64,000 nt of DNA from Maritimibacter sp. (GTDB lineage Bacteria; Pseudomonadota; Alphaproteobacteria; Rhodobacterales; Rhodobacteraceae): contig NZNT01000020.1 of NCBI GenBank assembly GCA_002695005.1, positions 434,001-498,000 on the forward strand, read 5' to 3'. The first letter of the stretch is position 1. Each line of letters opens with the position of its first letter. The translations under genes and the position numbers were made by a program. The notes beneath the pieces were generated by a model. That model saw only the letters and a program-made list of their open reading frames with translations, did no database searches and was not told the origin of the DNA. This document shows, piece by piece, positions 1 to 64,000 of this stretch.

Positions 1-410
1 ACGAGGCATACTACGCCGGACGCGCGCTGAAACCGGGCGCGAAAGGTCTGATCACCGATTGCTGCGTGCCAATTTCGGCGCTGGCGGAGTGCATCGCACG
101 CACGAGGATCGAAATCGAAGAAGCCGGTCTTGTCGCTCCGCTCGTGGGTCATGTCGGAGATGGTAATTTCCACCTGAATATCCTGATCGACCCCGACGAC
201 GCGAGTGAGCTTGATCGCGCCAAAACGCTCGCAGCAAAAGTGAACGAAATCGCCCTGTCCCTTGGCGGGACCGTGACCGGCGAACACGGAGTTGGATTGG
301 GCAAAAAGAAATACATGAGTGCGGAACACGGTGGTTCCTATCCGTTCATGCAGCTTTTGAAGAGAAGCGTTGACCCAAAGGGCATCCTGAACCCTGGAAA
401 GCTCGTCTGA
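1..410 (+). CDS. FAD-linked oxidase (D-lactate/glycolate dehydrogenase type), C-terminal fragment
   Basis: The reading frame enters from the left edge (first full codon at base 3) and stops at 408-410, so only about 135 C-terminal residues are present. The segment contains HVGDGNFH, then GEHGVG and a closing DPKGILNPGK. These are hallmarks of the cap and C-terminal part of the GlcD/D-LDH-type FAD-linked oxidases (VAO fold), which oxidise 2-hydroxy acids and pass electrons to a quinone or cytochrome. The N-terminal FAD-binding half is outside the window. The substrate cannot be told. A gap of more than 700 bases separates it from the aromatic operon, so membership of that pathway is not shown. 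Confidence 0.85.
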   Translation, partial: EAYYAGRALKPGAKGLITDCCVPISALAECIARTRIEIEEAGLVAPLVGHVGDGNFHLNILIDPDDASELDRAKTLAAKVNEIALSLGGTVTGEHGVGLGKKKYMSAEHGGSYPFMQLLKRSVDPKGILNPGKLV

Positions 411-1109
411 TCGTGGCTTGGAATGGGAGGGTCTTGACCGGGTACGAGGTCGAACGTGGAGGCCCATCGAATGCGGCCGGCATTTGTGTTGAAAGCACAA
501 TGCTGCAGAACGAGCACATTGCTCCACCGTATAGAAGCATGCACTCTGTTTTGACGGTGCGCTGGACCGCGATTATGGACGTGCTGCGATGAATTCGCTT
601 GTTCAAAAACCGGACATATCTGCCGAGTGGAACGACGGTCTGCTTCCTTCCCAAGATTGCCTGACCCCCGCCGAAAGTGCCCGAACGCGCGCCTCCGCAA
701 TCGCCCGGCCACTGCGCAGGTTGAAAATTCCGAGCGTCGGGCGATCGCTCAACCTGCGCCGGTCGGCGCGAACAGCCAGCCTGGCTCAAATAGCGGCTGT
801 GTGAAGCTTCAGTGGCGAGACGACCCCGTACCACTTGTTTTCGGAGGGCGGCAACGACCCGGAACGTTCGGTGGTTAAGCACACGTTGTTCTACGCGGGT
901 CTCTGCAGCAGCGTCGCCTGCCCCAACCCTTCTCGAGGTCTCCGCGCTCACTTGAACTTGCTTGCTATTGCGGCCCTTGCCTGAGACCCGATCAAAAAGT
1001 CCGGCAGCGGGATACTCGGCCGGTCCGAACAGCGCGAGCCACTACCGTCCTCACTGAAACCTTCCCAAAACGGCGCGATGCCAAAGTCAAAACTGCCATT
1101 GCGGAAGTT
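411..1109. other. long intergenic stretch, no convincing gene
   Basis: No open frame here has a ribosome site together with recognisable family content. The short frames on both strands are rich in Arg, Ser and Pro and overlap each other, as expected of random high-GC sequence. It separates the oxidase end from the ferredoxin operon and carries the upstream part of that operon's promoter. It may hold decayed sequence, but I cannot identify a parent gene. Confidence 0.5.
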
Positions 1110-1132
1110 CATGTTGCATGTTACATGTAATT
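1110..1132. promoter_or_regulatory. candidate GntR operator, copy 1 (ferredoxin operon)
   Basis: A 23-bp sequence here is identical to the one at 11332-11354. Its core, TTACATGTAA at 1121-1130, is a perfect 10-bp palindrome, and TTGCATG just before it forms a direct repeat with TTACATG. It lies 21 bp ahead of the ferredoxin start. The GntR gene at 10581-11249 sits beside the other copy, so it is the obvious binder. The pairing is inferred from position and identity; binding has not been shown. Confidence 0.75.
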
Positions 1133-1153
1133 TGAATGCAGCGGGAGGAACTG

Positions 1154-1465
1154 ATGAAGTGGAAGGCTTTCTGCGCGGTCGATGACCTAGAGGACGGCGA
1201 CATGCGGAGCTTTTGTCACCAGCCGAAGATCGCGATCTATCGCGTTGGCGATGAATTCTTAGCGACTGGGGCAATCTGTACGCACATGGAGTCGGACCTG
1301 ACCGAAGGGTATCTCGACGACGATGTCGTGGAGTGTGCGCTTCACGCCGCGACCTTCAATGTTCGTGACGGGCGAGCGCTTTCCCTGCCGGCCACAGAAC
1401 CTCTCACGACCTATCCGGTTCGTGTCGAAGGCGGGATGGTCGAGGTTGGGTTCGAAAATGACTGA
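1154..1465 (+). CDS. Rieske [2Fe-2S] ferredoxin of an aromatic ring-hydroxylating dioxygenase
   Basis: This 103-residue protein is the size of the small soluble ferredoxins (BphF/HcaC type) that carry electrons from a flavin reductase to a terminal ring-hydroxylating oxygenase. The Rieske ligands are C42/H44 (ICTHM) and C61/H64 (CALH), in the usual CxH...CxxH order. The start at 1154 is chosen because GGGAGGA sits just upstream; an in-frame ATG at 1136 has no such site. Its stop overlaps the reductase start by 8 bases (ATGACTGA), so the two are translationally coupled. The oxygenase subunits it serves are probably those at 11397-13227, about 10 kb away but behind the same operator sequence. 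Confidence 0.9.
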   Translation: MKWKAFCAVDDLEDGDMRSFCHQPKIAIYRVGDEFLATGAICTHMESDLTEGYLDDDVVECALHAATFNVRDGRALSLPATEPLTTYPVRVEGGMVEVGFEND

Positions 1466-2681
1466 ACTCCGCCACATCGCCATTGTAGGCGCGAGCCTTG
1501 CCGGAGCCCGGGCTGCGGAAGGGCTGCGCAAGCAAGGTTTCGAGGGTCGGATCACGATGTTTGGCGAGGAGCCTTGGCGCCCTTACGAACGGCCCACGCT
1601 GTCCAAGACAGCTCTCCTGAACGAAGGCGAAGAACCCGTGTGGGTTCACCCCGCGACCTATTACGCAGAAGCCGGGATCGATCTGAGGGCCGGGCGCGCC
1701 GTGGAGCGGCTCGAGCGGCTGGACGAGGGGTTTCGGCTTTTCGTTGGAGATGAGGGTGTGCAGGCAGACAAGGTCCTTCTCGCCACTGGTGCGGCGGTGC
1801 GCAGGCTTGCGGGCACCGAGAACCTCACGCGTGTACATTACCTGAGAGATTGGCGCGATACGCAGACTCTGGGCAACGCCCTTCGGAAATCCGAGCGGGT
1901 GATCGTCGTCGGAAGTGGTTTCATCGGTGCCGAAATCGCGGCCACCGCTTCTAAGCTTTGTAATGAAGTCATCCTGATCGAAGCTTGTCCTGACCTGTTT
2001 CCCACGGTCGGATCGTTAGCGATACGAGAGGCGCTTCGCGCGGCACATGCGCGGGCCGGGGTTTCGTTTCGCACGGGCGTGGCCTGCACCGCGTTCGAGG
2101 AAACCTCGCATGGCGTTTCGGTTTCTCTCGACGACGGATCGCGCGTTTCAGGCGACATTGCTGTCGTGGGCATCGGCGTTGCGGCGCGGGATGATCTGGC
2201 CCGACAAGCTGGTGCAGAAACCGATAGTGGCGTGGTCGTGAACGCGAACTTCCAGAGCAATGTGCCGGGCCTCTACGCGGCCGGAGACGTGGCTGTGACG
2301 CGCGGTCCCGACGGGCAATTAACGCGAACGGGTCATTGGCGGGCTGCACAGGAGCAGGGGGCCGCCGCTGCGGCGGCGATGCTGGGTCTTGAGATCCCGC
2401 AGCTGTCGCTACCTTGGCACTGGTCCGATCAATACGAACATCGGCTTGACGCGTACGGCGACTGTCTCAGCGCCGACAAGAGCGTGTTGAGGCGTGAAGA
2501 AAATGGCGGTCTGACGGAATTCCATCTCTCTGACGGCAAGCTCGTCGGGATAACGGGACTTGATACCGCGCGGGTTTTTCGTCCGGCCGTGAAATGGATC
2601 GGACAGGATGTCTGGCCGAATGCCGAGGATCTCGCGAACCCCGCCATCCCAATCAAGAAAATCTCACTCGAGGTCGCATGA
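1458..2681 (+). CDS. NAD(P)H:ferredoxin reductase of the dioxygenase system
   Basis: The 407-residue product has the layout of BphA4/HcaD-type FAD reductases. There is an N-terminal FAD dinucleotide fold (GASLAGARAAE, residues 11-21), a second NAD-binding fold (GSGFIGAEIA, about 152-161), the FAD-contacting GLYAAGDVAV (about 271-280) and a C-terminal reductase cap. It should oxidise NADH and reduce the ferredoxin encoded immediately upstream. The start at 1458 lies inside the ferredoxin stop region; a longer upstream frame only shadows the ferredoxin gene. Length matches the family norm of about 400 residues. Confidence 0.9.
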   Translation: MTELRHIAIVGASLAGARAAEGLRKQGFEGRITMFGEEPWRPYERPTLSKTALLNEGEEPVWVHPATYYAEAGIDLRAGRAVERLERLDEGFRLFVGDEGVQADKVLLATGAAVRRLAGTENLTRVHYLRDWRDTQTLGNALRKSERVIVVGSGFIGAEIAATASKLCNEVILIEACPDLFPTVGSLAIREALRAAHARAGVSFRTGVACTAFEETSHGVSVSLDDGSRVSGDIAVVGIGVAARDDLARQAGAETDSGVVVNANFQSNVPGLYAAGDVAVTRGPDGQLTRTGHWRAAQEQGAAAAAAMLGLEIPQLSLPWHWSDQYEHRLDAYGDCLSADKSVLRREENGGLTEFHLSDGKLVGITGLDTARVFRPAVKWIGQDVWPNAEDLANPAIPIKKISLEVA

Positions 2682-2718
2682 CCTCGGGAATTTCACCGGA
2701 CACGAGGAGGAGTCCAAG

Positions 2719-3705
2719 ATGAAAATGACGAAACTGAAGGCCTTTGCCGCAGTAGCGGCCCTGACGGCTGGCGCTGCGGAAGCACGTGAACTTCGCTTCA
2801 CCATCTCCCCGCCAGAGCCCTCTCCATGGGGCCAAGCCACGAAAGCGTTCGCCGAAAACGTGGCGGAGCTGTCCGGAGGCGAGCTTACGGTGAACGTTTT
2901 CTACGCCAACCAGCTCGGAAGTGAGCAGCAGACGGTCCGTCAGATCGCGCGCGGGCGACTCGACATGGGGCTGATGTCGAATACCGCGACGTCACTGCTT
3001 GTGCCGGAGTTCGCATTGCTGGCGGTGCCTTACGTGTTCGACAGCCTCGACCAGGCCGACTGCGTCGCAGACCAGCATCTTCTCGACACGTACGCGGAGC
3101 CCTTTGAGGCAGCAGGCGTGCGGGCGCTCGAGTGGGTCGAAGTCGGCCACCAGATCGTTTTTTCCAAGGAAGCGGTCGACAGCATCGACGCCTTGGACAA
3201 CATGAAGGTCCGAGTCGCTCCGACGCAAACCGACACGATCTTTTTCGAAGCGACCGGGGCGAACGCCATTCCGCTCGGCGTGAACGAGGTTCCGTCCTCC
3301 CTGAAGACGGGAAGCGTGACGGCCGCCACGGTACCAGCCGTCTACGGCATGGCAATCGGACTTCCCGAGATCGCGCCGGAAATCACGATCTCGAACCACG
3401 TCCATCAGGTCGGGGCGATCCTGATTTCGGACCGAACCTGGGAGACGCTTAGCGACGAGGAGAAGGGCTGGGTCAGCGAGGCTTCGGCCGTCTTCAAAAC
3501 GCTTCGACAATCGGTGCGGGGGGCGGAAAGCGCCCTAGTGGACAAGGCTGCGTCGATGGAAGGCGTTACGGTACACCGCCCCGACCTCGGCGCATGGCGT
3601 ACGCTGGCACAGGAAAACCACCAGAGGATCGTCGATGCTATCGGCGGCGACGCCGACACAGCCTGGGAAGAGCTTCAGGCAGCCAAGAAATCCTGCGCGG
3701 GCTGA
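2719..3705 (+). CDS. dctP: TRAP transporter substrate-binding protein (DctP family)
   Basis: The 328-residue product starts with a Sec signal peptide (basic MKMTKLK, an Ala-rich core, likely cut after AEA near residue 22) and continues as a DctP-type periplasmic binding protein, including the SGGELTVNVFY and SLKTGSVTAAT-type segments common in the family. A good ribosome site, CACGAGGAGGAG, lies just before the ATG at 2719. It captures an organic acid for the DctQM membrane unit encoded next. In this setting the ligand is probably an aromatic acid feeding the meta-cleavage pathway; that is inferred from context only. Confidence 0.9.
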   Translation: MKMTKLKAFAAVAALTAGAAEARELRFTISPPEPSPWGQATKAFAENVAELSGGELTVNVFYANQLGSEQQTVRQIARGRLDMGLMSNTATSLLVPEFALLAVPYVFDSLDQADCVADQHLLDTYAEPFEAAGVRALEWVEVGHQIVFSKEAVDSIDALDNMKVRVAPTQTDTIFFEATGANAIPLGVNEVPSSLKTGSVTAATVPAVYGMAIGLPEIAPEITISNHVHQVGAILISDRTWETLSDEEKGWVSEASAVFKTLRQSVRGAESALVDKAASMEGVTVHRPDLGAWRTLAQENHQRIVDAIGGDADTAWEELQAAKKSCAG

Positions 3706-3721
3706 CGCGCAGTGAACAAGT

Positions 3722-3747
3722 CCCCCGACCTGCCAAGAGGTCGGGGG
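3722..3747 (+). other. stem-loop between dctP and dctQ
   Basis: A perfect 10-bp inverted repeat (CCCCCGACCT and AGGTCGGGGG) flanks a 6-base loop. No T-run follows, so it is not a classical terminator. Such hairpins after a binding-protein gene usually stabilise the upstream mRNA or partly attenuate transcription, giving more binding protein than permease. Confidence 0.75.
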
Positions 3748-3776
3748 CGTTCAAACCCTGAAGGACGGTGTTGTCG

Positions 3777-4268
3777 ATGCGTTTGGCGCGGCGAATACAT
3801 AGTTTTCTAAATCTCTTCGAGAATGTGGTCGCCGTCATCGCCTATTCGGTGGTCGGTCTGCTTCTGATGGGTGACGTGATCGGACGAGAAGTCTTTGGCC
3901 AGGGCATATTCGGGGCGCAAAAAGCGGCCGTGTATGCTTCGATTGTTGCGGGTTTCATCGGCCTAGTCATCGCTACATCGTCCAACAGCCAACTTCGGCC
4001 GGCGTTCCTCGACTGGGTGTTTCCATGGCAATTCATCGACCGACTCGGAGACCTTATTTCCGCGATTGTGTTTCTCGCGCTGTGCTACTTCGCGATCCAG
4101 TTCATCGACGCGTCCATCGCGTTCCGTGAGCGTGCCGCTGTGCTCTACTGGCCCTTGTGGCCCTTCCAACTGGTGGTTGCCTACGCGCTCGCCTCGTCTG
4201 GCCTTCGCCATGTGCTGTTTGCTGTCTGGCCCGCCCTCAAGACACCAAGAACGCAAGGACAAGAATGA
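3777..4268 (+). CDS. dctQ: TRAP transporter small permease (DctQ family)
   Basis: This roughly 163-residue hydrophobic protein has four membrane segments, the DctQ topology: one near residues 13-33, one around the VYASIVAGFIGLVIA segment, and two in the C-terminal half. The conserved small-subunit features include GREVFG after helix 1. It pairs with DctM to form the sodium-driven importer. The start is ambiguous: AAGGA at 3761-3765 could serve GTG 3768, TTG 3771 or ATG 3777; I took the ATG. Its TGA overlaps the dctM start. Confidence 0.85.
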   Translation: MRLARRIHSFLNLFENVVAVIAYSVVGLLLMGDVIGREVFGQGIFGAQKAAVYASIVAGFIGLVIATSSNSQLRPAFLDWVFPWQFIDRLGDLISAIVFLALCYFAIQFIDASIAFRERAAVLYWPLWPFQLVVAYALASSGLRHVLFAVWPALKTPRTQGQE

Positions 4269-5527
4269 TGGCTGGCTTGGGTATCGTTGTCCTCCTCTTC
4301 GGCCTGATCGCGCTGAGGCAAAACATCGTGGTTATCTTGCTGGCGATAGCTGCCTACGTGCACTTGGTATGGGCCGACGGCGACCTGACTTACCTCGTCG
4401 AAGACATGTGGCTCGCGCTCGACAACGACGTGTTGCTCGCAGTTCCAATGTTTCTGATTGCCGGCAACCTTATGACGCGGGGGTCGATCGCGCGTAGGCT
4501 GATCGAAGTCGCGCGGCTGATAACGGCGCCTATCCCCGGTGGCCTGGGAGTCGCGACGATCCTGAGCTGCGCGATTTTCGCCGCGATATCCGGATCCTCG
4601 CCGGTCACGCTGCTTGCGGTTGGGTCGGTGCTGTATCCGGCTCTCATAGAAAACGGCTATTCAAAAAAGTTCGCTCTCGGCGCCCTCACTTCGGGCGGGA
4701 CGCTCGGGATCATCATCCCGCCGTCGATCCCGCTGATCCTGTACGGCGTGGTGACGGAACACAGCATCGCCAGCCTCTTCCTCGCGGGCATCATCCCCGG
4801 CCTGATGTTGACAGCGGCCATGTCGGGTTACGCGCTGATCGTGAACCGCCACATTCCGACGGCCCCCTTCGACCCGAGGGCTCTGTGGGAGGCCCTGCGC
4901 AGGGGCATCTGGGCGATCCTGATGCCGATCATCCTGCTGGGGGGGATCTACAGCGGGATGTTCTCGCCGACCGAGGCCGCCGCTGTCGCTTTGTTCTATG
5001 GGTTGATCGTGGAAGCATTTATCCACCGCGAACTTGGCGTCAAAGATGTTTACCGGACGATGGTAGATACGGCCCGGACGCTTGGGATGCTGTTTCCGAT
5101 TATTGCAGTGGCCTTGTCGCTCAAGAACGTTCTGACGATCGAGGGTATTCCGCAGATGATGGCGGACTGGATCGCGATCACGACAGGTTCCAAGGTCGCG
5201 TTCCTGCTTGCGACCAACGTGATGCTCCTAGTCGTCGGGTGTTTCTTCGATGTGGTGTCGAGCATATTGATCCTCGGTCCATTGCTCCTTGCCGCCGCGC
5301 AGACCTTTGGTATCGACCCGATCCACTTCGGCGTCATCATGGCCATCAACCTCGAGATCGGTTTCCTGACGCCGCCCATTGGGCTCAACCTGATTGTCGC
5401 GATGTCGGTCTTCAGAGCGAGGTTCAGCGAAATCTGTTTCGCGGTCATTCCATTCGTCGCGATCATCGGAGTGGTGCTCCTGCTCGTGACCTTCATTCCG
5501 CAGCTCAGCCTTTGGCTGGTGAACTGA
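4265..5527 (+). CDS. dctM: TRAP transporter large permease (DctM family)
   Basis: The 420-residue product is a polytopic membrane protein with typical DctM stretches: GGLGVATILSCAIFAAISGSS near the first third, GTLGIIIPPSIP in the middle and LEIGFLTPPIGLNL near the end. It forms the transport core of the TRAP system. Start is ATG 4265 or the adjacent ATG 4268; both lie after AAGGACAAG, and the first overlaps the dctQ stop. The operon continues into the lower meta-pathway genes, tying this importer to aromatic catabolism. Confidence 0.92.
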   Translation: MMAGLGIVVLLFGLIALRQNIVVILLAIAAYVHLVWADGDLTYLVEDMWLALDNDVLLAVPMFLIAGNLMTRGSIARRLIEVARLITAPIPGGLGVATILSCAIFAAISGSSPVTLLAVGSVLYPALIENGYSKKFALGALTSGGTLGIIIPPSIPLILYGVVTEHSIASLFLAGIIPGLMLTAAMSGYALIVNRHIPTAPFDPRALWEALRRGIWAILMPIILLGGIYSGMFSPTEAAAVALFYGLIVEAFIHRELGVKDVYRTMVDTARTLGMLFPIIAVALSLKNVLTIEGIPQMMADWIAITTGSKVAFLLATNVMLLVVGCFFDVVSSILILGPLLLAAAQTFGIDPIHFGVIMAINLEIGFLTPPIGLNLIVAMSVFRARFSEICFAVIPFVAIIGVVLLLVTFIPQLSLWLVN

Positions 5528-5553
5528 CATCCATTCAGAAGGGGGACAGAGAT

Positions 5554-6339
5554 TTGTCCGACAAGACACAGGAAGCCGCCAGCCGGATCTGGGAGGCTAC
5601 CAGAAGTGGCAAGACCGTAGACCCGGTGCGGGACCTCATAGGGGAAACCGATCTTGACGCTGCATACCAGGTTCAGGATTACCTTACCGAAAAGCGGCTC
5701 AGGGAGGGCGGTCGGATCGTCGGTCGCAAGATCGGCCTCACTTCGCGCTCCGTTCAGGTGCAGCTGGGCGTCGATCAGCCCGACTTCGGCATTCTTTTTT
5801 CTGACATGGATGTGCCAACGGGTGGCGAGATCCCGTGGCGCGACGTCATGCAGCCTAAAGTTGAGGCCGAGATTGCGTTCGTGATGAAGCGAAGCCTGAC
5901 GGGCGTGGACGTGACGACGGCCGAAGTGATGCGCGCGGTGGAGTACGTTGTCCCGGCCATCGAGGTCGTGGGGTCGCGCATCCGCGATTGGGACATACGC
6001 ATCACTGACACGATCGCCGATAACGCGAGTTCGTCTCACTACGTGCTCGGGCATACGCCGCGGCGGTTGAGGGACGTGGATATTCTGGATTGCGGCATGC
6101 ACCTTCAGGTCAACTGCGCGGATGTCGCGACAGGCCTTGGACGCGCCTGCCTTGGATCACCCCTCAATGCGACGACCTGGCTGGCGCGCCGGATGGCGCA
6201 GGTGGGCAGACCGCTGGCCGAGGGCGACGTCGTCCTCGCGGGGGCTCTGGGCCCGATGGCGCCCGTCAAGCAGGGTGACTTCGCATCGGCAACGATTGAA
6301 GGCCTCGGAACAGTCTCCGTCGGCTTTTCGAAGGAGTAG
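5554..6339 (+). CDS. mhpD: 2-hydroxypenta-2,4-dienoate hydratase (2-keto-4-pentenoate hydratase)
   Basis: The 261-residue product matches the fumarylacetoacetase-fold hydratases (MhpD/BphH/XylJ) in size and in segments such as GRKIGLTS, the acidic metal-site region PKVEAEIAFV, and the C-terminal GDVVLAGALGPMAPV. It adds water to 2-hydroxypenta-2,4-dienoate to give 4-hydroxy-2-oxovalerate. The start is a TTG at 5554 behind GAAGGGGG; no ATG fits. A close relative, 4-oxalocrotonate decarboxylase, shares this fold, but the two genes that follow (acetaldehyde dehydrogenase and aldolase) favour the hydratase. Confidence 0.85.
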   Translation: MSDKTQEAASRIWEATRSGKTVDPVRDLIGETDLDAAYQVQDYLTEKRLREGGRIVGRKIGLTSRSVQVQLGVDQPDFGILFSDMDVPTGGEIPWRDVMQPKVEAEIAFVMKRSLTGVDVTTAEVMRAVEYVVPAIEVVGSRIRDWDIRITDTIADNASSSHYVLGHTPRRLRDVDILDCGMHLQVNCADVATGLGRACLGSPLNATTWLARRMAQVGRPLAEGDVVLAGALGPMAPVKQGDFASATIEGLGTVSVGFSKE

Positions 6340-6342
6340 GAA

Positions 6343-7287
6343 ATGAGCAAGATCAAATGTGCCATCATCGGATCCGGCAATATCGGCACGGATCTCATGA
6401 TCAAGATCATGCGCATGTCCGACGTGCTGGAGATGAGCGCGATGGTGGGGATCGACCCCGCTTCCGACGGACTGGAACGCGCGCGGCGCATGGGTGTCGC
6501 AACCACTCACGAAGGATTGGATGGTCTGACCCGGCTTCCCGAGTACGGTGATATCCGGATCGTCTTCGACGCGACCTCCGCGGGAGCGCACAAGCGACAC
6601 TCAGAGGTCCTTATCGGAGACGGCAAGCAAGTCATCGACCTCACTCCGGCAGCGATCGGTCCGTACACGATCCCGCCCGTGAACCTTGAGGACTCGCTCG
6701 GTGCAAGTAACGTAAACATGGTGACTTGCGGCGGGCAGGCCACGATTCCGATGGTCGCTGCCGTGAACCGCGTAGCCCGGGTGCATTATGGCGAGATCGT
6801 TGCGTCCATCAGTTCCAGGTCCGCCGGACCCGGCACGCGTGCGAACATCGACGAGTTCACCGAAACGACCCGCGAGGCGATTGAAAAAGTTGGAGGGGCC
6901 GCGCGCGGCAAGGCCATCATCATCCTCAACCCGGCCGAGCCGCCCCTCATCATGCGCGACACTGTCTATTGCTTGTGCGATGAGGCGGATACCGACGCGA
7001 TCCGAAAGTCTGTCGCGGACATGGTCGCGGAGGTGCAGGCCTACGTGCCCGGCTACCGTCTCAAGCAGGAGGTTCAGTTCGAACATGTCGGCGGAAACGA
7101 CCCGCTGAGGATTCCCGAGATGGGCGGCGAGTTCACGGGCCTGAAGGTCACGATCTTTCTCGAGGTGGAGGGGGCGGCCCATTACCTGCCCGCCTATGCG
7201 GGAAATCTCGACATCATGACGTCGGCAGCCATGAAGACCGCCGAACGGCTCGCCGAAAAACGCAACTGGGTTGAGGAGGTGGCTTGA
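6343..7287 (+). CDS. mhpF: acetaldehyde dehydrogenase (acetylating)
   Basis: The 314-residue enzyme has an N-terminal NAD fold (GSGNIGTDL from residue 10) and the catalytic cysteine C129 in [10 protein letters not shown], as in MhpF/BphJ/DmpF. It oxidises acetaldehyde with CoA and NAD+ to acetyl-CoA. In this family the enzyme forms a complex with the aldolase encoded next, and acetaldehyde passes through a tunnel. The gene starts 3 bases after the hydratase stop, with GGAGTAGG as ribosome site, and its end abuts the aldolase gene. Confidence 0.95.
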
Positions 7288-7288
7288 T

Positions 7289-8305
7289 ATGACCCGTTTG
7301 TACATTCAAGACGTCACGCTGCGCGACGGTATGCACGCGATGCGGCACCAGTACGACCTTGGACAGGTCCGCGCCATCGCGCAGGCACTGGACGAAGCCG
7401 GCGTGGACGCGATCGAGGTCGCACACGGCGACGGGCTGACCGGGTCGACATTCAACTACGGTTTCGGGAAGTGCACAGACGAAGCCTGGATCGAAGCGGC
7501 GGCGTCGGTGGTCAAGTCCGCCAGACTCACGACATTGCTCATTCCCGGTATCGGCACGATCGACGACCTGCGCCGCGCACGGGACATGGGCATCACGTCG
7601 GTTCGTGTCGCGACGCACTGCACCGAAGCGGATGTCGCGGCGCAGCATATCGCGGCCGCCAAGGACATGGGGATGGACGTGTCCGGTTTCCTCATGATGT
7701 CGCACATGAATACGCCGGAGCGTCTGGCTGCGCAGGCTGCCCTCATGGAAAGCTATGGTGCGGACTGTGTCTATTGCACCGATAGCGGCGGTCGCCTGAC
7801 CATGCGGGACGTGAAGTCGCGGTTCGATGCCTACGCAAAGGCTCTGAAGCCGACGACCCAGCGCGGCGCGCATATGCACGAGAACCTGTCCCTCTCGGTC
7901 GCAAACTCCGTCGTCGCAGTCGAGAACGGGGCCTACCGTGTCGATGCCTCACTCGCCGGCATGGGCGCGGGCGCTGGCAACACACCGATCGAAGCGTTCG
8001 TCGCGGTCGCCGACCTTTATGGCTGGGAGCATGGTTGCGATCTGTTCAAACTTCAGGACGCCGCAGAGGACCTCGTGCGACCTTTGCAGGACCGGCCCGT
8101 CAGGGTCGACCGCGAAACCCTGACGCTTGGCTATGCCGGGGTTTATTCGTCCTTCTTGCGGCATGCCGAACGGGCCGCCGAAATGTATGGACTGGATACT
8201 CGCGCGATCCTGACGGAAGTGGGCGCCCGGGGCATGGTCGGCGGTCAGGAAGACATGATTGTCGACGTTGCGCTGGACATGGCGAAAGCGAGGGAAAGCG
8301 CATGA
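7289..8305 (+). CDS. mhpE: 4-hydroxy-2-oxovalerate aldolase
   Basis: The 338-residue protein begins with the [10 protein letters not shown] signature (residues 8-17) of the HMGL-like TIM-barrel aldolases MhpE/BphI/DmpG; R12 and D13 match the catalytic Arg/Asp pair. HMHENLSLS in the barrel supplies metal-binding histidines. It cleaves 4-hydroxy-2-oxovalerate to pyruvate and acetaldehyde. AGGAGG is well placed before ATG 7289. The stop overlaps the next start in an ATGA. Confidence 0.95.
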
Positions 8306-10509
8306 CCTCGCCGCTTCCCCTCGACGGTGTCAGGGTTCTGGATGCGACGCATGTGATCGCTGGCCCTTACGCCACCTACCAGCTCGCGCTGATGGGGGCG
8401 GAGGTCACGCGCGTCGAGCGTGTCATGGGAAACGATTTCGTGCGCACGCACGGCGGGACGGAAGACATGCGGAAGCGGCGTCTCGGAGCGTCTTTCCTCA
8501 GCCAGAACGCCTGCAAAAGATCGATTGCGCTCAACCTCAAGGACTTTGACGCCGTCCGCGTGTTCAAGTCGCTTGCCCGCGAGGCGGATGTCGTGATCGA
8601 GAACTTCCGTCCAGGCGTCGTGGACCGCCTCGGCATCGGCTACGAGGAACTGCTCAAGGTTAATCCGCGGCTGATTTACGTCAGCATGAGCGGATACGGG
8701 GCCGAAGGTCCGATGGCCGAGTTTCCGGCCTACGATCATATCCTTCAGGGGTTCACTGGTCTCATGGCCATGACGGGAACCGAGGACAGCGGCCCGATGC
8801 GGGTTGGGTTCCCGATCACCGATTACATCGCCGGGCAGACCGCTGCGAACGCCGTGCTGATGGCACTTATTCAACGCGACCGGAACGGCGTCGCGTCCCA
8901 GAAGGTTGAGCTGTCCATGCTGGATAGTGTCGTGAGCATGATGTCGGCTTATGGTGTCGACTATCATACGACAGGCAATCTCCGAGGCCTCGAAGGAAAC
9001 ACCCCATTCTCAGCCAGTCCGTTTTCAGGTCGTTTTTCGACCCAAGAGGGCTATCTGGTCGTCACCGCGAATACAGGCCAGCAGGCGCGTGCGCTTTGCG
9101 AGATCCTGAAACAGCCGGGCTTACTCCGGGAGGATGACGACGACGCTGTGCGCGACGCCTTGGCGGAAGCCTTTTCGGCCAAGGCTGCTCTGGATTGGGA
9201 ATCAATTCTAAACGAAGCGGGTGTCCCTGCTGCGGCCGTGCGCGACCTGGCGCAGGTGCTCGACCACCCCCAGCTCGCGTCCAACGGCTTGATGCGTGAC
9301 CTTCCCGTTCCGCAGGTCGGCAGCAGTGTCCCGGTCAGCGGCTTGCCGGTGCGTTCGAGTGGCTGGGCGCAGCGCGAGCTGACGCCCGCGCCGGAGTTCG
9401 GTCAGGATACGCGCGCGATCCTGACCGCGCTTGGCTACGACTCCCGGCAAATCGATCACCTGCAAGCCAAGGGTGCCATCGACTATGAACCATCGTTCGA
9501 AATCGGAAGGACCTCGGAAATGTTCAAGGCACTGGTTGTCGAAAAGGACCCGGACGGCAAGACATTTGCAAAGGTCTCTGACCTGACCGAGGACGACCTG
9601 CCACCCGGAGAGGTGACCGTCGCTGTCGAGTATTCGAGCCTGAACTACAAGGACGGACTGTGTCTTGGTTCCGGCGGCGGGCTTGTTCGCGAATACCCTC
9701 ATGTGCCCGGCATCGACCTTGCCGGAACGGTCGAGACGTCCTCGGACCCGCGCTACAAGCCCGGCGACAAGGTGGTCCTCACCGGTTGGCGGGTCGGCGA
9801 GATCCATTGGGGCGGATATGCCCAGAAGGCCCGCCTGAAGGCATCATGGCTCGTGCCGCTTCAGGACGGATTGACAACGCGGCAGGCAATGGCAGTCGGG
9901 ACCGCGGGACTTACGGCCATGCTTGCTGTCCTGGCGCTTGAGAAACAAGGGCTCACACCGGAAGCCGGCCCCGTGTTGGTAACCGGCGCGTCCGGCGGTG
10001 TCGGGTCGGTCGCAACGTCGATCCTCTCGAACCTTGGCTATGAAGTCGCGGCGGTGACCGGGCGCCCTGAAGGAGCCGACTACCTGCGTTCGCTCGGGGC
10101 CAGTGAAATCGTTCCGCGCGACGAGCTTGCCGAGGTTTCCGAAAGGCCCTTGGAGAAAGAGCGTTGGGCGGGCTGCGTCGATGCCGTCGGCGGCCCCATG
10201 CTCGCGCGGATCCTGGGCCAGATCAAGTACGGCGGGTCCGTTGCCTCGATCGGCCTGGCAGGCGGTGCCGATCTTCCGGCGCGGGTCATCCCGTTTCTCT
10301 TGCGCGGCGTGAACCTGTTGGGAATCGACAGCGTGATGCAGCCCTACGACAGTCGCGTCGAAGCGTGGCGTCGTGTTGCGACCGACCTTCCCCTCTCTAG
10401 GCTCGAAGAGATATCGACCGTGGCCAGTCTCGAGGACCTCCCAGCATTGGGTGAAGCCATCCTGGCCGGGCGCGTCAAAGGTCGTGTGCTCGTCGATCCG
10501 AACCAGTGA
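8302..10509 (+). CDS. fusion of CaiB/BaiF class III CoA-transferase with AcuI/YhdH acryloyl-CoA reductase
   Basis: One uninterrupted 735-codon frame joins two enzymes normally made separately. Residues 1 to about 392 are a class III CoA-transferase, with the catalytic Asp D174 in ITDYIAGQ and the family opener [15 protein letters not shown]. Residues 407-735 are a full medium-chain oxidoreductase of the AcuI/YhdH subgroup: [27 protein letters not shown], a GASGGVGS nucleotide motif near 560, and LLGIDSV near the end. AcuI reduces acryloyl-CoA to propionyl-CoA with NADPH. The join ([14 protein letters not shown]) looks like a former gap: GGAAGGA lies 8 bases before ATG 9520, so the reductase could also be made alone. 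The gene overlaps the aldolase stop. Substrate inferred: the acid released by the C-C hydrolase. Confidence 0.9.
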
Positions 10510-10580
10510 CCGGAGCCGGCCAGGCATCCGAACGCCGGGCCGTTGAACGCTTTACAACGCTCGAGGTTTGTCAGCGACGC

Positions 10581-11249
10581 CTAGGCCTGCGCTTCGATGG
10601 CCTTCAATCGGCTGTGCAGCCTGCGGATATGAAGCCGCGCGGCCTTTTCGGCCGTTTCGGAATCCCTGGCCGCTATGCCTTCGTAGATGTGCCTGTGATC
10701 TTCGGCGGTCTGGCTCAGTTCGTTCGGCGTAAGATGCGCTTTCATCGTGTTCATCGCCAAGCGGATCTGGGCCTGCAGATCGTCCAACGAACGTGCAAGC
10801 TCCGGGTTGTCGGCCGCGTCCCGGATCAGCGCATGGAACCGCATGTTCGCTTTCTGACGGGCGACCGTGTCCGCCTTGAGAATGAGGCTTTCGTGCTCCT
10901 CCATCGCCGCTCGGATGTCTTCGATTTCCTCTTCGCTCGCGCGCAAGGCGGCGAGGCTCGCCGCCAACCCTTCGAGGACTTCCCTCAGTTCGAAGAGCCG
11001 GATCGTGTCGGAGAGCTCGCAATTCACGACCTCAACGCCCCTCCGCGGCCGCTCGACGGCGAGCCGTTGGCGCGTCAGCTTCTGCACGGCTTCGCGAACC
11101 GGACTCCGGCTGACGCCGAGTTTTTCCGCAAGTGCGGGGGCGGTCAATCGCGTGCCGGGTGGGATTTCTCCCGAGAGGATCTGTTCCCGCAGGTGCTCAT
11201 ACACGTTGTCTACGATGCGGTTTGCAGAGCCCGCTCTGAAATCGGCCAT
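10581..11249 (-). CDS. GntR-family transcriptional regulator (FadR/FCD subfamily)
   Basis: The 222-residue protein has an N-terminal winged helix (LAEKLGVSRSPVREAVQKL around residues 41-59) and an all-helical C-terminal FCD ligand domain, with the LREVLEGLAA and HRHIYEGI segments that hold the metal and ligand-binding residues. It faces the dioxygenase operon. The divergent region holds one copy of the 23-bp TTACATGTAA sequence, and a second lies before the ferredoxin operon. It is probably a repressor released by a pathway acid. The start at 11249 gives the family's usual N-terminus; the frame stays open to 11324, so a longer form is possible. Confidence 0.88.
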   Translation of the reverse strand: MADFRAGSANRIVDNVYEHLREQILSGEIPPGTRLTAPALAEKLGVSRSPVREAVQKLTRQRLAVERPRRGVEVVNCELSDTIRLFELREVLEGLAASLAALRASEEEIEDIRAAMEEHESLILKADTVARQKANMRFHALIRDAADNPELARSLDDLQAQIRLAMNTMKAHLTPNELSQTAEDHRHIYEGIAARDSETAEKAARLHIRRLHSRLKAIEAQA

Positions 11250-11331
11250 ATCCTGATATCCACACTGTCTGACGAGGTTGTATCTCTTCACTCGAAGATA
11301 CCAACAGACGCATCCGTGACGCAATAGAAAA

Positions 11332-11354
11332 CATGTTGCATGTTACATGTAATT
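11332..11354. promoter_or_regulatory. candidate GntR operator, copy 2 (dioxygenase operon / autoregulation)
   Basis: The sequence is identical over 23 bp to 1110-1132, with the same TTACATGTAA palindrome (11343-11352). It lies between the divergent GntR and dioxygenase genes, 42 bp before the dioxygenase start. One regulator bound here could control both directions. Confidence 0.8.
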
Positions 11355-11396
11355 ATGGGAGAGTCTGACGAAAGTCGTTCCGGAAGAGGAGAATAC

Positions 11397-12701
11397 ATGG
11401 CTGCGCCGATCGAAGAGCTGGTGGATCTGGATCGCAACGAGATTTCGCCACAGGTGTATTGCAGCGAGGAGGTCTACCGACGCGAAGTCGAGACCATCTT
11501 CGCCAAGTCTTGGCTCCTTCTGGGTCACGAAAGCCAGGTCCCCAAAGCAGGCGACTTCTTCACGTCGTCCATGGCGGAAGACCCCGTGGTCGTCGTGAGG
11601 CAGCGCGACGGATCTCTGCGGGCGTTCCTCAACCAATGCAGGCACCGTGGCATGCGCGTATGTCGGTCCGAGGTCGGGAGCGCCCGGTCCTTTATGTGTC
11701 CCTACCACGGGTGGACTTACGGGCTGGAAGGCGATCTCAAGGCCGTGCCGCACGAGGAGCAGTATGGCGAAGGGTTTGACAAGCAAAGCTGGGGGCTTCG
11801 CCAGGTCACGCGCCTCGAGACCTACAAGGGTCTGATCTTCGGGTGCTGGGACGAGGATGCTGTTCCCATCGAGGAGTACCTTGGCGACAGTGCCTACTAC
11901 CTCGATCAGCTCGTTGACCGCCTGGAAGGGGGGACCGAGGTGATCGGCGGGGTCCACAAGTGGCTCATCGACTGCAACTGGAAGATGCCGGCCGAGCAAT
12001 TCGCCAGCGACATGTATCACGCGGCTTCCGCGCATGTATCGGCCGTGCAGGTGTTCATGCCCGAGGACTACGATCCGCAGGTTCACAGCATGGATCAGCG
12101 CAAAGGGGCGCAGTTCTGGACCGAAGGCGGTCACGGCGGGGGATATTTTTTCGCGGATACGCCGAACCCGGCCGTTTGGGTCGATCCGGTGGCGCAGGAC
12201 TGGCTGCGTGACACGTTCGACGAGGCGTCGGAGCGACTGGGACGTTCGCGGGCAGCGCGCGTCAGCGGTCACAACACAGTCTTTCCCAACATGTCCTGGC
12301 TTAACGGGACGAACACGTTGCGGGTCTGGCACCCGCGTGGCCCAAACCAGATCGAGGTCTGGGCCTGGGTAATCGTCGACACGGCCGCTCCGGTCCACGT
12401 GAAAGACGCATTTCGCCGCGGAGCGCTGCGCGCATTCGGGCCCTCGGGGATGCTCGAGCAGGACGACGGCGAGAACTGGGTCGAGGTGCAGAAGGTGCTG
12501 CGCGGCTCCACCGCCGCACACAACCCCTTGTGCTACGGCATGCTAGAAGGTCGGGCAGACCAGGCCGAGCCGGACAGCGCGGCCAGCCATGGCCCCGTCT
12601 TTTCGGACAACGCGGCCCGCAACTTCTATCGCAGATGGCTCGAACTCATGACGGGGAAGAGCCAGCGGGAAATCGAAGACAGGGGGGTGGTCAATGGCTG
12701 A
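11397..12701 (+). CDS. aromatic ring-hydroxylating dioxygenase, alpha subunit
   Basis: This 434-residue terminal oxygenase has the Rieske ligands C81/H83 (NQCRHRG) and C101/H104 (CPYHGW), then the mononuclear-iron ligands in SDMYHAASAH (D205 as bridge, H208, H213) and an acidic third ligand in EQDDGENW (D356/D357). Its length and spacing match the BphA/NahAc-like alpha subunits. It adds O2 to the ring to give a cis-dihydrodiol. GGAAGAGGAG precedes ATG 11397. Its stop overlaps the beta-subunit start by 8 bases. The ring substrate cannot be read from sequence; the TRAP importer suggests an aromatic acid. Confidence 0.93.
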   Translation: MAAPIEELVDLDRNEISPQVYCSEEVYRREVETIFAKSWLLLGHESQVPKAGDFFTSSMAEDPVVVVRQRDGSLRAFLNQCRHRGMRVCRSEVGSARSFMCPYHGWTYGLEGDLKAVPHEEQYGEGFDKQSWGLRQVTRLETYKGLIFGCWDEDAVPIEEYLGDSAYYLDQLVDRLEGGTEVIGGVHKWLIDCNWKMPAEQFASDMYHAASAHVSAVQVFMPEDYDPQVHSMDQRKGAQFWTEGGHGGGYFFADTPNPAVWVDPVAQDWLRDTFDEASERLGRSRAARVSGHNTVFPNMSWLNGTNTLRVWHPRGPNQIEVWAWVIVDTAAPVHVKDAFRRGALRAFGPSGMLEQDDGENWVEVQKVLRGSTAAHNPLCYGMLEGRADQAEPDSAASHGPVFSDNAARNFYRRWLELMTGKSQREIEDRGVVNG

Positions 12702-13227
12702 GGACCACGAAGAGTCAGTCGACATGGCGACGCATTTTGCCATCTCGCAGTTTCTCTACCGCGAGGCTGAATTGCTGGACGACCGGGATTTCCGGGGTTG
12801 GATGACCTGTTTCTCAGAGGACGTCCACTACTGGATGCCGCACCGCACGAACCGTCCGCCGCGAGAGCGGGCGCGGGAAGTGAGCGCCGCTAACGAACTC
12901 GCGATCTACGATGAATTCCATCAGGACCTCAAGGCTCGTGTCGCGAAAATCGAAACCGGCAAGGCTTGGGCAGAGGAGCCGCCGTCCCGCACCCGACACT
13001 TCGTGTCGAATGTGCGCGTGACGCGGAAGGACGCGGATTTTCGCGTCCGCTCGAACATCCTTGTCATCCAATGCCGTAACGACCTCGACGAACATCTTTT
13101 CGTCGGCGAGCGCTTCGACCTCTTGCGCTCCGATCCGGAAGGTTCGGGCGGCTTCAGGATAGCCGAGCGCAAGATAGTTCTGGATCAGGCGACGTTACGC
13201 GCGCCAAGCATCAGCATTTTCTTCTGA
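12694..13227 (+). CDS. aromatic ring-hydroxylating dioxygenase, beta subunit
   Basis: The 177-residue protein has the NTF2-like fold of oxygenase beta subunits. AELLDDRDFRGWMTCFSED near residues 25-45, the YWMPHRTNR segment and the R-rich SRTRHFVSNV strand are typical of BphE/HcaF relatives. It packs with alpha into an alpha3beta3 hexamer and mainly has a structural role. It overlaps the alpha gene and is followed 13 bases later by the hydrolase, so all are in one transcript. Confidence 0.92.
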   Translation: MAEDHEESVDMATHFAISQFLYREAELLDDRDFRGWMTCFSEDVHYWMPHRTNRPPRERAREVSAANELAIYDEFHQDLKARVAKIETGKAWAEEPPSRTRHFVSNVRVTRKDADFRVRSNILVIQCRNDLDEHLFVGERFDLLRSDPEGSGGFRIAERKIVLDQATLRAPSISIFF

Positions 13228-13240
13228 AGGAGACTTAGAC

Positions 13241-14101
13241 GTGACAACTGTACTCGAGAAGCACACCGAGGAAAGCACTTCGCGTTTCGCGACAGTCGAC
13301 AGCATCCGTCTGCACTACCACGAGGCAGGCGAAGGTGAAGCTCTGGTGATGTTGCACGGCGCCGGTCCGGGTGCCTCCGGCTGGAGCAATTACTGGCAGA
13401 ACGTCGAAGAGCTCTCCAAGTCATACCGGGTCATCCTGCTGGACCAGCCCGGCTACGGCAAGACCGACAAGGTCATCCCGGAGAACGAGGCGCGGTCGGA
13501 GTTTTCGGCCCGCCTGCTTGTCGGGCTGCTGGACCAACTTGGCATCGACAAAGCGCACATGGTCGGCAACTCGTTCGGTGGCCGGACGTCACTCGTCATG
13601 GCTTTGCGGTATCCCGACCGGGTCGGGCGCTTGGTCATGATGGGTCCGGCGGGTGGCAGCCTGAACATTTTCATGCCGGAGCCGACCGAGGGCATGAAGC
13701 TGCTTCACGGCTTCTTCAAGGAGCCGGGGCCGAGCCGCGAGAAGATGCGTCAGATCGTCGATACGTTCCTGTACAACAAGGAGCTTGCGACCGATGCGCT
13801 CGTGGACAGCCGCTACGCTGTGGCAGTCGAACCGGAAACCCGCAAGTTTTACGAGCATTTCCTGTCGACCCCCGACAAGCGGGAGCCCGAACTCTGGCGC
13901 GAACTGGAAAAGATCAAGCACAGAACGCTGCTGGTCTGGGGCCGCGACGATCGGACGAACCCGTTCGAAGGCGGGCTGTTCATGCTCAAGCGGATGCCGG
14001 ATGCCCGGCTTCACGTTATTCCCCAGTGCGGTCACTGGGTGCAATACGAGAAATGCGACGAGTTCAATGCAATCCTGACGTCATTCATCGAGGCGGCGTG
14101 A
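13241..14101 (+). CDS. meta-cleavage product C-C hydrolase (alpha/beta hydrolase, BphD/MhpC type)
   Basis: The 286-residue protein has the catalytic triad S111 (GNSFGG), D237 (GRDDRTNP) and H265 (CGHWVQYE), almost the same numbering as BphD, plus the oxyanion-side motif MLHGAGPGASGW. It hydrolyses the ring-fission product 2-hydroxy-6-oxo-hexa-2,4-dienoate (with the ring's side chain at C6) into 2-hydroxypenta-2,4-dienoate and the side-chain carboxylic acid. The start is GTG 13241 behind GAAGGAG. Its presence shows that the ring carried a carbon side chain next to the cleaved bond rather than being cleaved to an aldehyde. Confidence 0.93.
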   Translation: MTTVLEKHTEESTSRFATVDSIRLHYHEAGEGEALVMLHGAGPGASGWSNYWQNVEELSKSYRVILLDQPGYGKTDKVIPENEARSEFSARLLVGLLDQLGIDKAHMVGNSFGGRTSLVMALRYPDRVGRLVMMGPAGGSLNIFMPEPTEGMKLLHGFFKEPGPSREKMRQIVDTFLYNKELATDALVDSRYAVAVEPETRKFYEHFLSTPDKREPELWRELEKIKHRTLLVWGRDDRTNPFEGGLFMLKRMPDARLHVIPQCGHWVQYEKCDEFNAILTSFIEAA

Positions 14102-14118
14102 GCGTGGGAGGTTCTGAG

Positions 14119-14964
14119 ATGAGTGTCTTTGCTTTGGGATACATCGGGTTTCGGACGGACGGTGCGATCGAGGAATGGCAGGCGTTCGGACAGGATACGC
14201 TCGGGATGAGCGGAACAGTGGAGAGCGGTGTCCTTCGCCTCAGGTCGGATGACCGGGCTTTTCGTCTTCAGGTCGAGAAGGGCGAGCCCGGCTTGGCTTT
14301 CGTAGGCTGGGAAGTCGCGAATGACGAAGCGCTGGCCGAGGTCGTTCGACGTCTCGAGGCGGCAGGTCATGAAGTGGAGCCCGCCTCGGCCGAAGATTGC
14401 CGGGCGCGCGGCGTTCGCGAAATGGTGCGCAGCGTCGACCCTGCGGGCACCCGCCTCGAGTTCTTCTATGGACAGATGTGTCCACAGTCGCCCTTCATCT
14501 CGCCGACCGGGACGCAGTTCGTTACAGGCGACCTCGGTCTGGGTCACGTGGTGTTCCAGGTGGATCGGTTTGACGAGACGCTGGATTTTTACCGCAGACT
14601 ACTGGGTTTCCGCGTGTCCGACATCTGGCAGGGTGAGAACGGCACCGCCACGTTCCTGCACTGCAATGCGCGCCATCACAGCCTCGCCCTGCGCCCAGGC
14701 GGTGACCCAGGCAATCCGCGCATGATTCATTTCATGCTCGAAGTTGCGACCCTCGATATGGTCGGTATGGCGCAGGATCGTGGATACGACGCGCTGACCC
14801 GACGCATGGGCCGGCATTTCAACGACATGATGCTGTCTTGCTATTTCCGGACTCCGAGCGGGATAGAGGTCGAGTACGGCACCGGCGGTATCCAGATCGA
14901 TGATGCGACTTGGACCGTAAGCCTGATCGACCGGCCGAGCGGCTGGGGACATCAGGCCCCGTGA
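14119..14964 (+). CDS. extradiol ring-cleavage dioxygenase (type I, BphC family)
   Basis: The 281-residue two-domain vicinal-oxygen-chelate protein has Fe(II) ligands at H143 (LGHVVFQV), H204 (RMIHFMLEV) and E252 (IEVEYGTGG). The conserved His pair ARHHSLAL (186-187) holds the catalytic acid/base. It opens a 3-substituted catechol next to the hydroxyls. It is a little shorter than BphC (about 295). GGGAGGTTCTGAG precedes ATG 14119; a longer upstream frame only covers the hydrolase end. A GTGA overlap leads into the dehydrogenase. Confidence 0.93.
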   Translation: MSVFALGYIGFRTDGAIEEWQAFGQDTLGMSGTVESGVLRLRSDDRAFRLQVEKGEPGLAFVGWEVANDEALAEVVRRLEAAGHEVEPASAEDCRARGVREMVRSVDPAGTRLEFFYGQMCPQSPFISPTGTQFVTGDLGLGHVVFQVDRFDETLDFYRRLLGFRVSDIWQGENGTATFLHCNARHHSLALRPGGDPGNPRMIHFMLEVATLDMVGMAQDRGYDALTRRMGRHFNDMMLSCYFRTPSGIEVEYGTGGIQIDDATWTVSLIDRPSGWGHQAP

Positions 14965-15803
14965 GCCGCGATCCGAACCTAGATCGCGGGCCTGCCCAAA
15001 GGGTCCTCGTAACGGGTGCGGCCTCCGGCCTGGGGCGGGCCATTGTCGAGGGATTCCTGACACGGGGCGCCTCGGTCGTGGGTCTGGACCGATCGCGGGA
15101 ACGCCTCGACGCGCTTTCGGCCAGCCTAGGGGGCGCACCTTTCGTGGCCGTCGAAGGCGATGTCACGAACTGGGAGGACAACCGCCGGGCCGTGGAGGCT
15201 GCCGTGGACCGTTTCGATGGCCTCGATTGTTTCATCGGAAACGCCGGTCTTTGGGATTTCGGCACGCGCCTGCTCGACCTGCCAGTCGAAAAGGCGGGCG
15301 AGGCATTCGACGAAGTGTTCGCGGTGAACGTCAAAGGCTACTTGCTTGGCGCGCGCGCTGCGGCGCCCGCTCTGGCCGAAGGGCGCCAGCCGTCGATGAT
15401 CTTCACCCTGTCGAACGCGGCCCTGTATCCGGACGGTGGAGGCGTTCTGTATGTGACCTCAAAACACGCAGGCGTCGGGCTGACGAAACAGCTCGCGCAC
15501 GAGCTCGCGCCCGATATCCGGGTCAACGCGGTCGCGCCAGCGGGCATGATTACCGAGTTGACCGGACCACCGGCCCTGGGGCGCGCCGACGAACGAATGC
15601 GCGACAATTGGGACCCCGCGGTTTTCGCGTCCCGCGTGCCGCTGGGCTTCACGCCGGACCCTTCGGACTACGTGGGACCTTACCTGTTCCTCGCCGACCA
15701 GGCCGCGTCTGGGACAATGACCGGAGTGGTTCTGCCTGCGGAGCTCGGCCTCGGTGTGCGCGGGATCCGGGCCCTGACCGGTGGGGGCGCCAGGAATGCC
15801 TGA
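14961..15803 (+). CDS. cis-dihydrodiol dehydrogenase (short-chain dehydrogenase, BphB type)
   Basis: The 280-residue SDR has the cofactor motif TGAASGLG (residues 18-25), the NAG-containing strand FIGNAGLWD and the catalytic YVTSK (Y164, K168). The GNAGLWD segment and overall size match the dihydrodiol dehydrogenases BphB/HcaB, which rearomatise the dioxygenase product to a catechol with NAD+. The start is a GTG inside the extradiol dioxygenase stop (GTGA). Its stop overlaps the next gene by 8 bases. Confidence 0.9.
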   Translation: MSRDPNLDRGPAQRVLVTGAASGLGRAIVEGFLTRGASVVGLDRSRERLDALSASLGGAPFVAVEGDVTNWEDNRRAVEAAVDRFDGLDCFIGNAGLWDFGTRLLDLPVEKAGEAFDEVFAVNVKGYLLGARAAAPALAEGRQPSMIFTLSNAALYPDGGGVLYVTSKHAGVGLTKQLAHELAPDIRVNAVAPAGMITELTGPPALGRADERMRDNWDPAVFASRVPLGFTPDPSDYVGPYLFLADQAASGTMTGVVLPAELGLGVRGIRALTGGGARNA

Positions 15804-17001
15804 GCCGGAGATCGGGCGCGTAGCCCACGGTTCCAAAGATGCTTCGCAAAGGGCGGACCTCGACTTCACGCTCGTTCGGATCGAGGGGTTCGCGTTTCGC
15901 GTTCCCGTCGAGATTCCCGTCGAGACATCGTTCGGAAAAATGCGCGATCGGCCTGCTGTGTTCCTGCGCGTGGAAGATGGCAACGGGAATTTCGGTTGGG
16001 GTGAAGTGTTCGCCAACTGGCCGGCCAGCGGTGCCGAACACCGCGTGAACCTGCTGATGGACGACGTCGCCGATCTCGTGCTTCGCAAAAGGTGGTCGAC
16101 CCCCGCCGAGATGTTTCACGAACTCGAAGAGGCGACACTTATCCGCGCGCTCCAATGCGGGGAGCCGGGGCCCTTCGCGCAGGTGATCGCCGGGCTCGAC
16201 ATCGCTGTCTGGGATCTCGTGTCGCGGCGCGCTGGACTTCCGCTCGCGAAGCTTCTTTCGTCAGCCCCGGCGACGCGCGTGGAGACCTACGCCAGCGGCA
16301 TCAAGATTGACGCGGCCGACGTGCTTGTTCCCCGGGCGAGAGCGGCCGGGTTCACACGCTACAAGGTGAAGGTGGGCTTTCATGAGCGCGATGTGGACAA
16401 GCTGGAGGACGCTTTCCGGCGCCTCAATCCCGGGGAATTGCTGTGCGCCGATGCGAACCAGGTCTGGTCATTGCCGATGGCCGCAGATTTCCTGAACCGC
16501 ATTCGAAAGGCAGGTGTCGCGCTCGGCTGGATGGAAGAACCTCTGCCGGTTTTTGCCCCGGCGCAGGAGTGGGCGACGCTAGCAGAACTCGGCACACCGC
16601 TCGCCGGGGGCGAAAACATTGCCGGTTTCGCAGCATTTGACCGCGCCATTCGCGAAAGCGGCTTTAGCGTCGTTCAGCCCGATGTCTCGAAATGGGGCGG
16701 TGTCACGGGATGCCTCGATGTGGCAAAGCGTACCCGCGCGGCGGGCAAGACCTATTGCCCGCACTTTCTCGGCGGCGGTATTGGGCTCGCCGCTTCTGCG
16801 CATGTCCTGGCCGCGGCCGGGGGAGACGGGGTGCTCGAGGTTGACGTGAATCCCAATCCGCTGAGATCGGCGTTCCAATTCGGCGAGCCGCCTCATGGGG
16901 CCGGGCACTGGGTAATCGGGACCGAGCCCGGACTCGGTTGCACGGAATTGCCGGCCTCACTGTTGCCCTACCTTTCCCATCGCCGGGAACGTGCGGCCTG
17001 A
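15796..17001 (+). CDS. enolase-superfamily enzyme (mandelate racemase/muconate lactonizing type), role unknown
   Basis: The 401-residue protein has the N-terminal capping domain and a TIM barrel with K190-V-K192, metal ligands D219 (ADANQ), E247/E248 (MEEPL) and E273 (GGEN), a D296-to-K299 segment (PDVSKWGG), and a likely base H323 (CPHFLGGGIG). A KxK plus His arrangement fits racemases, dehydratases and cycloisomerases; family members cannot be told apart by eye. It is the sixth gene of the dioxygenase operon, overlapping its neighbours on both sides, so it should act on a pathway acid or prepare the substrate. It is not a standard part of meta-cleavage pathways. Confidence 0.85.
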   Translation: MPEPEIGRVAHGSKDASQRADLDFTLVRIEGFAFRVPVEIPVETSFGKMRDRPAVFLRVEDGNGNFGWGEVFANWPASGAEHRVNLLMDDVADLVLRKRWSTPAEMFHELEEATLIRALQCGEPGPFAQVIAGLDIAVWDLVSRRAGLPLAKLLSSAPATRVETYASGIKIDAADVLVPRARAAGFTRYKVKVGFHERDVDKLEDAFRRLNPGELLCADANQVWSLPMAADFLNRIRKAGVALGWMEEPLPVFAPAQEWATLAELGTPLAGGENIAGFAAFDRAIRESGFSVVQPDVSKWGGVTGCLDVAKRTRAAGKTYCPHFLGGGIGLAASAHVLAAAGGDGVLEVDVNPNPLRSAFQFGEPPHGAGHWVIGTEPGLGCTELPASLLPYLSHRRERAA

Positions 17002-17867
17002 TGTCCACGCAGCTGGCGATTGTCGCCGCGCTCGCCGCGGCGGTCGTCTGGGCCCTGAACATGCACATCCAGCGAAAGGCTCTGGACACCACGGATCCGC
17101 TCCTCGGTGCCTTTCTGTCGGTCTCGGCTGTCGCCGGAGTGTGCTGGCTCGCGTCACCCTGGTTATTGGACTGGTCATGGTGGATGACGCCGGCCGCCGC
17201 GTTGTTCGCTGTCACCGGATTGCTTTTTCCCGGCCTCGGACAAACGTTGCAAGTCTACTCGGTCGCGCGTGTCGGCGCGACGCTGACCGCGTCATTGGGT
17301 GCGTTGACGCCGGCCTTCGCCGTACTGATAGGGATATCGATTCTGGGCGAGAGAATGACGCTTCCCGCGGCGCTTGGTCTAGCTCTCACGATATTCGGGC
17401 TGATCTGTGCGACCTGGACGCGGCGGGGGAAGCCGCGCGCATTCCCGTTATGGGCTATTGCTCTTCCGCTCGCTGCAGCCCTTGCGAGGGGCATTGCACA
17501 GCCGGGACTGAAGGTGGGTCTGGAAGACGTGCCCAGCCCGTATTTTGCATTGCTCGCGGCATCGAGCGCGGCCACACTCCTGCTCGGATCAATCGTCTGC
17601 TTGTCCAGACCCGCCGCGCTGGGAACGTGGCATGGTGGCAATGCGTGGTTCCTTCTGACCGGGGTCATCAACGGGGTTGGCATCCTAGCGTTGAACTTCG
17701 CGTTGAAACACGGGCCGCTCGTGATTGTCTCACCCTTGGCCGCAACAGTACCTCTCTGGTCGCTCCTCTTCGGGTTGACAATTTTTCGTAGGGAAGCCCT
17801 TGGACTTCAGCACGTCGTGGTCGCGTTTTTGATCGTTTCTGGGTGCATAATGCTGGTTGCGAACTGA
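17001..17867 (+). CDS. EamA/DMT-family membrane transporter
   Basis: The 288-residue protein has about ten hydrophobic helices in two repeats. Each repeat ends in an EamA-like motif (for example GATLTASLGALTPAFAVLIGISILGERMT in the first repeat). The start ATG 17001 shares one base with the stop of the preceding gene (TGATG). Such proteins export or import small metabolites. As the last gene of the operon it may export an intermediate or take up an uncharged substrate; neither is shown. Confidence 0.85.
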   Translation: MSTQLAIVAALAAAVVWALNMHIQRKALDTTDPLLGAFLSVSAVAGVCWLASPWLLDWSWWMTPAAALFAVTGLLFPGLGQTLQVYSVARVGATLTASLGALTPAFAVLIGISILGERMTLPAALGLALTIFGLICATWTRRGKPRAFPLWAIALPLAAALARGIAQPGLKVGLEDVPSPYFALLAASSAATLLLGSIVCLSRPAALGTWHGGNAWFLLTGVINGVGILALNFALKHGPLVIVSPLAATVPLWSLLFGLTIFRREALGLQHVVVAFLIVSGCIMLVAN

Positions 17868-18406
17868 CGACCCGCGGATATTGGGCGCGCGGCCGGTGAT
17901 AGCGAAACCTGGCTGTAGGCGGCGCGGGGACATGCCAGAAACTGCAAGAATAACGAAACAAAAGCCTGTGCCGAGTACATCCTCCGCAATTGTGAGCTCT
18001 GAGGGATGCTGTGGGGCTTTTTCCTCCAATTCTGTCGATGCACAAAAGTGGTTCCCCACCGGTCAGGAGACCTTCTGCCAAGGTCTCGTTCTTCGCGAAG
18101 AAATCTTTCTTGCCGGCGAACACGTACTCGTCCACCGCATAGGCGGCAAACTGTCGAGCTCCGCGGCTCAGGCTGGATTGCTGCGGACAAGGTCCTTCCA
18201 GAGAAACCGGGAGTCTTTGGTTTTTGCTTTTGAGTATGAGGACATCAATGGGCACCATCACAGGTGTTTGCACCGATCCAGTCCTCGATGTCCGTCTGGC
18301 GGTATTTCACCAGGCGGCCGACGTAATCGCGACGCGGGCCACCATACGATCACACTCTTGAAATCCTGCCCGGTTCGGACTGGCAATAACCTATGTGTGA
18401 CCATAG
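17868..18406. other. gene-poor gap with decayed sequence
   Basis: No intact gene was found between the aromatic operon and the sodium-channel gene. Short frames on both strands lack ribosome sites and family motifs, except for the excisionase-like remnant at 18245-18349 on the minus strand. Base composition is less GC-rich than in the flanking genes. The gap coincides with a change in coding style from moderate GC on the left to very high third-position GC on the right. Confidence 0.55.
18245..18349 (-). pseudogene. remnant of an AlpA/excisionase-type DNA-binding protein
   Basis: A 34-codon open stretch ends in a normal stop and reads GPRRDYVGRLVKYRQTDIED followed by a Trp-Ile pair. This closely matches the end of the winged helix in phage excisionase/AlpA-like proteins, where a GPR.V..GR.V.YR..D...W pattern is usual. 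The frame is closed upstream by a TGA and the first half of the domain is not readable, so the gene is broken. It hints that a mobile element once lay here. Confidence 0.5.
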
Positions 18407-19267
18407 ATGCCCCTGAATACACACAGGAGCCGACAGAACTTGCGCCAGCGCCTTTCCGATTTTCTCGACAGACCATCGACGCGCTACGCGATCATCGGGG
18501 TGATCCTGTTCAACGCGGTCATTCTCGGACTTGAGACGTCCCAAACCGTCATGGACACCGCCGGCGGTCTGATCGTCGCCCTCGACACGGCCTGCCTCGC
18601 GATCTTCGTCGCAGAACTTCTGGCCAAGCTTTACGCCCGCGGCCTGCGCTTTTTCCGCAGCGCCTGGAATGTGTTCGATTTTCTCGTCGTGGGCATCGCG
18701 CTCATGCCGGCCACGGGCGCCTTGTCCGTCCTGCGGGCGCTGCGCATCCTGAGGCTGCTACGGGTGATATCCGTCGCGCCGACGCTTCGCCGCGTGGTGG
18801 AGGGGTTCATTTCTGCTCTCCCAGGGATGGCCTCGGTCTTCCTGCTGATGGGCGTGATCTTCTACATCGCCGCGGTCATTGCGACAAAGCTCTTTGCCGC
18901 AACCTTTCCCGAGTGGTTCGGTTCGCTTGGCAGCTCTCTCTACACGCTGTTCCAGGTGATGACCCTGGAAAGCTGGTCCATGGGCATCGTCCGCCCTGTG
19001 ATGGATGTGCATCCAGAGGCCTGGATGTTCTTTGTACCCTTCATCCTGATCACCACCTTCGCCGTGGTGAACCTGGTGGTCGGCCTGATCGTCAATTCGA
19101 TGCAGGACGCACACGCGGAGGAGACCAACGCCGCCACTGACGTTTATCGTGACGAGGTCATCCGTCGTCTCGTGGCCATCGAAGAGCAGCTGAAGGCCGC
19201 AGACGAAGGGGCTGACCGTCAAGCTTCCGAGGCTGCGGGGTTTTCACCAACCCGCTCGCGTGGGTAA
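18407..19267 (+). CDS. voltage-gated sodium channel, NaChBac/BacNav type
   Basis: The 286-residue six-helix channel subunit has an S4 voltage sensor with Arg at every third residue (R110, R113, R116, R119). The selectivity filter TLESWS (186-191) carries the LESW core known from NaChBac and NavMs. After S6 (FAVVNLVVGLIVNSM) comes a charged C-terminal helix ending in VAIEEQLKAAD, the expected four-helix coiled coil. It assembles as a homotetramer that passes Na+ on depolarisation and in bacteria is linked to pH homeostasis, motility and chemotaxis. The ATG at 18407 has a weak ribosome site. It stands alone. Confidence 0.93.
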   Translation: MPLNTHRSRQNLRQRLSDFLDRPSTRYAIIGVILFNAVILGLETSQTVMDTAGGLIVALDTACLAIFVAELLAKLYARGLRFFRSAWNVFDFLVVGIALMPATGALSVLRALRILRLLRVISVAPTLRRVVEGFISALPGMASVFLLMGVIFYIAAVIATKLFAATFPEWFGSLGSSLYTLFQVMTLESWSMGIVRPVMDVHPEAWMFFVPFILITTFAVVNLVVGLIVNSMQDAHAEETNAATDVYRDEVIRRLVAIEEQLKAADEGADRQASEAAGFSPTRSRG

Positions 19268-19374
19268 GACGCCATCAGGAACGGCGATAGCATCCTGCTG
19301 TGTGGTTTGTCATTTCCGCTGCTTTTTTCCGTGCTCCCTATCGGGCAACCATATCGCGCCGCGAACGAAATCTT

Positions 19375-19402
19375 TTGAATTGGCGCGCAACTTCGCTATG
19401 AA
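19375..19402 (+). promoter_or_regulatory. candidate sigma-70 promoter for the P450 operon
   Basis: TTGAAT (19375-19380) and TATGAA (19397-19402) are separated by 16 bases and lie 36 bases before the P450 start. Both hexamers are reasonable matches to -35 and -10 elements in otherwise GC-rich DNA. Confidence 0.45.
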
Positions 19403-19438
19403 GAGGTCCGCTCACTGCCGGAAGGTCACTTTGGGCGC

Positions 19439-20890
19439 ATGACTGATCTGTCACCGAGCCGAGGCCGGCGGCAGCCCCTGCAATTGGAGACACAGAACTT
19501 GGACGGCACTGATTCACCGCCCTACGTTCCCCCTTATCCCGATCGGTTCGAGACCCCGCCTTCAACGCTGAAACGCGTTGCTCTGGCGCGCCGGAGCTTT
19601 CTGGATATCTGGTCGACGGCGGATTTCTCGCAGCGCATCGCCTGGGTGAAAGTCCTCACGCGCGATGTGGCTTTCGTCAATGCGCCGGATCTCGTGAAAC
19701 AGGTGTTTCAGGACAATCACCCCCTGCTTCAGCGCAAGAGCCCGCAGATGCGTCATGCGCTGGAACTCCTGCTCGGCGACGGGCTTTTCGTGAGTGACAG
19801 CGAGGTTTGGGCGGCGCGGCGCAAGATCGTCGCGCCGATCATCCACGGCTCCAGAGTGCCCGACTTCGCACCGGTCATGATCCAGGTGATCGAGGAGTGC
19901 CGCGACCGTTGGGAGGCCATGGGTGAGGGCGCCGAGATCGACGCCTCTGCGGAATTCGCGTGGTTGACGTCAGAGGTGATCTGTCGCGCCATCTTCGGCC
20001 AGACGCTGGGCGAGGCCTATGCAGGCGAAATCGTGCTGGGATTTGCGGAATACCAGCGGCGGATCGACCAGCTCGACCTCGCCTCATTGATGGGTTTGCC
20101 GGAGTGGTTTCCACGGTTTCGCGGCTTCGGGGTGCATAAGTCGGCCCGTCGCATCCGGACCGTTCTGGACCGGATCATCGACCGGTTCGAGGCAGAGCGG
20201 ACGCCCGATGACACCACGGTCATCGCGGCCCTTCTGGATGCGCGCGACGAGGCGGGTGCGCCGCTGTCGCGTGAAGTGATCCGCAACGAGGCCGCCGTGA
20301 TCTTCATGGCTGGCTATGAAACGACCGCGAACCTGTTGTCGTGGGCGTGGTTCATCCTGTCGCAAGACCCCGTTTCGCGCAGGCGGCTCGAGGATGAACT
20401 CGACCGGGTCGTGGGGGACCGGGCGACGACCTATGACGACGTGGCGAACCTCCCGTACACCCGCGCGGTGGTTTCGGAAACGCTCCGGCTGTATCCGCCT
20501 GTTCCCATTCTCGCGCGTGAAGCGATTGGGGAGGTGAAGATCGGGCCGAGGGTGTTTCCCAAAGGTTCGCTTTTCATGGTCGTCGCCTGGCTGTTGCACC
20601 GCAACCCCACGCTCTGGCCCGATGCCGACGGTTTCCGGCCCGAGAGGTTTCTGGAACCCGACGACAGGTCGCGCATCAAGAAGCCCAACAAATATGCCTA
20701 TGTCCCGTTCGCCACCGGCCCGCGCATCTGCGCCGGGATGGTGTTTGGCGAGGCCGAGGCCATTCTCGCACTCGCGGTCCTTGCACAGCGGTTCCGGCCT
20801 GAATTGAAGCCGGGTACGCAGGTGAAGCCGCACTGCCGGCTGACCCTGCGTCCCGGGGATTCCCTGCCAATGATCCTGCGCAAACGATAA
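19439..20890 (+). CDS. cytochrome P450
   Basis: The 483-residue soluble P450 has the I-helix AGYETTAN (the acid/Thr pair for O2 activation), the K-helix ExxR motif SETLR (E347, R350), a PERF motif (FRPERFLEP) and the haem loop FATGPRICAG with proximal C431. Length and the N-terminal PPYPDRFETPP stretch are like bacterial CYP102/CYP4-type fatty-acid or lipid hydroxylases, but the substrate cannot be assigned. No ferredoxin or reductase is adjacent, so electrons must come from elsewhere. Its TAA overlaps the acyltransferase start (TAATG). Confidence 0.93.
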   Translation: MTDLSPSRGRRQPLQLETQNLDGTDSPPYVPPYPDRFETPPSTLKRVALARRSFLDIWSTADFSQRIAWVKVLTRDVAFVNAPDLVKQVFQDNHPLLQRKSPQMRHALELLLGDGLFVSDSEVWAARRKIVAPIIHGSRVPDFAPVMIQVIEECRDRWEAMGEGAEIDASAEFAWLTSEVICRAIFGQTLGEAYAGEIVLGFAEYQRRIDQLDLASLMGLPEWFPRFRGFGVHKSARRIRTVLDRIIDRFEAERTPDDTTVIAALLDARDEAGAPLSREVIRNEAAVIFMAGYETTANLLSWAWFILSQDPVSRRRLEDELDRVVGDRATTYDDVANLPYTRAVVSETLRLYPPVPILAREAIGEVKIGPRVFPKGSLFMVVAWLLHRNPTLWPDADGFRPERFLEPDDRSRIKKPNKYAYVPFATGPRICAGMVFGEAEAILALAVLAQRFRPELKPGTQVKPHCRLTLRPGDSLPMILRKR

Positions 20891-21903
20891 TGCCGGCCCC
20901 GGACCCGAAGAACCCCCGCTCGATTTCCGAGCTGTCGTTCGACGTCACCCGTGCGCCGCGCGATCCGCGACCGCCGCTCGCCTGGGCCTGGTCGGAGATG
21001 GCCGAACGCCGCCGAGCCTGGCGCTGGCATTGGCTCACCGATCCGCTGATGGGCACCGGCAAGCTGGCGATGCACCACCTGATGCGCCGGATGCCGGCCT
21101 CTGCCGCGTCGGGGGTGGGTGCCATGCTCGGGCCCGTGGCGCACCGGGTCAACCGCAGTGCGCCCTTCCTTGCCCATATGCGGGCGAACACCCAGAAGAT
21201 CCTTGGCACTGACGCGGCGGGTGCCGATGCGGTGCTGGCGGACTGGTGGGTCAACACCGGTCGCATCTTCGCCGAGTTCGCGTCCGTCGAGAAGATCGCC
21301 CAGGCCAGCGATACCGATGCGCTGCGTCAGCAGCTGACGGCATTGGCCGAGCGTCACGGCACGATCATCTTCGTCTCGGTCCATGTCGGATCGTGGGAGT
21401 CGCTGTTCGGTGTGCTCCAACGGCTCATGAACCGTTCGGTGATCGGCCCGTATCAGCCGGAACCAAGCCGGTTCAGCAATCGCATCGTCGAGGAGTCCCG
21501 GAAGCGGCGCGGGATCTATGCGTTTCCGCCGGGCCGCAGGAGCGCGATCTACCTGTCACGCTTTCTGACGAACGGATCGGCGCACGGGTATTTCATGATC
21601 GACGAGATTCACAAAGGCTCGTCCCGGTTCCCGCAGCTCGGTCGGCCCGTGTCGATGGAATCCAACGCAGCCCGGGCGGTGAAGATCGCGATCAGGAGCG
21701 GGGCCACGCTCGTCCCCGTCGTGATGCCACGCCGCAGGGGCGTCGACTTCGACGTCCGGCTGTTCGACCCGGTCCCGGTCTCGGACGGGTCGTCCGAGGA
21801 GGCACGCATCCGGGCCACCGTGCGGGCGCTCAACGATGTGTTCGAGCCGGTTGTGCGCGATGAGCTGCGTCAGTGGTACATGCTGACGACGCTGAACCTG
21901 TGA
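20890..21903 (+). CDS. lysophospholipid/lipid A-type acyltransferase (LpxL/HtrB family)
   Basis: The 337-residue protein has the HX4E catalytic motif of the LpxL/HtrB acyltransferases at H165-E170 (VHVGSWES). The later SNAARAVKIAIRSGATLVPVV strand helps form the acyl pocket. A hydrophobic stretch near residues 50-75 may anchor it to the inner membrane. Members move fatty acyl groups onto lipid A or ornithine-type lipids. It overlaps the P450 gene by one base, which suggests that the two act on the same lipid. Confidence 0.85.
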   Translation: MPAPDPKNPRSISELSFDVTRAPRDPRPPLAWAWSEMAERRRAWRWHWLTDPLMGTGKLAMHHLMRRMPASAASGVGAMLGPVAHRVNRSAPFLAHMRANTQKILGTDAAGADAVLADWWVNTGRIFAEFASVEKIAQASDTDALRQQLTALAERHGTIIFVSVHVGSWESLFGVLQRLMNRSVIGPYQPEPSRFSNRIVEESRKRRGIYAFPPGRRSAIYLSRFLTNGSAHGYFMIDEIHKGSSRFPQLGRPVSMESNAARAVKIAIRSGATLVPVVMPRRRGVDFDVRLFDPVPVSDGSSEEARIRATVRALNDVFEPVVRDELRQWYMLTTLNL

Positions 21904-21922
21904 ACCGGGTTGTGCGTCGCCG

Positions 21923-24900
21923 CTAAAGGTCGATGACCACGTTGCCACCGGGTTCGGCGGCCCGGGACTGACACAGGATGATGGCCTGCTCACGCTGGCT
22001 TTTGGACAGGACGAAATCGCGGTGTTCGACTTCGCCCGAGACGAGGCCGCATTTGCACACGCCGCACAGCCCGTCGGAGCATTTCACGTCCACACGGTAG
22101 CCCGCGTCATTCAGCACGTCCGCCGCCGTTCGGTCTTCCGGCACGTCGAGCGTCTGGCCGGAACGGGCGAGGGTGAGCGTGAAAGGATGGTTCTCGTAGT
22201 CCGGCACTTCGGGCACTGAGAAGTATTCGAGATGGCGTGCCTCGTCCGGGAAACCCTGCCGCGTCGCCGCGTCGATCACGCCGCTCATGTAGCGGTCAGG
22301 GCCGCAGGTGTAGACGTGCCAGCCCGGGGCGTAGTCCGAGAGCAGGGTATCGAGGTCCGCGCGGGTGCCTTCGTCGGAGACATGCAGGCTTACCCGGTCG
22401 GCCCAGGGGGCGTTGGCCAGATCGTCGAGATAGGCCGCAGACACGCGCGACGGGACAGAGTAGTGCAGCACGAAATCCGCGCCGATGGCGTGAAGCCGGT
22501 GGGCCATCGCGATCATCGGCGTCACGCCGATTCCGCCGCCCATGAGGAACGTCCGGGTCGCGCTCTCATCCAGCGGGAAGTGGTTGATCGGCTTGGAGAT
22601 GAAGATCTTGCGGCCTTCGCTGAAAATCCGGTGGAGCAGCATGGAGCCGCCTCGCCCTTCGTTTTCGCGCAGCACGCCGATCTGGTAGACCGAGCGGTCC
22701 GCAGGGTCGCCCGACATCGAGTACTGGCGCAGGTATTCCGGGGCCACGACGATGTCGAGATGCGCTCCGGCCTCCCACGGGGGAAGGTCGCTGCCGTCGA
22801 GCGTTCGAAACTCGTACTTGGTGACGTCCGGCGACATGGCCTCGGCCTTGGAGACGGTGACGCGCAGCACCGGGCTTTCGCCATCGGCGGTGTAGCGGTG
22901 GAGGACACTGTCGTCCCCCGCCTCGCGCCGGCGCTTGTACTCGTCCGCCGTGACCATCGCCTGATACGCTTCGATCCCTGCTTCGCGGTCCATCGGGAAG
23001 GGATAAGGCCACGGATGGGGGGCGAGGTTCGCGGGATAGACCGCGAGGGTCTGGTCCGCGTAGGTCAGCTTCAAGTCGGCTTGCAGGTCGCGGGCGTTCA
23101 CGGGAGCCCGGGCGGGGCGGTAGCCGCCATCCTCGTACAGCTCGATGTCCCACCACCATTTCTTGACCGGGTTCAGCCCGCCGTTGTCGACCGCATCATC
23201 AAGCCTCGCCAGAAGCGGCGCGGCCTTCGGCAGGTTCATCGCGGCCCAGCGGAAAGGCTTCTCGGCGAAGAGCCCCTCAAGGTTCCACGGGCAGGTCTTC
23301 ATGCAGCGCCCGCACATCGCGCCGCCCTCGGTGGTGATGCGGTAGGTCGCGCATTTCTGGCTGTCGGATTTCCAGATCTCGTAGCCGTTGAACATGAGTT
23401 TCGGACCGGCGGTGATCGCGCCGGAAGGGCATTCCCGCGCGCATTTGTTGCAGGACTCACAGAACGCCTGCATCCCGAAGTCGATGGGCTTGTCATGCGC
23501 CATCGGCATGTCGGTCGTCACCACGCCGGACTTCAGGCGCGGGCCGAGGAAGGGGTTGAGGATGACCTCGCCGATCCGGCTGACCTCGCCCAGACCGGAA
23601 AGCAGCAGGAGCGGCGGTTGAAGCACCTCGCCATCCAGAACCGTATGGGCTTTGGCCGAATAGCCAAGGTTGCGGATCTGCTTCGCGATGACCCCGCCCA
23701 GAAGCGAGAACCGCAGGTAGGCGCGCATCGACTGGGCGACGCTGATCCAGTCGTCGCCGCTCGCGCCCTCCATCGTCTCGTAGCCCTGATCCACGATCAT
23801 GCTGATCGCCTGATCGTGGGGCGGGTCGATCTCGGCCCCCGTCGCGTCGTGGGAATACCATGTCCAGTCCGGGCAGCGGCTGACCCCGACCGCATCGATG
23901 CCGAGGAAATAGCTCGCAGCCTTGATGTTGGCGGCGTTGCGTTCAGCGTCCGTCGGGCGGGGTCCGTCGTCGGGTTTGCCGTCCTGCAACAGGACGAAGG
24001 CCCCGAGCATCCGCCGTTGCGCCATCGAGGGCGCGGCCTTGCGCGCGTAGTGCCCGCCCTTTGCCCCATCCTGCGCCGCCTTGCCCATGTCGCCGAACTG
24101 CGCGCGGGCGAACATGTCGGTGCGTTTGGGCACGCGGGCGACGTTGGGTTCGTCGATATAGGTCGTGGGCGTCTCCACCCGTTTGAGCGTTTCGAACGGG
24201 TGCGGGCCGTCGACGATGTCGCGCCGCGCGTAAGGATCGCCGTTCAGCGCCGAGCGCCGGAACCCGGCCCCGAGCCACCATGCGGGCCCCTTGGTGCGAA
24301 ACGCGGGCTGGCGGGCGGCAGGCAGGAGCGCGCCGTCGTGGTGCAGGTCGAGGTCAGTGGTCACGACGGCCACGCCGAAGCGGTCGCCCAGGTAGGGCGC
24401 TTTGAGACGCCCGCCCTCGACACTGGCCAGACCGGCGGCCACGGTCAGCACGTTCAGGTCGACATCCGTGCAGGTCGCGGAATGTGCCTTGGCGTCCCAG
24501 CCCAGCAGGCGGATGTAGTTGGCGATGACCACGGCGGTTTCCGTGGCGCGCAGGCAGGCGCGATGGGCCTGCGCATCCGCAAGCCATTCGCAGCCCTTCT
24601 CGTCCGGTCGCGGGTCGCGCGGATGGTCGTAGAGAAAGACGATGGTGTGCTTGTGTCCGGCGATGGTGGTGGGCGGGGCCTCCATCGACTCCTTGAGGTC
24701 GGCCATGATCATGTCGATGCCCGAGGCCAGCGTCTTGGTCTGCTTTGTGCGCAGGTCGTGGGCGAGGCGCTCGATATCCGGATTGATCCGAGGCTGGTCG
24801 AGGAGCGCTGCGTCCGGCAGCGGGCCGACCCCCACCATCGCGGCATCGGAGAAGTACCCGAAGGCCTTGAGGTGATTGGCCCGCTCCGCCGGGTCGTCCG

Positions 24901-25132
24901 GGCACTCGGCCCGCGTCTTGTTCACGAGCCCGTCGCGGATCGCATCCATCATCGCCTGATAGTCACCCATAGCGTTCACGATGGAAGTGGGTGCATCGGG
25001 CCGACGGAAGTCTAGTGGCCGGTAGGGGGGCACCGAGGCGAGGTCGGGCATCGGTCCCCGCGCGAGCCGTTCGAGCGGGAAGGGCCCAAGGTGGACCGGA
25101 CGGTTCTTGTCCGAGAAAAAACGGATGGTCAT
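21923..25132 (-). CDS. self-sufficient catabolic reductive dehalogenase (RdhA-reductase-ferredoxin fusion)
   Basis: The 1069-residue protein lacks a Tat signal, so it is cytosolic, unlike respiratory RdhA. Residues about 1-370 look like a degenerate copy of the cobamide-binding nitroreductase-like domain. Residues about 370-555 form the active B12 domain, followed by two [4Fe-4S] motifs, CESCNKCARECP (about 557-568) and CGRCMKTCP (about 605-613). Then comes a phthalate-dioxygenase-reductase-like unit: RQYSMSGDP for flavin (about 800), GGGIGVTPM for NAD(P)H (about 865), and a C-terminal [2Fe-2S] ferredoxin with CSDGLCGVC. This matches NpRdhA/BhbA-type enzymes that remove halogens from halogenated hydroxybenzoates with NAD(P)H. 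The start follows GGAGGAGAAG. Confidence 0.93.
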   Translation of the reverse strand: MTIRFFSDKNRPVHLGPFPLERLARGPMPDLASVPPYRPLDFRRPDAPTSIVNAMGDYQAMMDAIRDGLVNKTRAECPDDPAERANHLKAFGYFSDAAMVGVGPLPDAALLDQPRINPDIERLAHDLRTKQTKTLASGIDMIMADLKESMEAPPTTIAGHKHTIVFLYDHPRDPRPDEKGCEWLADAQAHRACLRATETAVVIANYIRLLGWDAKAHSATCTDVDLNVLTVAAGLASVEGGRLKAPYLGDRFGVAVVTTDLDLHHDGALLPAARQPAFRTKGPAWWLGAGFRRSALNGDPYARRDIVDGPHPFETLKRVETPTTYIDEPNVARVPKRTDMFARAQFGDMGKAAQDGAKGGHYARKAAPSMAQRRMLGAFVLLQDGKPDDGPRPTDAERNAANIKAASYFLGIDAVGVSRCPDWTWYSHDATGAEIDPPHDQAISMIVDQGYETMEGASGDDWISVAQSMRAYLRFSLLGGVIAKQIRNLGYSAKAHTVLDGEVLQPPLLLLSGLGEVSRIGEVILNPFLGPRLKSGVVTTDMPMAHDKPIDFGMQAFCESCNKCARECPSGAITAGPKLMFNGYEIWKSDSQKCATYRITTEGGAMCGRCMKTCPWNLEGLFAEKPFRWAAMNLPKAAPLLARLDDAVDNGGLNPVKKWWWDIELYEDGGYRPARAPVNARDLQADLKLTYADQTLAVYPANLAPHPWPYPFPMDREAGIEAYQAMVTADEYKRRREAGDDSVLHRYTADGESPVLRVTVSKAEAMSPDVTKYEFRTLDGSDLPPWEAGAHLDIVVAPEYLRQYSMSGDPADRSVYQIGVLRENEGRGGSMLLHRIFSEGRKIFISKPINHFPLDESATRTFLMGGGIGVTPMIAMAHRLHAIGADFVLHYSVPSRVSAAYLDDLANAPWADRVSLHVSDEGTRADLDTLLSDYAPGWHVYTCGPDRYMSGVIDAATRQGFPDEARHLEYFSVPEVPDYENHPFTLTLARSGQTLDVPEDRTAADVLNDAGYRVDVKCSDGLCGVCKCGLVSGEVEHRDFVLSKSQREQAIILCQSRAAEPGGNVVIDL

Positions 25133-25313
25133 CGCCTGCTCTTCTCCTCCAAGCGCGGGGGCTGGTCGGGCCGTCGCAGCGACGTTCCGGCGCGTGCCGG
25201 CATCAGCGCCGAAAGTCCCGACCATCGCCTCCGAGTGCGGACCGCCTTCGACACTGCGTCGAAGCGGCCCAAGACTAGTGCGCCGCCAAGCGTGCGTGCC
25301 AATGTCGCGCGGG

Positions 25314-27023
25314 TCAATGCTGGTCCGAGACAGCCACCGCCACATCCAGAAGCGCCGCGCGGCCTTCGTTGCGGATCGCGTGAAGCGCGCGTTTGAGTGC
25401 GGCGGGAAGATCCTCGGCGCTGTCGACACGTTCAGAGAAGGCGCGGCTCGCCCCCGCGATGGCCGCGAAATCGGGGGTCGGTGCGAGCGAGGTCAGAGGC
25501 ATCTCGTTGGCGCGCACCGCGTCGCCCTCCGGATAGGCTGTGACGACCGAGCGGCGCACCGCGTTCCACATCGCGTTGTTCTTCACGATGATAAGGACGG
25601 GCAGGCCCAGCGACTCGGCGATCTGGTGGCAGGCGACGGGATTGGCGAAGATGTAGGACCCGTCGCCCATCGCCGCGATGGTCAATTTGCCCGGACGCGC
25701 CAGCTGTGCCCCGAGCGCGGCAGGCAGCGCCCAGCCCAGCCCGCCGGAATGGGGGTTCGAAAACAGCCGGTTCGGCCCCTTCATGCGCAGCGCGGCGGGA
25801 ACGAGGCCCAGTTCGCTGAAGATGACCGCGTCGTCATCCATGACCTCCGACAGGCAATGACTGAGCCATTCGGCACCCATCGGCTCGCTCGCGCGGGCCT
25901 CTGCGATCAGGGCGTCGCGGCGGGTGGCGCGATCTTGCGCTTTGGTTCGCAGGGTGGCGCGGCGGGACTCCAGCACCTCCGGGTCCGTCTGCATCGCCTG
26001 CGTGATGGCCTCGACAGTGGCCGCGGGGTCGCCGGTGATCGAAAGGTCGGAGTGGTAGCCGCGCACCGGCATCCGGGTGAAGTTCGGGTCGGCCCCGACA
26101 TGGACGATCTTCGCGCCGTGGTCCGGCGATTGGGTCGCCTCGATCCACGGCACGCCGGAATCGATCACAAGGATCACGTCGGCCTCCCGCGTCAGATTGG
26201 GCGCATGGCCAAGTGCGGCGGGGTCGTCATGGGCCAGCAGGTTGCGCACGACGAAGGGTTCGACGGTGCCGATCCCGTGCGTGCGTCCAAGCTCTGACAG
26301 CGCGGCGGCGAGACGGCCCTCGGGATCTCCGCGCTGACAGATCACCAGCGGGTTCGTTGCGCAGGACAGGATGTCGGCCGCCGTCTGCACCGCGTCCGGG
26401 TCCGGTGCGGCAGCCGTCGCGGCAGGGCGCGGGGAGGGGTCCGAGCGGCGCGGGGCCTCGATCGTTTCGGCCAGAGGCTCACGCGGAAGGCTGAGGTAGA
26501 CCGGTCCGCGCGGCTCGGACAGGGCAAGCGACACCGCGCGCGCGGCAAGCGCACCGGCCTGATCCGCATAGCGCATTTCATAGTTGAATTTCACTGCATC
26601 GCGCACGAGCGACGTCTGGTCATACATCTCCTGCCCGTACTGGATCGGCGTCATCCGGCTGCCTTCGTGCCCCACTTCGGTCAGGGGTGTGCGGCCCGAC
26701 ATCATCACCAGCGGCACGTTGTCGGAGGCGGCGTTGAGGACGCCCATCACGGCATTGGCGAGCCCCACGTTGACGTGAACCATGATCGACTGGGGCCGCC
26801 CGGTCGCAAGGTAATAGCCATGTGCCATGCCCACGCCCGCAGTCTCGTGCGGGACGGTCACGGGGGTTGGCATCTCGCCCGCGTCTCGGCCTGCAAGTGC
26901 CTCGATTGCCGAGGGAAAATCGGTTCCCGCATTGGCGAAGAGATAGTCGATCCCGCTCGCCTTCAGCCCTGCCAGGAGCGCCTGCGCCCCGGTCTGCGGC
27001 GTGGCCGTATCATCGTCGTCCAT
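25314..27023 (-). CDS. thiamine-diphosphate-dependent enzyme (acetolactate synthase/benzoylformate decarboxylase family)
   Basis: The 569-residue protein has the three-domain ThDP fold: the N-terminal catalytic Glu E60 in PHETAGVGMAHG, a central Rossmann-like domain, and the C-terminal cofactor motif MGDGSYIFAN...VKNN (about 450-480). GAGGGAGG precedes the start. Lone members of this family in aromatic clusters often decarboxylate aromatic 2-oxo acids to aldehydes, which would fit the aldehyde dehydrogenase at 31906. Acetolactate-synthase-like carboligation is the alternative. It lies 181 bases upstream of the dehalogenase on the same strand and diverges from the TAXI-TRAP operon. Confidence 0.85.
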   Translation of the reverse strand: MDDDDTATPQTGAQALLAGLKASGIDYLFANAGTDFPSAIEALAGRDAGEMPTPVTVPHETAGVGMAHGYYLATGRPQSIMVHVNVGLANAVMGVLNAASDNVPLVMMSGRTPLTEVGHEGSRMTPIQYGQEMYDQTSLVRDAVKFNYEMRYADQAGALAARAVSLALSEPRGPVYLSLPREPLAETIEAPRRSDPSPRPAATAAAPDPDAVQTAADILSCATNPLVICQRGDPEGRLAAALSELGRTHGIGTVEPFVVRNLLAHDDPAALGHAPNLTREADVILVIDSGVPWIEATQSPDHGAKIVHVGADPNFTRMPVRGYHSDLSITGDPAATVEAITQAMQTDPEVLESRRATLRTKAQDRATRRDALIAEARASEPMGAEWLSHCLSEVMDDDAVIFSELGLVPAALRMKGPNRLFSNPHSGGLGWALPAALGAQLARPGKLTIAAMGDGSYIFANPVACHQIAESLGLPVLIIVKNNAMWNAVRRSVVTAYPEGDAVRANEMPLTSLAPTPDFAAIAGASRAFSERVDSAEDLPAALKRALHAIRNEGRAALLDVAVAVSDQH

Positions 27024-27106
27024 CAGTTTCCTCCCTCGGTCCGTTGCCGGAACGTGCCCATAAATTGTTCTTGTCATCCAACTTTAGCAACCGCAAACTG
27101 AGCGCG

Positions 27107-27125
27107 AATCTCATTTTGTGAGATT
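27107..27125. promoter_or_regulatory. candidate IclR-type operator
   Basis: A perfect 7-bp inverted repeat, AATCTCA and TGAGATT, has a 5-bp spacer. It sits in the 148-bp gap between the divergent ThDP-enzyme and TAXI-TRAP genes, and an IclR regulator is encoded in the rightward operon. A regulator here could control both directions, including the dehalogenase. Confidence 0.55.
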
Positions 27126-27171
27126 TTGGTTCGCTCTTGGGAGGGAGCGACGCAAACAGGGAGGAAAGAAA

Positions 27172-28125
27172 ATGCGTAAACTCATTGCGACCGCAACTGT
27201 GGCCGCCGGCCTCGTGGTCGGCGCAGGCATGGCCGCGGCACAGACCGTGGGGATCGCCACGTCGAACCCCGGCTCGCTATTTCACAACATCGGAACCTCG
27301 GTCGCGAACGCGGCCAACAAGAACGGGCTCAACACGACGATTCAGCCCGCCACCAGTCCGAACCAGTTCATCCCCTTCGTGAATTCCGGCGGGATCGAAT
27401 TCGGCGTCGCGAACCTTCAGGAGGTGAACTACGCCATCAACGGCGGCGAATGGTGGAACGGGGTCGAGAACCCGAACCTGCGCATCGTCGGGCATCTTCA
27501 GCCGCTCGTCGAAGCGATCTTCGTGCGCGCCGACAGCGACATCATGTCGGTGGCGGACCTGAGGGGTCAGCCGATGACCGACGGTTACACCGCACAGAAC
27601 ACGATCCTGCCGCAGCTCGCGGCCTTCTACTCGACAGCGGGCATGACCCGCGATGACGTCGAGAAGGTGTCTGTCGCTTCGGTGGTCGCGGGCGCGGATG
27701 CGTTCATGGCCGGCGACACGGTCGGCTTCATCTTCGCCCACGGCGCGGGCAAGGTGCGCGAAGCGGATGCCGCCGTGGGCGGCCTGCGCGCGCTGGGCGT
27801 CGGTGACGACAGCGACGAAGCGCTGGCAGCGGCGCGGGAGCATTGGCCGACCGCCTTCTTCACCGTCCTGCCCGAGGGTGCGATGCCGGGCGTGTTGGAA
27901 GACACGACCTATATCGCGTTCCCGCAGGTCGTGTTCACTCATGCCGGCGTCTCCGACGACGTGGTCTACGAGATGGCCAAGGCGATGTATGAGCAGGCTG
28001 CGGTCATGGGCGAGACATTCCCGCCGATGCGGGCCTTCAAGCCGGAGAACATGATGGGCGATCCCGGTATTGCCGAGTTCCATCCGGGTGCGCTGCGCTT
28101 CTTCGAAGAAGTCGGCATTAACTGA
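27172..28125 (+). CDS. TAXI-family TRAP transporter substrate-binding protein
   Basis: The 317-residue protein has a Sec signal peptide (MRKLIATATVAAGLVVGAGM, cut after AAA near residue 23) and the TAXI-type opening VGIATSNPGSLFHNIGTSVA. GGAGGAAAG precedes the ATG at 27172. It delivers ligand to the fused permease encoded next. TAXI proteins bind amino acids, dicarboxylates or aromatic acids; the dehalogenase cluster suggests a halogenated aromatic acid. Confidence 0.88.
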   Translation: MRKLIATATVAAGLVVGAGMAAAQTVGIATSNPGSLFHNIGTSVANAANKNGLNTTIQPATSPNQFIPFVNSGGIEFGVANLQEVNYAINGGEWWNGVENPNLRIVGHLQPLVEAIFVRADSDIMSVADLRGQPMTDGYTAQNTILPQLAAFYSTAGMTRDDVEKVSVASVVAGADAFMAGDTVGFIFAHGAGKVREADAAVGGLRALGVGDDSDEALAAAREHWPTAFFTVLPEGAMPGVLEDTTYIAFPQVVFTHAGVSDDVVYEMAKAMYEQAAVMGETFPPMRAFKPENMMGDPGIAEFHPGALRFFEEVGIN

Positions 28126-28136
28126 GGACCCCTCCG

Positions 28137-30074
28137 ATGGCGGCTATGGATGAACGGGAGGCCGGGTCCGGCCTCCCCCCTTCGGTCTGGCGGCCGGTGG
28201 CCAACGTGCTGGCGGCACTGATGACGATCACGGCGATCTGCTGGGCGTTGTCGGTGAACCGGTACTTCGGCCTCGGTCTCTACCCGCAGCAATTCTTCGC
28301 GGCGATGCTGGTCTTCGTGCTGCCCGTCGCGTTCCTGACGCTGCCCGCCAGACAGGGGAGCGTGCGCACGAGGGTTCCCTACTACGACATCGTGCTCGCC
28401 CTCGCCTCCATGGCCGCCTTCGCCTTCATCGCGGTCAAGTATCCGCAACTCGTCCTGATGATCTTCGCTCGCCCGCTCGAGGTCTGGCTTCCGGGCCTGA
28501 TCGCGATCCTGCTGACGCTCGAGGCGCTGAGACGCGCGACGGGCTGGGCGCTCGTCATCATCATCGGCGTCTTCATTCTCTACGCCCTGTTCGGCGACGT
28601 CTTTCCGGGCCGCCTTCAGGGGCGTCCGCAGAACTGGCAACTTCTGTCGGGCTACATGGCGTTCGATTCCAACGGCATCCTCGGGTTGCCGATGTCCATC
28701 GCCTCGACCGTCGTGGTGGCGTTCATCCTGTTCGGGGTCTTGCTCAACCTCACGGGCGGTTCGAAATTCTTCACCGACGCGGCGATCATCGGCATGGGCC
28801 GCTATCGCGGCGGGTCGATGAAAATCGCCGTGCTGGCGTCGGGCCTGTTCGGCTCGATCAGCGGCTCGGCCGTGGCCAACGTCGTCGGCACCGGCGTTGT
28901 GACCATTCCGATGATCAAGCGCGACGGCTACCCCGGACACAAGGCCGCGGCGATCGAGGCCGTGGCCTCGACCGGTGGTCAGCTGATGCCGCCGGTGATG
29001 GGGGCCTCGGCCTTTCTCATGGCCGAGTTCCTGGCGGTGCCGTATTCGTCCATCGTCCTCGCGGCACTGGTTCCGGCGGTCCTGTACTACATCGCGCTCT
29101 TCATTCAGGCCGACCTCGAGGCCGCGAAACTGGGTATCCGAGCCATCCCGAAGGAGGACATCCCGAGCCGGCGCAAGGTTCTGGTCGGTGTGCACTTCGC
29201 GCTCGCCTTCGCGGTGCTCATCTACCTGCTGTTCTGGCAACGCTACCAGCCCGAGCGCGCGGCACTCTGGGCGGCGCTGGCCCTGATCGGCACGTCGCTG
29301 GCCATCGGTTACGACGGTCTGCGCCCGAGCCTGCGCGTGATTTTTTCCGCGCTGTCGCGCACCGGGCTGGGGGTCGTGGAAATCCTGCTGATCTCGGCGG
29401 CCTCGGGCATCGTGATCGGCGTGCTGAACGTGACCGGCCTGAGCTTCAACCTGACTTATCTGCTGGTGCAGATCGGCGGTGGCAACGCGGTGGTGCTGCT
29501 CGCCCTCTCGGCCATCGTCTGCATCATCCTCGGCATGGGCCTGCCTACGCTCGGGGTCTATGTCCTGCTTGCCGCCCTCGTGGCCCCGGCGCTGGTCGAG
29601 GTGGGGATCGAGCCGATCGCGGCGCATCTGTATGTGCTCTACTTCGGCATGATGTCGATGATCACGCCGCCCATCGCGCTCGCCGCCTTCGCGGCCGCCT
29701 CCATCGCGAAGTCACCGTCGATGGCGACAGGCTGGGCAGCCATGCGCTTTGGCTGGTCGGCTTATGTCATCCCCGTGCTGTTCGTCTTCTCGCCGACCCT
29801 GATCCTGATCGGCGCGCCGTTGGAAATCGCGCTCGCTCTGGTGACGGCCATTATGGGGGTCTGGCTGGTGTCGTCGGCCCTTGCGGGCTACTTCTCGCAA
29901 CGCCTGAGCCCGGTGAAACGGGGGCTGTTCGCGGCTTTCGGTCTGGCCGCCCTCGTGCCCGCAGGCATGTTCGAGGGCGCGATCTATTCCGACGCGCTCG
30001 GGGTTGTTGGAGGTATCGTGTTGATGATCACCGAGATGCGGCGTGACCGCGACGCGGCGGAGGTGCAGGCATGA
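28137..30074 (+). CDS. TRAP transporter fused 4TM/12TM permease
   Basis: The 645-residue polytopic protein joins the DctQ-like and DctM-like parts in one chain, as is normal for TAXI systems. Typical transport-core segments are ASGLFGSISGSAVANVVGTG, STGGQLMPPVMGASAF and the second-repeat ILGMGLPTLGVYVL followed by MITPPIALAAF. The start is ATG 28137; ATG 28143 is also possible. Its stop overlaps the IclR start (ATGA), so regulator and transporter are made together. Confidence 0.92.
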   Translation: MAAMDEREAGSGLPPSVWRPVANVLAALMTITAICWALSVNRYFGLGLYPQQFFAAMLVFVLPVAFLTLPARQGSVRTRVPYYDIVLALASMAAFAFIAVKYPQLVLMIFARPLEVWLPGLIAILLTLEALRRATGWALVIIIGVFILYALFGDVFPGRLQGRPQNWQLLSGYMAFDSNGILGLPMSIASTVVVAFILFGVLLNLTGGSKFFTDAAIIGMGRYRGGSMKIAVLASGLFGSISGSAVANVVGTGVVTIPMIKRDGYPGHKAAAIEAVASTGGQLMPPVMGASAFLMAEFLAVPYSSIVLAALVPAVLYYIALFIQADLEAAKLGIRAIPKEDIPSRRKVLVGVHFALAFAVLIYLLFWQRYQPERAALWAALALIGTSLAIGYDGLRPSLRVIFSALSRTGLGVVEILLISAASGIVIGVLNVTGLSFNLTYLLVQIGGGNAVVLLALSAIVCIILGMGLPTLGVYVLLAALVAPALVEVGIEPIAAHLYVLYFGMMSMITPPIALAAFAAASIAKSPSMATGWAAMRFGWSAYVIPVLFVFSPTLILIGAPLEIALALVTAIMGVWLVSSALAGYFSQRLSPVKRGLFAAFGLAALVPAGMFEGAIYSDALGVVGGIVLMITEMRRDRDAAEVQA

Positions 30075-30856
30075 GCGCAGGCGCCGGAAGTGCGGAGCGT
30101 ATTCTGGGCATACTGGACCTGTTCTCCGAAAACAGGCTCGAATGGACGCCGGACGAGATGATGGCCGAACTCGGCTATACCCGCCCCACGCTCTATCGCT
30201 ACATCAAGACGCTGAAGGACGCGGGCTTTCTGACGCAGAACGGCCCCCACGGGCTGACTCTCGGCCCACGCGTGGTGGAACTCGATTTTCTCATGCGCAA
30301 ATCCGATGCCTTGCTCCTCGAGGGCGGCACGGTGCTGAAAAAACTCGCGGCCCGCCACCCGTCGACCGCGCTTCTGGTACGCTGGTACGGCAACAAGCTG
30401 CTTTGCGTGGCCTCCGAAGTGTCCACGCCGGAACCCAAGTCGAGCTATCCGCGCGGGCGGCCGATGCCGCTGGCGCGCGGGGCGATCAGCCGGGCGATCC
30501 TGGCCCACCTGCCGCGCCGTCAGATGCTCGCCAAGATCCATGAGAACCTGGCCGACCTGCGCGAACTCGGCCTCGGCGACACGGTGGACGAAATCGCCGA
30601 AGCCCTGCGCCAGATGCGCAAGGGCGGCGCGCTCGTCGCGCGGGGCGAGGTGACGGACGGTGTGGTCGGCATCGCGGCACCGGTCTTCGACGCGAGCCGC
30701 GCGCCTGTCGCTGTCCTGTGCATGACGGTCGACCGCGACACGCTTGACGACCGCAAATTGCAGGAGCTGTCCGATGTCATCTGGGCGGCTGGAACCCAAC
30801 TGAGCGATGCCCTGACGCATATGCGAGTCGAGGACGTCGTCCTCGGAGAACTCTGA
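30071..30856 (+). CDS. IclR-family transcriptional regulator
   Basis: The 261-residue protein has an N-terminal winged helix (ERILGILDLFSENRLEW, then TRPTLYRYIKTLKDAGFL as recognition helix) and an IclR effector domain (RGRPMPLARGAISRAILAHL, TDGVVGIAAPVFD). IclR members often control aromatic and acid catabolism. Being coupled to the TAXI-TRAP permease, it likely senses the imported acid and acts at the promoter region around 27107. Confidence 0.9.
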   Translation: MSAGAGSAERILGILDLFSENRLEWTPDEMMAELGYTRPTLYRYIKTLKDAGFLTQNGPHGLTLGPRVVELDFLMRKSDALLLEGGTVLKKLAARHPSTALLVRWYGNKLLCVASEVSTPEPKSSYPRGRPMPLARGAISRAILAHLPRRQMLAKIHENLADLRELGLGDTVDEIAEALRQMRKGGALVARGEVTDGVVGIAAPVFDASRAPVAVLCMTVDRDTLDDRKLQELSDVIWAAGTQLSDALTHMRVEDVVLGEL

Positions 30857-30880
30857 ACGCACCAAGAGGTAGTGAGCGAC

Positions 30881-31897
30881 ATGAAAAAGATCGACATCTT
30901 CAACCACATCTGGCCGAAGCCCTTTCACGACGCGCTGATCGACCATGTCGGGGAGACCACGGATATCACGCGCCGCTCGGAAGCGGTGCCGATGATGACG
31001 AACCTCGACCGCCGGTTCGAGGTGATGGATATGTTCGGTGAGGATTACTGCCAGATCCTGTCGCTCGCCTCGCCGCCGTTCGAGAAATACGCGGACCCGG
31101 CCAAATCGCTCGACCTTGCCAGGATCGCCTCGGACAGCATGGCCGAGCTTTGCCAGCAGTATCCGGACCGCTTTCCCGGCTTCATCGGCTCGGCGGTGAT
31201 GAACAACCCCGATGCCCTGGTCGAGGAGGCGCGGCGCAACGTCGAGGATCTTGGCGCGGTGGGGATGCAGATTTTCACCAACGTCGACGGCAAGCCGCTC
31301 GACCTGCCCGAGTTCGAGCCATTCTTCGAATACATGGCGGGGAGTGGCAAGGCGGTCTGGCTGCACCCCGCACGCGGCGCGAATTTCCCCGATTACCTGA
31401 CCGAAGACCGCTCGGAATACGAGATCTGGTGGACCTTCGGCTGGCCCTACGAAACCTCGGTCGCGATGGCGCGGTTGGTGTTTTCGGGGCTTTTCGACCG
31501 TCATCCGGGCCTCAACGTCGTCACCCACCACGCGGGCGGCATGGTGCCCTATTTCGAGGGGCGCGTCGGCCCCGGCTGGGACCAGATGGGCGCGCGCACG
31601 ACCGACCGTGACCTTGCTGCGGTGCGCAAGGCGCTCAAGCGTCCGCATCTTGAGTATTTCAAGGACTTCAAGGCGGATACCGCGACCTTCGGCTCGGCCA
31701 GCGCGATCCGCCATTCCATCGAGTTCTTCGGCGAGGACAACGTCCTGTTCGCCTCGGACGCGCCCTTCGATCCGGAGGCGGGCCCGATGTATATCCGCGA
31801 GACCATCCGCATCCTCGACGAGATGGACCTGTCCAACGAGACGCGGCGCAAGATCTATCAGGACAACGCCGTGAAGCTCCTCGGCCTGACGCTCTGA
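30881..31897 (+). CDS. amidohydrolase 2 family protein (ACMSD-like decarboxylase/hydrolase)
   Basis: The 338-residue TIM barrel has KKIDIFNHIWPK at the N-terminus, LHPARGANF and VVTHHAGG in the barrel, and the metal-site FASDAPFDPE near the end. These belong to the ACMSD / gamma-resorcylate decarboxylase group. The usual HxH after strand 1 reads FNH here, so the first His is missing, which may alter the metal site. It could decarboxylate or hydrate an aromatic or ring-opened intermediate. ATG 30881 has better ribosome-site spacing than the in-frame GTG 30872. The aldehyde dehydrogenase follows after 8 bases. Confidence 0.85.
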   Translation: MKKIDIFNHIWPKPFHDALIDHVGETTDITRRSEAVPMMTNLDRRFEVMDMFGEDYCQILSLASPPFEKYADPAKSLDLARIASDSMAELCQQYPDRFPGFIGSAVMNNPDALVEEARRNVEDLGAVGMQIFTNVDGKPLDLPEFEPFFEYMAGSGKAVWLHPARGANFPDYLTEDRSEYEIWWTFGWPYETSVAMARLVFSGLFDRHPGLNVVTHHAGGMVPYFEGRVGPGWDQMGARTTDRDLAAVRKALKRPHLEYFKDFKADTATFGSASAIRHSIEFFGEDNVLFASDAPFDPEAGPMYIRETIRILDEMDLSNETRRKIYQDNAVKLLGLTL

Positions 31898-31905
31898 GGC
31901 CCGCC

Positions 31906-33339
31906 ATGACCGATCAGACAGCACGCCATTTCATCGACGGGACCTGGGTCACGGACGGGGCGCTGGGCGACAGCGTGAACCCGGCGGACGACAGCGTTCT
32001 GGGCCAGTATCATGCCGGGTCCGCCGCTCTTGTCGCACAAGCGGCACGCACCGCGCGGGCGGCGTTCTTCGGCACCGACTGGGCACATGCCCCGCGCCAA
32101 CGGGCGCAGGCGTTGTTCGAGTTCGCCGACCGGATGGAGGCGGTGCGCGACGAGATCGTCGACCTGATCGTGGCGGAGAACGGCAAGCTGCGGGCCGAGG
32201 CCTTCGGCGAGACGATGGGCTCGATTTCCGAGGTGCGCTACTACGCCGGCCTCGCGCGCAACCTGCGCGGCACGATGCAGGAAGTGATGCCGGGGCAGAT
32301 GTCGCTGTTTCACCGGGAGGCTGCCGGGGTGGCCGGGATCATCGTGCCGTGGAACGCGCCCGTCACGCTTCTCGTGCGGTCGCTCGGCCCGGCGCTCGCG
32401 GCCGGCTGCACCTGCCTCATCAAGCCCGCGCATCAGACGCCGCTGGTTCATGCGCTGATCATGCAGTGTCTGGCCGATTGCCCGTCTTTGCCGCCCGGAG
32501 TCGTGAATTCCATCAACGAGAACGGGATCGAGGTCGGGCAGGCCATCGTGTCGTCGCCCGACGTCGACACGATTTCCTTCACCGGGTCGTCGGCAACCGG
32601 CAAGGCCATCATGGCCGCCGCCGCGCCGACCCTGAAGCGGGTCGGGCTGGAGCTGGGCGGCAAGGCGCCCGCCGTCATCTTCCCCGACGCAGACCTCGAC
32701 AAGGCGGTGACCGAGCTGACCCACGGAGCGCTGACCATGGCCGGGCAGATCTGCGTGGCCGCCGCCCGGTTCCTCGTCCACGAGGGCATCGCTGCGGACT
32801 TTGAATCCCGGATCAAGGCCGCCTTCGCCGCCGTCCGGGTCGGGCCTGGCAAGGACCCGGACAGTGACATGGGAAGCCTGATCGACCGCGCGAACCTCGA
32901 CCGTCTCAAGGCGATCATCGAACGTGCGGGGGATGAGGGCGAGATGGTCCTGCGGGGCGAGGCGCTGAACACCGGCGCCTTCCTCACCCCCACGCTGTTT
33001 CGCATCGACGACGTCGCCTCATCGCTGGTGCAGGACGAGCTCTTCGGCCCCATCGTGTCGATCGAGACCTTCGCGGATGAGGCGGAGGCGGTGTCCAAGG
33101 CGAATGCCACGCCCTATGGCCTCGCCGCCAGCGTCTTCACCACCGACCTGTCGCGTGCCATGCGGATGAGCCGTGCGATCCGCGCGGGGACCGTCTGGCT
33201 CAACAGTCACATGAGACTGGCGGCGGAAGCCGAGACGGGGGGCTTCGGCCAGTCCGGGCTCGGCCGGCTCCACGGCCCGGAGGGCCTGCATGATTTCATG
33301 GAGACCAAGCACATCTACCTCGAACAGGGGATGATCTGA
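31906..33339 (+). CDS. NAD(P)+-dependent aldehyde dehydrogenase
   Basis: This 477-residue enzyme carries the family motifs: PWNAPV (Asn for the oxyanion), FTGSSATGK for the cofactor, LELGGKAP with the general-base Glu, and the catalytic Cys in GQICVAAARFLVH. It likely turns an aromatic aldehyde, perhaps the product of the ThDP enzyme, into the acid. It sits between the amidohydrolase and the flavin hydroxylase with minimal gaps. Confidence 0.92.
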   Translation: MTDQTARHFIDGTWVTDGALGDSVNPADDSVLGQYHAGSAALVAQAARTARAAFFGTDWAHAPRQRAQALFEFADRMEAVRDEIVDLIVAENGKLRAEAFGETMGSISEVRYYAGLARNLRGTMQEVMPGQMSLFHREAAGVAGIIVPWNAPVTLLVRSLGPALAAGCTCLIKPAHQTPLVHALIMQCLADCPSLPPGVVNSINENGIEVGQAIVSSPDVDTISFTGSSATGKAIMAAAAPTLKRVGLELGGKAPAVIFPDADLDKAVTELTHGALTMAGQICVAAARFLVHEGIAADFESRIKAAFAAVRVGPGKDPDSDMGSLIDRANLDRLKAIIERAGDEGEMVLRGEALNTGAFLTPTLFRIDDVASSLVQDELFGPIVSIETFADEAEAVSKANATPYGLAASVFTTDLSRAMRMSRAIRAGTVWLNSHMRLAAEAETGGFGQSGLGRLHGPEGLHDFMETKHIYLEQGMI

Positions 33340-33342
33340 GCG

Positions 33343-34920
33343 ATGGCGGACCGGATCGAATACGACGTCATCATCGCGGGCGGCGGGCCGGTGGGCATGG
33401 GGCTCGCCATCGAATTGGGCCAGCGCGGCATCCCGGTCCTGGTGATCGAGCGGTATCCGGAGCCGCAGCCGATCCCGAAGGGCCAGAACCTGACCCAGCG
33501 CACGACCGAAACGCTCCATTTCTGGGGCTGCGAACGGGAACTCCGGGCCGCGCGCTCGATCCCGGATTCGGTCGGGATCGGCGGGCTGACACTCTACGGC
33601 CACCTGATGAGCGACTACCACTACGACTGGCTCAACCGGGCCAGCGTCAATGAATACTACTACACGACCAACGAGCGTCTGCCGCAGTACGAAACCGAGC
33701 GGGTGCTCCGTGACCGTGCCGCGCAGATCGACTGCATCGACATCCGGTATGGATGGAGCGTCGAGGCGGTGTCGGACACGGGCGATCATGTCGAAGTGGT
33801 CGCGACGCAGCGGGAGGGCGGCGCGCGCCGGACCTTCACTGCGCACTACGTCGTCGGGTGCGACGGCAGCCGCTCCACGGTGCGCGAAACCGGCGGCATC
33901 CCGCAGATTCAGTCGGACCATGACAAGCTGATGGTACTGCTGGTGTTCCGGTCGATGGAATTGCACGAGCTTCTCAAACGCTATCCGGGCAAGGCGTTCT
34001 ACAACGTGCTCCACCCCGATCTGAAGGGATACTGGCAGTTCTTCGGTCGCGTCGACATTGGCAGCTTCTTCTTCCACGCCCCGGTTCCTGACGGATCGAC
34101 CGACGCAGACGATTTCAAAGCGCTCTTGCAGCAGGTCGTGGGCCAGCCCGTCGACCTCGAGATCGACTATGTGGGGTTCTGGGATCTCCGCGTGTCCATC
34201 GCGACCCGCTACCGTGCGGGCCGTGTCTTCGTCGCGGGCGATGCGGCGCACAGCCATCCGCCCTATGGCGGCTACGGCATCAACACCGGCTTCGAGGATG
34301 CGCGCAACCTGGGCTGGAAACTCGCGGCCCGCCTTCAGGGGTGGGGGAGCGAAGCGCTGCTCGACAGCTACGACGCCGAGAGGCGGCCGGTCTTCGCCTC
34401 GACGGCGCGGGACTTCATCGAATATTTCATCGAGGAAGACCGGGCGTTCCTCGAAACCCACGATCCGTCTCAGGACAGGGCCGCGTTCGAGAATGCCTGG
34501 GCCAAACGTGCGGCGACCGGGGCCGCCGTGACCAACTTTGAACCGAACTACGAGGGGTCGCCGATCGTGGCGGACCCGGCAGGCAGCCCGAGTGCGCGAG
34601 GCACCCACAGTTTCACGGCGCGGGCCGGTCATCACCTTGCCCCGCAAACGCTGTCGGACGGGGCGAACGTGTTTGAGCGGTTGGGCGACGGATACACGCT
34701 GCTGAACTTCGGTGCGCCAGGTGCCGGGGCGGGCTGCGCCGATCTCGCGAAGCAAGCTGGTATTCCCTTCGATATCGTCGAGGACAGCGCCGACACGGCT
34801 TACGGCGCATCCCTGATCCTCGTGCGCCCGGACCACTATGTCGCCTGGGCGGGCGACGACCCGGCGGACTGCGTGGCGGCGCTGGCGACTGTATCGGGCC
34901 TTGAGCAGGCGGTCGACTGA
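33343..34920 (+). CDS. FAD-dependent aromatic hydroxylase (PHBH fold, MhpA/TfdB-like)
   Basis: The 525-residue class A flavoprotein has the N-terminal GGGPVGMGLAIEL (residues 12-24), a middle GCDGSRSTVRE (the DG motif), and the FAD ribityl segment VAGDAAHSHPPYGGYGINTG with the following EDARNLGWKL. The C-terminal thioredoxin-like domain accounts for the length, as in MhpA and TfdB. It would hydroxylate a phenolic ring with NAD(P)H and O2, preparing it for ring opening after dehalogenation. It starts 3 bases after the aldehyde dehydrogenase stop. Confidence 0.92.
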   Translation: MADRIEYDVIIAGGGPVGMGLAIELGQRGIPVLVIERYPEPQPIPKGQNLTQRTTETLHFWGCERELRAARSIPDSVGIGGLTLYGHLMSDYHYDWLNRASVNEYYYTTNERLPQYETERVLRDRAAQIDCIDIRYGWSVEAVSDTGDHVEVVATQREGGARRTFTAHYVVGCDGSRSTVRETGGIPQIQSDHDKLMVLLVFRSMELHELLKRYPGKAFYNVLHPDLKGYWQFFGRVDIGSFFFHAPVPDGSTDADDFKALLQQVVGQPVDLEIDYVGFWDLRVSIATRYRAGRVFVAGDAAHSHPPYGGYGINTGFEDARNLGWKLAARLQGWGSEALLDSYDAERRPVFASTARDFIEYFIEEDRAFLETHDPSQDRAAFENAWAKRAATGAAVTNFEPNYEGSPIVADPAGSPSARGTHSFTARAGHHLAPQTLSDGANVFERLGDGYTLLNFGAPGAGAGCADLAKQAGIPFDIVEDSADTAYGASLILVRPDHYVAWAGDDPADCVAALATVSGLEQAVD

Positions 34921-34972
34921 GCCACAGTCGCGGGTTTAAAACCGATCCGCCGGGGTGCCGGATGCGTAAGAG

Positions 34973-35389
34973 GTGGAAGACAGCAGGATATCCGCCTTGA
35001 GCCAGACCGCTTCCAATCCATCCACCGTCTACTACGACGGCGAGTGCCCGCTGTGCCGGGCCGAGATCGCGCTTTACCGCCGCCATGACGGGGCGGGCGC
35101 AATCGACCTCGTCGATGTGCGGCGAAGCCCGGCGCGTTTGCCGGAGGGTCTTGGCCGCGAGGCGGCGCTCGGGCGGTTCCACGTTCGTGCGGCGGATGGC
35201 GAGATCCTGTCGGGCGCCGCGGCCTTTGCGGAGCTCTGGTCGCGCCTGCCGGGATGGCACCTGCTCGCGCGCTTTGCGCGACTGCCGGGCATCCGGGGGC
35301 TTATGGAGCTCGCCTATCGCGGGTTCCTTTTCGCGCGGCCCTTGATCGTAAAGATCTTCGTCCTGCTGTCGCGGGAGCGCCGGAGATGA
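34973..35389 (+). CDS. DCC-family thiol-disulfide oxidoreductase-like protein (DUF393)
   Basis: The small protein (up to 138 residues) has the DxxCxLC signature YYDGECPLCRAEI near the N-terminus, which gives the DCC family its name and resembles a thioredoxin active site. The C-terminal half (RGFLFARPLIVKIFVLL) may touch the membrane. The start is unclear: GTG 34973 or TTG 34997, the latter with AGGA at better spacing. It overlaps the MFS gene. Function in this setting is unknown. Confidence 0.8.
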   Translation: MEDSRISALSQTASNPSTVYYDGECPLCRAEIALYRRHDGAGAIDLVDVRRSPARLPEGLGREAALGRFHVRAADGEILSGAAAFAELWSRLPGWHLLARFARLPGIRGLMELAYRGFLFARPLIVKIFVLLSRERRR

Positions 35390-36666
35390 CCGAAACCACG
35401 CCGGCCCACGCCACGGGCGAAGCGTCGCCCCGCCGCGACTACTGGCGCGTGGGGTTCCTCGCCATGGCGCTCGCGATGGCGAGCATCCCGATCTACATCC
35501 ACCTTCCAAGCTTCGCCGCCTCGCGGCTTGGCCTGTCGCTGGCCGAGGTCGGCACCATTCTGCTTCTCATCCGGATCGTGGATTTCCTGCAGGACCCGCT
35601 TCTGGGCTGGATGACGGATCGGTGGTCGCACCGGGTCGGTCAGTTCGCCGGCGCCGCGCTGATCGCGCTGGCGGTCGGCTGCATCCTCGTCTTCGCGGTC
35701 GAGCCCATAGGGCCGGCCGCGTTGTGGCTGACCGCGGGGCTGCTCGTCACCTTTACCGGCTACAGCCTCGGCACCATCCTGCTCTACGGTCAAAGCGCGG
35801 CCTTCACGGCGACCGCGCAGCCGGGGGCGCAGCTTGGCCTCGCCGGGGTGCGCGAGATGGGGATTCTCGTGGGTGTCACGCTCGGTGCGGCGGGGCCTGC
35901 GCTCTTGTCCGGCGTGTCGGCATCCGGAGACGGCTATGCGCCCTTCGGCATCGCCATCGCCCTTCTGGCCCTCGTGGCCCTCGTGGTGGCGCGCCCGCTC
36001 TGGTCCAAGGCGCAGCCTGCCAACGTGCGGCTGAACTGGTCGGGGTTCATCGGCTCGGGCGGGGCGTGGCTTCTGGTCCTGGCCTTCATCAACAACCTGC
36101 CGGTCGCGGTGACGTCGACGCTGTTTCTGTTCTTTGTCGAGGACCGGCTGGGTGTGCCCAACTTCGCCGGTCCCTTCCTGATCCTCTTCTTCATTTCCGC
36201 CGGGATCAGCGCGCCGTTCTGGAGCCGGATCACGCAGCGCGTCGGTGCCCGGCGCATTCTGCCGCTGTCCATGAGCCTCGCCATCGTGGCCTTCATCGGG
36301 GCCTTCGCGCTGCCAACCGGCGCCACGCTGGCGTTCGCGGTCATCTGCGTCGCCTCGGGCGTGGCGCTGGGGGCGGACATGGTCGTGCTGTCGGCACTGT
36401 TCGCGGCGAACCTGCAACGGGCGGGGCTTCAGGCCGGGCAGGCCTTCGGGCTGTGGAATTTTTCGTCCAAGGCGACGCTCGCCATCGCCGCCGGCGTGAT
36501 CCTGCCCACGCTCCAGTTCTACGGATTCCGCCCGGGTGAGCCCAACACGGCGGAGGCGCTGACGGCCCTCAACCTGAGCTATGCCATCGTGCCCTGCGTG
36601 CTCAAGATCGCCGCGATCGTGCTGGTCATGGTCATGCCGCGCCGCATCCTCGACACCGAGGGCTGA
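35386..36666 (+). CDS. MFS transporter, GPH/MelB-like
   Basis: The 426-residue protein has about 12 membrane helices and the MelB/GPH-type loop DPLLGWMTDRW after helix 2, the cation-coupled symporter signature; GVREMGILVGVTLG and GVALGADMVVLSALFAA are also family-like. It overlaps the DCC gene (ATGA). It may take up a sugar conjugate or another organic substrate of the halogenated-aromatic cluster. It converges on the MetE-like gene 21 bases away. Confidence 0.85.
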   Translation: MTETTPAHATGEASPRRDYWRVGFLAMALAMASIPIYIHLPSFAASRLGLSLAEVGTILLLIRIVDFLQDPLLGWMTDRWSHRVGQFAGAALIALAVGCILVFAVEPIGPAALWLTAGLLVTFTGYSLGTILLYGQSAAFTATAQPGAQLGLAGVREMGILVGVTLGAAGPALLSGVSASGDGYAPFGIAIALLALVALVVARPLWSKAQPANVRLNWSGFIGSGGAWLLVLAFINNLPVAVTSTLFLFFVEDRLGVPNFAGPFLILFFISAGISAPFWSRITQRVGARRILPLSMSLAIVAFIGAFALPTGATLAFAVICVASGVALGADMVVLSALFAANLQRAGLQAGQAFGLWNFSSKATLAIAAGVILPTLQFYGFRPGEPNTAEALTALNLSYAIVPCVLKIAAIVLVMVMPRRILDTEG

Positions 36667-36687
36667 GGCGCTTCGCAGTCCACCGGC

Positions 36688-37809
36688 TCAGGCAGAGGCG
36701 AGGTCCGCGCCGATCCGCAGGTTGCGAAGCTTTTTCCACGTCACCTCGGGGTCGATCTTGCCGTAGCCTGCGAAGGTGCCGAAGCCGCAGTCGGTACTGG
36801 CGACCACCCTGTCCGCGCCCACGATGTCGATGAAGCGCTGGAGCCGCTGGGCCACGAGCTGCGGGTGTTCGACGTAATTGGAACAGGTGTCGATCACACC
36901 GGGCGCGAGCACCTTGTCCGCCGGGATATCCGCATCGCGCCAGACGACCCATTCATGTTCGTGGCAGGGGTTCGCGCTTTCGAACAGGATCGTGTTCGGC
37001 CGCGCCGACAGGACCACGTCGATCACCTTTTCGAGCGGGATGTCGTGATCGTGCGGCCCTTCGTAGTTGCCCCAGCACAGATGCATCCGCATCCGGTCGG
37101 CGGGCAGCCCCTCGGTCGCCGCGTTCAGCGCTTCGACATTGGCCGCAGCGATCTTGACGAACTCGTCCTCGGACATGTCCTGGTAGCCGGTGTGAGCGGA
37201 CATGGCGAGGTCCGGGCAGTCGAACTGAATGTCGAGGCCCGCGTCGAGGATCGCCTCGTATTCCGGGCGCATCGCGGCGACGAGCGCCTCGAGATAGGCC
37301 TCGTGGCTCGGGTAATAGCGGTTCACCTGGAACGCCGTGATAAGGCCGGGCGAGGCCGCGTTCATGAAGGCGCGCGTGCCGTCGCCCTCGGCCTCCAGCG
37401 CCTCCTTGAAACGGCGAATGTCGTCCAGCGCGGGTTGCAGGTCGACAAGCTTCACCTCGTCGATGCAGGAGGCGCGCGTGAACTCCTGGCTGCCCATGAT
37501 CGCGCTCAGTTTCTTGGCGAGGGCCGGGTGCGCGGCGAGGTCCTTGGCCGGCTTGCGGTCGATGTGTCCGCCGAACCCGCTCAGACGCTCCTGCATGTAG
37601 GTGGAATAGCCGACCTTGCCCAATTCGCCGTCGGAGACGACTGAGACGCCGGCCTCCTTCTGATGCCGGACCGCCTCGTTGATCGCGGCCTGCACGGCCT
37701 GCTCGAACTCCGCCGGGTCATAGGGCTCGCCCTTGTCCTTGGCGAGCAGAAGCCCGGACAGGTAATCGCCGCGCGGCAGGCTTCCGACATGGGTGGTTTC
37801 GATGGTCAT
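36688..37809 (-). CDS. MetE C-terminal-domain-like methyltransferase (cobalamin-independent)
   Basis: The 373-residue protein matches only the C-terminal catalytic barrel of MetE (full MetE is about 750 residues). It opens with TTHVGSLPR and keeps the likely zinc ligands: His and Cys in MHLCWGNYEG, Glu in LFESANPCHEHEW and Cys in STDCGFGTFAG. Stand-alone versions include methionine synthases using other methyl donors and epoxyalkane:CoM transferase. The start at 37809 has only a weak GGGACC site. It diverges from the SDR. It could move a methyl group from a methylated substrate, but this is open. Confidence 0.8.
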   Translation of the reverse strand: MTIETTHVGSLPRGDYLSGLLLAKDKGEPYDPAEFEQAVQAAINEAVRHQKEAGVSVVSDGELGKVGYSTYMQERLSGFGGHIDRKPAKDLAAHPALAKKLSAIMGSQEFTRASCIDEVKLVDLQPALDDIRRFKEALEAEGDGTRAFMNAASPGLITAFQVNRYYPSHEAYLEALVAAMRPEYEAILDAGLDIQFDCPDLAMSAHTGYQDMSEDEFVKIAAANVEALNAATEGLPADRMRMHLCWGNYEGPHDHDIPLEKVIDVVLSARPNTILFESANPCHEHEWVVWRDADIPADKVLAPGVIDTCSNYVEHPQLVAQRLQRFIDIVGADRVVASTDCGFGTFAGYGKIDPEVTWKKLRNLRIGADLASA

Positions 37810-37972
37810 GATGAGGTCCCGTCTGGCATCCGATTTCGTCAGGCGCCATCTGACCACCGCGCCGCGCGGAAGACAACCGGCGAAGGCGCTCGCCCTTGCG
37901 CGCGGATACCGGATGACGGAACGTGGTGCTGCACTGCGGCGTTGGGGCCCCGACGGATCAAGGAGCAATTCG

Positions 37973-38872
37973 ATGAGCAACTGGACCAAGGAAAACATCC
38001 CGGACATGACCGGCAAACGCATTCTGATCACGGGAGGCACCTCGGGGCTGGGCAGGACCGAGACTGAAATCCTTGCGGGGACCGGGGCCGAGGTGATCGT
38101 GGCCGCGCGCAACACCGACAAGGGCGACGACGTGGTGCGCAGCATCCGCGAGGCCCGTCCCGACGCGAAGATCGAGATGCGCCAACTGGATCTTGCGAGC
38201 CTCGCCTCGATCGAGTCGTTCGCACACCGGTTCACTCAGGATTTCGACCGGCTCGACGTGCTCATCAACAACGCGGGCGTGATGGTGCCGCCCTATGGCA
38301 AGACCGAGGACGGGTTCGAACTTCAGATGGGCACCAACCATTTCGGCACCTTCGCGCTGACCGGGCGTCTCCTGCCGCTGCTTCGGCAAACGCCTGACAG
38401 CCGTGTGGTCGTGACTTCGAGCATGGCCCACCGGCAGGGTGACCCGGACCTGTCCGACCTCGACTGGACCGAGCGCAAATACAACGCGTGGCAGGCCTAC
38501 GGGGATTCCAAGATCGCCAACCTCCTGTTCACCTTCGAACTGGACCGGCGTCTCGATGGCAAGGGTCCCCGCGTCATCGCGGCCCACCCCGGTTGGACCG
38601 CCACGGACCTTCAGCGGCACTCGGAGGTCGCCAACCTGCTCAACCACGTCTTTGCGATGAAGCCGGAGCAGGGTGCGCTCTCACCGCTGCGCGCCGCGAC
38701 CGACCCGACTGCGACTTCGGGCGAATACTACGGCCCCACGAAGATGGGCGGAATGCGCGGCTATCCCGAACACGCCACGGCCATTCCGCGCGCCAACGAC
38801 CGTGACCTCGCCGCCGAACTCTGGGCCGTATCGACCGAGCGCACCGGTGTTTCCTACGACCTCGCGGCCTGA
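37973..38872 (+). CDS. short-chain dehydrogenase/reductase (retinol-dehydrogenase-like)
   Basis: The 299-residue SDR has TGGTSGLGR for NADP(H) binding, NNAGVM, and the active-site YGDSK followed by IANLLFTFEL, which is typical of the RDH/WWOX-like group. AAGGAGC lies 7 bases before ATG 37973. No pathway partner overlaps it, so the substrate is unknown. It is followed by the XRE regulator after about 90 bases. Confidence 0.88.
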   Translation: MSNWTKENIPDMTGKRILITGGTSGLGRTETEILAGTGAEVIVAARNTDKGDDVVRSIREARPDAKIEMRQLDLASLASIESFAHRFTQDFDRLDVLINNAGVMVPPYGKTEDGFELQMGTNHFGTFALTGRLLPLLRQTPDSRVVVTSSMAHRQGDPDLSDLDWTERKYNAWQAYGDSKIANLLFTFELDRRLDGKGPRVIAAHPGWTATDLQRHSEVANLLNHVFAMKPEQGALSPLRAATDPTATSGEYYGPTKMGGMRGYPEHATAIPRANDRDLAAELWAVSTERTGVSYDLAA

Positions 38873-38963
38873 GCCGCAGCGCGTGCCTTTTGCATTCCTT
38901 ATGCGGAGCGGCCAAGAATAGGAGCCGGGCGGGAAGCCGTGGATCAGAAGGACGGGTCAGCAG

Positions 38964-39602
38964 GTGGTCAAGAAAACAGGTGAGGTCGCGCTGCGTCAGA
39001 ACCCCCACGCGGTCAGGGAGCAGCGCGAAAAGAACCTCGAGGTCGCCATCGGGCGGCAGGTGCGCGAGTTGCGCAAGCGTCAGCGCATGACCGGGGCCGA
39101 CCTCGCGGGGCTCACGGGGCTGTCCGTCGGGATGCTCTCCAAGATCGAGAACGGCGTCATCTCGCCCTCGCTCAATACCATCTCCGCGCTGGCCCACGCC
39201 TTGCGCGTGCCGCTGATCCAGCTCTTTTCCGGCTACGAGGAAACGCGGGGTTGTATGCACGTCAAGGCGGGCGAGGGGGCCGAGATCGCGCGGGAAGGCA
39301 CGCGGGCGGGCCACCAGTACAACCTTCTGGGCCATATCGGGTCGAACAACTCGGGCGTGGTGGTGGAGCCGTATCTCATCACGCTCGACGAGAACTCGCA
39401 TTTCCAGACGTTCCAGCACGAGGGGATCGAGTTTCTCTATATTCTCGAAGGCAGCGTGAACTATCGCCACGGCGATCAGCGCTACCTTCTGGAACCGGGA
39501 GACTCGCTCTTTTTCGACTCGGACGCGCCGCACGGGCCCGAAGACATCCGGGCGACGCCGCTCCGCTATCTCTCCATCATCACCTATCCACAGACGCGCT
39601 GA
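38964..39602 (+). CDS. XRE-family regulator with C-terminal cupin domain
   Basis: The 212-residue protein has a helix-turn-helix (IGRQVRELRKRQRMTGADLA, then GLSVGMLSKIENGVISPSL) followed by a cupin effector domain (QHEGIEFLYILEGSVNYRHG, DSDAPHGP). This architecture is common in regulators of amine and polyamine catabolism. It lies just upstream of the methylamine operon in the same direction. The start is a GTG at 38964 behind CAGCAGG. The inverted repeat at 39714-39732 is its likely target. Confidence 0.88.
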   Translation: MVKKTGEVALRQNPHAVREQREKNLEVAIGRQVRELRKRQRMTGADLAGLTGLSVGMLSKIENGVISPSLNTISALAHALRVPLIQLFSGYEETRGCMHVKAGEGAEIAREGTRAGHQYNLLGHIGSNNSGVVVEPYLITLDENSHFQTFQHEGIEFLYILEGSVNYRHGDQRYLLEPGDSLFFDSDAPHGPEDIRATPLRYLSIITYPQTR

Positions 39603-39713
39603 CCCGTTCGCGAAGTGCCCGGTTTTTGAGCATCTGTCCCGGCGGCGTGGCAAGTCTGCGCAGGGATTGAGCAGCGCGGGACCGCTTCCCGGAATTTTCC
39701 TCTGACGGTCAAA

Positions 39714-39732
39714 AGTTTCTTTATGAGAAACT
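39714..39732. promoter_or_regulatory. candidate operator for the N-methylglutamate operon
   Basis: AGTTTCT and AGAAACT form a perfect 7-bp inverted repeat with a 5-bp TTATG spacer, 68 bases before mgsA and after the XRE-cupin gene. It is AT-rich in GC-rich surroundings. Dimeric XRE-cupin proteins bind palindromes of this kind; the pairing is inferred. Confidence 0.6.
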
Positions 39733-39800
39733 AGGTTTCCCTCTAATGAAGGTGCGACGACGCGGAATCGCGTCTTGGCAACGTCACGAGGAGACTACCC

Positions 39801-40688
39801 ATGTGCGGCATTGTTGGCCTGTTTCTGAAGTCCGACGATCTGCGCCCCAAGCTGGGCGACATGCTGACCGATATGCTCATCACCATGACCGACCGCGGCC
39901 CAGACAGCGCGGGCATCGCGATCTATGGCGACGAGGCGGAGGGGCGCATCAAGGTCACCGTGCAGGCGGATGCGCCCGAGACGGCCTTTGCCGGTCTCGA
40001 GGATGCGCTTGAAGAGGCCGGCTTCGCCGCCTCCCTGAAGGTGATCGACACCCACGCGGTCGTCACGCTCCCCACCGAAGCCGAGGAGGCCGCCGTCGCC
40101 TGGCTCGAAGCGCGCGGTCTTCGGATCATGGGCGTGGGATCGACGATGGAAATCTACAAGGAGGTCGGCCTGCCGCGCGACGTCGCCGCCCGGTTCGGCC
40201 TGCGTGACATGGGCGGAAGCCACGGGATCGGCCACACGCGGATGGCCACCGAGTCAGCCGTGACGACGATGGGGGCGCACCCGTTCTCGACCGCCGACGA
40301 TCAGTGCCTCGTCCACAACGGCTCGCTCTCGAACCACAACCAGATGCGCCGCAAGCTCGCGCGCAAGGGCGTGTTGACCCGTTCCGAGAACGACACCGAG
40401 GTTGGCGCGGCCTATATCTCGTCGCGCATCGCCGAGGGGGCCACGCTGGGCGAGGCGCTGGAAGGGACCATCGACGACCTCGACGGCTTTTTCACTTTCG
40501 TCACCGGCACCAAGACCGGCTTCGGCGTCGTGCGCGACCCCATTGCCTGCAAACCCGCCGTCATGGCCGAGACCGACGACTACGTCGCCTTCGCCAGCGA
40601 ATACCGGGCCTTTGCCGACCTGCCGGGCATCGACGCCGCGCGGGTGTGGGAACCGGAACCCGCCACCGTCTATTTCTGGGAGCGCTGA
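39801..40688 (+). CDS. mgsA: N-methylglutamate synthase subunit A (class II glutamine amidotransferase domain)
   Basis: The 295-residue protein begins Met-Cys-Gly-Ile-Val; removal of Met exposes the N-terminal Cys nucleophile. It then shows the class II amidotransferase motifs GHTRMATES and VHNGSLSNH and a DLDGFFTFV segment. It corresponds to the glutaminase part of glutamate synthase. In N-methylglutamate synthase the three subunits mirror the GltB domains and transfer the methylamine group to a keto acid skeleton. GAGGAG lies just upstream of the ATG. It is the first gene of the operon mgsABC-gmaS-mgdABCD. Confidence 0.9.
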   Translation: MCGIVGLFLKSDDLRPKLGDMLTDMLITMTDRGPDSAGIAIYGDEAEGRIKVTVQADAPETAFAGLEDALEEAGFAASLKVIDTHAVVTLPTEAEEAAVAWLEARGLRIMGVGSTMEIYKEVGLPRDVAARFGLRDMGGSHGIGHTRMATESAVTTMGAHPFSTADDQCLVHNGSLSNHNQMRRKLARKGVLTRSENDTEVGAAYISSRIAEGATLGEALEGTIDDLDGFFTFVTGTKTGFGVVRDPIACKPAVMAETDDYVAFASEYRAFADLPGIDAARVWEPEPATVYFWER

Positions 40689-40689
40689 G

Positions 40690-41373
40690 ATGCAGAGCTT
40701 GGACATGTCCTCCGTGGACCTGCGCACGGTCAACGAGACCTTGCAGGCCGCCGCGAAATCGCAAGCCAACGCGACCTACGAAATCACCAATCCGCGCGGA
40801 TCGCACGCCGTCGCGGTCGGACTCGACGGGCCGCTGTCGGTCACTGTGAAGGGGTCCACCGGCTATTACTGCGCCGGGATGAACAAGACCGCCTCGGTCC
40901 GGGTGGTGGGATCGACAGGGCCGGGCGTGGCCGAGAACATGATGTCCGGCGAAGTGGTGATCGAGGGCGACGCCTCGCAATACGCGGGCGCCACGGGTCA
41001 TGGCGGCCTTCTCAACATCAAGGGCAACGCTTCGTCGCGCTGCGGCATTTCCATGAAGGGCATCGACATCGTCGTGCATGGCAACATCGGCCACATGTCC
41101 GCCTTCATGGCGCAGAAGGGCAACCTCGTCGTGCTGGGCGACGCCGGCGACGCGCTGGGCGACTCGCTCTACGAGGCGCGGCTGTTCGTGCGCGGGTCGG
41201 TCAAATCGTTGGGCGCCGACTGCATCGAGAAAGAGATGCGGTCCGAACACATCGACATCCTCAAGGACCTGCTGGACCGCGCGGGCGCGGACGCGAAGCC
41301 CGAGGAGTTCAGGCGCTACGGCTCGGCGCGCCAGCTTTACAACTTCAAGATCGACAACGTCGACGCCTACTGA
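40690..41373 (+). CDS. mgsB: N-methylglutamate synthase subunit B (GltB C-terminal, GXGXG repeat domain)
   Basis: The 227-residue protein is built of beta-helix repeats with recurring glycines (GATGHGGLLNIKGNASSRCG, HGNIGHMSAFMAQKGNLVVL), the GXGXG domain found at the C-terminus of glutamate synthase. It starts one base after the mgsA stop. It is a structural subunit of N-methylglutamate synthase. Confidence 0.9.
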   Translation: MQSLDMSSVDLRTVNETLQAAAKSQANATYEITNPRGSHAVAVGLDGPLSVTVKGSTGYYCAGMNKTASVRVVGSTGPGVAENMMSGEVVIEGDASQYAGATGHGGLLNIKGNASSRCGISMKGIDIVVHGNIGHMSAFMAQKGNLVVLGDAGDALGDSLYEARLFVRGSVKSLGADCIEKEMRSEHIDILKDLLDRAGADAKPEEFRRYGSARQLYNFKIDNVDAY

Positions 41374-41383
41374 GGAGCGGACC

Positions 41384-42703
41384 ATGACCCATCAGACATT
41401 GCCCCGACAGTCCTGGACCTTCTCCAACGACATCAACTCGGAAATCCGCCGCGCGGCCGAGACGGGCATCTACGACATCCGGGGCGGCGGGACGAAACGG
41501 CGGGTGCCGCATTTCGACGACCTGCTGTTCCTCGGCGCGTCCATGTCGCGCTACCCGCTGGAGGGCTACCGCGAGAAGTGCGACACGAGCGTGACGCTGG
41601 GCACCCGGTTCGCCAAGAAGCCCATCGAGCTCAAGATCCCGATCACCATCGCGGGCATGTCCTTCGGCGCGCTCTCAGGCAACGCAAAGGAGGCGCTGGG
41701 GCGCGGCGCCACGATGGCCGGCACCTCGACCACCACCGGCGACGGCGGCATGACCGAGGAAGAGCGCGGACATTCCGAGAAACTCGTCTACCAGTACCTG
41801 CCCAGCCGTTACGGCATGAACCCCGACGACCTTCGCCGGGCGGATGCGATCGAGGTGGTCGTGGGGCAGGGCGCCAAACCCGGCGGCGGCGGGATGCTTC
41901 TGGGTCAGAAGATCACCGAGCGGGTCGCGGGGATGCGTGACCTGCCGGTGGGGATCGACCAGCGTTCGGCCTGCCGCCACCCGGACTGGACCGGCCCGGA
42001 TGACCTCGAGATCAAGATCATGGAACTGCGCGAGATCACGGGGTGGGAGAAACCCATCTACATCAAGATCGGCGGCGCGCGGCCCTATTACGACACGGCG
42101 CTTGCCGTGAAGGCCGGGGCGGATGTCGTTGTGCTCGACGGGATGCAGGGCGGCACGGCGGCGACGCAGGACGTGTTCATCGAACACGTCGGCCAACCCA
42201 CGCTCGCCTGTATCCGGCCCGCCGTTCAGGCGCTTCAGGACCTTGGAATGCACCGCGAAGTGCAGCTCGTCGTCTCCGGCGGCATCCGCAGTGGCGCGGA
42301 CGTGGCCAAGGCGCTCGCCCTCGGGGCCGACGCGGTGGCCATCGGCACCGCCGCCCTGATCGCGCTGGGCGACAACGACCCGCAATGGGAAGAAGAATAC
42401 CAAAAGCTCGGCACCACCACCGGCGCCTATGATGACTGGCACGAGGGCCGCGATCCGGCGGGCATCACCACCCAGGACCCGGAACTGGCCAAGCGGCTGG
42501 ACCCGACCGCGACCGGGCGACGCCTTCGCAACTATCTCAACGTGATGACGCTGGAATGTCAGACAATCGCGCGGGCCTGCGGCCACAACCATGTGCACAA
42601 CCTTGAACCCGAGGACCTGTGCGCGCTCACGATGGAAGCCGCCGCGATGGCGCAGGTGCCGCTGGCCGGCACCAACTGGTACCCCGGCAAATCCGGCTTC
42701 TAG
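41384..42703 (+). CDS. mgsC: N-methylglutamate synthase subunit C (FMN-binding glutamate synthase domain)
   Basis: The 439-residue FMN barrel matches the central catalytic domain of glutamate synthase: GMSFGALSGNAKEALGRGA, GQGAKPGGGGMLLGQK, DGMQGGTAATQDVFIEHVG and SGGIRSGADVAKALALGADAV. C-terminal cysteines (ECQTIARACG) may hold a cluster. It carries out the reductive condensation that yields N-methylglutamate. GAGGAGCGG precedes ATG 41384. Confidence 0.92.
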   Translation: MTHQTLPRQSWTFSNDINSEIRRAAETGIYDIRGGGTKRRVPHFDDLLFLGASMSRYPLEGYREKCDTSVTLGTRFAKKPIELKIPITIAGMSFGALSGNAKEALGRGATMAGTSTTTGDGGMTEEERGHSEKLVYQYLPSRYGMNPDDLRRADAIEVVVGQGAKPGGGGMLLGQKITERVAGMRDLPVGIDQRSACRHPDWTGPDDLEIKIMELREITGWEKPIYIKIGGARPYYDTALAVKAGADVVVLDGMQGGTAATQDVFIEHVGQPTLACIRPAVQALQDLGMHREVQLVVSGGIRSGADVAKALALGADAVAIGTAALIALGDNDPQWEEEYQKLGTTTGAYDDWHEGRDPAGITTQDPELAKRLDPTATGRRLRNYLNVMTLECQTIARACGHNHVHNLEPEDLCALTMEAAAMAQVPLAGTNWYPGKSGF

Positions 42704-42709
42704 GACGAC

Positions 42710-42738
42710 CGCGGACGGGGTCGCTGGCCCCGCCCGCG
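42710..42738 (+). other. stem-loop between mgsC and gmaS
   Basis: An 11-position GC-rich stem with a single A-C mismatch encloses a 7-base loop in the 60-base gap before gmaS. No T-run follows. It may tune the amount of gmaS mRNA relative to mgsABC. Confidence 0.5.
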
Positions 42739-42763
42739 ACCAACAGGGAAAGAGGGAAAGACG

Positions 42764-44080
42764 ATGAGCAAGCTCACGGCATTCGCCAAGAAGACAGGCG
42801 TGAAATACTTCATGGTGTCCTACACGGACCTGTTCGGGGGACAGCGGGCCAAGCTGGTGCCCGCCGCCGCCATCGCGGACATGGAGGAGGACGGGGCCGG
42901 TTTCGCAGGCTTCGCCACATGGCTCGATCTCACGCCTGCCCATCCTGACATGCTCGCGGTGCCCGATGCCGACGCGGTGATCCAGCTCCCGTGGAAGCCC
43001 GAGGTCGCCTGGGTCCCGGCCGATTGCGTGATGGAGGGCGCGCCGGTCGATCAGGCCCCGCGCAACGTGCTCAAGCGTATGGTGGCCGCCGCAGCAGACT
43101 CCGGCCTCAGGGTCAAGACCGGGGTGGAGGCCGAATTCTTCCTCCTGTCGCCGGAGGGCGTCACGATCTCGGACCCGTTCGATACCGCCGAGAAACCCTG
43201 TTACGACCAGCAGGCGGTGATGCGCCGCTATGACGTGATCGCGGAAATCTGCGATTACATGCTGGAGCTGGGCTGGGGCCCCTACCAGAACGACCACGAG
43301 GACGCGAACGGGCAGTTCGAGATGAACTGGGATTTCGACGACGCGCTCGTCACCGCCGACCGCCATTCGTTCTTCAAGTTCATGGTCAAGAGCGTGGCCG
43401 AAAAGCACGGGCTGCGCGCCACCTTCATGCCCAAGCCCATCGAGGGGCTGACGGGCAACGGCTGCCACGCTCATATCTCGGTCTGGGACATGGACGGCAA
43501 GACCAACGCCTTTGCCGGCGACGGCGGCGGGCAGATCGGCGAGGTGGGGCTGTCCGAGCAGGGCGGTCAGTTCCTCGGCGGCATCATGAAACATGCCGAG
43601 GCGCTGGCGGCGATCACCAACCCGACCGTGAACAGCTACAAGCGCATCAACGCGCCGCGCACCATGTCCGGCGCGACCTGGGCGCCCAACACTGTCACCT
43701 GGACCGGCAACAACCGCACCCACATGGTGCGCGTGCCGGGGCCGGGGCGCTTCGAGCTGCGCCTGCCGGACGGGGCGACGAACCCCTATCTCCTGCAAGC
43801 CGTCATCATCGCGGCCGGCCTATCCGGCATCAAGTCCAAGGCCGATCCGGGCAAGCGCTACGACATCGACATGTATGCCGAGGGCCATACCGTCACGGAC
43901 GCGCCGCGCCTGCCGCTCAACATGCTCGACGCGGTGCGCGCCTTCGACAATGACGCGGAACTCAAGTCGATGCTGGGCGACGGTTTCGCCGCCTCCTACG
44001 TCAAGATGAAGCATCAGGAGTGGAATTCGTTCGTCTCGCATTTCTCCCGCTGGGAGAAAGAGAACACGCTCGACATCTGA
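42764..44080 (+). CDS. gmaS: gamma-glutamylmethylamide synthetase (glutamine synthetase-like)
   Basis: The 438-residue glutamine synthetase-fold protein has VEAEFFLL for metal binding, ANGQFEMNW, the NGCHAHISVWD nucleotide/metal loop and the FELRLPDGATNPYL segment. The stretch TPAHPDMLAVPDADAVIQLPWKPEVAW is of the GmaS/GlnT type. It ligates methylamine to glutamate with ATP to give gamma-glutamylmethylamide. Placement between mgs and mgd genes strongly supports GmaS over an ordinary glutamine synthetase. Confidence 0.92.
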   Translation: MSKLTAFAKKTGVKYFMVSYTDLFGGQRAKLVPAAAIADMEEDGAGFAGFATWLDLTPAHPDMLAVPDADAVIQLPWKPEVAWVPADCVMEGAPVDQAPRNVLKRMVAAAADSGLRVKTGVEAEFFLLSPEGVTISDPFDTAEKPCYDQQAVMRRYDVIAEICDYMLELGWGPYQNDHEDANGQFEMNWDFDDALVTADRHSFFKFMVKSVAEKHGLRATFMPKPIEGLTGNGCHAHISVWDMDGKTNAFAGDGGGQIGEVGLSEQGGQFLGGIMKHAEALAAITNPTVNSYKRINAPRTMSGATWAPNTVTWTGNNRTHMVRVPGPGRFELRLPDGATNPYLLQAVIIAAGLSGIKSKADPGKRYDIDMYAEGHTVTDAPRLPLNMLDAVRAFDNDAELKSMLGDGFAASYVKMKHQEWNSFVSHFSRWEKENTLDI

Positions 44081-44114
44081 ACGCGGGGAGTGCGCCCTGC
44101 CGGGGAGAAGACCC

Positions 44115-45365
44115 ATGACATTCTCGGGACTGCGCGTCGTGAAGGAGGCGCTGACCGGCCACAAGGGCTGGAAACCGCTCTGGCGCAATCCGGAGCCGAA
44201 GCCCTCCTATGACGTGGTCGTCGTGGGCGGCGGGGGTCATGGCCTCGCCACCGCCTACACCCTCGCCGCGACCTACGGGATCACCAATGTCGCTGTGCTG
44301 GAAAAGGGTTGGCTCGGTTCGGGCAACATCGGACGCAACACGACGATCATCCGGTCGAACTACCTCCTGCCCGGCAACCAGCCGTTCTACGAGTTCTCGA
44401 TGAAGCTGTGGGAGCGGCAGGAGCAGGACCTCAATTTCAACTCGATGGTCAGCCAGCGCGGGATCATCAACCTGTTTCACACCGATGGACAGCGCGACGC
44501 CTACCGCCGCCGCGGCAACGCGATGCACCTGTCGGGCGCGGACGGGCGGCTTCTGACACGCGAGGAACTGCGCGAGAAGGTGCCGTTCCTCAACTTCGAC
44601 AACGCGCGGTTCCCGATCAAAGGCGGGCTGATGCAGAGCCGCGCGGGCACGGCGCGTCACGATGGCGTTGCGTGGGGCTATGCCCGCGCCGCCGATATGC
44701 GCGGCGTGGACATCATCCAGAATTGCGAGGTGACGGGCTTCCGGATGGAGGGTGGCCGCGTCACCGGGGTCGAGACGACACGCGGCACCATCGGGGCCGG
44801 GAAGGTCGGCGTCGCCGTGGCCGGATCGTCCTCACGCGTCATGGCGATGGCGGGAATGCGCCTGCCGATCGAGAGCCACGTCTTGCAGGCCTTCGTCTCC
44901 GAAGGGCTGAAGCCGACCATCCCGGGCGTCGTCACCTTCGGCGCCGGGCATTTCTACGTCAGCCAGTCCGACAAGGGCGGGCTGGTCTTCGGCGGCGATC
45001 TCGACGGCTACAATTCCTATGCCCAACGCGGCGGCCTGCCCACGGTCGAGGATGTGATCGAGGGGGGCATGGCGCTCATGCCGATGATCGGACGGGCGCG
45101 GCTCTTGCGGTCATGGGGCGGGATCATGGACATGTCGATGGACGGCTCGCCCATCATCGACCGCACCCATATCGACGGGCTCTATTTCAACGGCGGCTGG
45201 TGCTACGGCGGGTTCAAGGCAACGCCGGCCTCCGGTTATGCCTTCGCCCATCTCCTCGCCACCGACACGCCGCACGAAACCGCGCGCGCCTATCGCTTCG
45301 ACCGGTTCACACGCGGGCATGTGATCGACGAAAAGGGCGTCGGCGCCCAACCCAACCTGCATTGA
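44115..45365 (+). CDS. mgdA: N-methylglutamate dehydrogenase subunit A (sarcosine oxidase beta-like)
   Basis: The 416-residue flavoprotein has the FAD motif VVVVGGGGHGLATAYTLA (residues about 34-51) and segments shared with the beta subunit of heterotetrameric sarcosine oxidase (GSGNIGRNTTIIRSNYLLPGN, NGGWCYGGFKATPASG). It oxidises N-methylglutamate, releasing a one-carbon unit and glutamate. Genomic linkage to gmaS and mgsABC distinguishes it from true sarcosine oxidase. Confidence 0.9.
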   Translation: MTFSGLRVVKEALTGHKGWKPLWRNPEPKPSYDVVVVGGGGHGLATAYTLAATYGITNVAVLEKGWLGSGNIGRNTTIIRSNYLLPGNQPFYEFSMKLWERQEQDLNFNSMVSQRGIINLFHTDGQRDAYRRRGNAMHLSGADGRLLTREELREKVPFLNFDNARFPIKGGLMQSRAGTARHDGVAWGYARAADMRGVDIIQNCEVTGFRMEGGRVTGVETTRGTIGAGKVGVAVAGSSSRVMAMAGMRLPIESHVLQAFVSEGLKPTIPGVVTFGAGHFYVSQSDKGGLVFGGDLDGYNSYAQRGGLPTVEDVIEGGMALMPMIGRARLLRSWGGIMDMSMDGSPIIDRTHIDGLYFNGGWCYGGFKATPASGYAFAHLLATDTPHETARAYRFDRFTRGHVIDEKGVGAQPNLH

Positions 45366-45375
45366 GAAGGCATCC

Positions 45376-45657
45376 ATGCTGATCCCTCACCCGCTGCTCG
45401 GAGCGCGCGATGCGCAGGAGTTCACCTACCTCGGTGACGCGTCCCTGATGGACCGTCCCGACCCGAACGGGCCAGAGGCCGAGGCGGCCTTCTGCGACTA
45501 CGTCTTCCTGCGCGACAACCCGGCGGGCGTGCACCGCGAGCTTTGGTTTCACGAGCAGGGGGACCGGTCGTGGCTGGTGGTCACGCGCGACACGGTCACC
45601 CATGAAATCCTCGGTGCCGAACTGGCGCGGGACGTGAAGCGGGGGGCGCAGACATGA
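45376..45657 (+). CDS. mgdB: N-methylglutamate dehydrogenase subunit B (sarcosine oxidase delta-like)
   Basis: The 93-residue protein matches the small zinc-binding delta subunit: CDYVFLRDNPAGVHRELWFH, then GDRSWLVVTRDT, with a Cys and His residues as likely metal ligands. Its stop overlaps mgdC (ATGA), and the gene order B-D-A-G of sarcosine oxidase subunits is preserved. Confidence 0.9.
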   Translation: MLIPHPLLGARDAQEFTYLGDASLMDRPDPNGPEAEAAFCDYVFLRDNPAGVHRELWFHEQGDRSWLVVTRDTVTHEILGAELARDVKRGAQT

Positions 45658-48596
45658 CCCGGCTCACCGGCGGTCTGATCGACCGCGAAAAGCCGCTCGA
45701 CTTCACCTTCGACGGGCGGTCCTACTCGGGCTACGCGGGCGACACGCTTGCCGCCGCCCTGATGGCGAACGGCGTGGACCTGATCGGGCGGAGCTTCAAG
45801 TATCACCGCCCGCGCGGCGTGCTCTCCGCCGGGTCGGAAGAGCCCAACGCCCTCGTCACCCTGCGCGACGGCGCGCGGGCGGAACCCAACACGCGGGCGA
45901 CGGTGGCGGAGCTTTATGCGGGCCTCACGGCACGCTCGCAAAACCATGTCGGGTCGCTCGAACGCGATCTGCTGGCCGTGAACGACCTCCTGTCGCCGCT
46001 CTTCGCTGCGGGGTTCTATTACAAAACCTTCATGTGGCCGCGCACCTTCTGGGAAAAGCTCTACGAACCGGCGATCCGCCGCGCCGCGGGTCTGGGTGCG
46101 CTGTCGATGGAGCCGGACCCGGACGCTTACGACAAGGGGTTCCTGCATTGCGATCTACTGGTCATCGGCGCGGGTGCGGCAGGGCTGATGGCCGCGTTGA
46201 CGGCGGGGCGGGCCGGGGCAAAGGTGATCCTCGCGGATGAGGATATGCGGCCCGGCGGGCGGCTGCTGGCCGAGAGCGACTTGTTGAACGACGCCCCCGC
46301 GCACGAGTGGGTCCGGGCGGTGCGCGCCGAACTCGCGTCCTTCCCGAACGTGCGGTTCATGCCGCGCACCACGGTTTTCGGCGTTTACGATCACGGCATC
46401 TACGGTGCGGTGGAACGGGTGGCGGACCACCTGCCCACACCCGGTGACGGGGTGCGCCAGACGTTCTGGCGGATCACCGCGAAACGCGCGGTTCTGGCGG
46501 CAGGCGCGATCGAGCGGCACATCCCCTTTGCCGACAACGACCGGCCCGGCATCCTGCTTGCGGGTGCGATGCGGGCCTATGCGAACCGTTGGGCGACGCT
46601 GCCGGGTCGCGCGGGCGCACCTGTCGCGGTGTTCACCAATGGCGACGACGGGCACCGCACGGCGCGCGACCTCGTGGCCAAGGGCGTGCCTGTGCTGGGC
46701 GTCGTCGACACGCGCGAAGATGCGCAGGCCTTTGGTGACTACGAGGTTTTCCGGGGCGCGACCGTCACCGGCACGCGCGGTCGGCGTGGGTTGCGCGCGA
46801 TCCAGATCACGCGCGGCGCCACGGCCACATGGCACGACGTGGGCGCGCTGGGCGTCGCGGGCGGCTGGAACCCCAATGTCCACCTCGCCTCGCACCATCG
46901 CGGGCGGCCCGTTTGGAAAGCCGATCTCCTCGCCTTCGTGCCGGGTGCGGACGGGCCGAAGGGCCTTTTCCCGGCCGGAGCGGTCGCAGGACGGGGCGGC
47001 ACCGCCTCGGCGCTGGCGGATGGGGTTCGCGCGGCGACGACGGCCCTTGCCGATATCGGCATGACCGCCCCCAAGGTCGCGCTTCCAGAGGCCAGCGATG
47101 TCCCGCACGCGCAGGCCGCGTTCTGGCACGTCCCCGGCAAACGCCGTGCCTGGGTCGACTTTCAGAATGACGTGACGGTCAAGGACATCGCGCTCGCCCA
47201 TACCGAAAACATGCGCTCGGTGGAGCATCTCAAGCGCTGGACCACGCTGGGCATGGCGACGGATCAGGGCAAGACGTCCAACATCGCCGCCCTCGCGGTG
47301 ATGGCGGAGCAGACCGGCCAGACGATCCCCGGGACCGGAACGACGATCTTCCGCCCACCCTATACCGGCGTCTCCCTGTCGGTGCTAGGCGGCGGGGATA
47401 CCGGCAAGCATTTCCGGCCCACGCGCCTCACTCCGACGCATGACTGGGCGGCGGCGCAGGGTGCGACTTTCGTCGAGGTCGGACCTTGGATGCGCGCGCA
47501 GATGTTTCCCCGCGCGGGCGAGGGCCACTGGCGCGAAACGGTGGATCGGGAGGTCACGGCGGTCCGCTCCGCCGTCGGCATCTGCGACGTGACCACACTG
47601 GGCAAGATCGACGTGCAGGGGGCCGATGCGGCCGAGTTCCTCAACCGCGTCTACGCCAACATGATGGCGACGCTGAAGGTCGGGCGGGTGCGCTACGGCC
47701 TGATGCTGCGCGAGGACGGGCATCTCTACGATGACGGCACCTGCGCCCGGCTGGGCGAAGATCACTTCGTGGTCACGACCACCACGGCCAACGCGGGCGC
47801 GGTCTATCGCAACATGGAATTCGCCCGCCAGTGCCTCTGGCCCGACCTGGACGTTCAGCTCATCTCGACCACCGATGCCTGGGCGCAGATCGCCGTGGCC
47901 GGGCCCAAGTCGCGCGCGCTCCTTGAGCGGATCGTGGACGACACCGACCTGTCGAACGAGGCCTTCCCCTTCATGGCCTGTGCCGCGCTCACAATCTGCG
48001 GCGGCCTTCGCGCGCGGCTTTTTCGCATCTCGTTCTCGGGCGAACTGGCCTATGAACTGGCCGTGCCCGCCCGCTACGGCCATGCGCTCATGGAACGCTT
48101 GGCCGAACGAGGGGCGGACCTCGGTGTCACACCATACGGCACCGAAGCTTTGGGGGTGCTCCGGATCGAGAAGGGCCACGCCACCGGGGCCGAGATCACC
48201 GGGCAGACCACCGCCTCGATGCTCGGACTGGGCAGGATGGTCTCGGCCAAGAAGGACGCCCTCGGCGCGGTCATGTCGCGGCGCGAAGGGCTGGCGGCTG
48301 AGGCTTGGCGACTGGTGGGGCTGAAACCTGTGGGGGGTGACGGGCCGATCCTGGCCGGGTCGCACCTGTTCACCGAGGGTGCGGTCCGCACCTTGGACAC
48401 GGATCAGGGCTGGGTCACATCGGCCTGCTACTCGCCCAATCTCGGCCGCCATATCGCGCTCGGCTACCTCGAACACGGCGACACGCGCATGGGCGAGCGG
48501 ATCGTCGCGGCCAACCCGCTCGAAGGGCAGGAAATGGCGGTCGAAGTCGTCTCGCCCGATTTCGTCGATCCTGAAGGAGTGCGTCTGCGTGACTGA
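45654..48596 (+). CDS. mgdC: N-methylglutamate dehydrogenase subunit C (sarcosine oxidase alpha-like)
   Basis: The 980-residue multidomain subunit has an N-terminal ferredoxin-like domain (YAGDTLAAALMANG, FKYHRPRGV), a dinucleotide fold (VIGAGAAGLMAALTAGRAGAKV near residue 170), a pyridine-nucleotide-binding middle and a C-terminal GcvT-like aminomethyltransferase domain (from about residue 610). The last domain passes the methyl carbon to tetrahydrofolate as methylene-THF. Length is that of the SoxA family. Confidence 0.92.
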   Translation: MTRLTGGLIDREKPLDFTFDGRSYSGYAGDTLAAALMANGVDLIGRSFKYHRPRGVLSAGSEEPNALVTLRDGARAEPNTRATVAELYAGLTARSQNHVGSLERDLLAVNDLLSPLFAAGFYYKTFMWPRTFWEKLYEPAIRRAAGLGALSMEPDPDAYDKGFLHCDLLVIGAGAAGLMAALTAGRAGAKVILADEDMRPGGRLLAESDLLNDAPAHEWVRAVRAELASFPNVRFMPRTTVFGVYDHGIYGAVERVADHLPTPGDGVRQTFWRITAKRAVLAAGAIERHIPFADNDRPGILLAGAMRAYANRWATLPGRAGAPVAVFTNGDDGHRTARDLVAKGVPVLGVVDTREDAQAFGDYEVFRGATVTGTRGRRGLRAIQITRGATATWHDVGALGVAGGWNPNVHLASHHRGRPVWKADLLAFVPGADGPKGLFPAGAVAGRGGTASALADGVRAATTALADIGMTAPKVALPEASDVPHAQAAFWHVPGKRRAWVDFQNDVTVKDIALAHTENMRSVEHLKRWTTLGMATDQGKTSNIAALAVMAEQTGQTIPGTGTTIFRPPYTGVSLSVLGGGDTGKHFRPTRLTPTHDWAAAQGATFVEVGPWMRAQMFPRAGEGHWRETVDREVTAVRSAVGICDVTTLGKIDVQGADAAEFLNRVYANMMATLKVGRVRYGLMLREDGHLYDDGTCARLGEDHFVVTTTTANAGAVYRNMEFARQCLWPDLDVQLISTTDAWAQIAVAGPKSRALLERIVDDTDLSNEAFPFMACAALTICGGLRARLFRISFSGELAYELAVPARYGHALMERLAERGADLGVTPYGTEALGVLRIEKGHATGAEITGQTTASMLGLGRMVSAKKDALGAVMSRREGLAAEAWRLVGLKPVGGDGPILAGSHLFTEGAVRTLDTDQGWVTSACYSPNLGRHIALGYLEHGDTRMGERIVAANPLEGQEMAVEVVSPDFVDPEGVRLRD

Positions 48597-49146
48597 CCTG
48601 ACCCCCGTAACGGCCCTCGGCGCCTCGACCGCGCGGCGTGAAAGCTTCGGCCCGCTTACCATCACCGAGGTCCCCGATGTCGGCCTCGCCTCGCTCGCGC
48701 TGCGGCAGGGGCAGGCCGTGCCCACGCCCTTCGGCCTGACCTTGCCCGCACCGGGACGGGCGGTCACGGGCAAGACGGCGTCCGCCTTCTGGACCGGGCC
48801 GGATCAATGGATGATCGAGGGGCCGGGGCAGGGCGAGGCGGATTTCGCAGCACGGGTGCGGGACGAAGCGCCGGGCTGCATCGTCACCGAGCAGACCGAC
48901 GGTTTCGTGGTCGTCGAGATTACGTCCGACGCGGGCGCGGCCCCGCTCGAGGCGCTCATGGAAATGCTGGTGAACGTCGACCCCGGGACGTTCGGCCCGG
49001 GGCAGGCGACCCGCACCGCCATGCATCACCTGACGGTCTTTCTCCTGCGACGGGCCGAGGACCGGCTTTCGGTTCTCGTCATGCGCAGTTTCGCGCGCGC
49101 CGCCTGGCACGCGCTGGCCGAGACCGCCGGACGGCAGGCCCGCTAG
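48589..49146 (+). CDS. mgdD: N-methylglutamate dehydrogenase subunit D (sarcosine oxidase gamma-like)
   Basis: The 185-residue protein resembles the gamma subunit of sarcosine oxidase: WTGPDQWMIEGPG, then ITSDAGAAPLEALMEML and the HHLTVFLLRRAEDRL strand. The start is the GTG at 48589, behind AAGGAG and overlapping the mgdC stop by 8 bases; a longer upstream frame only shadows mgdC. It is the last gene of the methylamine operon. Confidence 0.88.
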   Translation: MTDLTPVTALGASTARRESFGPLTITEVPDVGLASLALRQGQAVPTPFGLTLPAPGRAVTGKTASAFWTGPDQWMIEGPGQGEADFAARVRDEAPGCIVTEQTDGFVVVEITSDAGAAPLEALMEMLVNVDPGTFGPGQATRTAMHHLTVFLLRRAEDRLSVLVMRSFARAAWHALAETAGRQAR

Positions 49147-49156
49147 ACCGCCCGCG

Positions 49157-49720
49157 TCAGCCCGAAACGTCGAGCCCGTCGCGGAAGTCGTTCCACCCGG
49201 CATCGACGGACGATGGCGTGTCCAGCCAGTGCTGGAGCGGCCCGCCCGTCACCGGATCGGTCGCCGGGATGGGCAGCGACATGATGAGCTTGGCGGCGGC
49301 GCGGAAGTCGGCGTCGCTCACGAATTCTTCCTGGATGTTGTCCCAGTCGCGGCCCTCGGGGTAGCCCCCGATGACCATCACGTCGTCGGAATTGCCCGTC
49401 ATGGCGTGCGATACGCCCGCCGGCATCACCACCACGTCGCCCGCCTCGACCCGGACCTGCGTGCCGCCCTTGCCGAACAGCTCCAGCTCCATCCAGCCGT
49501 CGGCGACGCCGAGGCATTCGTGGGTCGTCGAATGGAAGTGGTGATAAAGGTAAATGCCCGGATAGTGCCAGTTGTTGAGCCACCCGTTTGTCTGGAACCG
49601 GCCGCGCACGGCGTCCATGCCGCCGCCCGGAACGCCGCCGCGATGGATGAGCAGCGGAAAGCGGCTGTTGGGCACGCGGCCTCGCGGCATCGATGTATGT
49701 ACTTCAATATTGCTGGTCAT
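49157..49720 (-). CDS. cupin-domain protein
   Basis: The 187-residue single cupin has a histidine-rich strand YLYHHFHSTTHECLGV and AGDVVVMPAGVSHAMTG, which form the metal-binding His/Glu set of cupin motifs 1 and 2. GGGGAGG precedes the start at 49720. It converges on mgdD with a 10-base gap and lies downstream of the sugar ABC genes on the same strand, separated by a terminator hairpin. It could be a sugar isomerase or a small dioxygenase; I cannot assign it. Confidence 0.8.
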   Translation of the reverse strand: MTSNIEVHTSMPRGRVPNSRFPLLIHRGGVPGGGMDAVRGRFQTNGWLNNWHYPGIYLYHHFHSTTHECLGVADGWMELELFGKGGTQVRVEAGDVVVMPAGVSHAMTGNSDDVMVIGGYPEGRDWDNIQEEFVSDADFRAAAKLIMSLPIPATDPVTGGPLQHWLDTPSSVDAGWNDFRDGLDVSG

Positions 49721-49756
49721 GAATGTCCTCCCCTTACCCATGCGTAACATGGAAAC

Positions 49757-49786
49757 GACAAGGGGCGACTCGCGCCGCCCCTTGTC
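49757..49786 (-). terminator. probable rho-independent terminator of the sugar ABC operon
   Basis: A perfect 11-bp inverted repeat (GACAAGGGGCG and CGCCCCTTGTC) has an 8-base loop. It lies 7 bases past the binding-protein stop, and on the minus strand it is followed by GTTTCC, a short T-bearing tract. Confidence 0.7.
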
Positions 49787-49792
49787 ATTCGA

Positions 49793-50911
49793 TCAGTTGC
49801 CACCCCAGGCGCCGGGGTAGTTGGCCATGTCCTCGCACCCGCACATGGCGTAGTGCAGCGGCGGCATCGCCGGGTTGACGTACTCGTCAAGGTTGTCCTG
49901 CGTGATGGCCGGTTGCGGCAGCACCCACTCCGGACCCGGCAGCGCCTCGCCCTCGATCACACGGGCCGCGGCGATAACCGCAGTGCGCCACTGGAACGTC
50001 GGATAGGTCGGCGCGATGGCGGTGAGGCCCTCGTCCTGCCACTTGCGCAGGAAGTCCTGCTGATCCTCGCCCACGAAGACGGGGATCTCGTAGCCGGAAT
50101 CTTCGAACGCTTCGATGGCGGCCACGGCAGTCGCACCCGCATCCATCCACACGGCGTCGATATTGCCGCGCATCAGGTAGTCTTCCACGATGGATTTGGT
50201 CTTGGCATTGTCCCCATCGGTGAACTCGGCACCCACGATGTTCAGACCGGCTTCGTCGAGAATGCGGCGACCGGCGGAATAGCGGGTCTCGAGCACGTCA
50301 ACGCCCGGAAGAATGCGCAGCATCAGGACGTCCGCCCCTTCTTCCACATTCTCGGCGATGAACTCGGCGCCTTGAATGCCGAAGCCGTAGCCACCGACGG
50401 GGTGCACGAACGTGACCGGGCAGTCGGTGTTCACGCCTCGGTCGAAGACGATGACCGGCATCGCCTCACAGGCACGTTCGACCGCGGGGGTCAGCGCCGC
50501 CGTGGTGTTGGGCGACACGATCATCACGTCGCAGTCACCGCCTGCGAGCAGGTCGTCGATGTCGGCGATCTGCTTGTCGTCCGACCCTTCGGCGTCGACA
50601 TGGATGAACTCGGCGATCGAGTCGTGGTTTTCGACCTCTTCGGTCATGTTGGTATAGCCCACGACCCGCCACGGGTTGTTCACCCCCGCGTTCGAAAAGC
50701 AGACCGTCGCCGGGCCTTCGATGCCCAGATCGGCGGTCTCGACCATGCCGTCACCGATATGCTGAAGCCACGGCTGGCCTTCGGGGCCCATCGGCTCGGC
50801 CTGCAACTGCTCCTGCTGTTTTGCGAATTCCTCCGGGTCGTCGAAGTTCTGGGCGTGAAGGGGCGCAAGGCTGAGGGCCAGCGCTCCCGTCGCCATCAGG
50901 AAATGTTTCAT
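49793..50911 (-). CDS. sugar ABC transporter substrate-binding protein
   Basis: The 372-residue protein has a Sec signal peptide (MKHFLMATGALALSLAPLHA) and a periplasmic-binding-protein type 1 fold (VCFSNAGVNNPWRVVGYTNM, SPNTTAALTPAVERAC, PVIVFDRGVN). The first strand and SPNTTAAL are like ribose/inositol-type binding proteins. Two Cys in MCGCED near the end are unusual. CTAGGGAGAG precedes the start at 50911. A frame open further upstream overlaps the permease gene and is not coding. It is the last gene of the ABC operon. Ligand unknown. Confidence 0.88.
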   Translation of the reverse strand: MKHFLMATGALALSLAPLHAQNFDDPEEFAKQQEQLQAEPMGPEGQPWLQHIGDGMVETADLGIEGPATVCFSNAGVNNPWRVVGYTNMTEEVENHDSIAEFIHVDAEGSDDKQIADIDDLLAGGDCDVMIVSPNTTAALTPAVERACEAMPVIVFDRGVNTDCPVTFVHPVGGYGFGIQGAEFIAENVEEGADVLMLRILPGVDVLETRYSAGRRILDEAGLNIVGAEFTDGDNAKTKSIVEDYLMRGNIDAVWMDAGATAVAAIEAFEDSGYEIPVFVGEDQQDFLRKWQDEGLTAIAPTYPTFQWRTAVIAAARVIEGEALPGPEWVLPQPAITQDNLDEYVNPAMPPLHYAMCGCEDMANYPGAWGGN

Positions 50912-50955
50912 CTCTCTCTCCCTAGTGGTTGGGGGGACGCACACAGGCGCACCCC

Positions 50956-51936
50956 TCAGGTTCCCGTCTGTTTCCTTCGGTGCATGGCGAGCGCGACGGC
51001 CGCGATCAGAATAAGGCCCTGCACCACCTGCCGGACGGGTTGCGGCAGGCCGAGGAAGTTCAGAAGTGTGAAAATGGCGGTGAGCGCGAGCGCGCCCCCG
51101 ACGGCGGCAGGAACAGAACCCCTGCCACCCAGGAGTTGCGCGCCGCCCAACACGGCGGCCGTAATGGCTTGAAGCTCGTATCCGGTGCCCACGTCGGTCG
51201 ACACGCCCGCGAAGCCACCCAGAAGGATGCCCGCGATCGCGCCCGACAGGCCCGAAAGCATGAAGGCGGTGACGCGCACGCGGTTCACGGCGACACCGGC
51301 CAGCCGCGCGGCCACCGGGTTGTCGCCGATGGCGTGGACATGACGGCCAAGGTTGGTGCGGTGCATGAGCCAGGCGAAAAGGCCGACGACCACCACCAGC
51401 ACGATGACCGATATGGGGATGAACCGGACCAGCGGAACGTCGCGGATCAGCTCGCGCCCGAAAAAGCGGAACGTGTCGGGCAGGTAGCCGCGCGGGGCAC
51501 CGCCGGACCACAGGAACGCCACGCCGTTGAGCGTGATCATCATGCCCAGCGTGGCGATCAGCGACGGCACGCGCAGGAAACACACGATCAGCCCGTTCAA
51601 GGCCCCGACGCCCAGCCCGATCCCCAGCATTACCGGGATCACCCAGTAGGTCGCGGTCGGATCGTTGTTCGTGAGCATCGAGGAGCCGACCACGACCAGC
51701 GTGATGAGCGAGCCGACCGAAAGATCGAAGCCGCCCGAGGTGATGACATAGACCTGCCCAGCGGCAAGGATCGCCAAGGGTGCCGCGCGTTTGAGGAAAT
51801 TCATGTAACCCGTCGGCTCGACGAACCCCGGATTCATGAAGATGATCGCGACGATCAGGGCCGCCAGCAGAATCCAGACCGGATTGATCTGCGGCAGGCG
51901 CCGCTTTGCGTTCTGGGTGTCGGGCCGGTCCGTCAT
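50956..51936 (-). CDS. sugar ABC transporter permease (RbsC family)
   Basis: The 326-residue hydrophobic protein has RbsC-type segments: TSGGFDLSVGSLITLVVVGSS, GALNGLIVCFLRVPSLIATLGMM and GGAQLLGGRGSVPAAVGGAL. Its start overlaps the stop of the upstream permease (ATGA), so the two form a heterodimer made from coupled genes. Confidence 0.92.
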   Translation of the reverse strand: MTDRPDTQNAKRRLPQINPVWILLAALIVAIIFMNPGFVEPTGYMNFLKRAAPLAILAAGQVYVITSGGFDLSVGSLITLVVVGSSMLTNNDPTATYWVIPVMLGIGLGVGALNGLIVCFLRVPSLIATLGMMITLNGVAFLWSGGAPRGYLPDTFRFFGRELIRDVPLVRFIPISVIVLVVVVGLFAWLMHRTNLGRHVHAIGDNPVAARLAGVAVNRVRVTAFMLSGLSGAIAGILLGGFAGVSTDVGTGYELQAITAAVLGGAQLLGGRGSVPAAVGGALALTAIFTLLNFLGLPQPVRQVVQGLILIAAVALAMHRRKQTGT

Positions 51937-52919
51937 GCCACGATCCTCTTCGACCGGATGGCATAGAACGCCACGGCGGCGACGATGATGATGCCGCGCA
52001 GCACCTGCTTGGCGAAACTGTCGACGCCAGCGATGTTGAAGACGCTGTCGATGAGCGAGAAGATCAGCATCCCCGCCATCGTCCCCCAGATGCCGCCACG
52101 TCCACCGGCCAGCACGGTGCCGCCGATCACCACGACCGCAATGCTTTCGAGGTCATAGACCCCGTCCGACCCGATCCACGGCGCGCCCGAGCGCAGGCGG
52201 GAGGCGAGGTAGAGGCCCGCGATGGCCGCGCAGACCGAGCAGATGACGTGGGAGAGGACCACGATCCGCCCGGTCTTGATGCCCGCGAACCGCGCGGCCT
52301 CTTCGTTGCCGCCGACCGCGTACATGTCGGAGCCGAACTTGGTGAATTTCAGCACGGCCCACGCGATCACCGCCATCGCGGCGAGGAACAGGAGCGCCAG
52401 CGGGAACGGCCCGACCTCGCCATAGGCGAAGACCTGAAACGCCTCCGGCACTTCGCCTGCGAAGTTCGACACGAAGGCCGACAGGCACCCCTGAATGATA
52501 AGGCTCATCCCCAGCGTCGCGATCAGCGGATTCACCTTGAGCCCGCTCACGACGAGCCCGTTGGTCACACCGACCACCCCGCCAAGCGCGACAGCCGCCA
52601 GCACGGCGGGCACGATCATGGCGGGCGAGCCGTCCATCACGACCGAGGCCAGAACGGCGGTGGCCGAGATCAGGCTCGCCACGCTCAGGTCGATGGAGGC
52701 CACGAGGATCACGAACGTCTGGCCGATGGCTGTGATCCCAAGCGCGATGGAGCGCCCGAGAATGGCGATGAGATTGTCGAAGGTCAGGTACTGCGCCTGA
52801 TCGGTGGCGAGCGCGATGCCGACGTAGATGACGAACGCGCCCACCAACAGGATGAGCGGCGCCCAGCGTTCAAAGCGAAAGCCGGTTTTGCGGGGCGGGG
52901 CATCCTCGGCGATGCTCAT
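51933..52919 (-). CDS. sugar ABC transporter permease (RbsC family), second copy
   Basis: The 328-residue RbsC-like permease is a paralogue of the one downstream: ASIDLSVASLISATAVLAS, GLVVSGLKVNPLIATLGMSL and GGTVLAGGRGGIWGTMAGML. It overlaps both the ATPase gene and the second permease by 4 bases. Confidence 0.92.
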   Translation of the reverse strand: MSIAEDAPPRKTGFRFERWAPLILLVGAFVIYVGIALATDQAQYLTFDNLIAILGRSIALGITAIGQTFVILVASIDLSVASLISATAVLASVVMDGSPAMIVPAVLAAVALGGVVGVTNGLVVSGLKVNPLIATLGMSLIIQGCLSAFVSNFAGEVPEAFQVFAYGEVGPFPLALLFLAAMAVIAWAVLKFTKFGSDMYAVGGNEEAARFAGIKTGRIVVLSHVICSVCAAIAGLYLASRLRSGAPWIGSDGVYDLESIAVVVIGGTVLAGGRGGIWGTMAGMLIFSLIDSVFNIAGVDSFAKQVLRGIIIVAAVAFYAIRSKRIVA

Positions 52920-54427
52920 GCCGCCACCTCCCCCTCGCCGGTCGCGGCGTGCATGATGTCCTGCTCGCTCGCGCCGTGGCCGAACTCGGCGGTGATGCGC
53001 CCCTCCTGCATGACCAGCACGCGGTCGGCGGCGCCGATGACTTCGGGCAGGTCGGACGAGATCATCAGGATGCCAGCGCCCTCGCGGGCAAGGTCGCGCA
53101 TCAGGTGATAGATGCCCGCCTTGGAATTCACGTCGATGCCCCGCGTCGGCTCGATGAAGATCAGGAGCTTGGGGCGCATCGACAGCCAGCGGGCAACGAT
53201 GGCCTTTTGCTGGTTTCCGCCCGACAGCGCGCGGATGTCCTGATCGTAAGACGCCGCGCGGATCTCCATGTGATCCAGCAGATCGTCCATGCGCCCGGTA
53301 TCGGCATTCGCGTTGCGCCGGTCGCTTGCCCAGAGCGGCGCGAAGGCACGCGATGTCAGCATCCCGTTGTCCCGTACGGACTGCATGAGGACGAGGCCCT
53401 CGCTCTTGCGGTCGCCCGGCAACAGGCCGACGCCGCCGGTGATTGCCGCCCGCGGGTTGCGAAAGGACACCGCCGCGCCGTTCAACGTCACCTCGCCGTG
53501 GTCGAAGGGCGTCTCACCGAACAGCGCCATCGCGAGCGCGACGCGCCCCGCGCCCTGTATCCCGGCAAGCCCCACGATCTCGCCCGCGCGCACGTCGAGG
53601 TCGATGTCATGCAGCACCGTGTTCCCAGCGCCGCGCACGGTGAGGACGGTCTCGCCGATTTCTTCGGGCGTGGCGGGCGGCGCGTAGAAATCCTCGATGT
53701 CGCGTCCGACCATCGCACGCACGATGGCATCCGGCGCGGGCACCGCGTCGAACCGCGCCGCGACCTCGCCGTCCTTGAGAACCGTGACCCGGTCGGCCAG
53801 CCGCGTGATCTCACGCATCCGGTGGGTGATATAGATGATCGCGACGCCACGGTCGCGCAGCGTATCGACGGTGGTGAAAAGCTCCTCGCATTCCGCCTCG
53901 TTCAGCGCGGCGGTCGGCTCGTCCATCACGACGACACGGGCACCGGTCGAAACGGCCTTCGCGATCTCGACCACCTGCTGCGTGGCCACGTCCAGCTCAC
54001 CTACCGTGCGGTCCGGGTCGATGCGCCCGGCGGCGGCGAAGAGCGCAAGCACTTCCTTTGTCTCGGCCCGCATCTTCGCCCCGTCGATCAGGCCGAAACG
54101 GGTGCGCGGCTCACGCCCCAGAAACAGGTTCTGCGCCACGGTCCGTTCGGGCAGCAGCGAAAATTCCTGGTAAATCACGGCGATCCCGGCGCGCAACGAC
54201 TCCACCGGATGTGCGAAATGGACCGCTTCGCCGCCCACATGCACCGCGCCGCTGTCGGCGTGATAGACGCCCGACAGGATCTTGATGAGCGTCGATTTTC
54301 CCGCCCCGTTTTCCCCCACGAGCGCGTTCACCTCACCCGGCCGCACGTCGAAACTCACGTCCGAGAGCGCCCGAACGCCCGGGAAGGTCTTGGTGATGCC
54401 GCGCATTTCGATCACGGGGTCGGTCAT
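52916..54427 (-). CDS. sugar ABC transporter ATP-binding protein (RbsA-type, two ATPase domains)
   Basis: The 503-residue protein has two fused nucleotide-binding domains. The first has Walker A GENGAGKST, a Q-loop YQEFS, and Walker B VVMDEPTAAL. The second has a degenerate Walker A (GIQGAGRVAL), signature ALSGGNQQKAIVARW and FIEPTRGID. This lopsided pair is normal for RbsA/MglA proteins. Its ends overlap the isomerase and permease genes by 4 bases. Confidence 0.95.
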   Translation of the reverse strand: MTDPVIEMRGITKTFPGVRALSDVSFDVRPGEVNALVGENGAGKSTLIKILSGVYHADSGAVHVGGEAVHFAHPVESLRAGIAVIYQEFSLLPERTVAQNLFLGREPRTRFGLIDGAKMRAETKEVLALFAAAGRIDPDRTVGELDVATQQVVEIAKAVSTGARVVVMDEPTAALNEAECEELFTTVDTLRDRGVAIIYITHRMREITRLADRVTVLKDGEVAARFDAVPAPDAIVRAMVGRDIEDFYAPPATPEEIGETVLTVRGAGNTVLHDIDLDVRAGEIVGLAGIQGAGRVALAMALFGETPFDHGEVTLNGAAVSFRNPRAAITGGVGLLPGDRKSEGLVLMQSVRDNGMLTSRAFAPLWASDRRNANADTGRMDDLLDHMEIRAASYDQDIRALSGGNQQKAIVARWLSMRPKLLIFIEPTRGIDVNSKAGIYHLMRDLAREGAGILMISSDLPEVIGAADRVLVMQEGRITAEFGHGASEQDIMHAATGEGEVAA

Positions 54428-55272
54428 GCGGCCTCCCACGCGCGGCGGATGGTGTCGTGGCTTTCGCGAAACAGCGTCTCGAAGTCGGGAAACAGTGGAC
54501 GCCAGACGCGGGTGGCGGCGGCCAGCTCCGGCACGCCCGCGCCGAAGGCTTCGACCACGACATGCCCGTCGAAGCCGGTGTCCCGTACCGTCTTCAGAAT
54601 TCCGGTAAAGTCGATCTGTCCGCGGCCCACGACCCCGCGGTCGTTCTCTGAGACATGCAGCACATGCAACTTGTCGCCCAGATGGCGGATCGCGTCGTGC
54701 TGGTCCCGCTCCTCGATATTGGCGTGGAAGGTGTCGTACATGATGCCGAAGGCGGGGTGGCCCACCCGGTCGGCATAGGCCCGCGCCTGATCCATCGTGT
54801 TCAGGAAATAGGTCTCGAACCGGTTGAGATGTTCGAGGGCGAGGATGTAGCCGCCCTTCGCCGCACGTTCGGCCATCGCGCGATGCGCTTCGACCCCCCA
54901 AGCGATCTCGTCTTCCGTCGGCCCCTGTCCGGTGAAATGCCCCATCGGCGCGTGGAACGGCCCGCCGATGGTCTCGGACCCCAGTGCCTCGGCGCAGTCC
55001 TGAATCCATGACAGGTGGTCCAGCCCGCGCTGGCGCACGGCGGCGTCCGACGACAGCGGGTTCGCGTCCGGGTCCGGCACGATCGAGGTCTGCGCCCGGC
55101 TCAGCCCCAGCGCGTCGAGCTTGCCGCCGAGCCACGCATAATGGTCGGGGTCGCCGCGCATCACCGGGATCTCGACATGGTCATAGCCGATCTCGGCGAT
55201 CCGTTCGATCTGCGGAAGATGCTCGTCCTCGATGTGACCGCCGAGGCAGAGGAGGTTGATACCCAGTTTCAT
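54424..55272 (-). CDS. sugar phosphate isomerase/epimerase family protein (TIM barrel), first copy
   Basis: The 282-residue xylose-isomerase-like barrel has likely metal ligands in ALEHLNRFET, MYDTFHANIEE and VVEAFG, the pattern of D-tagatose/D-psicose 3-epimerases and related enzymes. It is embedded in the ABC operon with ATGA overlaps on both sides, so it acts on the imported sugar or its keto derivative. Confidence 0.88.
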   Translation of the reverse strand: MKLGINLLCLGGHIEDEHLPQIERIAEIGYDHVEIPVMRGDPDHYAWLGGKLDALGLSRAQTSIVPDPDANPLSSDAAVRQRGLDHLSWIQDCAEALGSETIGGPFHAPMGHFTGQGPTEDEIAWGVEAHRAMAERAAKGGYILALEHLNRFETYFLNTMDQARAYADRVGHPAFGIMYDTFHANIEERDQHDAIRHLGDKLHVLHVSENDRGVVGRGQIDFTGILKTVRDTGFDGHVVVEAFGAGVPELAAATRVWRPLFPDFETLFRESHDTIRRAWEAA

Positions 55273-56399
55273 GGTGTCACCCAGCTGCTGTCATTTGCCG
55301 AGGACCGCACGCAGGCCTCGATGAACCGCATCCCGTCCAGCCCGTCCTCGATGGTCGGAAAAAGCAGGTCGTCGGGCAACGGCGCGCCTTCCCGCCGCGC
55401 TTGGATCGCCTGCGCCGCCGCGGTGTAGAGGTTCGCGAAGGCTTCCAGATAGCCCTCCGGATGCCCGCCGGGGATGCGGCTCGCGGTTGTGTTTCCCGCC
55501 GTCGCGCCCGCGCCGTTCCGGGTGAGAAGCCGCTTGGGTTCGCCGAAAGGCGTGAACCAGAGCGTATTGGGCTCTTCCTGAGACCATTCCAGCCCGCCCG
55601 CGTCACCAAAGACGCGCAGGCGCAGCCCGTTCTCGTTGCCCGGTGCCACCTGACTGCACCAGAGCATGCCCTTCGCGCCGCCCTGCCAGCGCAACATGAC
55701 ATGCGCGTTGTCGTCGAGCGTGCGGCCCGCGCCGAACGCATCCAGATCGGCGGCCAGCCGGTCGAGCGTCAGGCCCGACACGAAACAGGCGAGGTTGTAG
55801 GCATGTGTCCCGATATCGCCGATGGAACCACCGGCCCCCGAGCGTGCCGGATCGACGCGCCACTCGGCCTGTTTGCCCTCGGCCGGACCGGTCATCCAGT
55901 CCTGCACATATTCGACATTCACCAGCCGGAGCTTGCCCAGGTCGCCCGCCGCGATCATCTCGCGCGCCTGACGGATCATCGGGTAGCCCGTGTAATTGTG
56001 CGTGAGCATGAACAGCGCGTCGGAGTGGCGCGCGGCCTCGGCCAGTCGCGCGGCATCCTCCATCGTGGCCGTCAGCGGCTTGTCGCAGATGACGTGGATT
56101 CCGCGTTCGAGAAAGGCGATGGCGGCGTCGGCGTGAACATGGTTCGGGGTGACGATGGCCACCGCTTCGATCCCGTCGTCGCGCGCCGCCTCGGCCTCGG
56201 CCATCTGCGCGAAGTCGTCATAGCTGCGGGCCAGCCCCAGCGCCTCGGCGCTTGCCCGCGCCCGCTCGGGCGTGGAACTCAGCGCGCCGGCGACCAGCGT
56301 GTAATGCCCGTCGAGCCGCGCGGCGATCCGGTGGACGCCGCCGATGAAAGCATCACCGCCGCCGCCGACCATTCCAAGCCTGATCGGTGCGTTCGCCAT
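55269..56399 (-). CDS. Gfo/Idh/MocA-family sugar dehydrogenase
   Basis: The 376-residue NAD(P)-dependent oxidoreductase has the N-terminal GMVGGGGDAFIGGVH nucleotide fold, TPNHVHADAA, a CDKPLT motif (the usual EKP lysine) and GGSIGDIGTHAYNL with the catalytic Asp/His pair. The family oxidises sugars and inositols to keto forms, which the neighbouring isomerases would then rearrange. Start at 56399 fits the fold; it abuts the next gene by one base. Confidence 0.9.
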   Translation of the reverse strand: MANAPIRLGMVGGGGDAFIGGVHRIAARLDGHYTLVAGALSSTPERARASAEALGLARSYDDFAQMAEAEAARDDGIEAVAIVTPNHVHADAAIAFLERGIHVICDKPLTATMEDAARLAEAARHSDALFMLTHNYTGYPMIRQAREMIAAGDLGKLRLVNVEYVQDWMTGPAEGKQAEWRVDPARSGAGGSIGDIGTHAYNLACFVSGLTLDRLAADLDAFGAGRTLDDNAHVMLRWQGGAKGMLWCSQVAPGNENGLRLRVFGDAGGLEWSQEEPNTLWFTPFGEPKRLLTRNGAGATAGNTTASRIPGGHPEGYLEAFANLYTAAAQAIQARREGAPLPDDLLFPTIEDGLDGMRFIEACVRSSANDSSWVTP

Positions 56400-56400
56400 G

Positions 56401-57459
56401 TCAACCCCCCAGTCCCAGCATCCTGCGGTTCGCCGCGTCATCCGCGCCGCCATCCGCGAAATCGTCGAAGGCGCGTTCGGTCACGCGGATGATGTGGTCG
56501 CGCACGAACTGCGCCCCTTCGCGCGCCCCGTCCTCGGGGTGTTTCAGCGCGCATTCCCATTCCACGACCGCCCAGCCGTCGAAGCCCATCGTCGTGAGCT
56601 TCGAGAAGATCGCGCCGAAATCGACCTGTCCGTCACCGGGGCTGCGGAAGCGCCCCGCACGGTTCGCCCAGGACTGATAGCCGCCATAGACGCCTTGCTT
56701 ACCCGTCGGATTGAACTCGGCATCCTTGACGTGAAACATCCCGATCCGCTCGGCGTAGTCGTCGAGGTTGGCGATATAGTCGAGGCATTGCAGAACGTAA
56801 TGCGACGGGTCGTAAAGCATCTTGGCCCGCGCGTGCTGATCCACCCGGTCGAGAAACATCTCGAAGGTGACGCCGTCATGCAGGTCTTCGCCCGGATGGA
56901 TTTCGAAACAGATGTCGACACCGTTGTCCTCGGCATGGTCGAGGATCGGACGCCAGCGTTTCGCCAGTTCATCGAAGGCGGCCTCGACCAGTCCCTCTGG
57001 CCGCTGCGGCCACGGATAGACGTATGGCCAGGCCAGCGCCCCGGAGAACGCGCCCAGTGCGGTGAGGCCGAGGTTCTTCGACGCATCCAGCGCCAGCTTC
57101 ACCTGGCGCTCCGCCCATGCCTGCCGCGCCTTGGGATCACCGTGGACCGAGGCGTCCGCGAAACCGTCGAAGGCGATGTCATAGGCCGGATGAACCGCGA
57201 CAAGCTGGCCCTGAAGATGGGCGGACAACTCGGTCACGACGATCCCGTTCTCGGCGGCCTCGCCCTTGAACGTGTCGCAGTAATCGCGCGAGGTCGCAGC
57301 CTTTTCGATGTCGAAAAGCCGGTCGTCCCAGCTCGGCACCTGCACGCCGTCATAGCCGCAGTCGCCCGCCCAGCGTGTGATTTCGCGCCACGAATTGAAC
57401 GGGGCTTCGTCCGACGCGAACTGCGCCAGGAACAGGGCGGGACCCTGAATCGTCTTCAT
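56401..57459 (-). CDS. sugar phosphate isomerase/epimerase family protein (TIM barrel), second copy
   Basis: The 352-residue barrel has ICFEIHPGEDLHDG, MLYDPSHYVLQ, MFHVKDAEF and VVEWECALKHPEDG, which hold the metal-binding Glu, Asp, His and Glu of this family. It is the first gene of the operon, behind GGGAGG, and diverges from the LacI gene. A paired isomerase plus Gfo/Idh/MocA arrangement is common in catabolism of inositol-like or rare sugars. Confidence 0.88.
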   Translation of the reverse strand: MKTIQGPALFLAQFASDEAPFNSWREITRWAGDCGYDGVQVPSWDDRLFDIEKAATSRDYCDTFKGEAAENGIVVTELSAHLQGQLVAVHPAYDIAFDGFADASVHGDPKARQAWAERQVKLALDASKNLGLTALGAFSGALAWPYVYPWPQRPEGLVEAAFDELAKRWRPILDHAEDNGVDICFEIHPGEDLHDGVTFEMFLDRVDQHARAKMLYDPSHYVLQCLDYIANLDDYAERIGMFHVKDAEFNPTGKQGVYGGYQSWANRAGRFRSPGDGQVDFGAIFSKLTTMGFDGWAVVEWECALKHPEDGAREGAQFVRDHIIRVTERAFDDFADGGADDAANRRMLGLGG

Positions 57460-57533
57460 GTAACCTCCCAACGGCCCCGTCTCCCGCAGGGCCTTGTGCG
57501 GCGGCACCGTCCTCCCGGCACCGCAGCAATGTA

Positions 57534-57547
57534 TGAAATCGATTACA
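57534..57547. promoter_or_regulatory. candidate LacI operator 1
   Basis: TGAAATCGATTACA is a near-perfect palindrome with the central CG typical of LacI-family sites. It lies 75 bases upstream of the sugar-operon start, and its centre is 44 bp from operator 2, which would allow looping. Confidence 0.75.
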
Positions 57548-57577
57548 TCTGATTCACTCCTCGTTTGCAATGAAAAA

Positions 57578-57591
57578 TGTAATCGATTAAC
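57578..57591. promoter_or_regulatory. candidate LacI operator 2
   Basis: The core TAATCGATTA is a perfect 10-bp palindrome that matches operator 1 at nine of ten positions. It lies 25 bases before the LacI start, so it may also mediate autoregulation. Confidence 0.75.
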
Positions 57592-57615
57592 AAGCCACGG
57601 GGTTCAGGAGACGAC

Positions 57616-58638
57616 ATGAGAGCACGCGCAAGGATCAAGGACGTGGCCTCGCTCGCTGGCGTCTCCACGGCCACGGTAAGCCGGGCGCTGTCTTCGCCCG
57701 ACACCGTCGGACCGGCCACCCGCGAAAAGGTCATGGAGGCGGTCAAGGCCACGGGCTACCGCATCAACGCCGCCGCCCGCGACCTGCGCCAGCGCCGCGC
57801 CCGGTCCATCCTGATCCTCGCCCCGGACCTGTCCAACACCTTCTTCGGCAAGATCTTCGCCGCGATCCAGGAAGAGGCGAGCGACGTGGGGCTCACGGTC
57901 CAGATCTCCGACAGCCGCATCGGGCGCGACCGTCTGCTGTCACTGGGCTACGACGGGCGGGCCGACGGGATCGTGCTGCTCGACGGGGGCATCGACCCGG
58001 AGGTCGTGAACGGCTGGAAGCTGCCGCTGGTGCAGTTGTCCGAATGGAATGACGAATACCGCGCGCCACGCCTCGGGATCGACAACCGGGCTGCCGCGCG
58101 GCTCGCCGTGGATCACCTCGCCGACCTCGGACACCGCGACATCCTGCATGTCAGCGGCCCGGGCGAGAACGTGCTCGGCGTCGAGCGGCAGGAGGGCTTT
58201 CTGATGGCCGCCGCTGACCGCGGGATGACCGCGACGGTCTTTCCCGGTGCCTTCACGCTGGAAGCCGGGGCACAGGCCGCGCGGCACTGGGCGGCGCTGG
58301 CGACCCGTCCGACCGCCGTTTTCTGCGCCTCCGACGAATGTGCGCTTGGCTTCATCTCGGAATGCGTCCACGCCGGGTTCGACGTGCCCAGTGACGTGAG
58401 CGTCGTGGGCTTCGACGACATCGACTTCGCCGACCGGTTCCTGCCCGCGCTCACCACGATCCGCCAGCCTCGCGCGGATATGGGCCGGGCCGCGGCGGCG
58501 CGCATCATCCAGATGGTCGAGGGCCGCGCGGCGGGGTCGGACAATGTCGATGCGCTCCCCACCGAACGGCTGGAGCCCGCACTGATTATCCGGTCCAGCA
58601 CCGGCACACCCAAACGCAAGCCGGGCGCGCCGGCCTGA
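57616..58638 (+). CDS. LacI-family transcriptional regulator of the sugar ABC operon
   Basis: The 340-residue protein begins with the LacI helix-turn-helix and hinge (IKDVASLAGVSTATVSRALS, GYRINAAARDLRQRRA), then has a periplasmic-binding-like effector domain (VFCASDECALGFISECVHAG, VSVVGFDDIDFADRFLPALT). It faces the ABC/isomerase operon, and two palindromes with a CG centre lie between them. It is probably a repressor relieved by the sugar or its product. CAGGAGACG precedes the ATG. Confidence 0.93.
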   Translation: MRARARIKDVASLAGVSTATVSRALSSPDTVGPATREKVMEAVKATGYRINAAARDLRQRRARSILILAPDLSNTFFGKIFAAIQEEASDVGLTVQISDSRIGRDRLLSLGYDGRADGIVLLDGGIDPEVVNGWKLPLVQLSEWNDEYRAPRLGIDNRAAARLAVDHLADLGHRDILHVSGPGENVLGVERQEGFLMAAADRGMTATVFPGAFTLEAGAQAARHWAALATRPTAVFCASDECALGFISECVHAGFDVPSDVSVVGFDDIDFADRFLPALTTIRQPRADMGRAAAARIIQMVEGRAAGSDNVDALPTERLEPALIIRSSTGTPKRKPGAPA

Positions 58639-58729
58639 TCGGGTCACGCGGCGGGTGGTTTCCCGCCGGTCCGTGCTGTCCTGACATCGCTCGCATGGCG
58701 CAGCCCCCGCAGCCATGTATGGTGGCGCC

Positions 58730-59965
58730 ATGACCCTCATACGCCTCATCGCCGCGCTCTGCCTCATCGCCACCGCCGCCGGCGCACAGGATCGCGACGC
58801 GGTGGAACGACAGTTCCGCGCATGGCTCGGGTCCACGATCTGGCCCGAAGCCGCGTCGCGCGGCGTGTCGAGGCCGACGTTCGATGCGGCCTTCGACGGC
58901 GTGACCCTCAACTGGGATCTGCCCGACCTCGTCCCGCCCGGCACCACGCCCGAAACGCCCGAGGCGCAACGCCAGGCGGAGTTCGGGTCGCCCGGAAAAT
59001 ACTTCAACCGCAACGGGCTGGATGGCGCGACCTCGGTAGGGCGGGTGATGGCCGCCCGCCATGCCGAAGCGCTTGCGGCCGCCGAAGCCGCGACCGGCGT
59101 TCCGGGGCGCATCGTGCTCGGCGTCTGGGGGCGTGAGAGCGGATATGGCCGGGTGCCGATCCGTTATGACGCCTTCGAGGTGCTGGGCACCAAGGGTTTC
59201 ATGAGCACCCGCGCGGCCTATTTCACGCAAGAGCTTCTGGCGGCGCTCGAAATCGCCGAAGCGGGCCACCGGGCGCCCCGCAGCATGAAAAGCAGTTGGG
59301 CGGGGGCACTGGGCCAGCCGCAGTTCATGCCGACCAGCTTTCTCGACTACGCGACCGACGGCGACGGGGACGGCGACCCCGACATCTGGACCTCCGAAGC
59401 CGACACCATCGCCTCCATCGCCGCCTACCTCGCCCGCCACGGCTGGGTGGCCGGGCGCGACTGGGGGTTCGAGGTGCGCGTCCCCGACAGCGTGAGCTGC
59501 ACGCTCGAAGGCCCCGATCAGGGCCGCACCATCGCCGCATGGGCGGACATGGGAATTACGCGGGTCAGCGGACGGCCCTTTCCCGAGCATGAGCGGGCAG
59601 GCGAAGGCTACCTGATGATGCCCGCAGGCCGAAAAGGCCCGGCATTCATCGTGACACCGAATTTCTATGTCCTGAAGGACTACAACACGAGCGACCTCTA
59701 CGCGCTGTTCGTGGGGCATGTGGGCGACCGCATACGCTACGGTATGGGCGACTTTTCGGCGCCGTGGGGCGAGGTCGGCGGGCTCTTGCGCTCCGACATC
59801 GCCGACATGCAGCGCGCGCTGGTGGCGCAGGGGCATGACGTGGGCGGCGTGGACGGGCTTCCCGGCTACAAGACCCGCCGTTCGATCGGGCGCTGGCAAG
59901 AGGCGACAGGCCGCAACCCGACCTGTTTTCCCGAGGCGGACATGACGGACACGCTCGCCCGCTGA
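58730..59965 (+). CDS. lytic murein transglycosylase (MltB/SltB3-like)
   Basis: The 411-residue secreted protein has a signal peptide (MTLIRLIAALCLIATAAGA), a lysozyme-like transglycosylase domain with catalytic E136 in WGRESGYG, the family segment MKSSWAGALGQPQFMPTSFL, and a C-terminal peptidoglycan-binding domain (LRSDIADMQRALVAQGHDVGG). No lipobox is seen, so it should be periplasmic rather than lipid-anchored. It cuts glycan strands to 1,6-anhydro ends. It converges on the CHAT gene 3 bases away. Confidence 0.93.
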   Translation: MTLIRLIAALCLIATAAGAQDRDAVERQFRAWLGSTIWPEAASRGVSRPTFDAAFDGVTLNWDLPDLVPPGTTPETPEAQRQAEFGSPGKYFNRNGLDGATSVGRVMAARHAEALAAAEAATGVPGRIVLGVWGRESGYGRVPIRYDAFEVLGTKGFMSTRAAYFTQELLAALEIAEAGHRAPRSMKSSWAGALGQPQFMPTSFLDYATDGDGDGDPDIWTSEADTIASIAAYLARHGWVAGRDWGFEVRVPDSVSCTLEGPDQGRTIAAWADMGITRVSGRPFPEHERAGEGYLMMPAGRKGPAFIVTPNFYVLKDYNTSDLYALFVGHVGDRIRYGMGDFSAPWGEVGGLLRSDIADMQRALVAQGHDVGGVDGLPGYKTRRSIGRWQEATGRNPTCFPEADMTDTLAR

Positions 59966-59968
59966 CCC

Positions 59969-62900
59969 TCAGGCCCCGATGATCGCGAACGCGGCCCAGT
60001 AGCTCGGATGACGTTCAAGCGGGACCGTCGCGCCCTCAATCACCTCGAGTACCGTTTCGCGCAGTGCGGCGGCGTTCGACAGGTCCGGGCGTGCCGCGAG
60101 CCGCCCGACAAGGCCCGACGATATGCGCGCCGACGCTGTCGAATAGACCGACCAGTGGGTCACGAGAAGGGCGCGCGCGCCGGCGTGAAAGAAACTCCCG
60201 GCAAGCCCCGACAGCCCCGCCTGACCCGGCGTCTCGCCCGCCGCCGTATTGCAGGCCGACAGGACCACGAGCCGCGCGGACAGCGTGAGCCGCGCGATCT
60301 CTGCCGGGGTCAGCAACCCGTCATCCTCGAGGCTGGCCGTCTCCGGTGGCGTCAGGACCAGACCGGGGGCCACCGCGCCCCGCTCGCCCGCGATCAGCCC
60401 GTGGGTGGCAAAGGTGATCACGTCGTATCCTGACAGCGTGCCCGCCGCATCCCGCGCCTTGATCGCCCGCTCGGTGGCCTCGCCGCGCAGGAGTATGTCG
60501 CCGCGCCCGATGGCCGCGCGCATCGCCTCCACCTCGCAGGCCGTGTCGGCGAGACGGTCGAGCTTGCGCAACTCGGCGGGGGCGGCAAGGCGGATGCCCT
60601 CGCGCAGCGGCCCAAGGACCGTATCTCCATCGCCCGCCGCCCCGCGCAGCGCCGCGACCTGGATCGCCGCGCAGGCGATTGCGCCCGTGTTTCCGACGAG
60701 CGGATCTCCGACCCCGAGGAAGGTGGTGCCGACATGCCCGTCCGCGCCCGCCCGCAACGTCCGGAAGGCGGGGATCGACGGCAGCACCGACACCGCGTGG
60801 TCGCGGATGAACCACGGTGCGCTGGCAAGGTCATGGGGGCCGGGTGCCGTGACGAGCGCGGCGAAGGGCAGGTTCAGCAGATCACCCGGCGGCGCGATGA
60901 TGACGGTGTCCGCCCCGTCGAGCGCGGCCGCGATCCCGCCGAAAAGGTCGGTGTAGAGGTCATGCGCGACGGCCCAGTCAAAGACCGGCTCCTGCGGCGT
61001 TGCGGTGGGTGGCAGCATCGAGCCGCGAAAGAGCGGGCCGGAAAACGCCGCGCCGCAGCCCGGATCGCTCACCGCCATTTCACACCGCAGCGCGGCCACC
61101 CGCTCGACCAGCGTGGCGCGGCGTACTTCGCGCACCGGTCCGACCGTCACGCTGTCGGCGGTGATGGCGATGGCACGGTTGGAGGAGCCGTCCAGGCCGG
61201 GCAGCCGTTCCGGCGACAGGCCGGGGAGGCTGAAGGTCACGAAAACCTCGCCGGGCGCAAGCCGCGCCTGTATCTCGTCCAGTCCCAGCGCGTCGATCCC
61301 GCCCGCCCCGGTGAGCGACAGGTCCGATTCGGCCAGCGCCGCGTCCGCATCAGCCAGGGCAGCGGTGGCCCGCGCCTCCCGCGCCCGCAATCCGCTCAGG
61401 TCCGCATCGGTCGCATAGGCCTGCGCGATGGCGGAACGGAGGCGCGAGATGTCTTCCTGCGCGTCCTGCCGGGTCTTGAGAAGCACCGCGAGCGCCGGGT
61501 CCTCCTGCACGAGCCGCGCGGCCATCGACGTCACGGCCTCGGCCGCGCGGTTAACCTGCGTCCACTGGATCGCCCGCAGCGCCGCATCCACGTCGGCGCG
61601 CGCCGGTGCAGGCGCGTCGAGCAGGAGCCATGCGTAGAACTGGAAGTCGAAGCCATTGTCGGCCAGCGCGTCGCGGTTCTCCGGCGCCTTGTGAATCTCC
61701 ACCGCCGCGCCCAGTCCGGCGAGGGCAGTGTCCCGGTCGCCTGCCAACAGCGCGTCGATCCCGCGTGTGCGGGCGATACTCGCGATGAGCGGCGCGGTGG
61801 GGGGCAGGGTTGCCGCCGCCGTCACCCCGGCCTCGTCCAGCAGGTCGCGGGCGGCGGCCCGGTCGCCGAGCGCATAGAGGTGGTCTGCCACGTTGTAGAG
61901 CGCGAGCGCGCGGTCGGCGTGGTCCTCGGGGTAGTTCTCACGGACGGACGCGGCCCAGCGATAGGCCGCCTCGAACGGGGCGTCGCCGGTGATCCGGGCA
62001 AGCTGCGCGGCGACCTCGTCCAGCCGGGCTGCGGTGGGCCGGTCGCCGGGGGCGAGACCCGCCTCCCGCGCGTCCGCCAACGCCGCGCGCCCGGTGTCGA
62101 TATGCGCGCGCGCCGTCGCAACATCCTCGCGCGCCACCGCGAGTTTCGCCCGGTTCGTTGCCTCGATCATGCGGTCGACGGGGCTAAGCACGGCCCATTC
62201 CCCGGCGGGCATCAACGCATCCGCGCGCACATAAAGCGCATCCGACAGGCCAAGATCCCCGCGCTGCCACGCATTCGCGGCCAGGTCCGAGAGCAGGAAC
62301 GCCCGGTCGCCCGCGCGCGCCTTGCCCGCCTCCGCGATGGCCAGCGCCTCCTGCAATGTCGCGGCGGCCCGGGCATACTGTCCCAAAGCCGCTTCCGCCG
62401 CCGCCCGCTCCCGCAACGCCTGCGCGACCCGGGCGTCGTTGGGCGGATAGACGACACGAGCCAGCGCTACGGCCATCTGCGCATAGCCAAGCGCGACCTG
62501 CGACTCCGCACCATAGGTCCGGCGCTGCGACAGGGTCAGGACGTTTTCCGCGATCTCCGCAAGCTGCGCACGCTCGTCCTCTGTCACCTCTCCGGTCCCG
62601 GCCCATTCCCCCAGCGCATCCGCCGCAGCCCCGAAGTTCCCCGCGAAATAGTTCAGCGTGAAAAGCCGGAACAGTGCGGTATGCGCGAAGACCTCGGCCT
62701 GATCCGCGGGCACGACGACCTGCGCGATCAGGATGCGCGCGCGGATGAGGTGGGCGACATCCTCGATCTTCCCGGCCTCTTCCAGCGCTTCCTGCCGCTC
62801 GAAAAGCGTGTCGATCAGCGTGGTCGCGGAATAGCCCCCGGTGACCGCGATCATTTCCTCCATGAAGCCGACCATCCGCCCGTAGTCCTCCAGCGCGAAG

Positions 62901-63373
62901 GACAGGTCGACCGCCCGTGCGGCGGCGAGCCCGTGGTTCGCCTTGCCCCGCGCCATCGTCATGGCCTGTCGGACCGCGTCGATGGCGGCGGCCCGGTGGC
63001 CGGCAGCGTCGAGGGCAGAGGCGTGGAAAAACGCCACGCCCAGCCCCGGCGCACTCGCTTCAAGGCCCGCCGTCGCCGCAAAGTCCACGGCGCGGGTCGT
63101 GGTGGCGAGGATGGTGTCGGCATCCTCGCCCGCCGCGCCCATCAGGACGAGCAGGTTGTTCAGGGCCCACAAGTAAGCCTCGGGTTCGGCTGCCGCCGCC
63201 GCCATGTCCACCGCAAGGGCGTCTTCGGTCAGCGCCCGCGCCGTGGCGAGATCCCCGGCCTGATAGGCCGCGATGGCCTGCTGGTTCAGGGCGTCGATCC
63301 CCTGCGCCCCGGCGGGCGGGGCGAGGAGCAGGGCCAGTGCAAGGGCTGCGGCGCGGCTGCTAGCCCCCCACAT
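59969..63373 (-). CDS. secreted TPR-CHAT (caspase-like) protein
   Basis: The 1134-residue protein has a signal peptide (MWGASSRAAALALALLLAPP, cut after AGA-Q near residue 24), a long helical region with TPR-like repeats (residues about 30-600), a coiled or mixed linker, and a C-terminal CHAT peptidase domain. The catalytic pair is H991 (TFATHGLIAG) and C1041 (VVLSACNTAAGE), and the GQAGLSGLAGSFFHAGARA segment is typical. CHAT proteins are clan CD cysteine peptidases. Its start lies 14 bases inside the end of the trypsin-like gene, so the two are made together. Confidence 0.9.
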   Translation of the reverse strand: MWGASSRAAALALALLLAPPAGAQGIDALNQQAIAAYQAGDLATARALTEDALAVDMAAAAAEPEAYLWALNNLLVLMGAAGEDADTILATTTRAVDFAATAGLEASAPGLGVAFFHASALDAAGHRAAAIDAVRQAMTMARGKANHGLAAARAVDLSFALEDYGRMVGFMEEMIAVTGGYSATTLIDTLFERQEALEEAGKIEDVAHLIRARILIAQVVVPADQAEVFAHTALFRLFTLNYFAGNFGAAADALGEWAGTGEVTEDERAQLAEIAENVLTLSQRRTYGAESQVALGYAQMAVALARVVYPPNDARVAQALRERAAAEAALGQYARAAATLQEALAIAEAGKARAGDRAFLLSDLAANAWQRGDLGLSDALYVRADALMPAGEWAVLSPVDRMIEATNRAKLAVAREDVATARAHIDTGRAALADAREAGLAPGDRPTAARLDEVAAQLARITGDAPFEAAYRWAASVRENYPEDHADRALALYNVADHLYALGDRAAARDLLDEAGVTAAATLPPTAPLIASIARTRGIDALLAGDRDTALAGLGAAVEIHKAPENRDALADNGFDFQFYAWLLLDAPAPARADVDAALRAIQWTQVNRAAEAVTSMAARLVQEDPALAVLLKTRQDAQEDISRLRSAIAQAYATDADLSGLRAREARATAALADADAALAESDLSLTGAGGIDALGLDEIQARLAPGEVFVTFSLPGLSPERLPGLDGSSNRAIAITADSVTVGPVREVRRATLVERVAALRCEMAVSDPGCGAAFSGPLFRGSMLPPTATPQEPVFDWAVAHDLYTDLFGGIAAALDGADTVIIAPPGDLLNLPFAALVTAPGPHDLASAPWFIRDHAVSVLPSIPAFRTLRAGADGHVGTTFLGVGDPLVGNTGAIACAAIQVAALRGAAGDGDTVLGPLREGIRLAAPAELRKLDRLADTACEVEAMRAAIGRGDILLRGEATERAIKARDAAGTLSGYDVITFATHGLIAGERGAVAPGLVLTPPETASLEDDGLLTPAEIARLTLSARLVVLSACNTAAGETPGQAGLSGLAGSFFHAGARALLVTHWSVYSTASARISSGLVGRLAARPDLSNAAALRETVLEVIEGATVPLERHPSYWAAFAIIGA

Positions 63374-64000
63374 GCCCGGCGATCCAGTCGAAATACGACG
63401 ACAGCCGCGTGTAGACCGCATACAGGTCTTCATGCGCGCAACGGGACTCGGCCGAAAGCGGCTCACGCCCCCAGCTGACGATCCCGACCTGAACCCAGTC
63501 GCCGTCCGGTGCCTGCATCAGGAGCGGTCCCCCGGAATCCCCCGAACACGACGTGCGTTTGCCAGACGGGACACCAGCGCAGACCATGTTCTCGGTCAGG
63601 CGCGGGTTAATGTTGGTGGACAGGATCGAGAACGCCTCCTCGAGCACCTCCATCGGGATGCCGTTGGACTCCCCCACACCCAGAAGGAAGCCGCCCAGTT
63701 CGCGCCGCGCCTGTTCCGCCATCCCCTCGTTGCAGGTGGCGTTCGGGACCACGTCGATTGTCGTCTCCATCAGCACTTCGGGAAAAGTGCCGTCATCCAG
63801 CATGCCCCAGCCGATGACCATCGCCGGCGCGTTCGGGATCATCTCGCCCTGCGGAATAAGGGGCACCGTGCCGACCGGCCCGGACGGTTCGTTGATGGGC
63901 TGGTCCAGCTGGACCAGCGCGATGTCATTGTCGAACAGGTCCGGGTCGTAGGCCTCGTGCGGGATGACGCGCGCGACCCCCCACAGGTCGCCCTGATAGA
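63360..64000 (-). CDS. trypsin-like serine protease (S1 family), 3' part
   Basis: The frame continues past the right window edge, so the N-terminus and catalytic His are missing. Visible are DPDLFDNDIALVQLDQP with the catalytic Asp and CSGDSGGPLLMQAPDGDWVQ with the catalytic Ser, plus paired cysteines (NATCNEG, NMVCAGVPSGKRTSC) that would form disulfides in the periplasm. It ends in VYTRLSSYFDWIAGHVGG, the chymotrypsin C-terminal helix. It overlaps the CHAT gene, which suggests that the two proteases act together. Confidence 0.92.
   Translation of the reverse strand, partial: YQGDLWGVARVIPHEAYDPDLFDNDIALVQLDQPINEPSGPVGTVPLIPQGEMIPNAPAMVIGWGMLDDGTFPEVLMETTIDVVPNATCNEGMAEQARRELGGFLLGVGESNGIPMEVLEEAFSILSTNINPRLTENMVCAGVPSGKRTSCSGDSGGPLLMQAPDGDWVQVGIVSWGREPLSAESRCAHEDLYAVYTRLSSYFDWIAGHVGG

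Follow-up and report, generated by a model that had tools for sequence, protein, structure and literature searches.

The window, the whole stretch of 64,000 nucleotides analysed here, carries an intact gene. Its product is best explained, with high confidence, as a cytosolic reductive dehalogenase belonging to the self-sufficient RdhA-PDOR subfamily. By analogy with its characterised relatives, the enzyme very probably removes bromine or iodine from compounds resembling phenol, using the NAD(P)H of the cell. The gene is a well-preserved member of an enzyme type that has already been described, and this type is common among the relatives of the bacterium. Oxygen-tolerant dehalogenases driven by NAD(P)H are sought for bioremediation, and few members of the RdhA-PDOR subfamily have been assayed. 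The 'self-sufficient' catabolic subfamily is known from BhbA and JtRdhA, as set out in passages of the published description (PMC10463259).

The rdhA-PDOR fusion ORF runs on the minus strand from an ATG at 25132 to a stop codon at 21923-21925 and encodes 1069 amino acids. These ends are exactly those of an earlier sequence-only reading of this DNA, which had left out the strand. The gene and its ribosome-binding site are as follows:

21923..25132, minus strand: rdhA-PDOR fusion gene, whole coding sequence including the stop codon (domain, homolog, fold and distribution evidence)
25144..25150, minus strand: ribosome-binding site GGAGGAG, 11 nt upstream of the ATG (direct sequence reading)

A longer mechanical ORF from a GTG at 25429 was rejected and the ATG at 25132 was kept, because the longer frame overlaps the last part of the TPP gene lying upstream and because the annotated starts of the homologs in Ruegeria sp. 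TM1040 and Jannaschia sp. M317 match the position of the ATG. Matches of nearly the whole length were found in 109 genomes and at all 80 kept loci, and none of the 85 translated relatives contained an in-frame stop, so the ORF is not a chance one.

The reductive dehalogenase model of NCBIfam (TIGR02486) scored 202 bits against a cut-off of 160.35, which places the protein among the reductive dehalogenases. In Pfam, the 4Fe-4S dicluster at residues 558-617 (Fer4_7 and Fer4_16) and the Fer2 match at residues 987-1058 were above the cut-offs, and residues 752-1060 resembled phthalate dioxygenase reductase (2pia) with an E value of 1e-60. A Pfam scan of the protein at E 0.001 returned no reductive-dehalogenase model, and the flavin/NAD part matched DmmA-like_N only, at 26 bits against a cut-off of 33; Pfam alone is therefore insufficient to name the protein. 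From the N-terminus to the C-terminus, the parts of the protein are encoded as follows:

24209..24952, minus strand: vestigial copy of the corrinoid domain, about residues 61-308 (hhalign profile alignment)
23153..24208, minus strand: catalytic corrinoid/[4Fe-4S] half, about residues 309-660 (reductive dehalogenase model, NpRdhA match and profile alignment)
23291..23461, minus strand: two [4Fe-4S] motifs, Cys 558, 561, 564, 568, 594, 607, 610 and 614 (Pfam and cysteine list)
22217..22867, minus strand: flavin/NAD(P)H reductase module, residues 756-972 (2pia match, motifs and fold)
21926..22183, minus strand: plant-type [2Fe-2S] domain, residues 984-1069, Cys 1018, 1023, 1026 and 1054 (Fer2 and cysteine list)

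The duplication of the corrinoid domain was seen when the profile of residues 1-345 was aligned with that of residues 385-660 by hhalign (99.5%, E 3e-22), while two controls against the reductase module stayed below 0.2%. In the vestigial N-terminal half, C193 and G253 occupy the places of Y472 and K534 of the catalytic half, a pairing that was read from the profile alignment. The cysteines of the [4Fe-4S] motifs are confined to the catalytic half and have no counterpart in the vestigial one. The reductase module contains RQYS at 802 and GGGIGVTP at 865, and the motifs of the module were taken to be the flavin, NAD(P) and [2Fe-2S] sites. No twin-arginine (Tat) motif was present in the first 60 residues, which hold a single RR, at 43. 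The protein does not fit a respiratory RdhA, since it has no Tat motif and its two adjacent genes match an acyltransferase and a TPP enzyme. The sequence-only reading had proposed a cytosolic self-sufficient RdhA with a duplicated cobamide domain, two [4Fe-4S] motifs, a flavin/NAD(P)H reductase, a plant-type [2Fe-2S] domain and no Tat signal, and each of these proposals was borne out.

Sequence alignment of the protein with NpRdhA (E about 1e-155; 246 of the 571 paired residues identical) placed the catalytic residues Tyr426, Lys488 and Arg552 of NpRdhA at Y472, K534 and R598:

23717..23719, minus strand: codon of Y472, NpRdhA Tyr426 (alignment; 127/127 sequences)
23531..23533, minus strand: codon of K534, NpRdhA Lys488 (alignment; 127/127 sequences)
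23339..23341, minus strand: codon of R598, NpRdhA Arg552 (alignment; 127/127 sequences)

The catalytic Tyr and Lys, whose loss relative to NpRdhA the sequence-only reading had named as evidence against itself, are thus present together with the Arg. F341, S468 and M469 also correspond to F291, S422 and M423 of NpRdhA, and the six active-site residues named in the passages of the JtRdhA paper (PMC10463259) are all conserved. The Tyr/Lys/Arg triad, the eight [4Fe-4S] cysteines and the four [2Fe-2S] cysteines were invariant in all 127 fusion sequences compared, 124 of which are distinct. These observations bear on whether the protein might be a corrinoid reductase with a non-organohalide substrate, acting like QueG or in some other reduction. 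Class III corrinoid proteins do include epoxyqueuosine reductases, and the QueG model (TIGR00276) gave a weak score of 22 bits, but this lies far under its cut-off of 200 whereas the reductive dehalogenase model is above its own, and the active-site residues of NpRdhA are kept here and throughout the 127 sequences; such a substrate is highly improbable. The reading as a reductive dehalogenase also agrees with the predicted fold, whose best matches were NpRdhA chains (TM 0.80 of target), followed for the reductase part by 6laa, 2pia and 6kbh. The prediction was based on a shallow alignment of 42 sequences, the others being 73-90% identical to the query, and the model was weak in the catalytic core, with pLDDT below 50 at residues 498-532 and 583-617. 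In the structural comparison with NpRdhA proposed earlier, the fold agreed; near the active site the model is too weak to confirm how the triad is arranged, and the triad is assigned from the sequence alignment.

Among the known systems, JtRdhA of Jhaorihella thermophila, as described in PMC10463259, has the same architecture, with no Tat signal, a duplicated corrinoid domain, two [4Fe-4S] clusters and a PDOR module; it was not found by name among the 80 kept loci. BhbA, encoded on plasmid pBHB of Comamonas sp. 7D-2 (NC_021077.1), is a full-length fusion with 51% identity across the whole length and the same catalytic residues, but its gene lies on a soil plasmid next to ligA-type and extradiol ring-cleavage genes, a setting different from that in the window. 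NpRdhA of Nitratireductor pacificus (4ras, 6zxu and related entries) shares the fold, the duplicated corrinoid half, the two [4Fe-4S] clusters and the triad but has no reductase module. The flavin/NAD(P)H/[2Fe-2S] module forming the C-terminal third is the same as that of phthalate dioxygenase reductase (2pia) and of the self-sufficient CYP116B-type P450s (6kbh and 6laa), and in the latter it is fused in cis, as it is here; the catalytic partner is a separate dioxygenase or a P450 in those systems and a corrinoid protein in this one.

The domains, residues, fold match and distribution come from the present analysis; for the electron path, chemistry, substrate, oxygen tolerance and role of the N-terminal half, we infer from characterised relatives. 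On this basis, the flavin in the C-terminal reductase module would accept a hydride from NAD(P)H, and the electrons would pass one at a time through the [2Fe-2S] domain and the two [4Fe-4S] clusters to a base-off corrinoid. The reduced corrinoid would then attack a halogenated phenol at its ortho-halogen, Tyr472, acting as a pair with Lys534, would protonate the ring carbon with departure of the halide, and an acidic side group on the substrate may be held by Arg598. The N-terminal half of the corrinoid part may have a scaffolding role, imitating the partner subunit of a dimeric enzyme, and the dehalogenated product would enter ordinary aromatic pathways, PobA being encoded in the genome. By the precedent of JtRdhA and BhbA, bromo- and iodophenols are the likely substrates and chlorophenols are not; in nature the enzyme is likely to act on phenols that carry bromine or iodine together with an acidic side chain, bromo-4-hydroxybenzoate and bromo-4-hydroxyphenylacetate being examples. 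According to PMC10463259, JtRdhA lets E. coli W grow on a bromophenolic acid; the chlorinated compounds tested with it were not converted and inhibited the enzyme. The earlier expectation of a function on bromophenolics in aerobic cells, driven by NAD(P)H, agrees with this relative, while the dichloro-4-hydroxybenzoate suggested with it is a poor test substrate because of the inhibition and lack of turnover. In the host genome, cobaltochelatase CobN (carrying one in-frame TGA) and PobA were matched above their cut-offs. A complete route for the product was not demonstrated, since the genome search found no HpaB and PcaH was represented only by a match far below the cut-off. Bromotyrosine-derived substrates were considered and rejected, as there was no literature match and no HpaB in the genome.

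The gene neighbourhood did not indicate a pathway, because no neighbour was conserved. Clustering of the mechanical ORFs within 9 kb at 86 loci (35% identity over 60% of the length), together with searches in which 13 proteins of the window were compared with 85 other loci and then with 90, found nothing in more than nine loci, and the most recurrent family was a MarR-type regulator (9/86). The 90 loci comprised 80 named ones and 10 from the genome itself, which account for the 100% matches, and the 85- and 80-locus sets overlap in their genomes. Of the earlier description 'catabolic, not respiratory', the second half stands with the missing Tat signal, but 'catabolic' is the name of the subfamily, with no catabolic gene conserved beside rdhA. 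The same chemistry may instead serve a general detoxification or scavenging of toxic bromophenols, a role that we rate as a serious possibility falling somewhat short of even. The lack of a conserved neighbourhood across the 86 loci favours it, as do the failure to find any of the 13 window neighbours within 6 kb of the Maritimibacter harenae gene, which is 90% identical, the occurrence of rdhA-PDOR on plasmids as well as on long chromosomal contigs, the broken copies in some relatives and the MarR-type regulator adjoining some copies. A dedicated catabolic step is favoured by the growth of E. coli W supported by JtRdhA, by the position of BhbA within a bromoxynil catabolic plasmid cluster (both from passages of PMC10463259) and by the richness of the window region in aromatic-catabolism genes.

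The gene immediately upstream was also considered as a partner:

25314..27077, minus strand: TPP-dependent enzyme of the PRK08327 family, same strand as rdhA (neighbour gene search)

This gene ends 181 bp upstream of rdhA and is a possible operon partner of it here. With the adjacent TPP enzyme, an aldehyde dehydrogenase and a flavin monooxygenase, a local pathway could convert a halo-aryl 2-oxo acid to the aldehyde and the acid before dehalogenation. TPP-type genes do lie no more than a few kb from rdhA on plasmid pBHB of Comamonas, upstream of it in M. harenae (an ORF found by profile match) and near it in Tritonibacter horizontis (44% identity), and aldehyde dehydrogenase homologues were found near 6/85 and 8/80 loci. 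However, the TPP profile, which was built partly from these very matches and is thus biased toward finding them, matched 4 of the 85 loci (1.67 Mb) and 3 of the 80 named loci (1.10 Mb), against about 4.3 and 2.8 expected from the 11 TPP genes per 4.27 Mb of the host genome; TPP genes are therefore not enriched near rdhA. Between the TPP protein of the window and that of Comamonas, moreover, identity is only 33%, and we consider such a pathway very unlikely.

The self-sufficient dehalogenase itself is widely distributed. By hand count, 109 of the 295 sampled genomes of the bacterial family of the window carry rdhA-PDOR, which is rare outside it. With more than one third of the sampled genomes carrying the gene, reductive debromination may be widespread in this family. 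A literature search, which covered titles and the openings of abstracts and only thinly the subscription journals, returned no report of this distribution or of the order in which the insert described below was acquired.

The dehalogenase part of the protein also contains an insert:

24659..24817, minus strand: insert region, residues 106-158, 53 residues against 11 in NpRdhA (NpRdhA alignment)

BhbA has an insert at the same position with a quite different sequence. An insert in the RdhA part is called specific to reductase fusions in the passages of PMC10463259; these give no coordinates, and the insert in the window protein appears to be the one in the figure of that paper. The same insert was found in one RdhA of 751 amino acids that has no reductase and branches just outside all fusions, so the insert probably preceded the reductase in the history of the fusion. 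No second RdhA of this kind was found among 296 genomes of the order and 32 of the family of the genome encoding the first. Seven other near-full matches to the 751-residue protein were fusions of 1069-1134 amino acids, and two further matches (L215 and L217) had open frames of 871 and 777 without a complete ORF. We lean slightly toward an order of assembly in which a single-domain cytosolic RdhA was duplicated, an insert of about 42 residues was then acquired, and fusion of the reductase followed as a single, final event; by origin the insert would belong to the dehalogenase itself, for example as a lid that covers the active site, and would not be a device for docking the reductase. Living examples of each stage would include tandem pairs of single-domain RdhA genes overlapping by 4 bp. 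With the insert-bearing protein that lacks a reductase, a catalytic function of the insert and one in docking the reductase can be told apart in a direct way.

By its sequence, the window protein is an additional example of an already described enzyme type, the cytosolic reductive dehalogenase (RdhA) fused to a phthalate-dioxygenase-reductase (PDOR) module. The gene and the motif ahead of it were as follows:

21923-25132, minus strand: rdhA-PDOR fusion gene, ATG at 25132 to stop at 21923, 1069 residues
11 nt ahead of the rdhA ATG, minus strand: ribosome-binding-type GGAGGAG, read in the sequence

The protein scored 202 bits against the NCBIfam RDH model TIGR02486 (cut-off 160), compared with 22 bits against the QueG model (cut-off 200). 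The 4Fe-4S dicluster (558-617) and Fer2 (987-1058) domains exceeded their Pfam cut-offs; with the threshold set to E 0.001, this search gave no hit to a reductive-dehalogenase model, and for the flavin/NAD part it gave only DmmA-like_N, under its cut-off. Among solved structures, NpRdhA, the Nitratireductor pacificus enzyme without a reductase module, matched residues 2-105 and 159-735 (E about 1e-155), and phthalate dioxygenase reductase matched residues 752-1060, with self-sufficient P450s matching across about the same part. The RDH score, domains and structure matches bear out the fused reductive dehalogenase noticed in the sequence-only reading, and its main interpretation, a self-sufficient cytosolic enzyme with a built-in flavin reductase and ferredoxin domain, also stood. 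Duplication of the corrinoid domain was seen when the profile of residues 1-345 was compared with that of 385-660 (probability 99.5%, E 3e-22, 164 columns), while both profiles gave only 0.03% and 0.2% against the reductase module as controls. In this alignment, C193 lay opposite Y472 and G253 opposite K534, so that the N-terminal copy fits a vestigial half.

The structure-search alignment with NpRdhA paired 571 residues, 246 of them identical (43%). The catalytic Tyr, Lys and Arg singled out for comparison with NpRdhA were all kept: F291, S422, M423, Y426, K488 and R552 of NpRdhA corresponded to F341, S468, M469, Y472, K534 and R598. Each of these six residues was invariant in the fusion alignment (127/127; 124 sequences distinct), as were the eight [4Fe-4S] and the four [2Fe-2S] cysteines (127/127 each). 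The predicted model had a mean pLDDT of 70.6 and a pTM of 0.62, and its fold search returned NpRdhA chains first (TM 0.80 of target), followed by 6laa, 2pia and 6kbh. Because the model was poor at 498-532 and 583-617, among other stretches, the active-site geometry was not judged from it. According to PMC10463259 (JBC 2023), the PDOR module is present in most catabolic RdhAs, BhbA of Comamonas sp. 7D-2 was the earliest enzyme described with it, and the Jhaorihella thermophila fusion JtRdhA acts on bromo- and iodophenols with NADPH, aerobic conditions included; no chlorinated or fluorinated compound in the test panel was turned over. By analogy, the window enzyme would most likely remove Br or I ortho to a phenol hydroxyl using NAD(P)H, in either a nutritional or a protective role. 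A further Tat-less RdhA has been characterised from Roseobacter sp. MED193 (2026 AEM paper, PMC13101508), and its published motif positions imply a protein much shorter than the fusion. The same strain also holds a full-length fusion (locus L122) with 77% identity to the window protein.

At the insert site, the window protein contained 53 residues (106-158), compared with 11 in NpRdhA, and the insert was 52-53 residues long in 127/127 fusions. We infer that it is the insert drawn in PMC10463259, which describes its insert as specific to reductase fusions. One locus (L206:4967-7222, genome G673) encoded a 751-aa, reductase-less two-domain RdhA with 57 residues at this site, the sole protein outside the fusions in which the insert was seen. 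In a tree of 41 sequences (columns 309-720, insert left out, root assumed on eight single-domain RdhAs), the 25 fusions formed one group (support 100/99), and the L206 protein was sister to all of them (support 100/99), a position unchanged in FastTree trees. The seven remaining reductase-less two-domain proteins had 4-12 residues at the site and branched outside the fusions and L206. Since L206 bears the insert as sister to the fusions and the insert-poor proteins lie outside, the sequences suggest that duplication came before the insert and the insert before the reductase, with a single intermediate and an assumed root. No second insert-bearing, reductase-less RdhA was found in 296 + 32 genomes near that of L206, two truncated cases aside. 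All eight single-domain RdhAs in the tree kept the Y/K/R triad and eight cysteines, without Met at 469, and the three tested were above the RDH cut-off. Tandem single-domain pairs with a 4-bp overlap, triad and cluster cysteines kept, occurred at L224:5146-7778 and L227:4430-7062 (both L227 members above the RDH cut-off); such pairs possibly form a heterodimer that resembles the paired halves of the fusion protein.

Of 295 genomes sampled from the window's family, almost every one from a separate genus, 109 carried the fusion (match spanning 93% or more of the query; the host genome is among them, and positives were counted by hand from search rows). Three further family genomes (G099, G102, G269) had split or truncated copies. 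Fragments or stop-bearing copies occurred in G096, G160 and G212, and G193 had one as its second copy; a relative without the reductase was present in G033. Internal stops or two frames were seen in the copies at G096:C17, G193:C12, G099:C4 and G269:C1. These broken and split copies suggest that the fusion gene is dispensable, gained and lost among relatives. A phylum-wide sample of 398 genomes gave 18 matches at E 1e-100 (15 in the window's family, two to the RdhA part only, and one, in G546, a full fusion from a different family). A class sample of 385 genomes gave 31, of which nine were full fusions (5/9 in the window's family) and the others RdhA parts only, some ending at contig edges. 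Among 72,556 plasmids, eight gave a match that covered 80% or more of the query. The closest named relative in the 80 kept loci was that of Maritimibacter harenae (90% identity).

Genes of aromatic catabolism abound in the window. To one side of rdhA lay HcaE/HcaD-like and BphB/C/D-like genes together with those for a hydratase, an aldolase and an acetaldehyde dehydrogenase; to the other lay genes for TRAP/TAXI transport, IclR, an amidohydrolase, an aldehyde dehydrogenase and a flavin monooxygenase. The biphenyl/phenylpropionate-like ring-dioxygenase and meta-cleavage set (1323-17001) had a G+C of 0.59-0.64, below most of the remainder, and only its aldolase and acetaldehyde dehydrogenase reached family cut-offs. 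When ORFs lying up to 9 kb from rdhA were clustered across 86 loci, the most widespread family reached nine loci; this was a MarR-type family (so labelled from one annotated member), directly adjacent in eight. The window's own thiamine-pyrophosphate-dependent (TPP) enzyme, aldehyde dehydrogenase and flavin monooxygenase recurred near rdhA in 1, 6 and 1 of 85 loci, and the first two in 1 and 8 of 80 named loci. TPP-type genes in general were found near it in 4/85 and 3/80 loci, compared with about 4.3 and 2.8 expected from 11 copies in the own genome, and thus showed no enrichment. As the window neighbours were not conserved with rdhA, no pathway is claimed. A TPP-enzyme-like ORF lay about 2.6 kb upstream of rdhA in M. 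harenae (L109:1608-3431), and the window TPP protein gave no match to it at E 1e-20.

The host genome contained one RDH gene above cut-off, CobN (1602 bits against a cut-off of 822; its match carries one in-frame TGA), PobA (702 bits, cut-off 539) and six LigB-family matches above cut-off; the HpaB search gave zero matches and PcaH was far under cut-off only. From these genes, the host plausibly makes cobalamin and uses 4-hydroxybenzoate. Elsewhere in the window, a cytochrome P450 gene directly followed by an LpxL-like acyltransferase gene (19439-21903) was convergent with rdhA. Consecutive genes at 39801-48596 were of GATase, glutamate-synthase-like, glutamine-synthetase-like, DAO and sarcosine-oxidase-alpha-like type, an arrangement that resembles the N-methylglutamate (methylamine) pathway. 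At 59969-63466 on the minus strand, a 1165-aa protein carried a CHAT domain at its C-terminal end (151 bits) and, slightly under cut-off, a TPR match.
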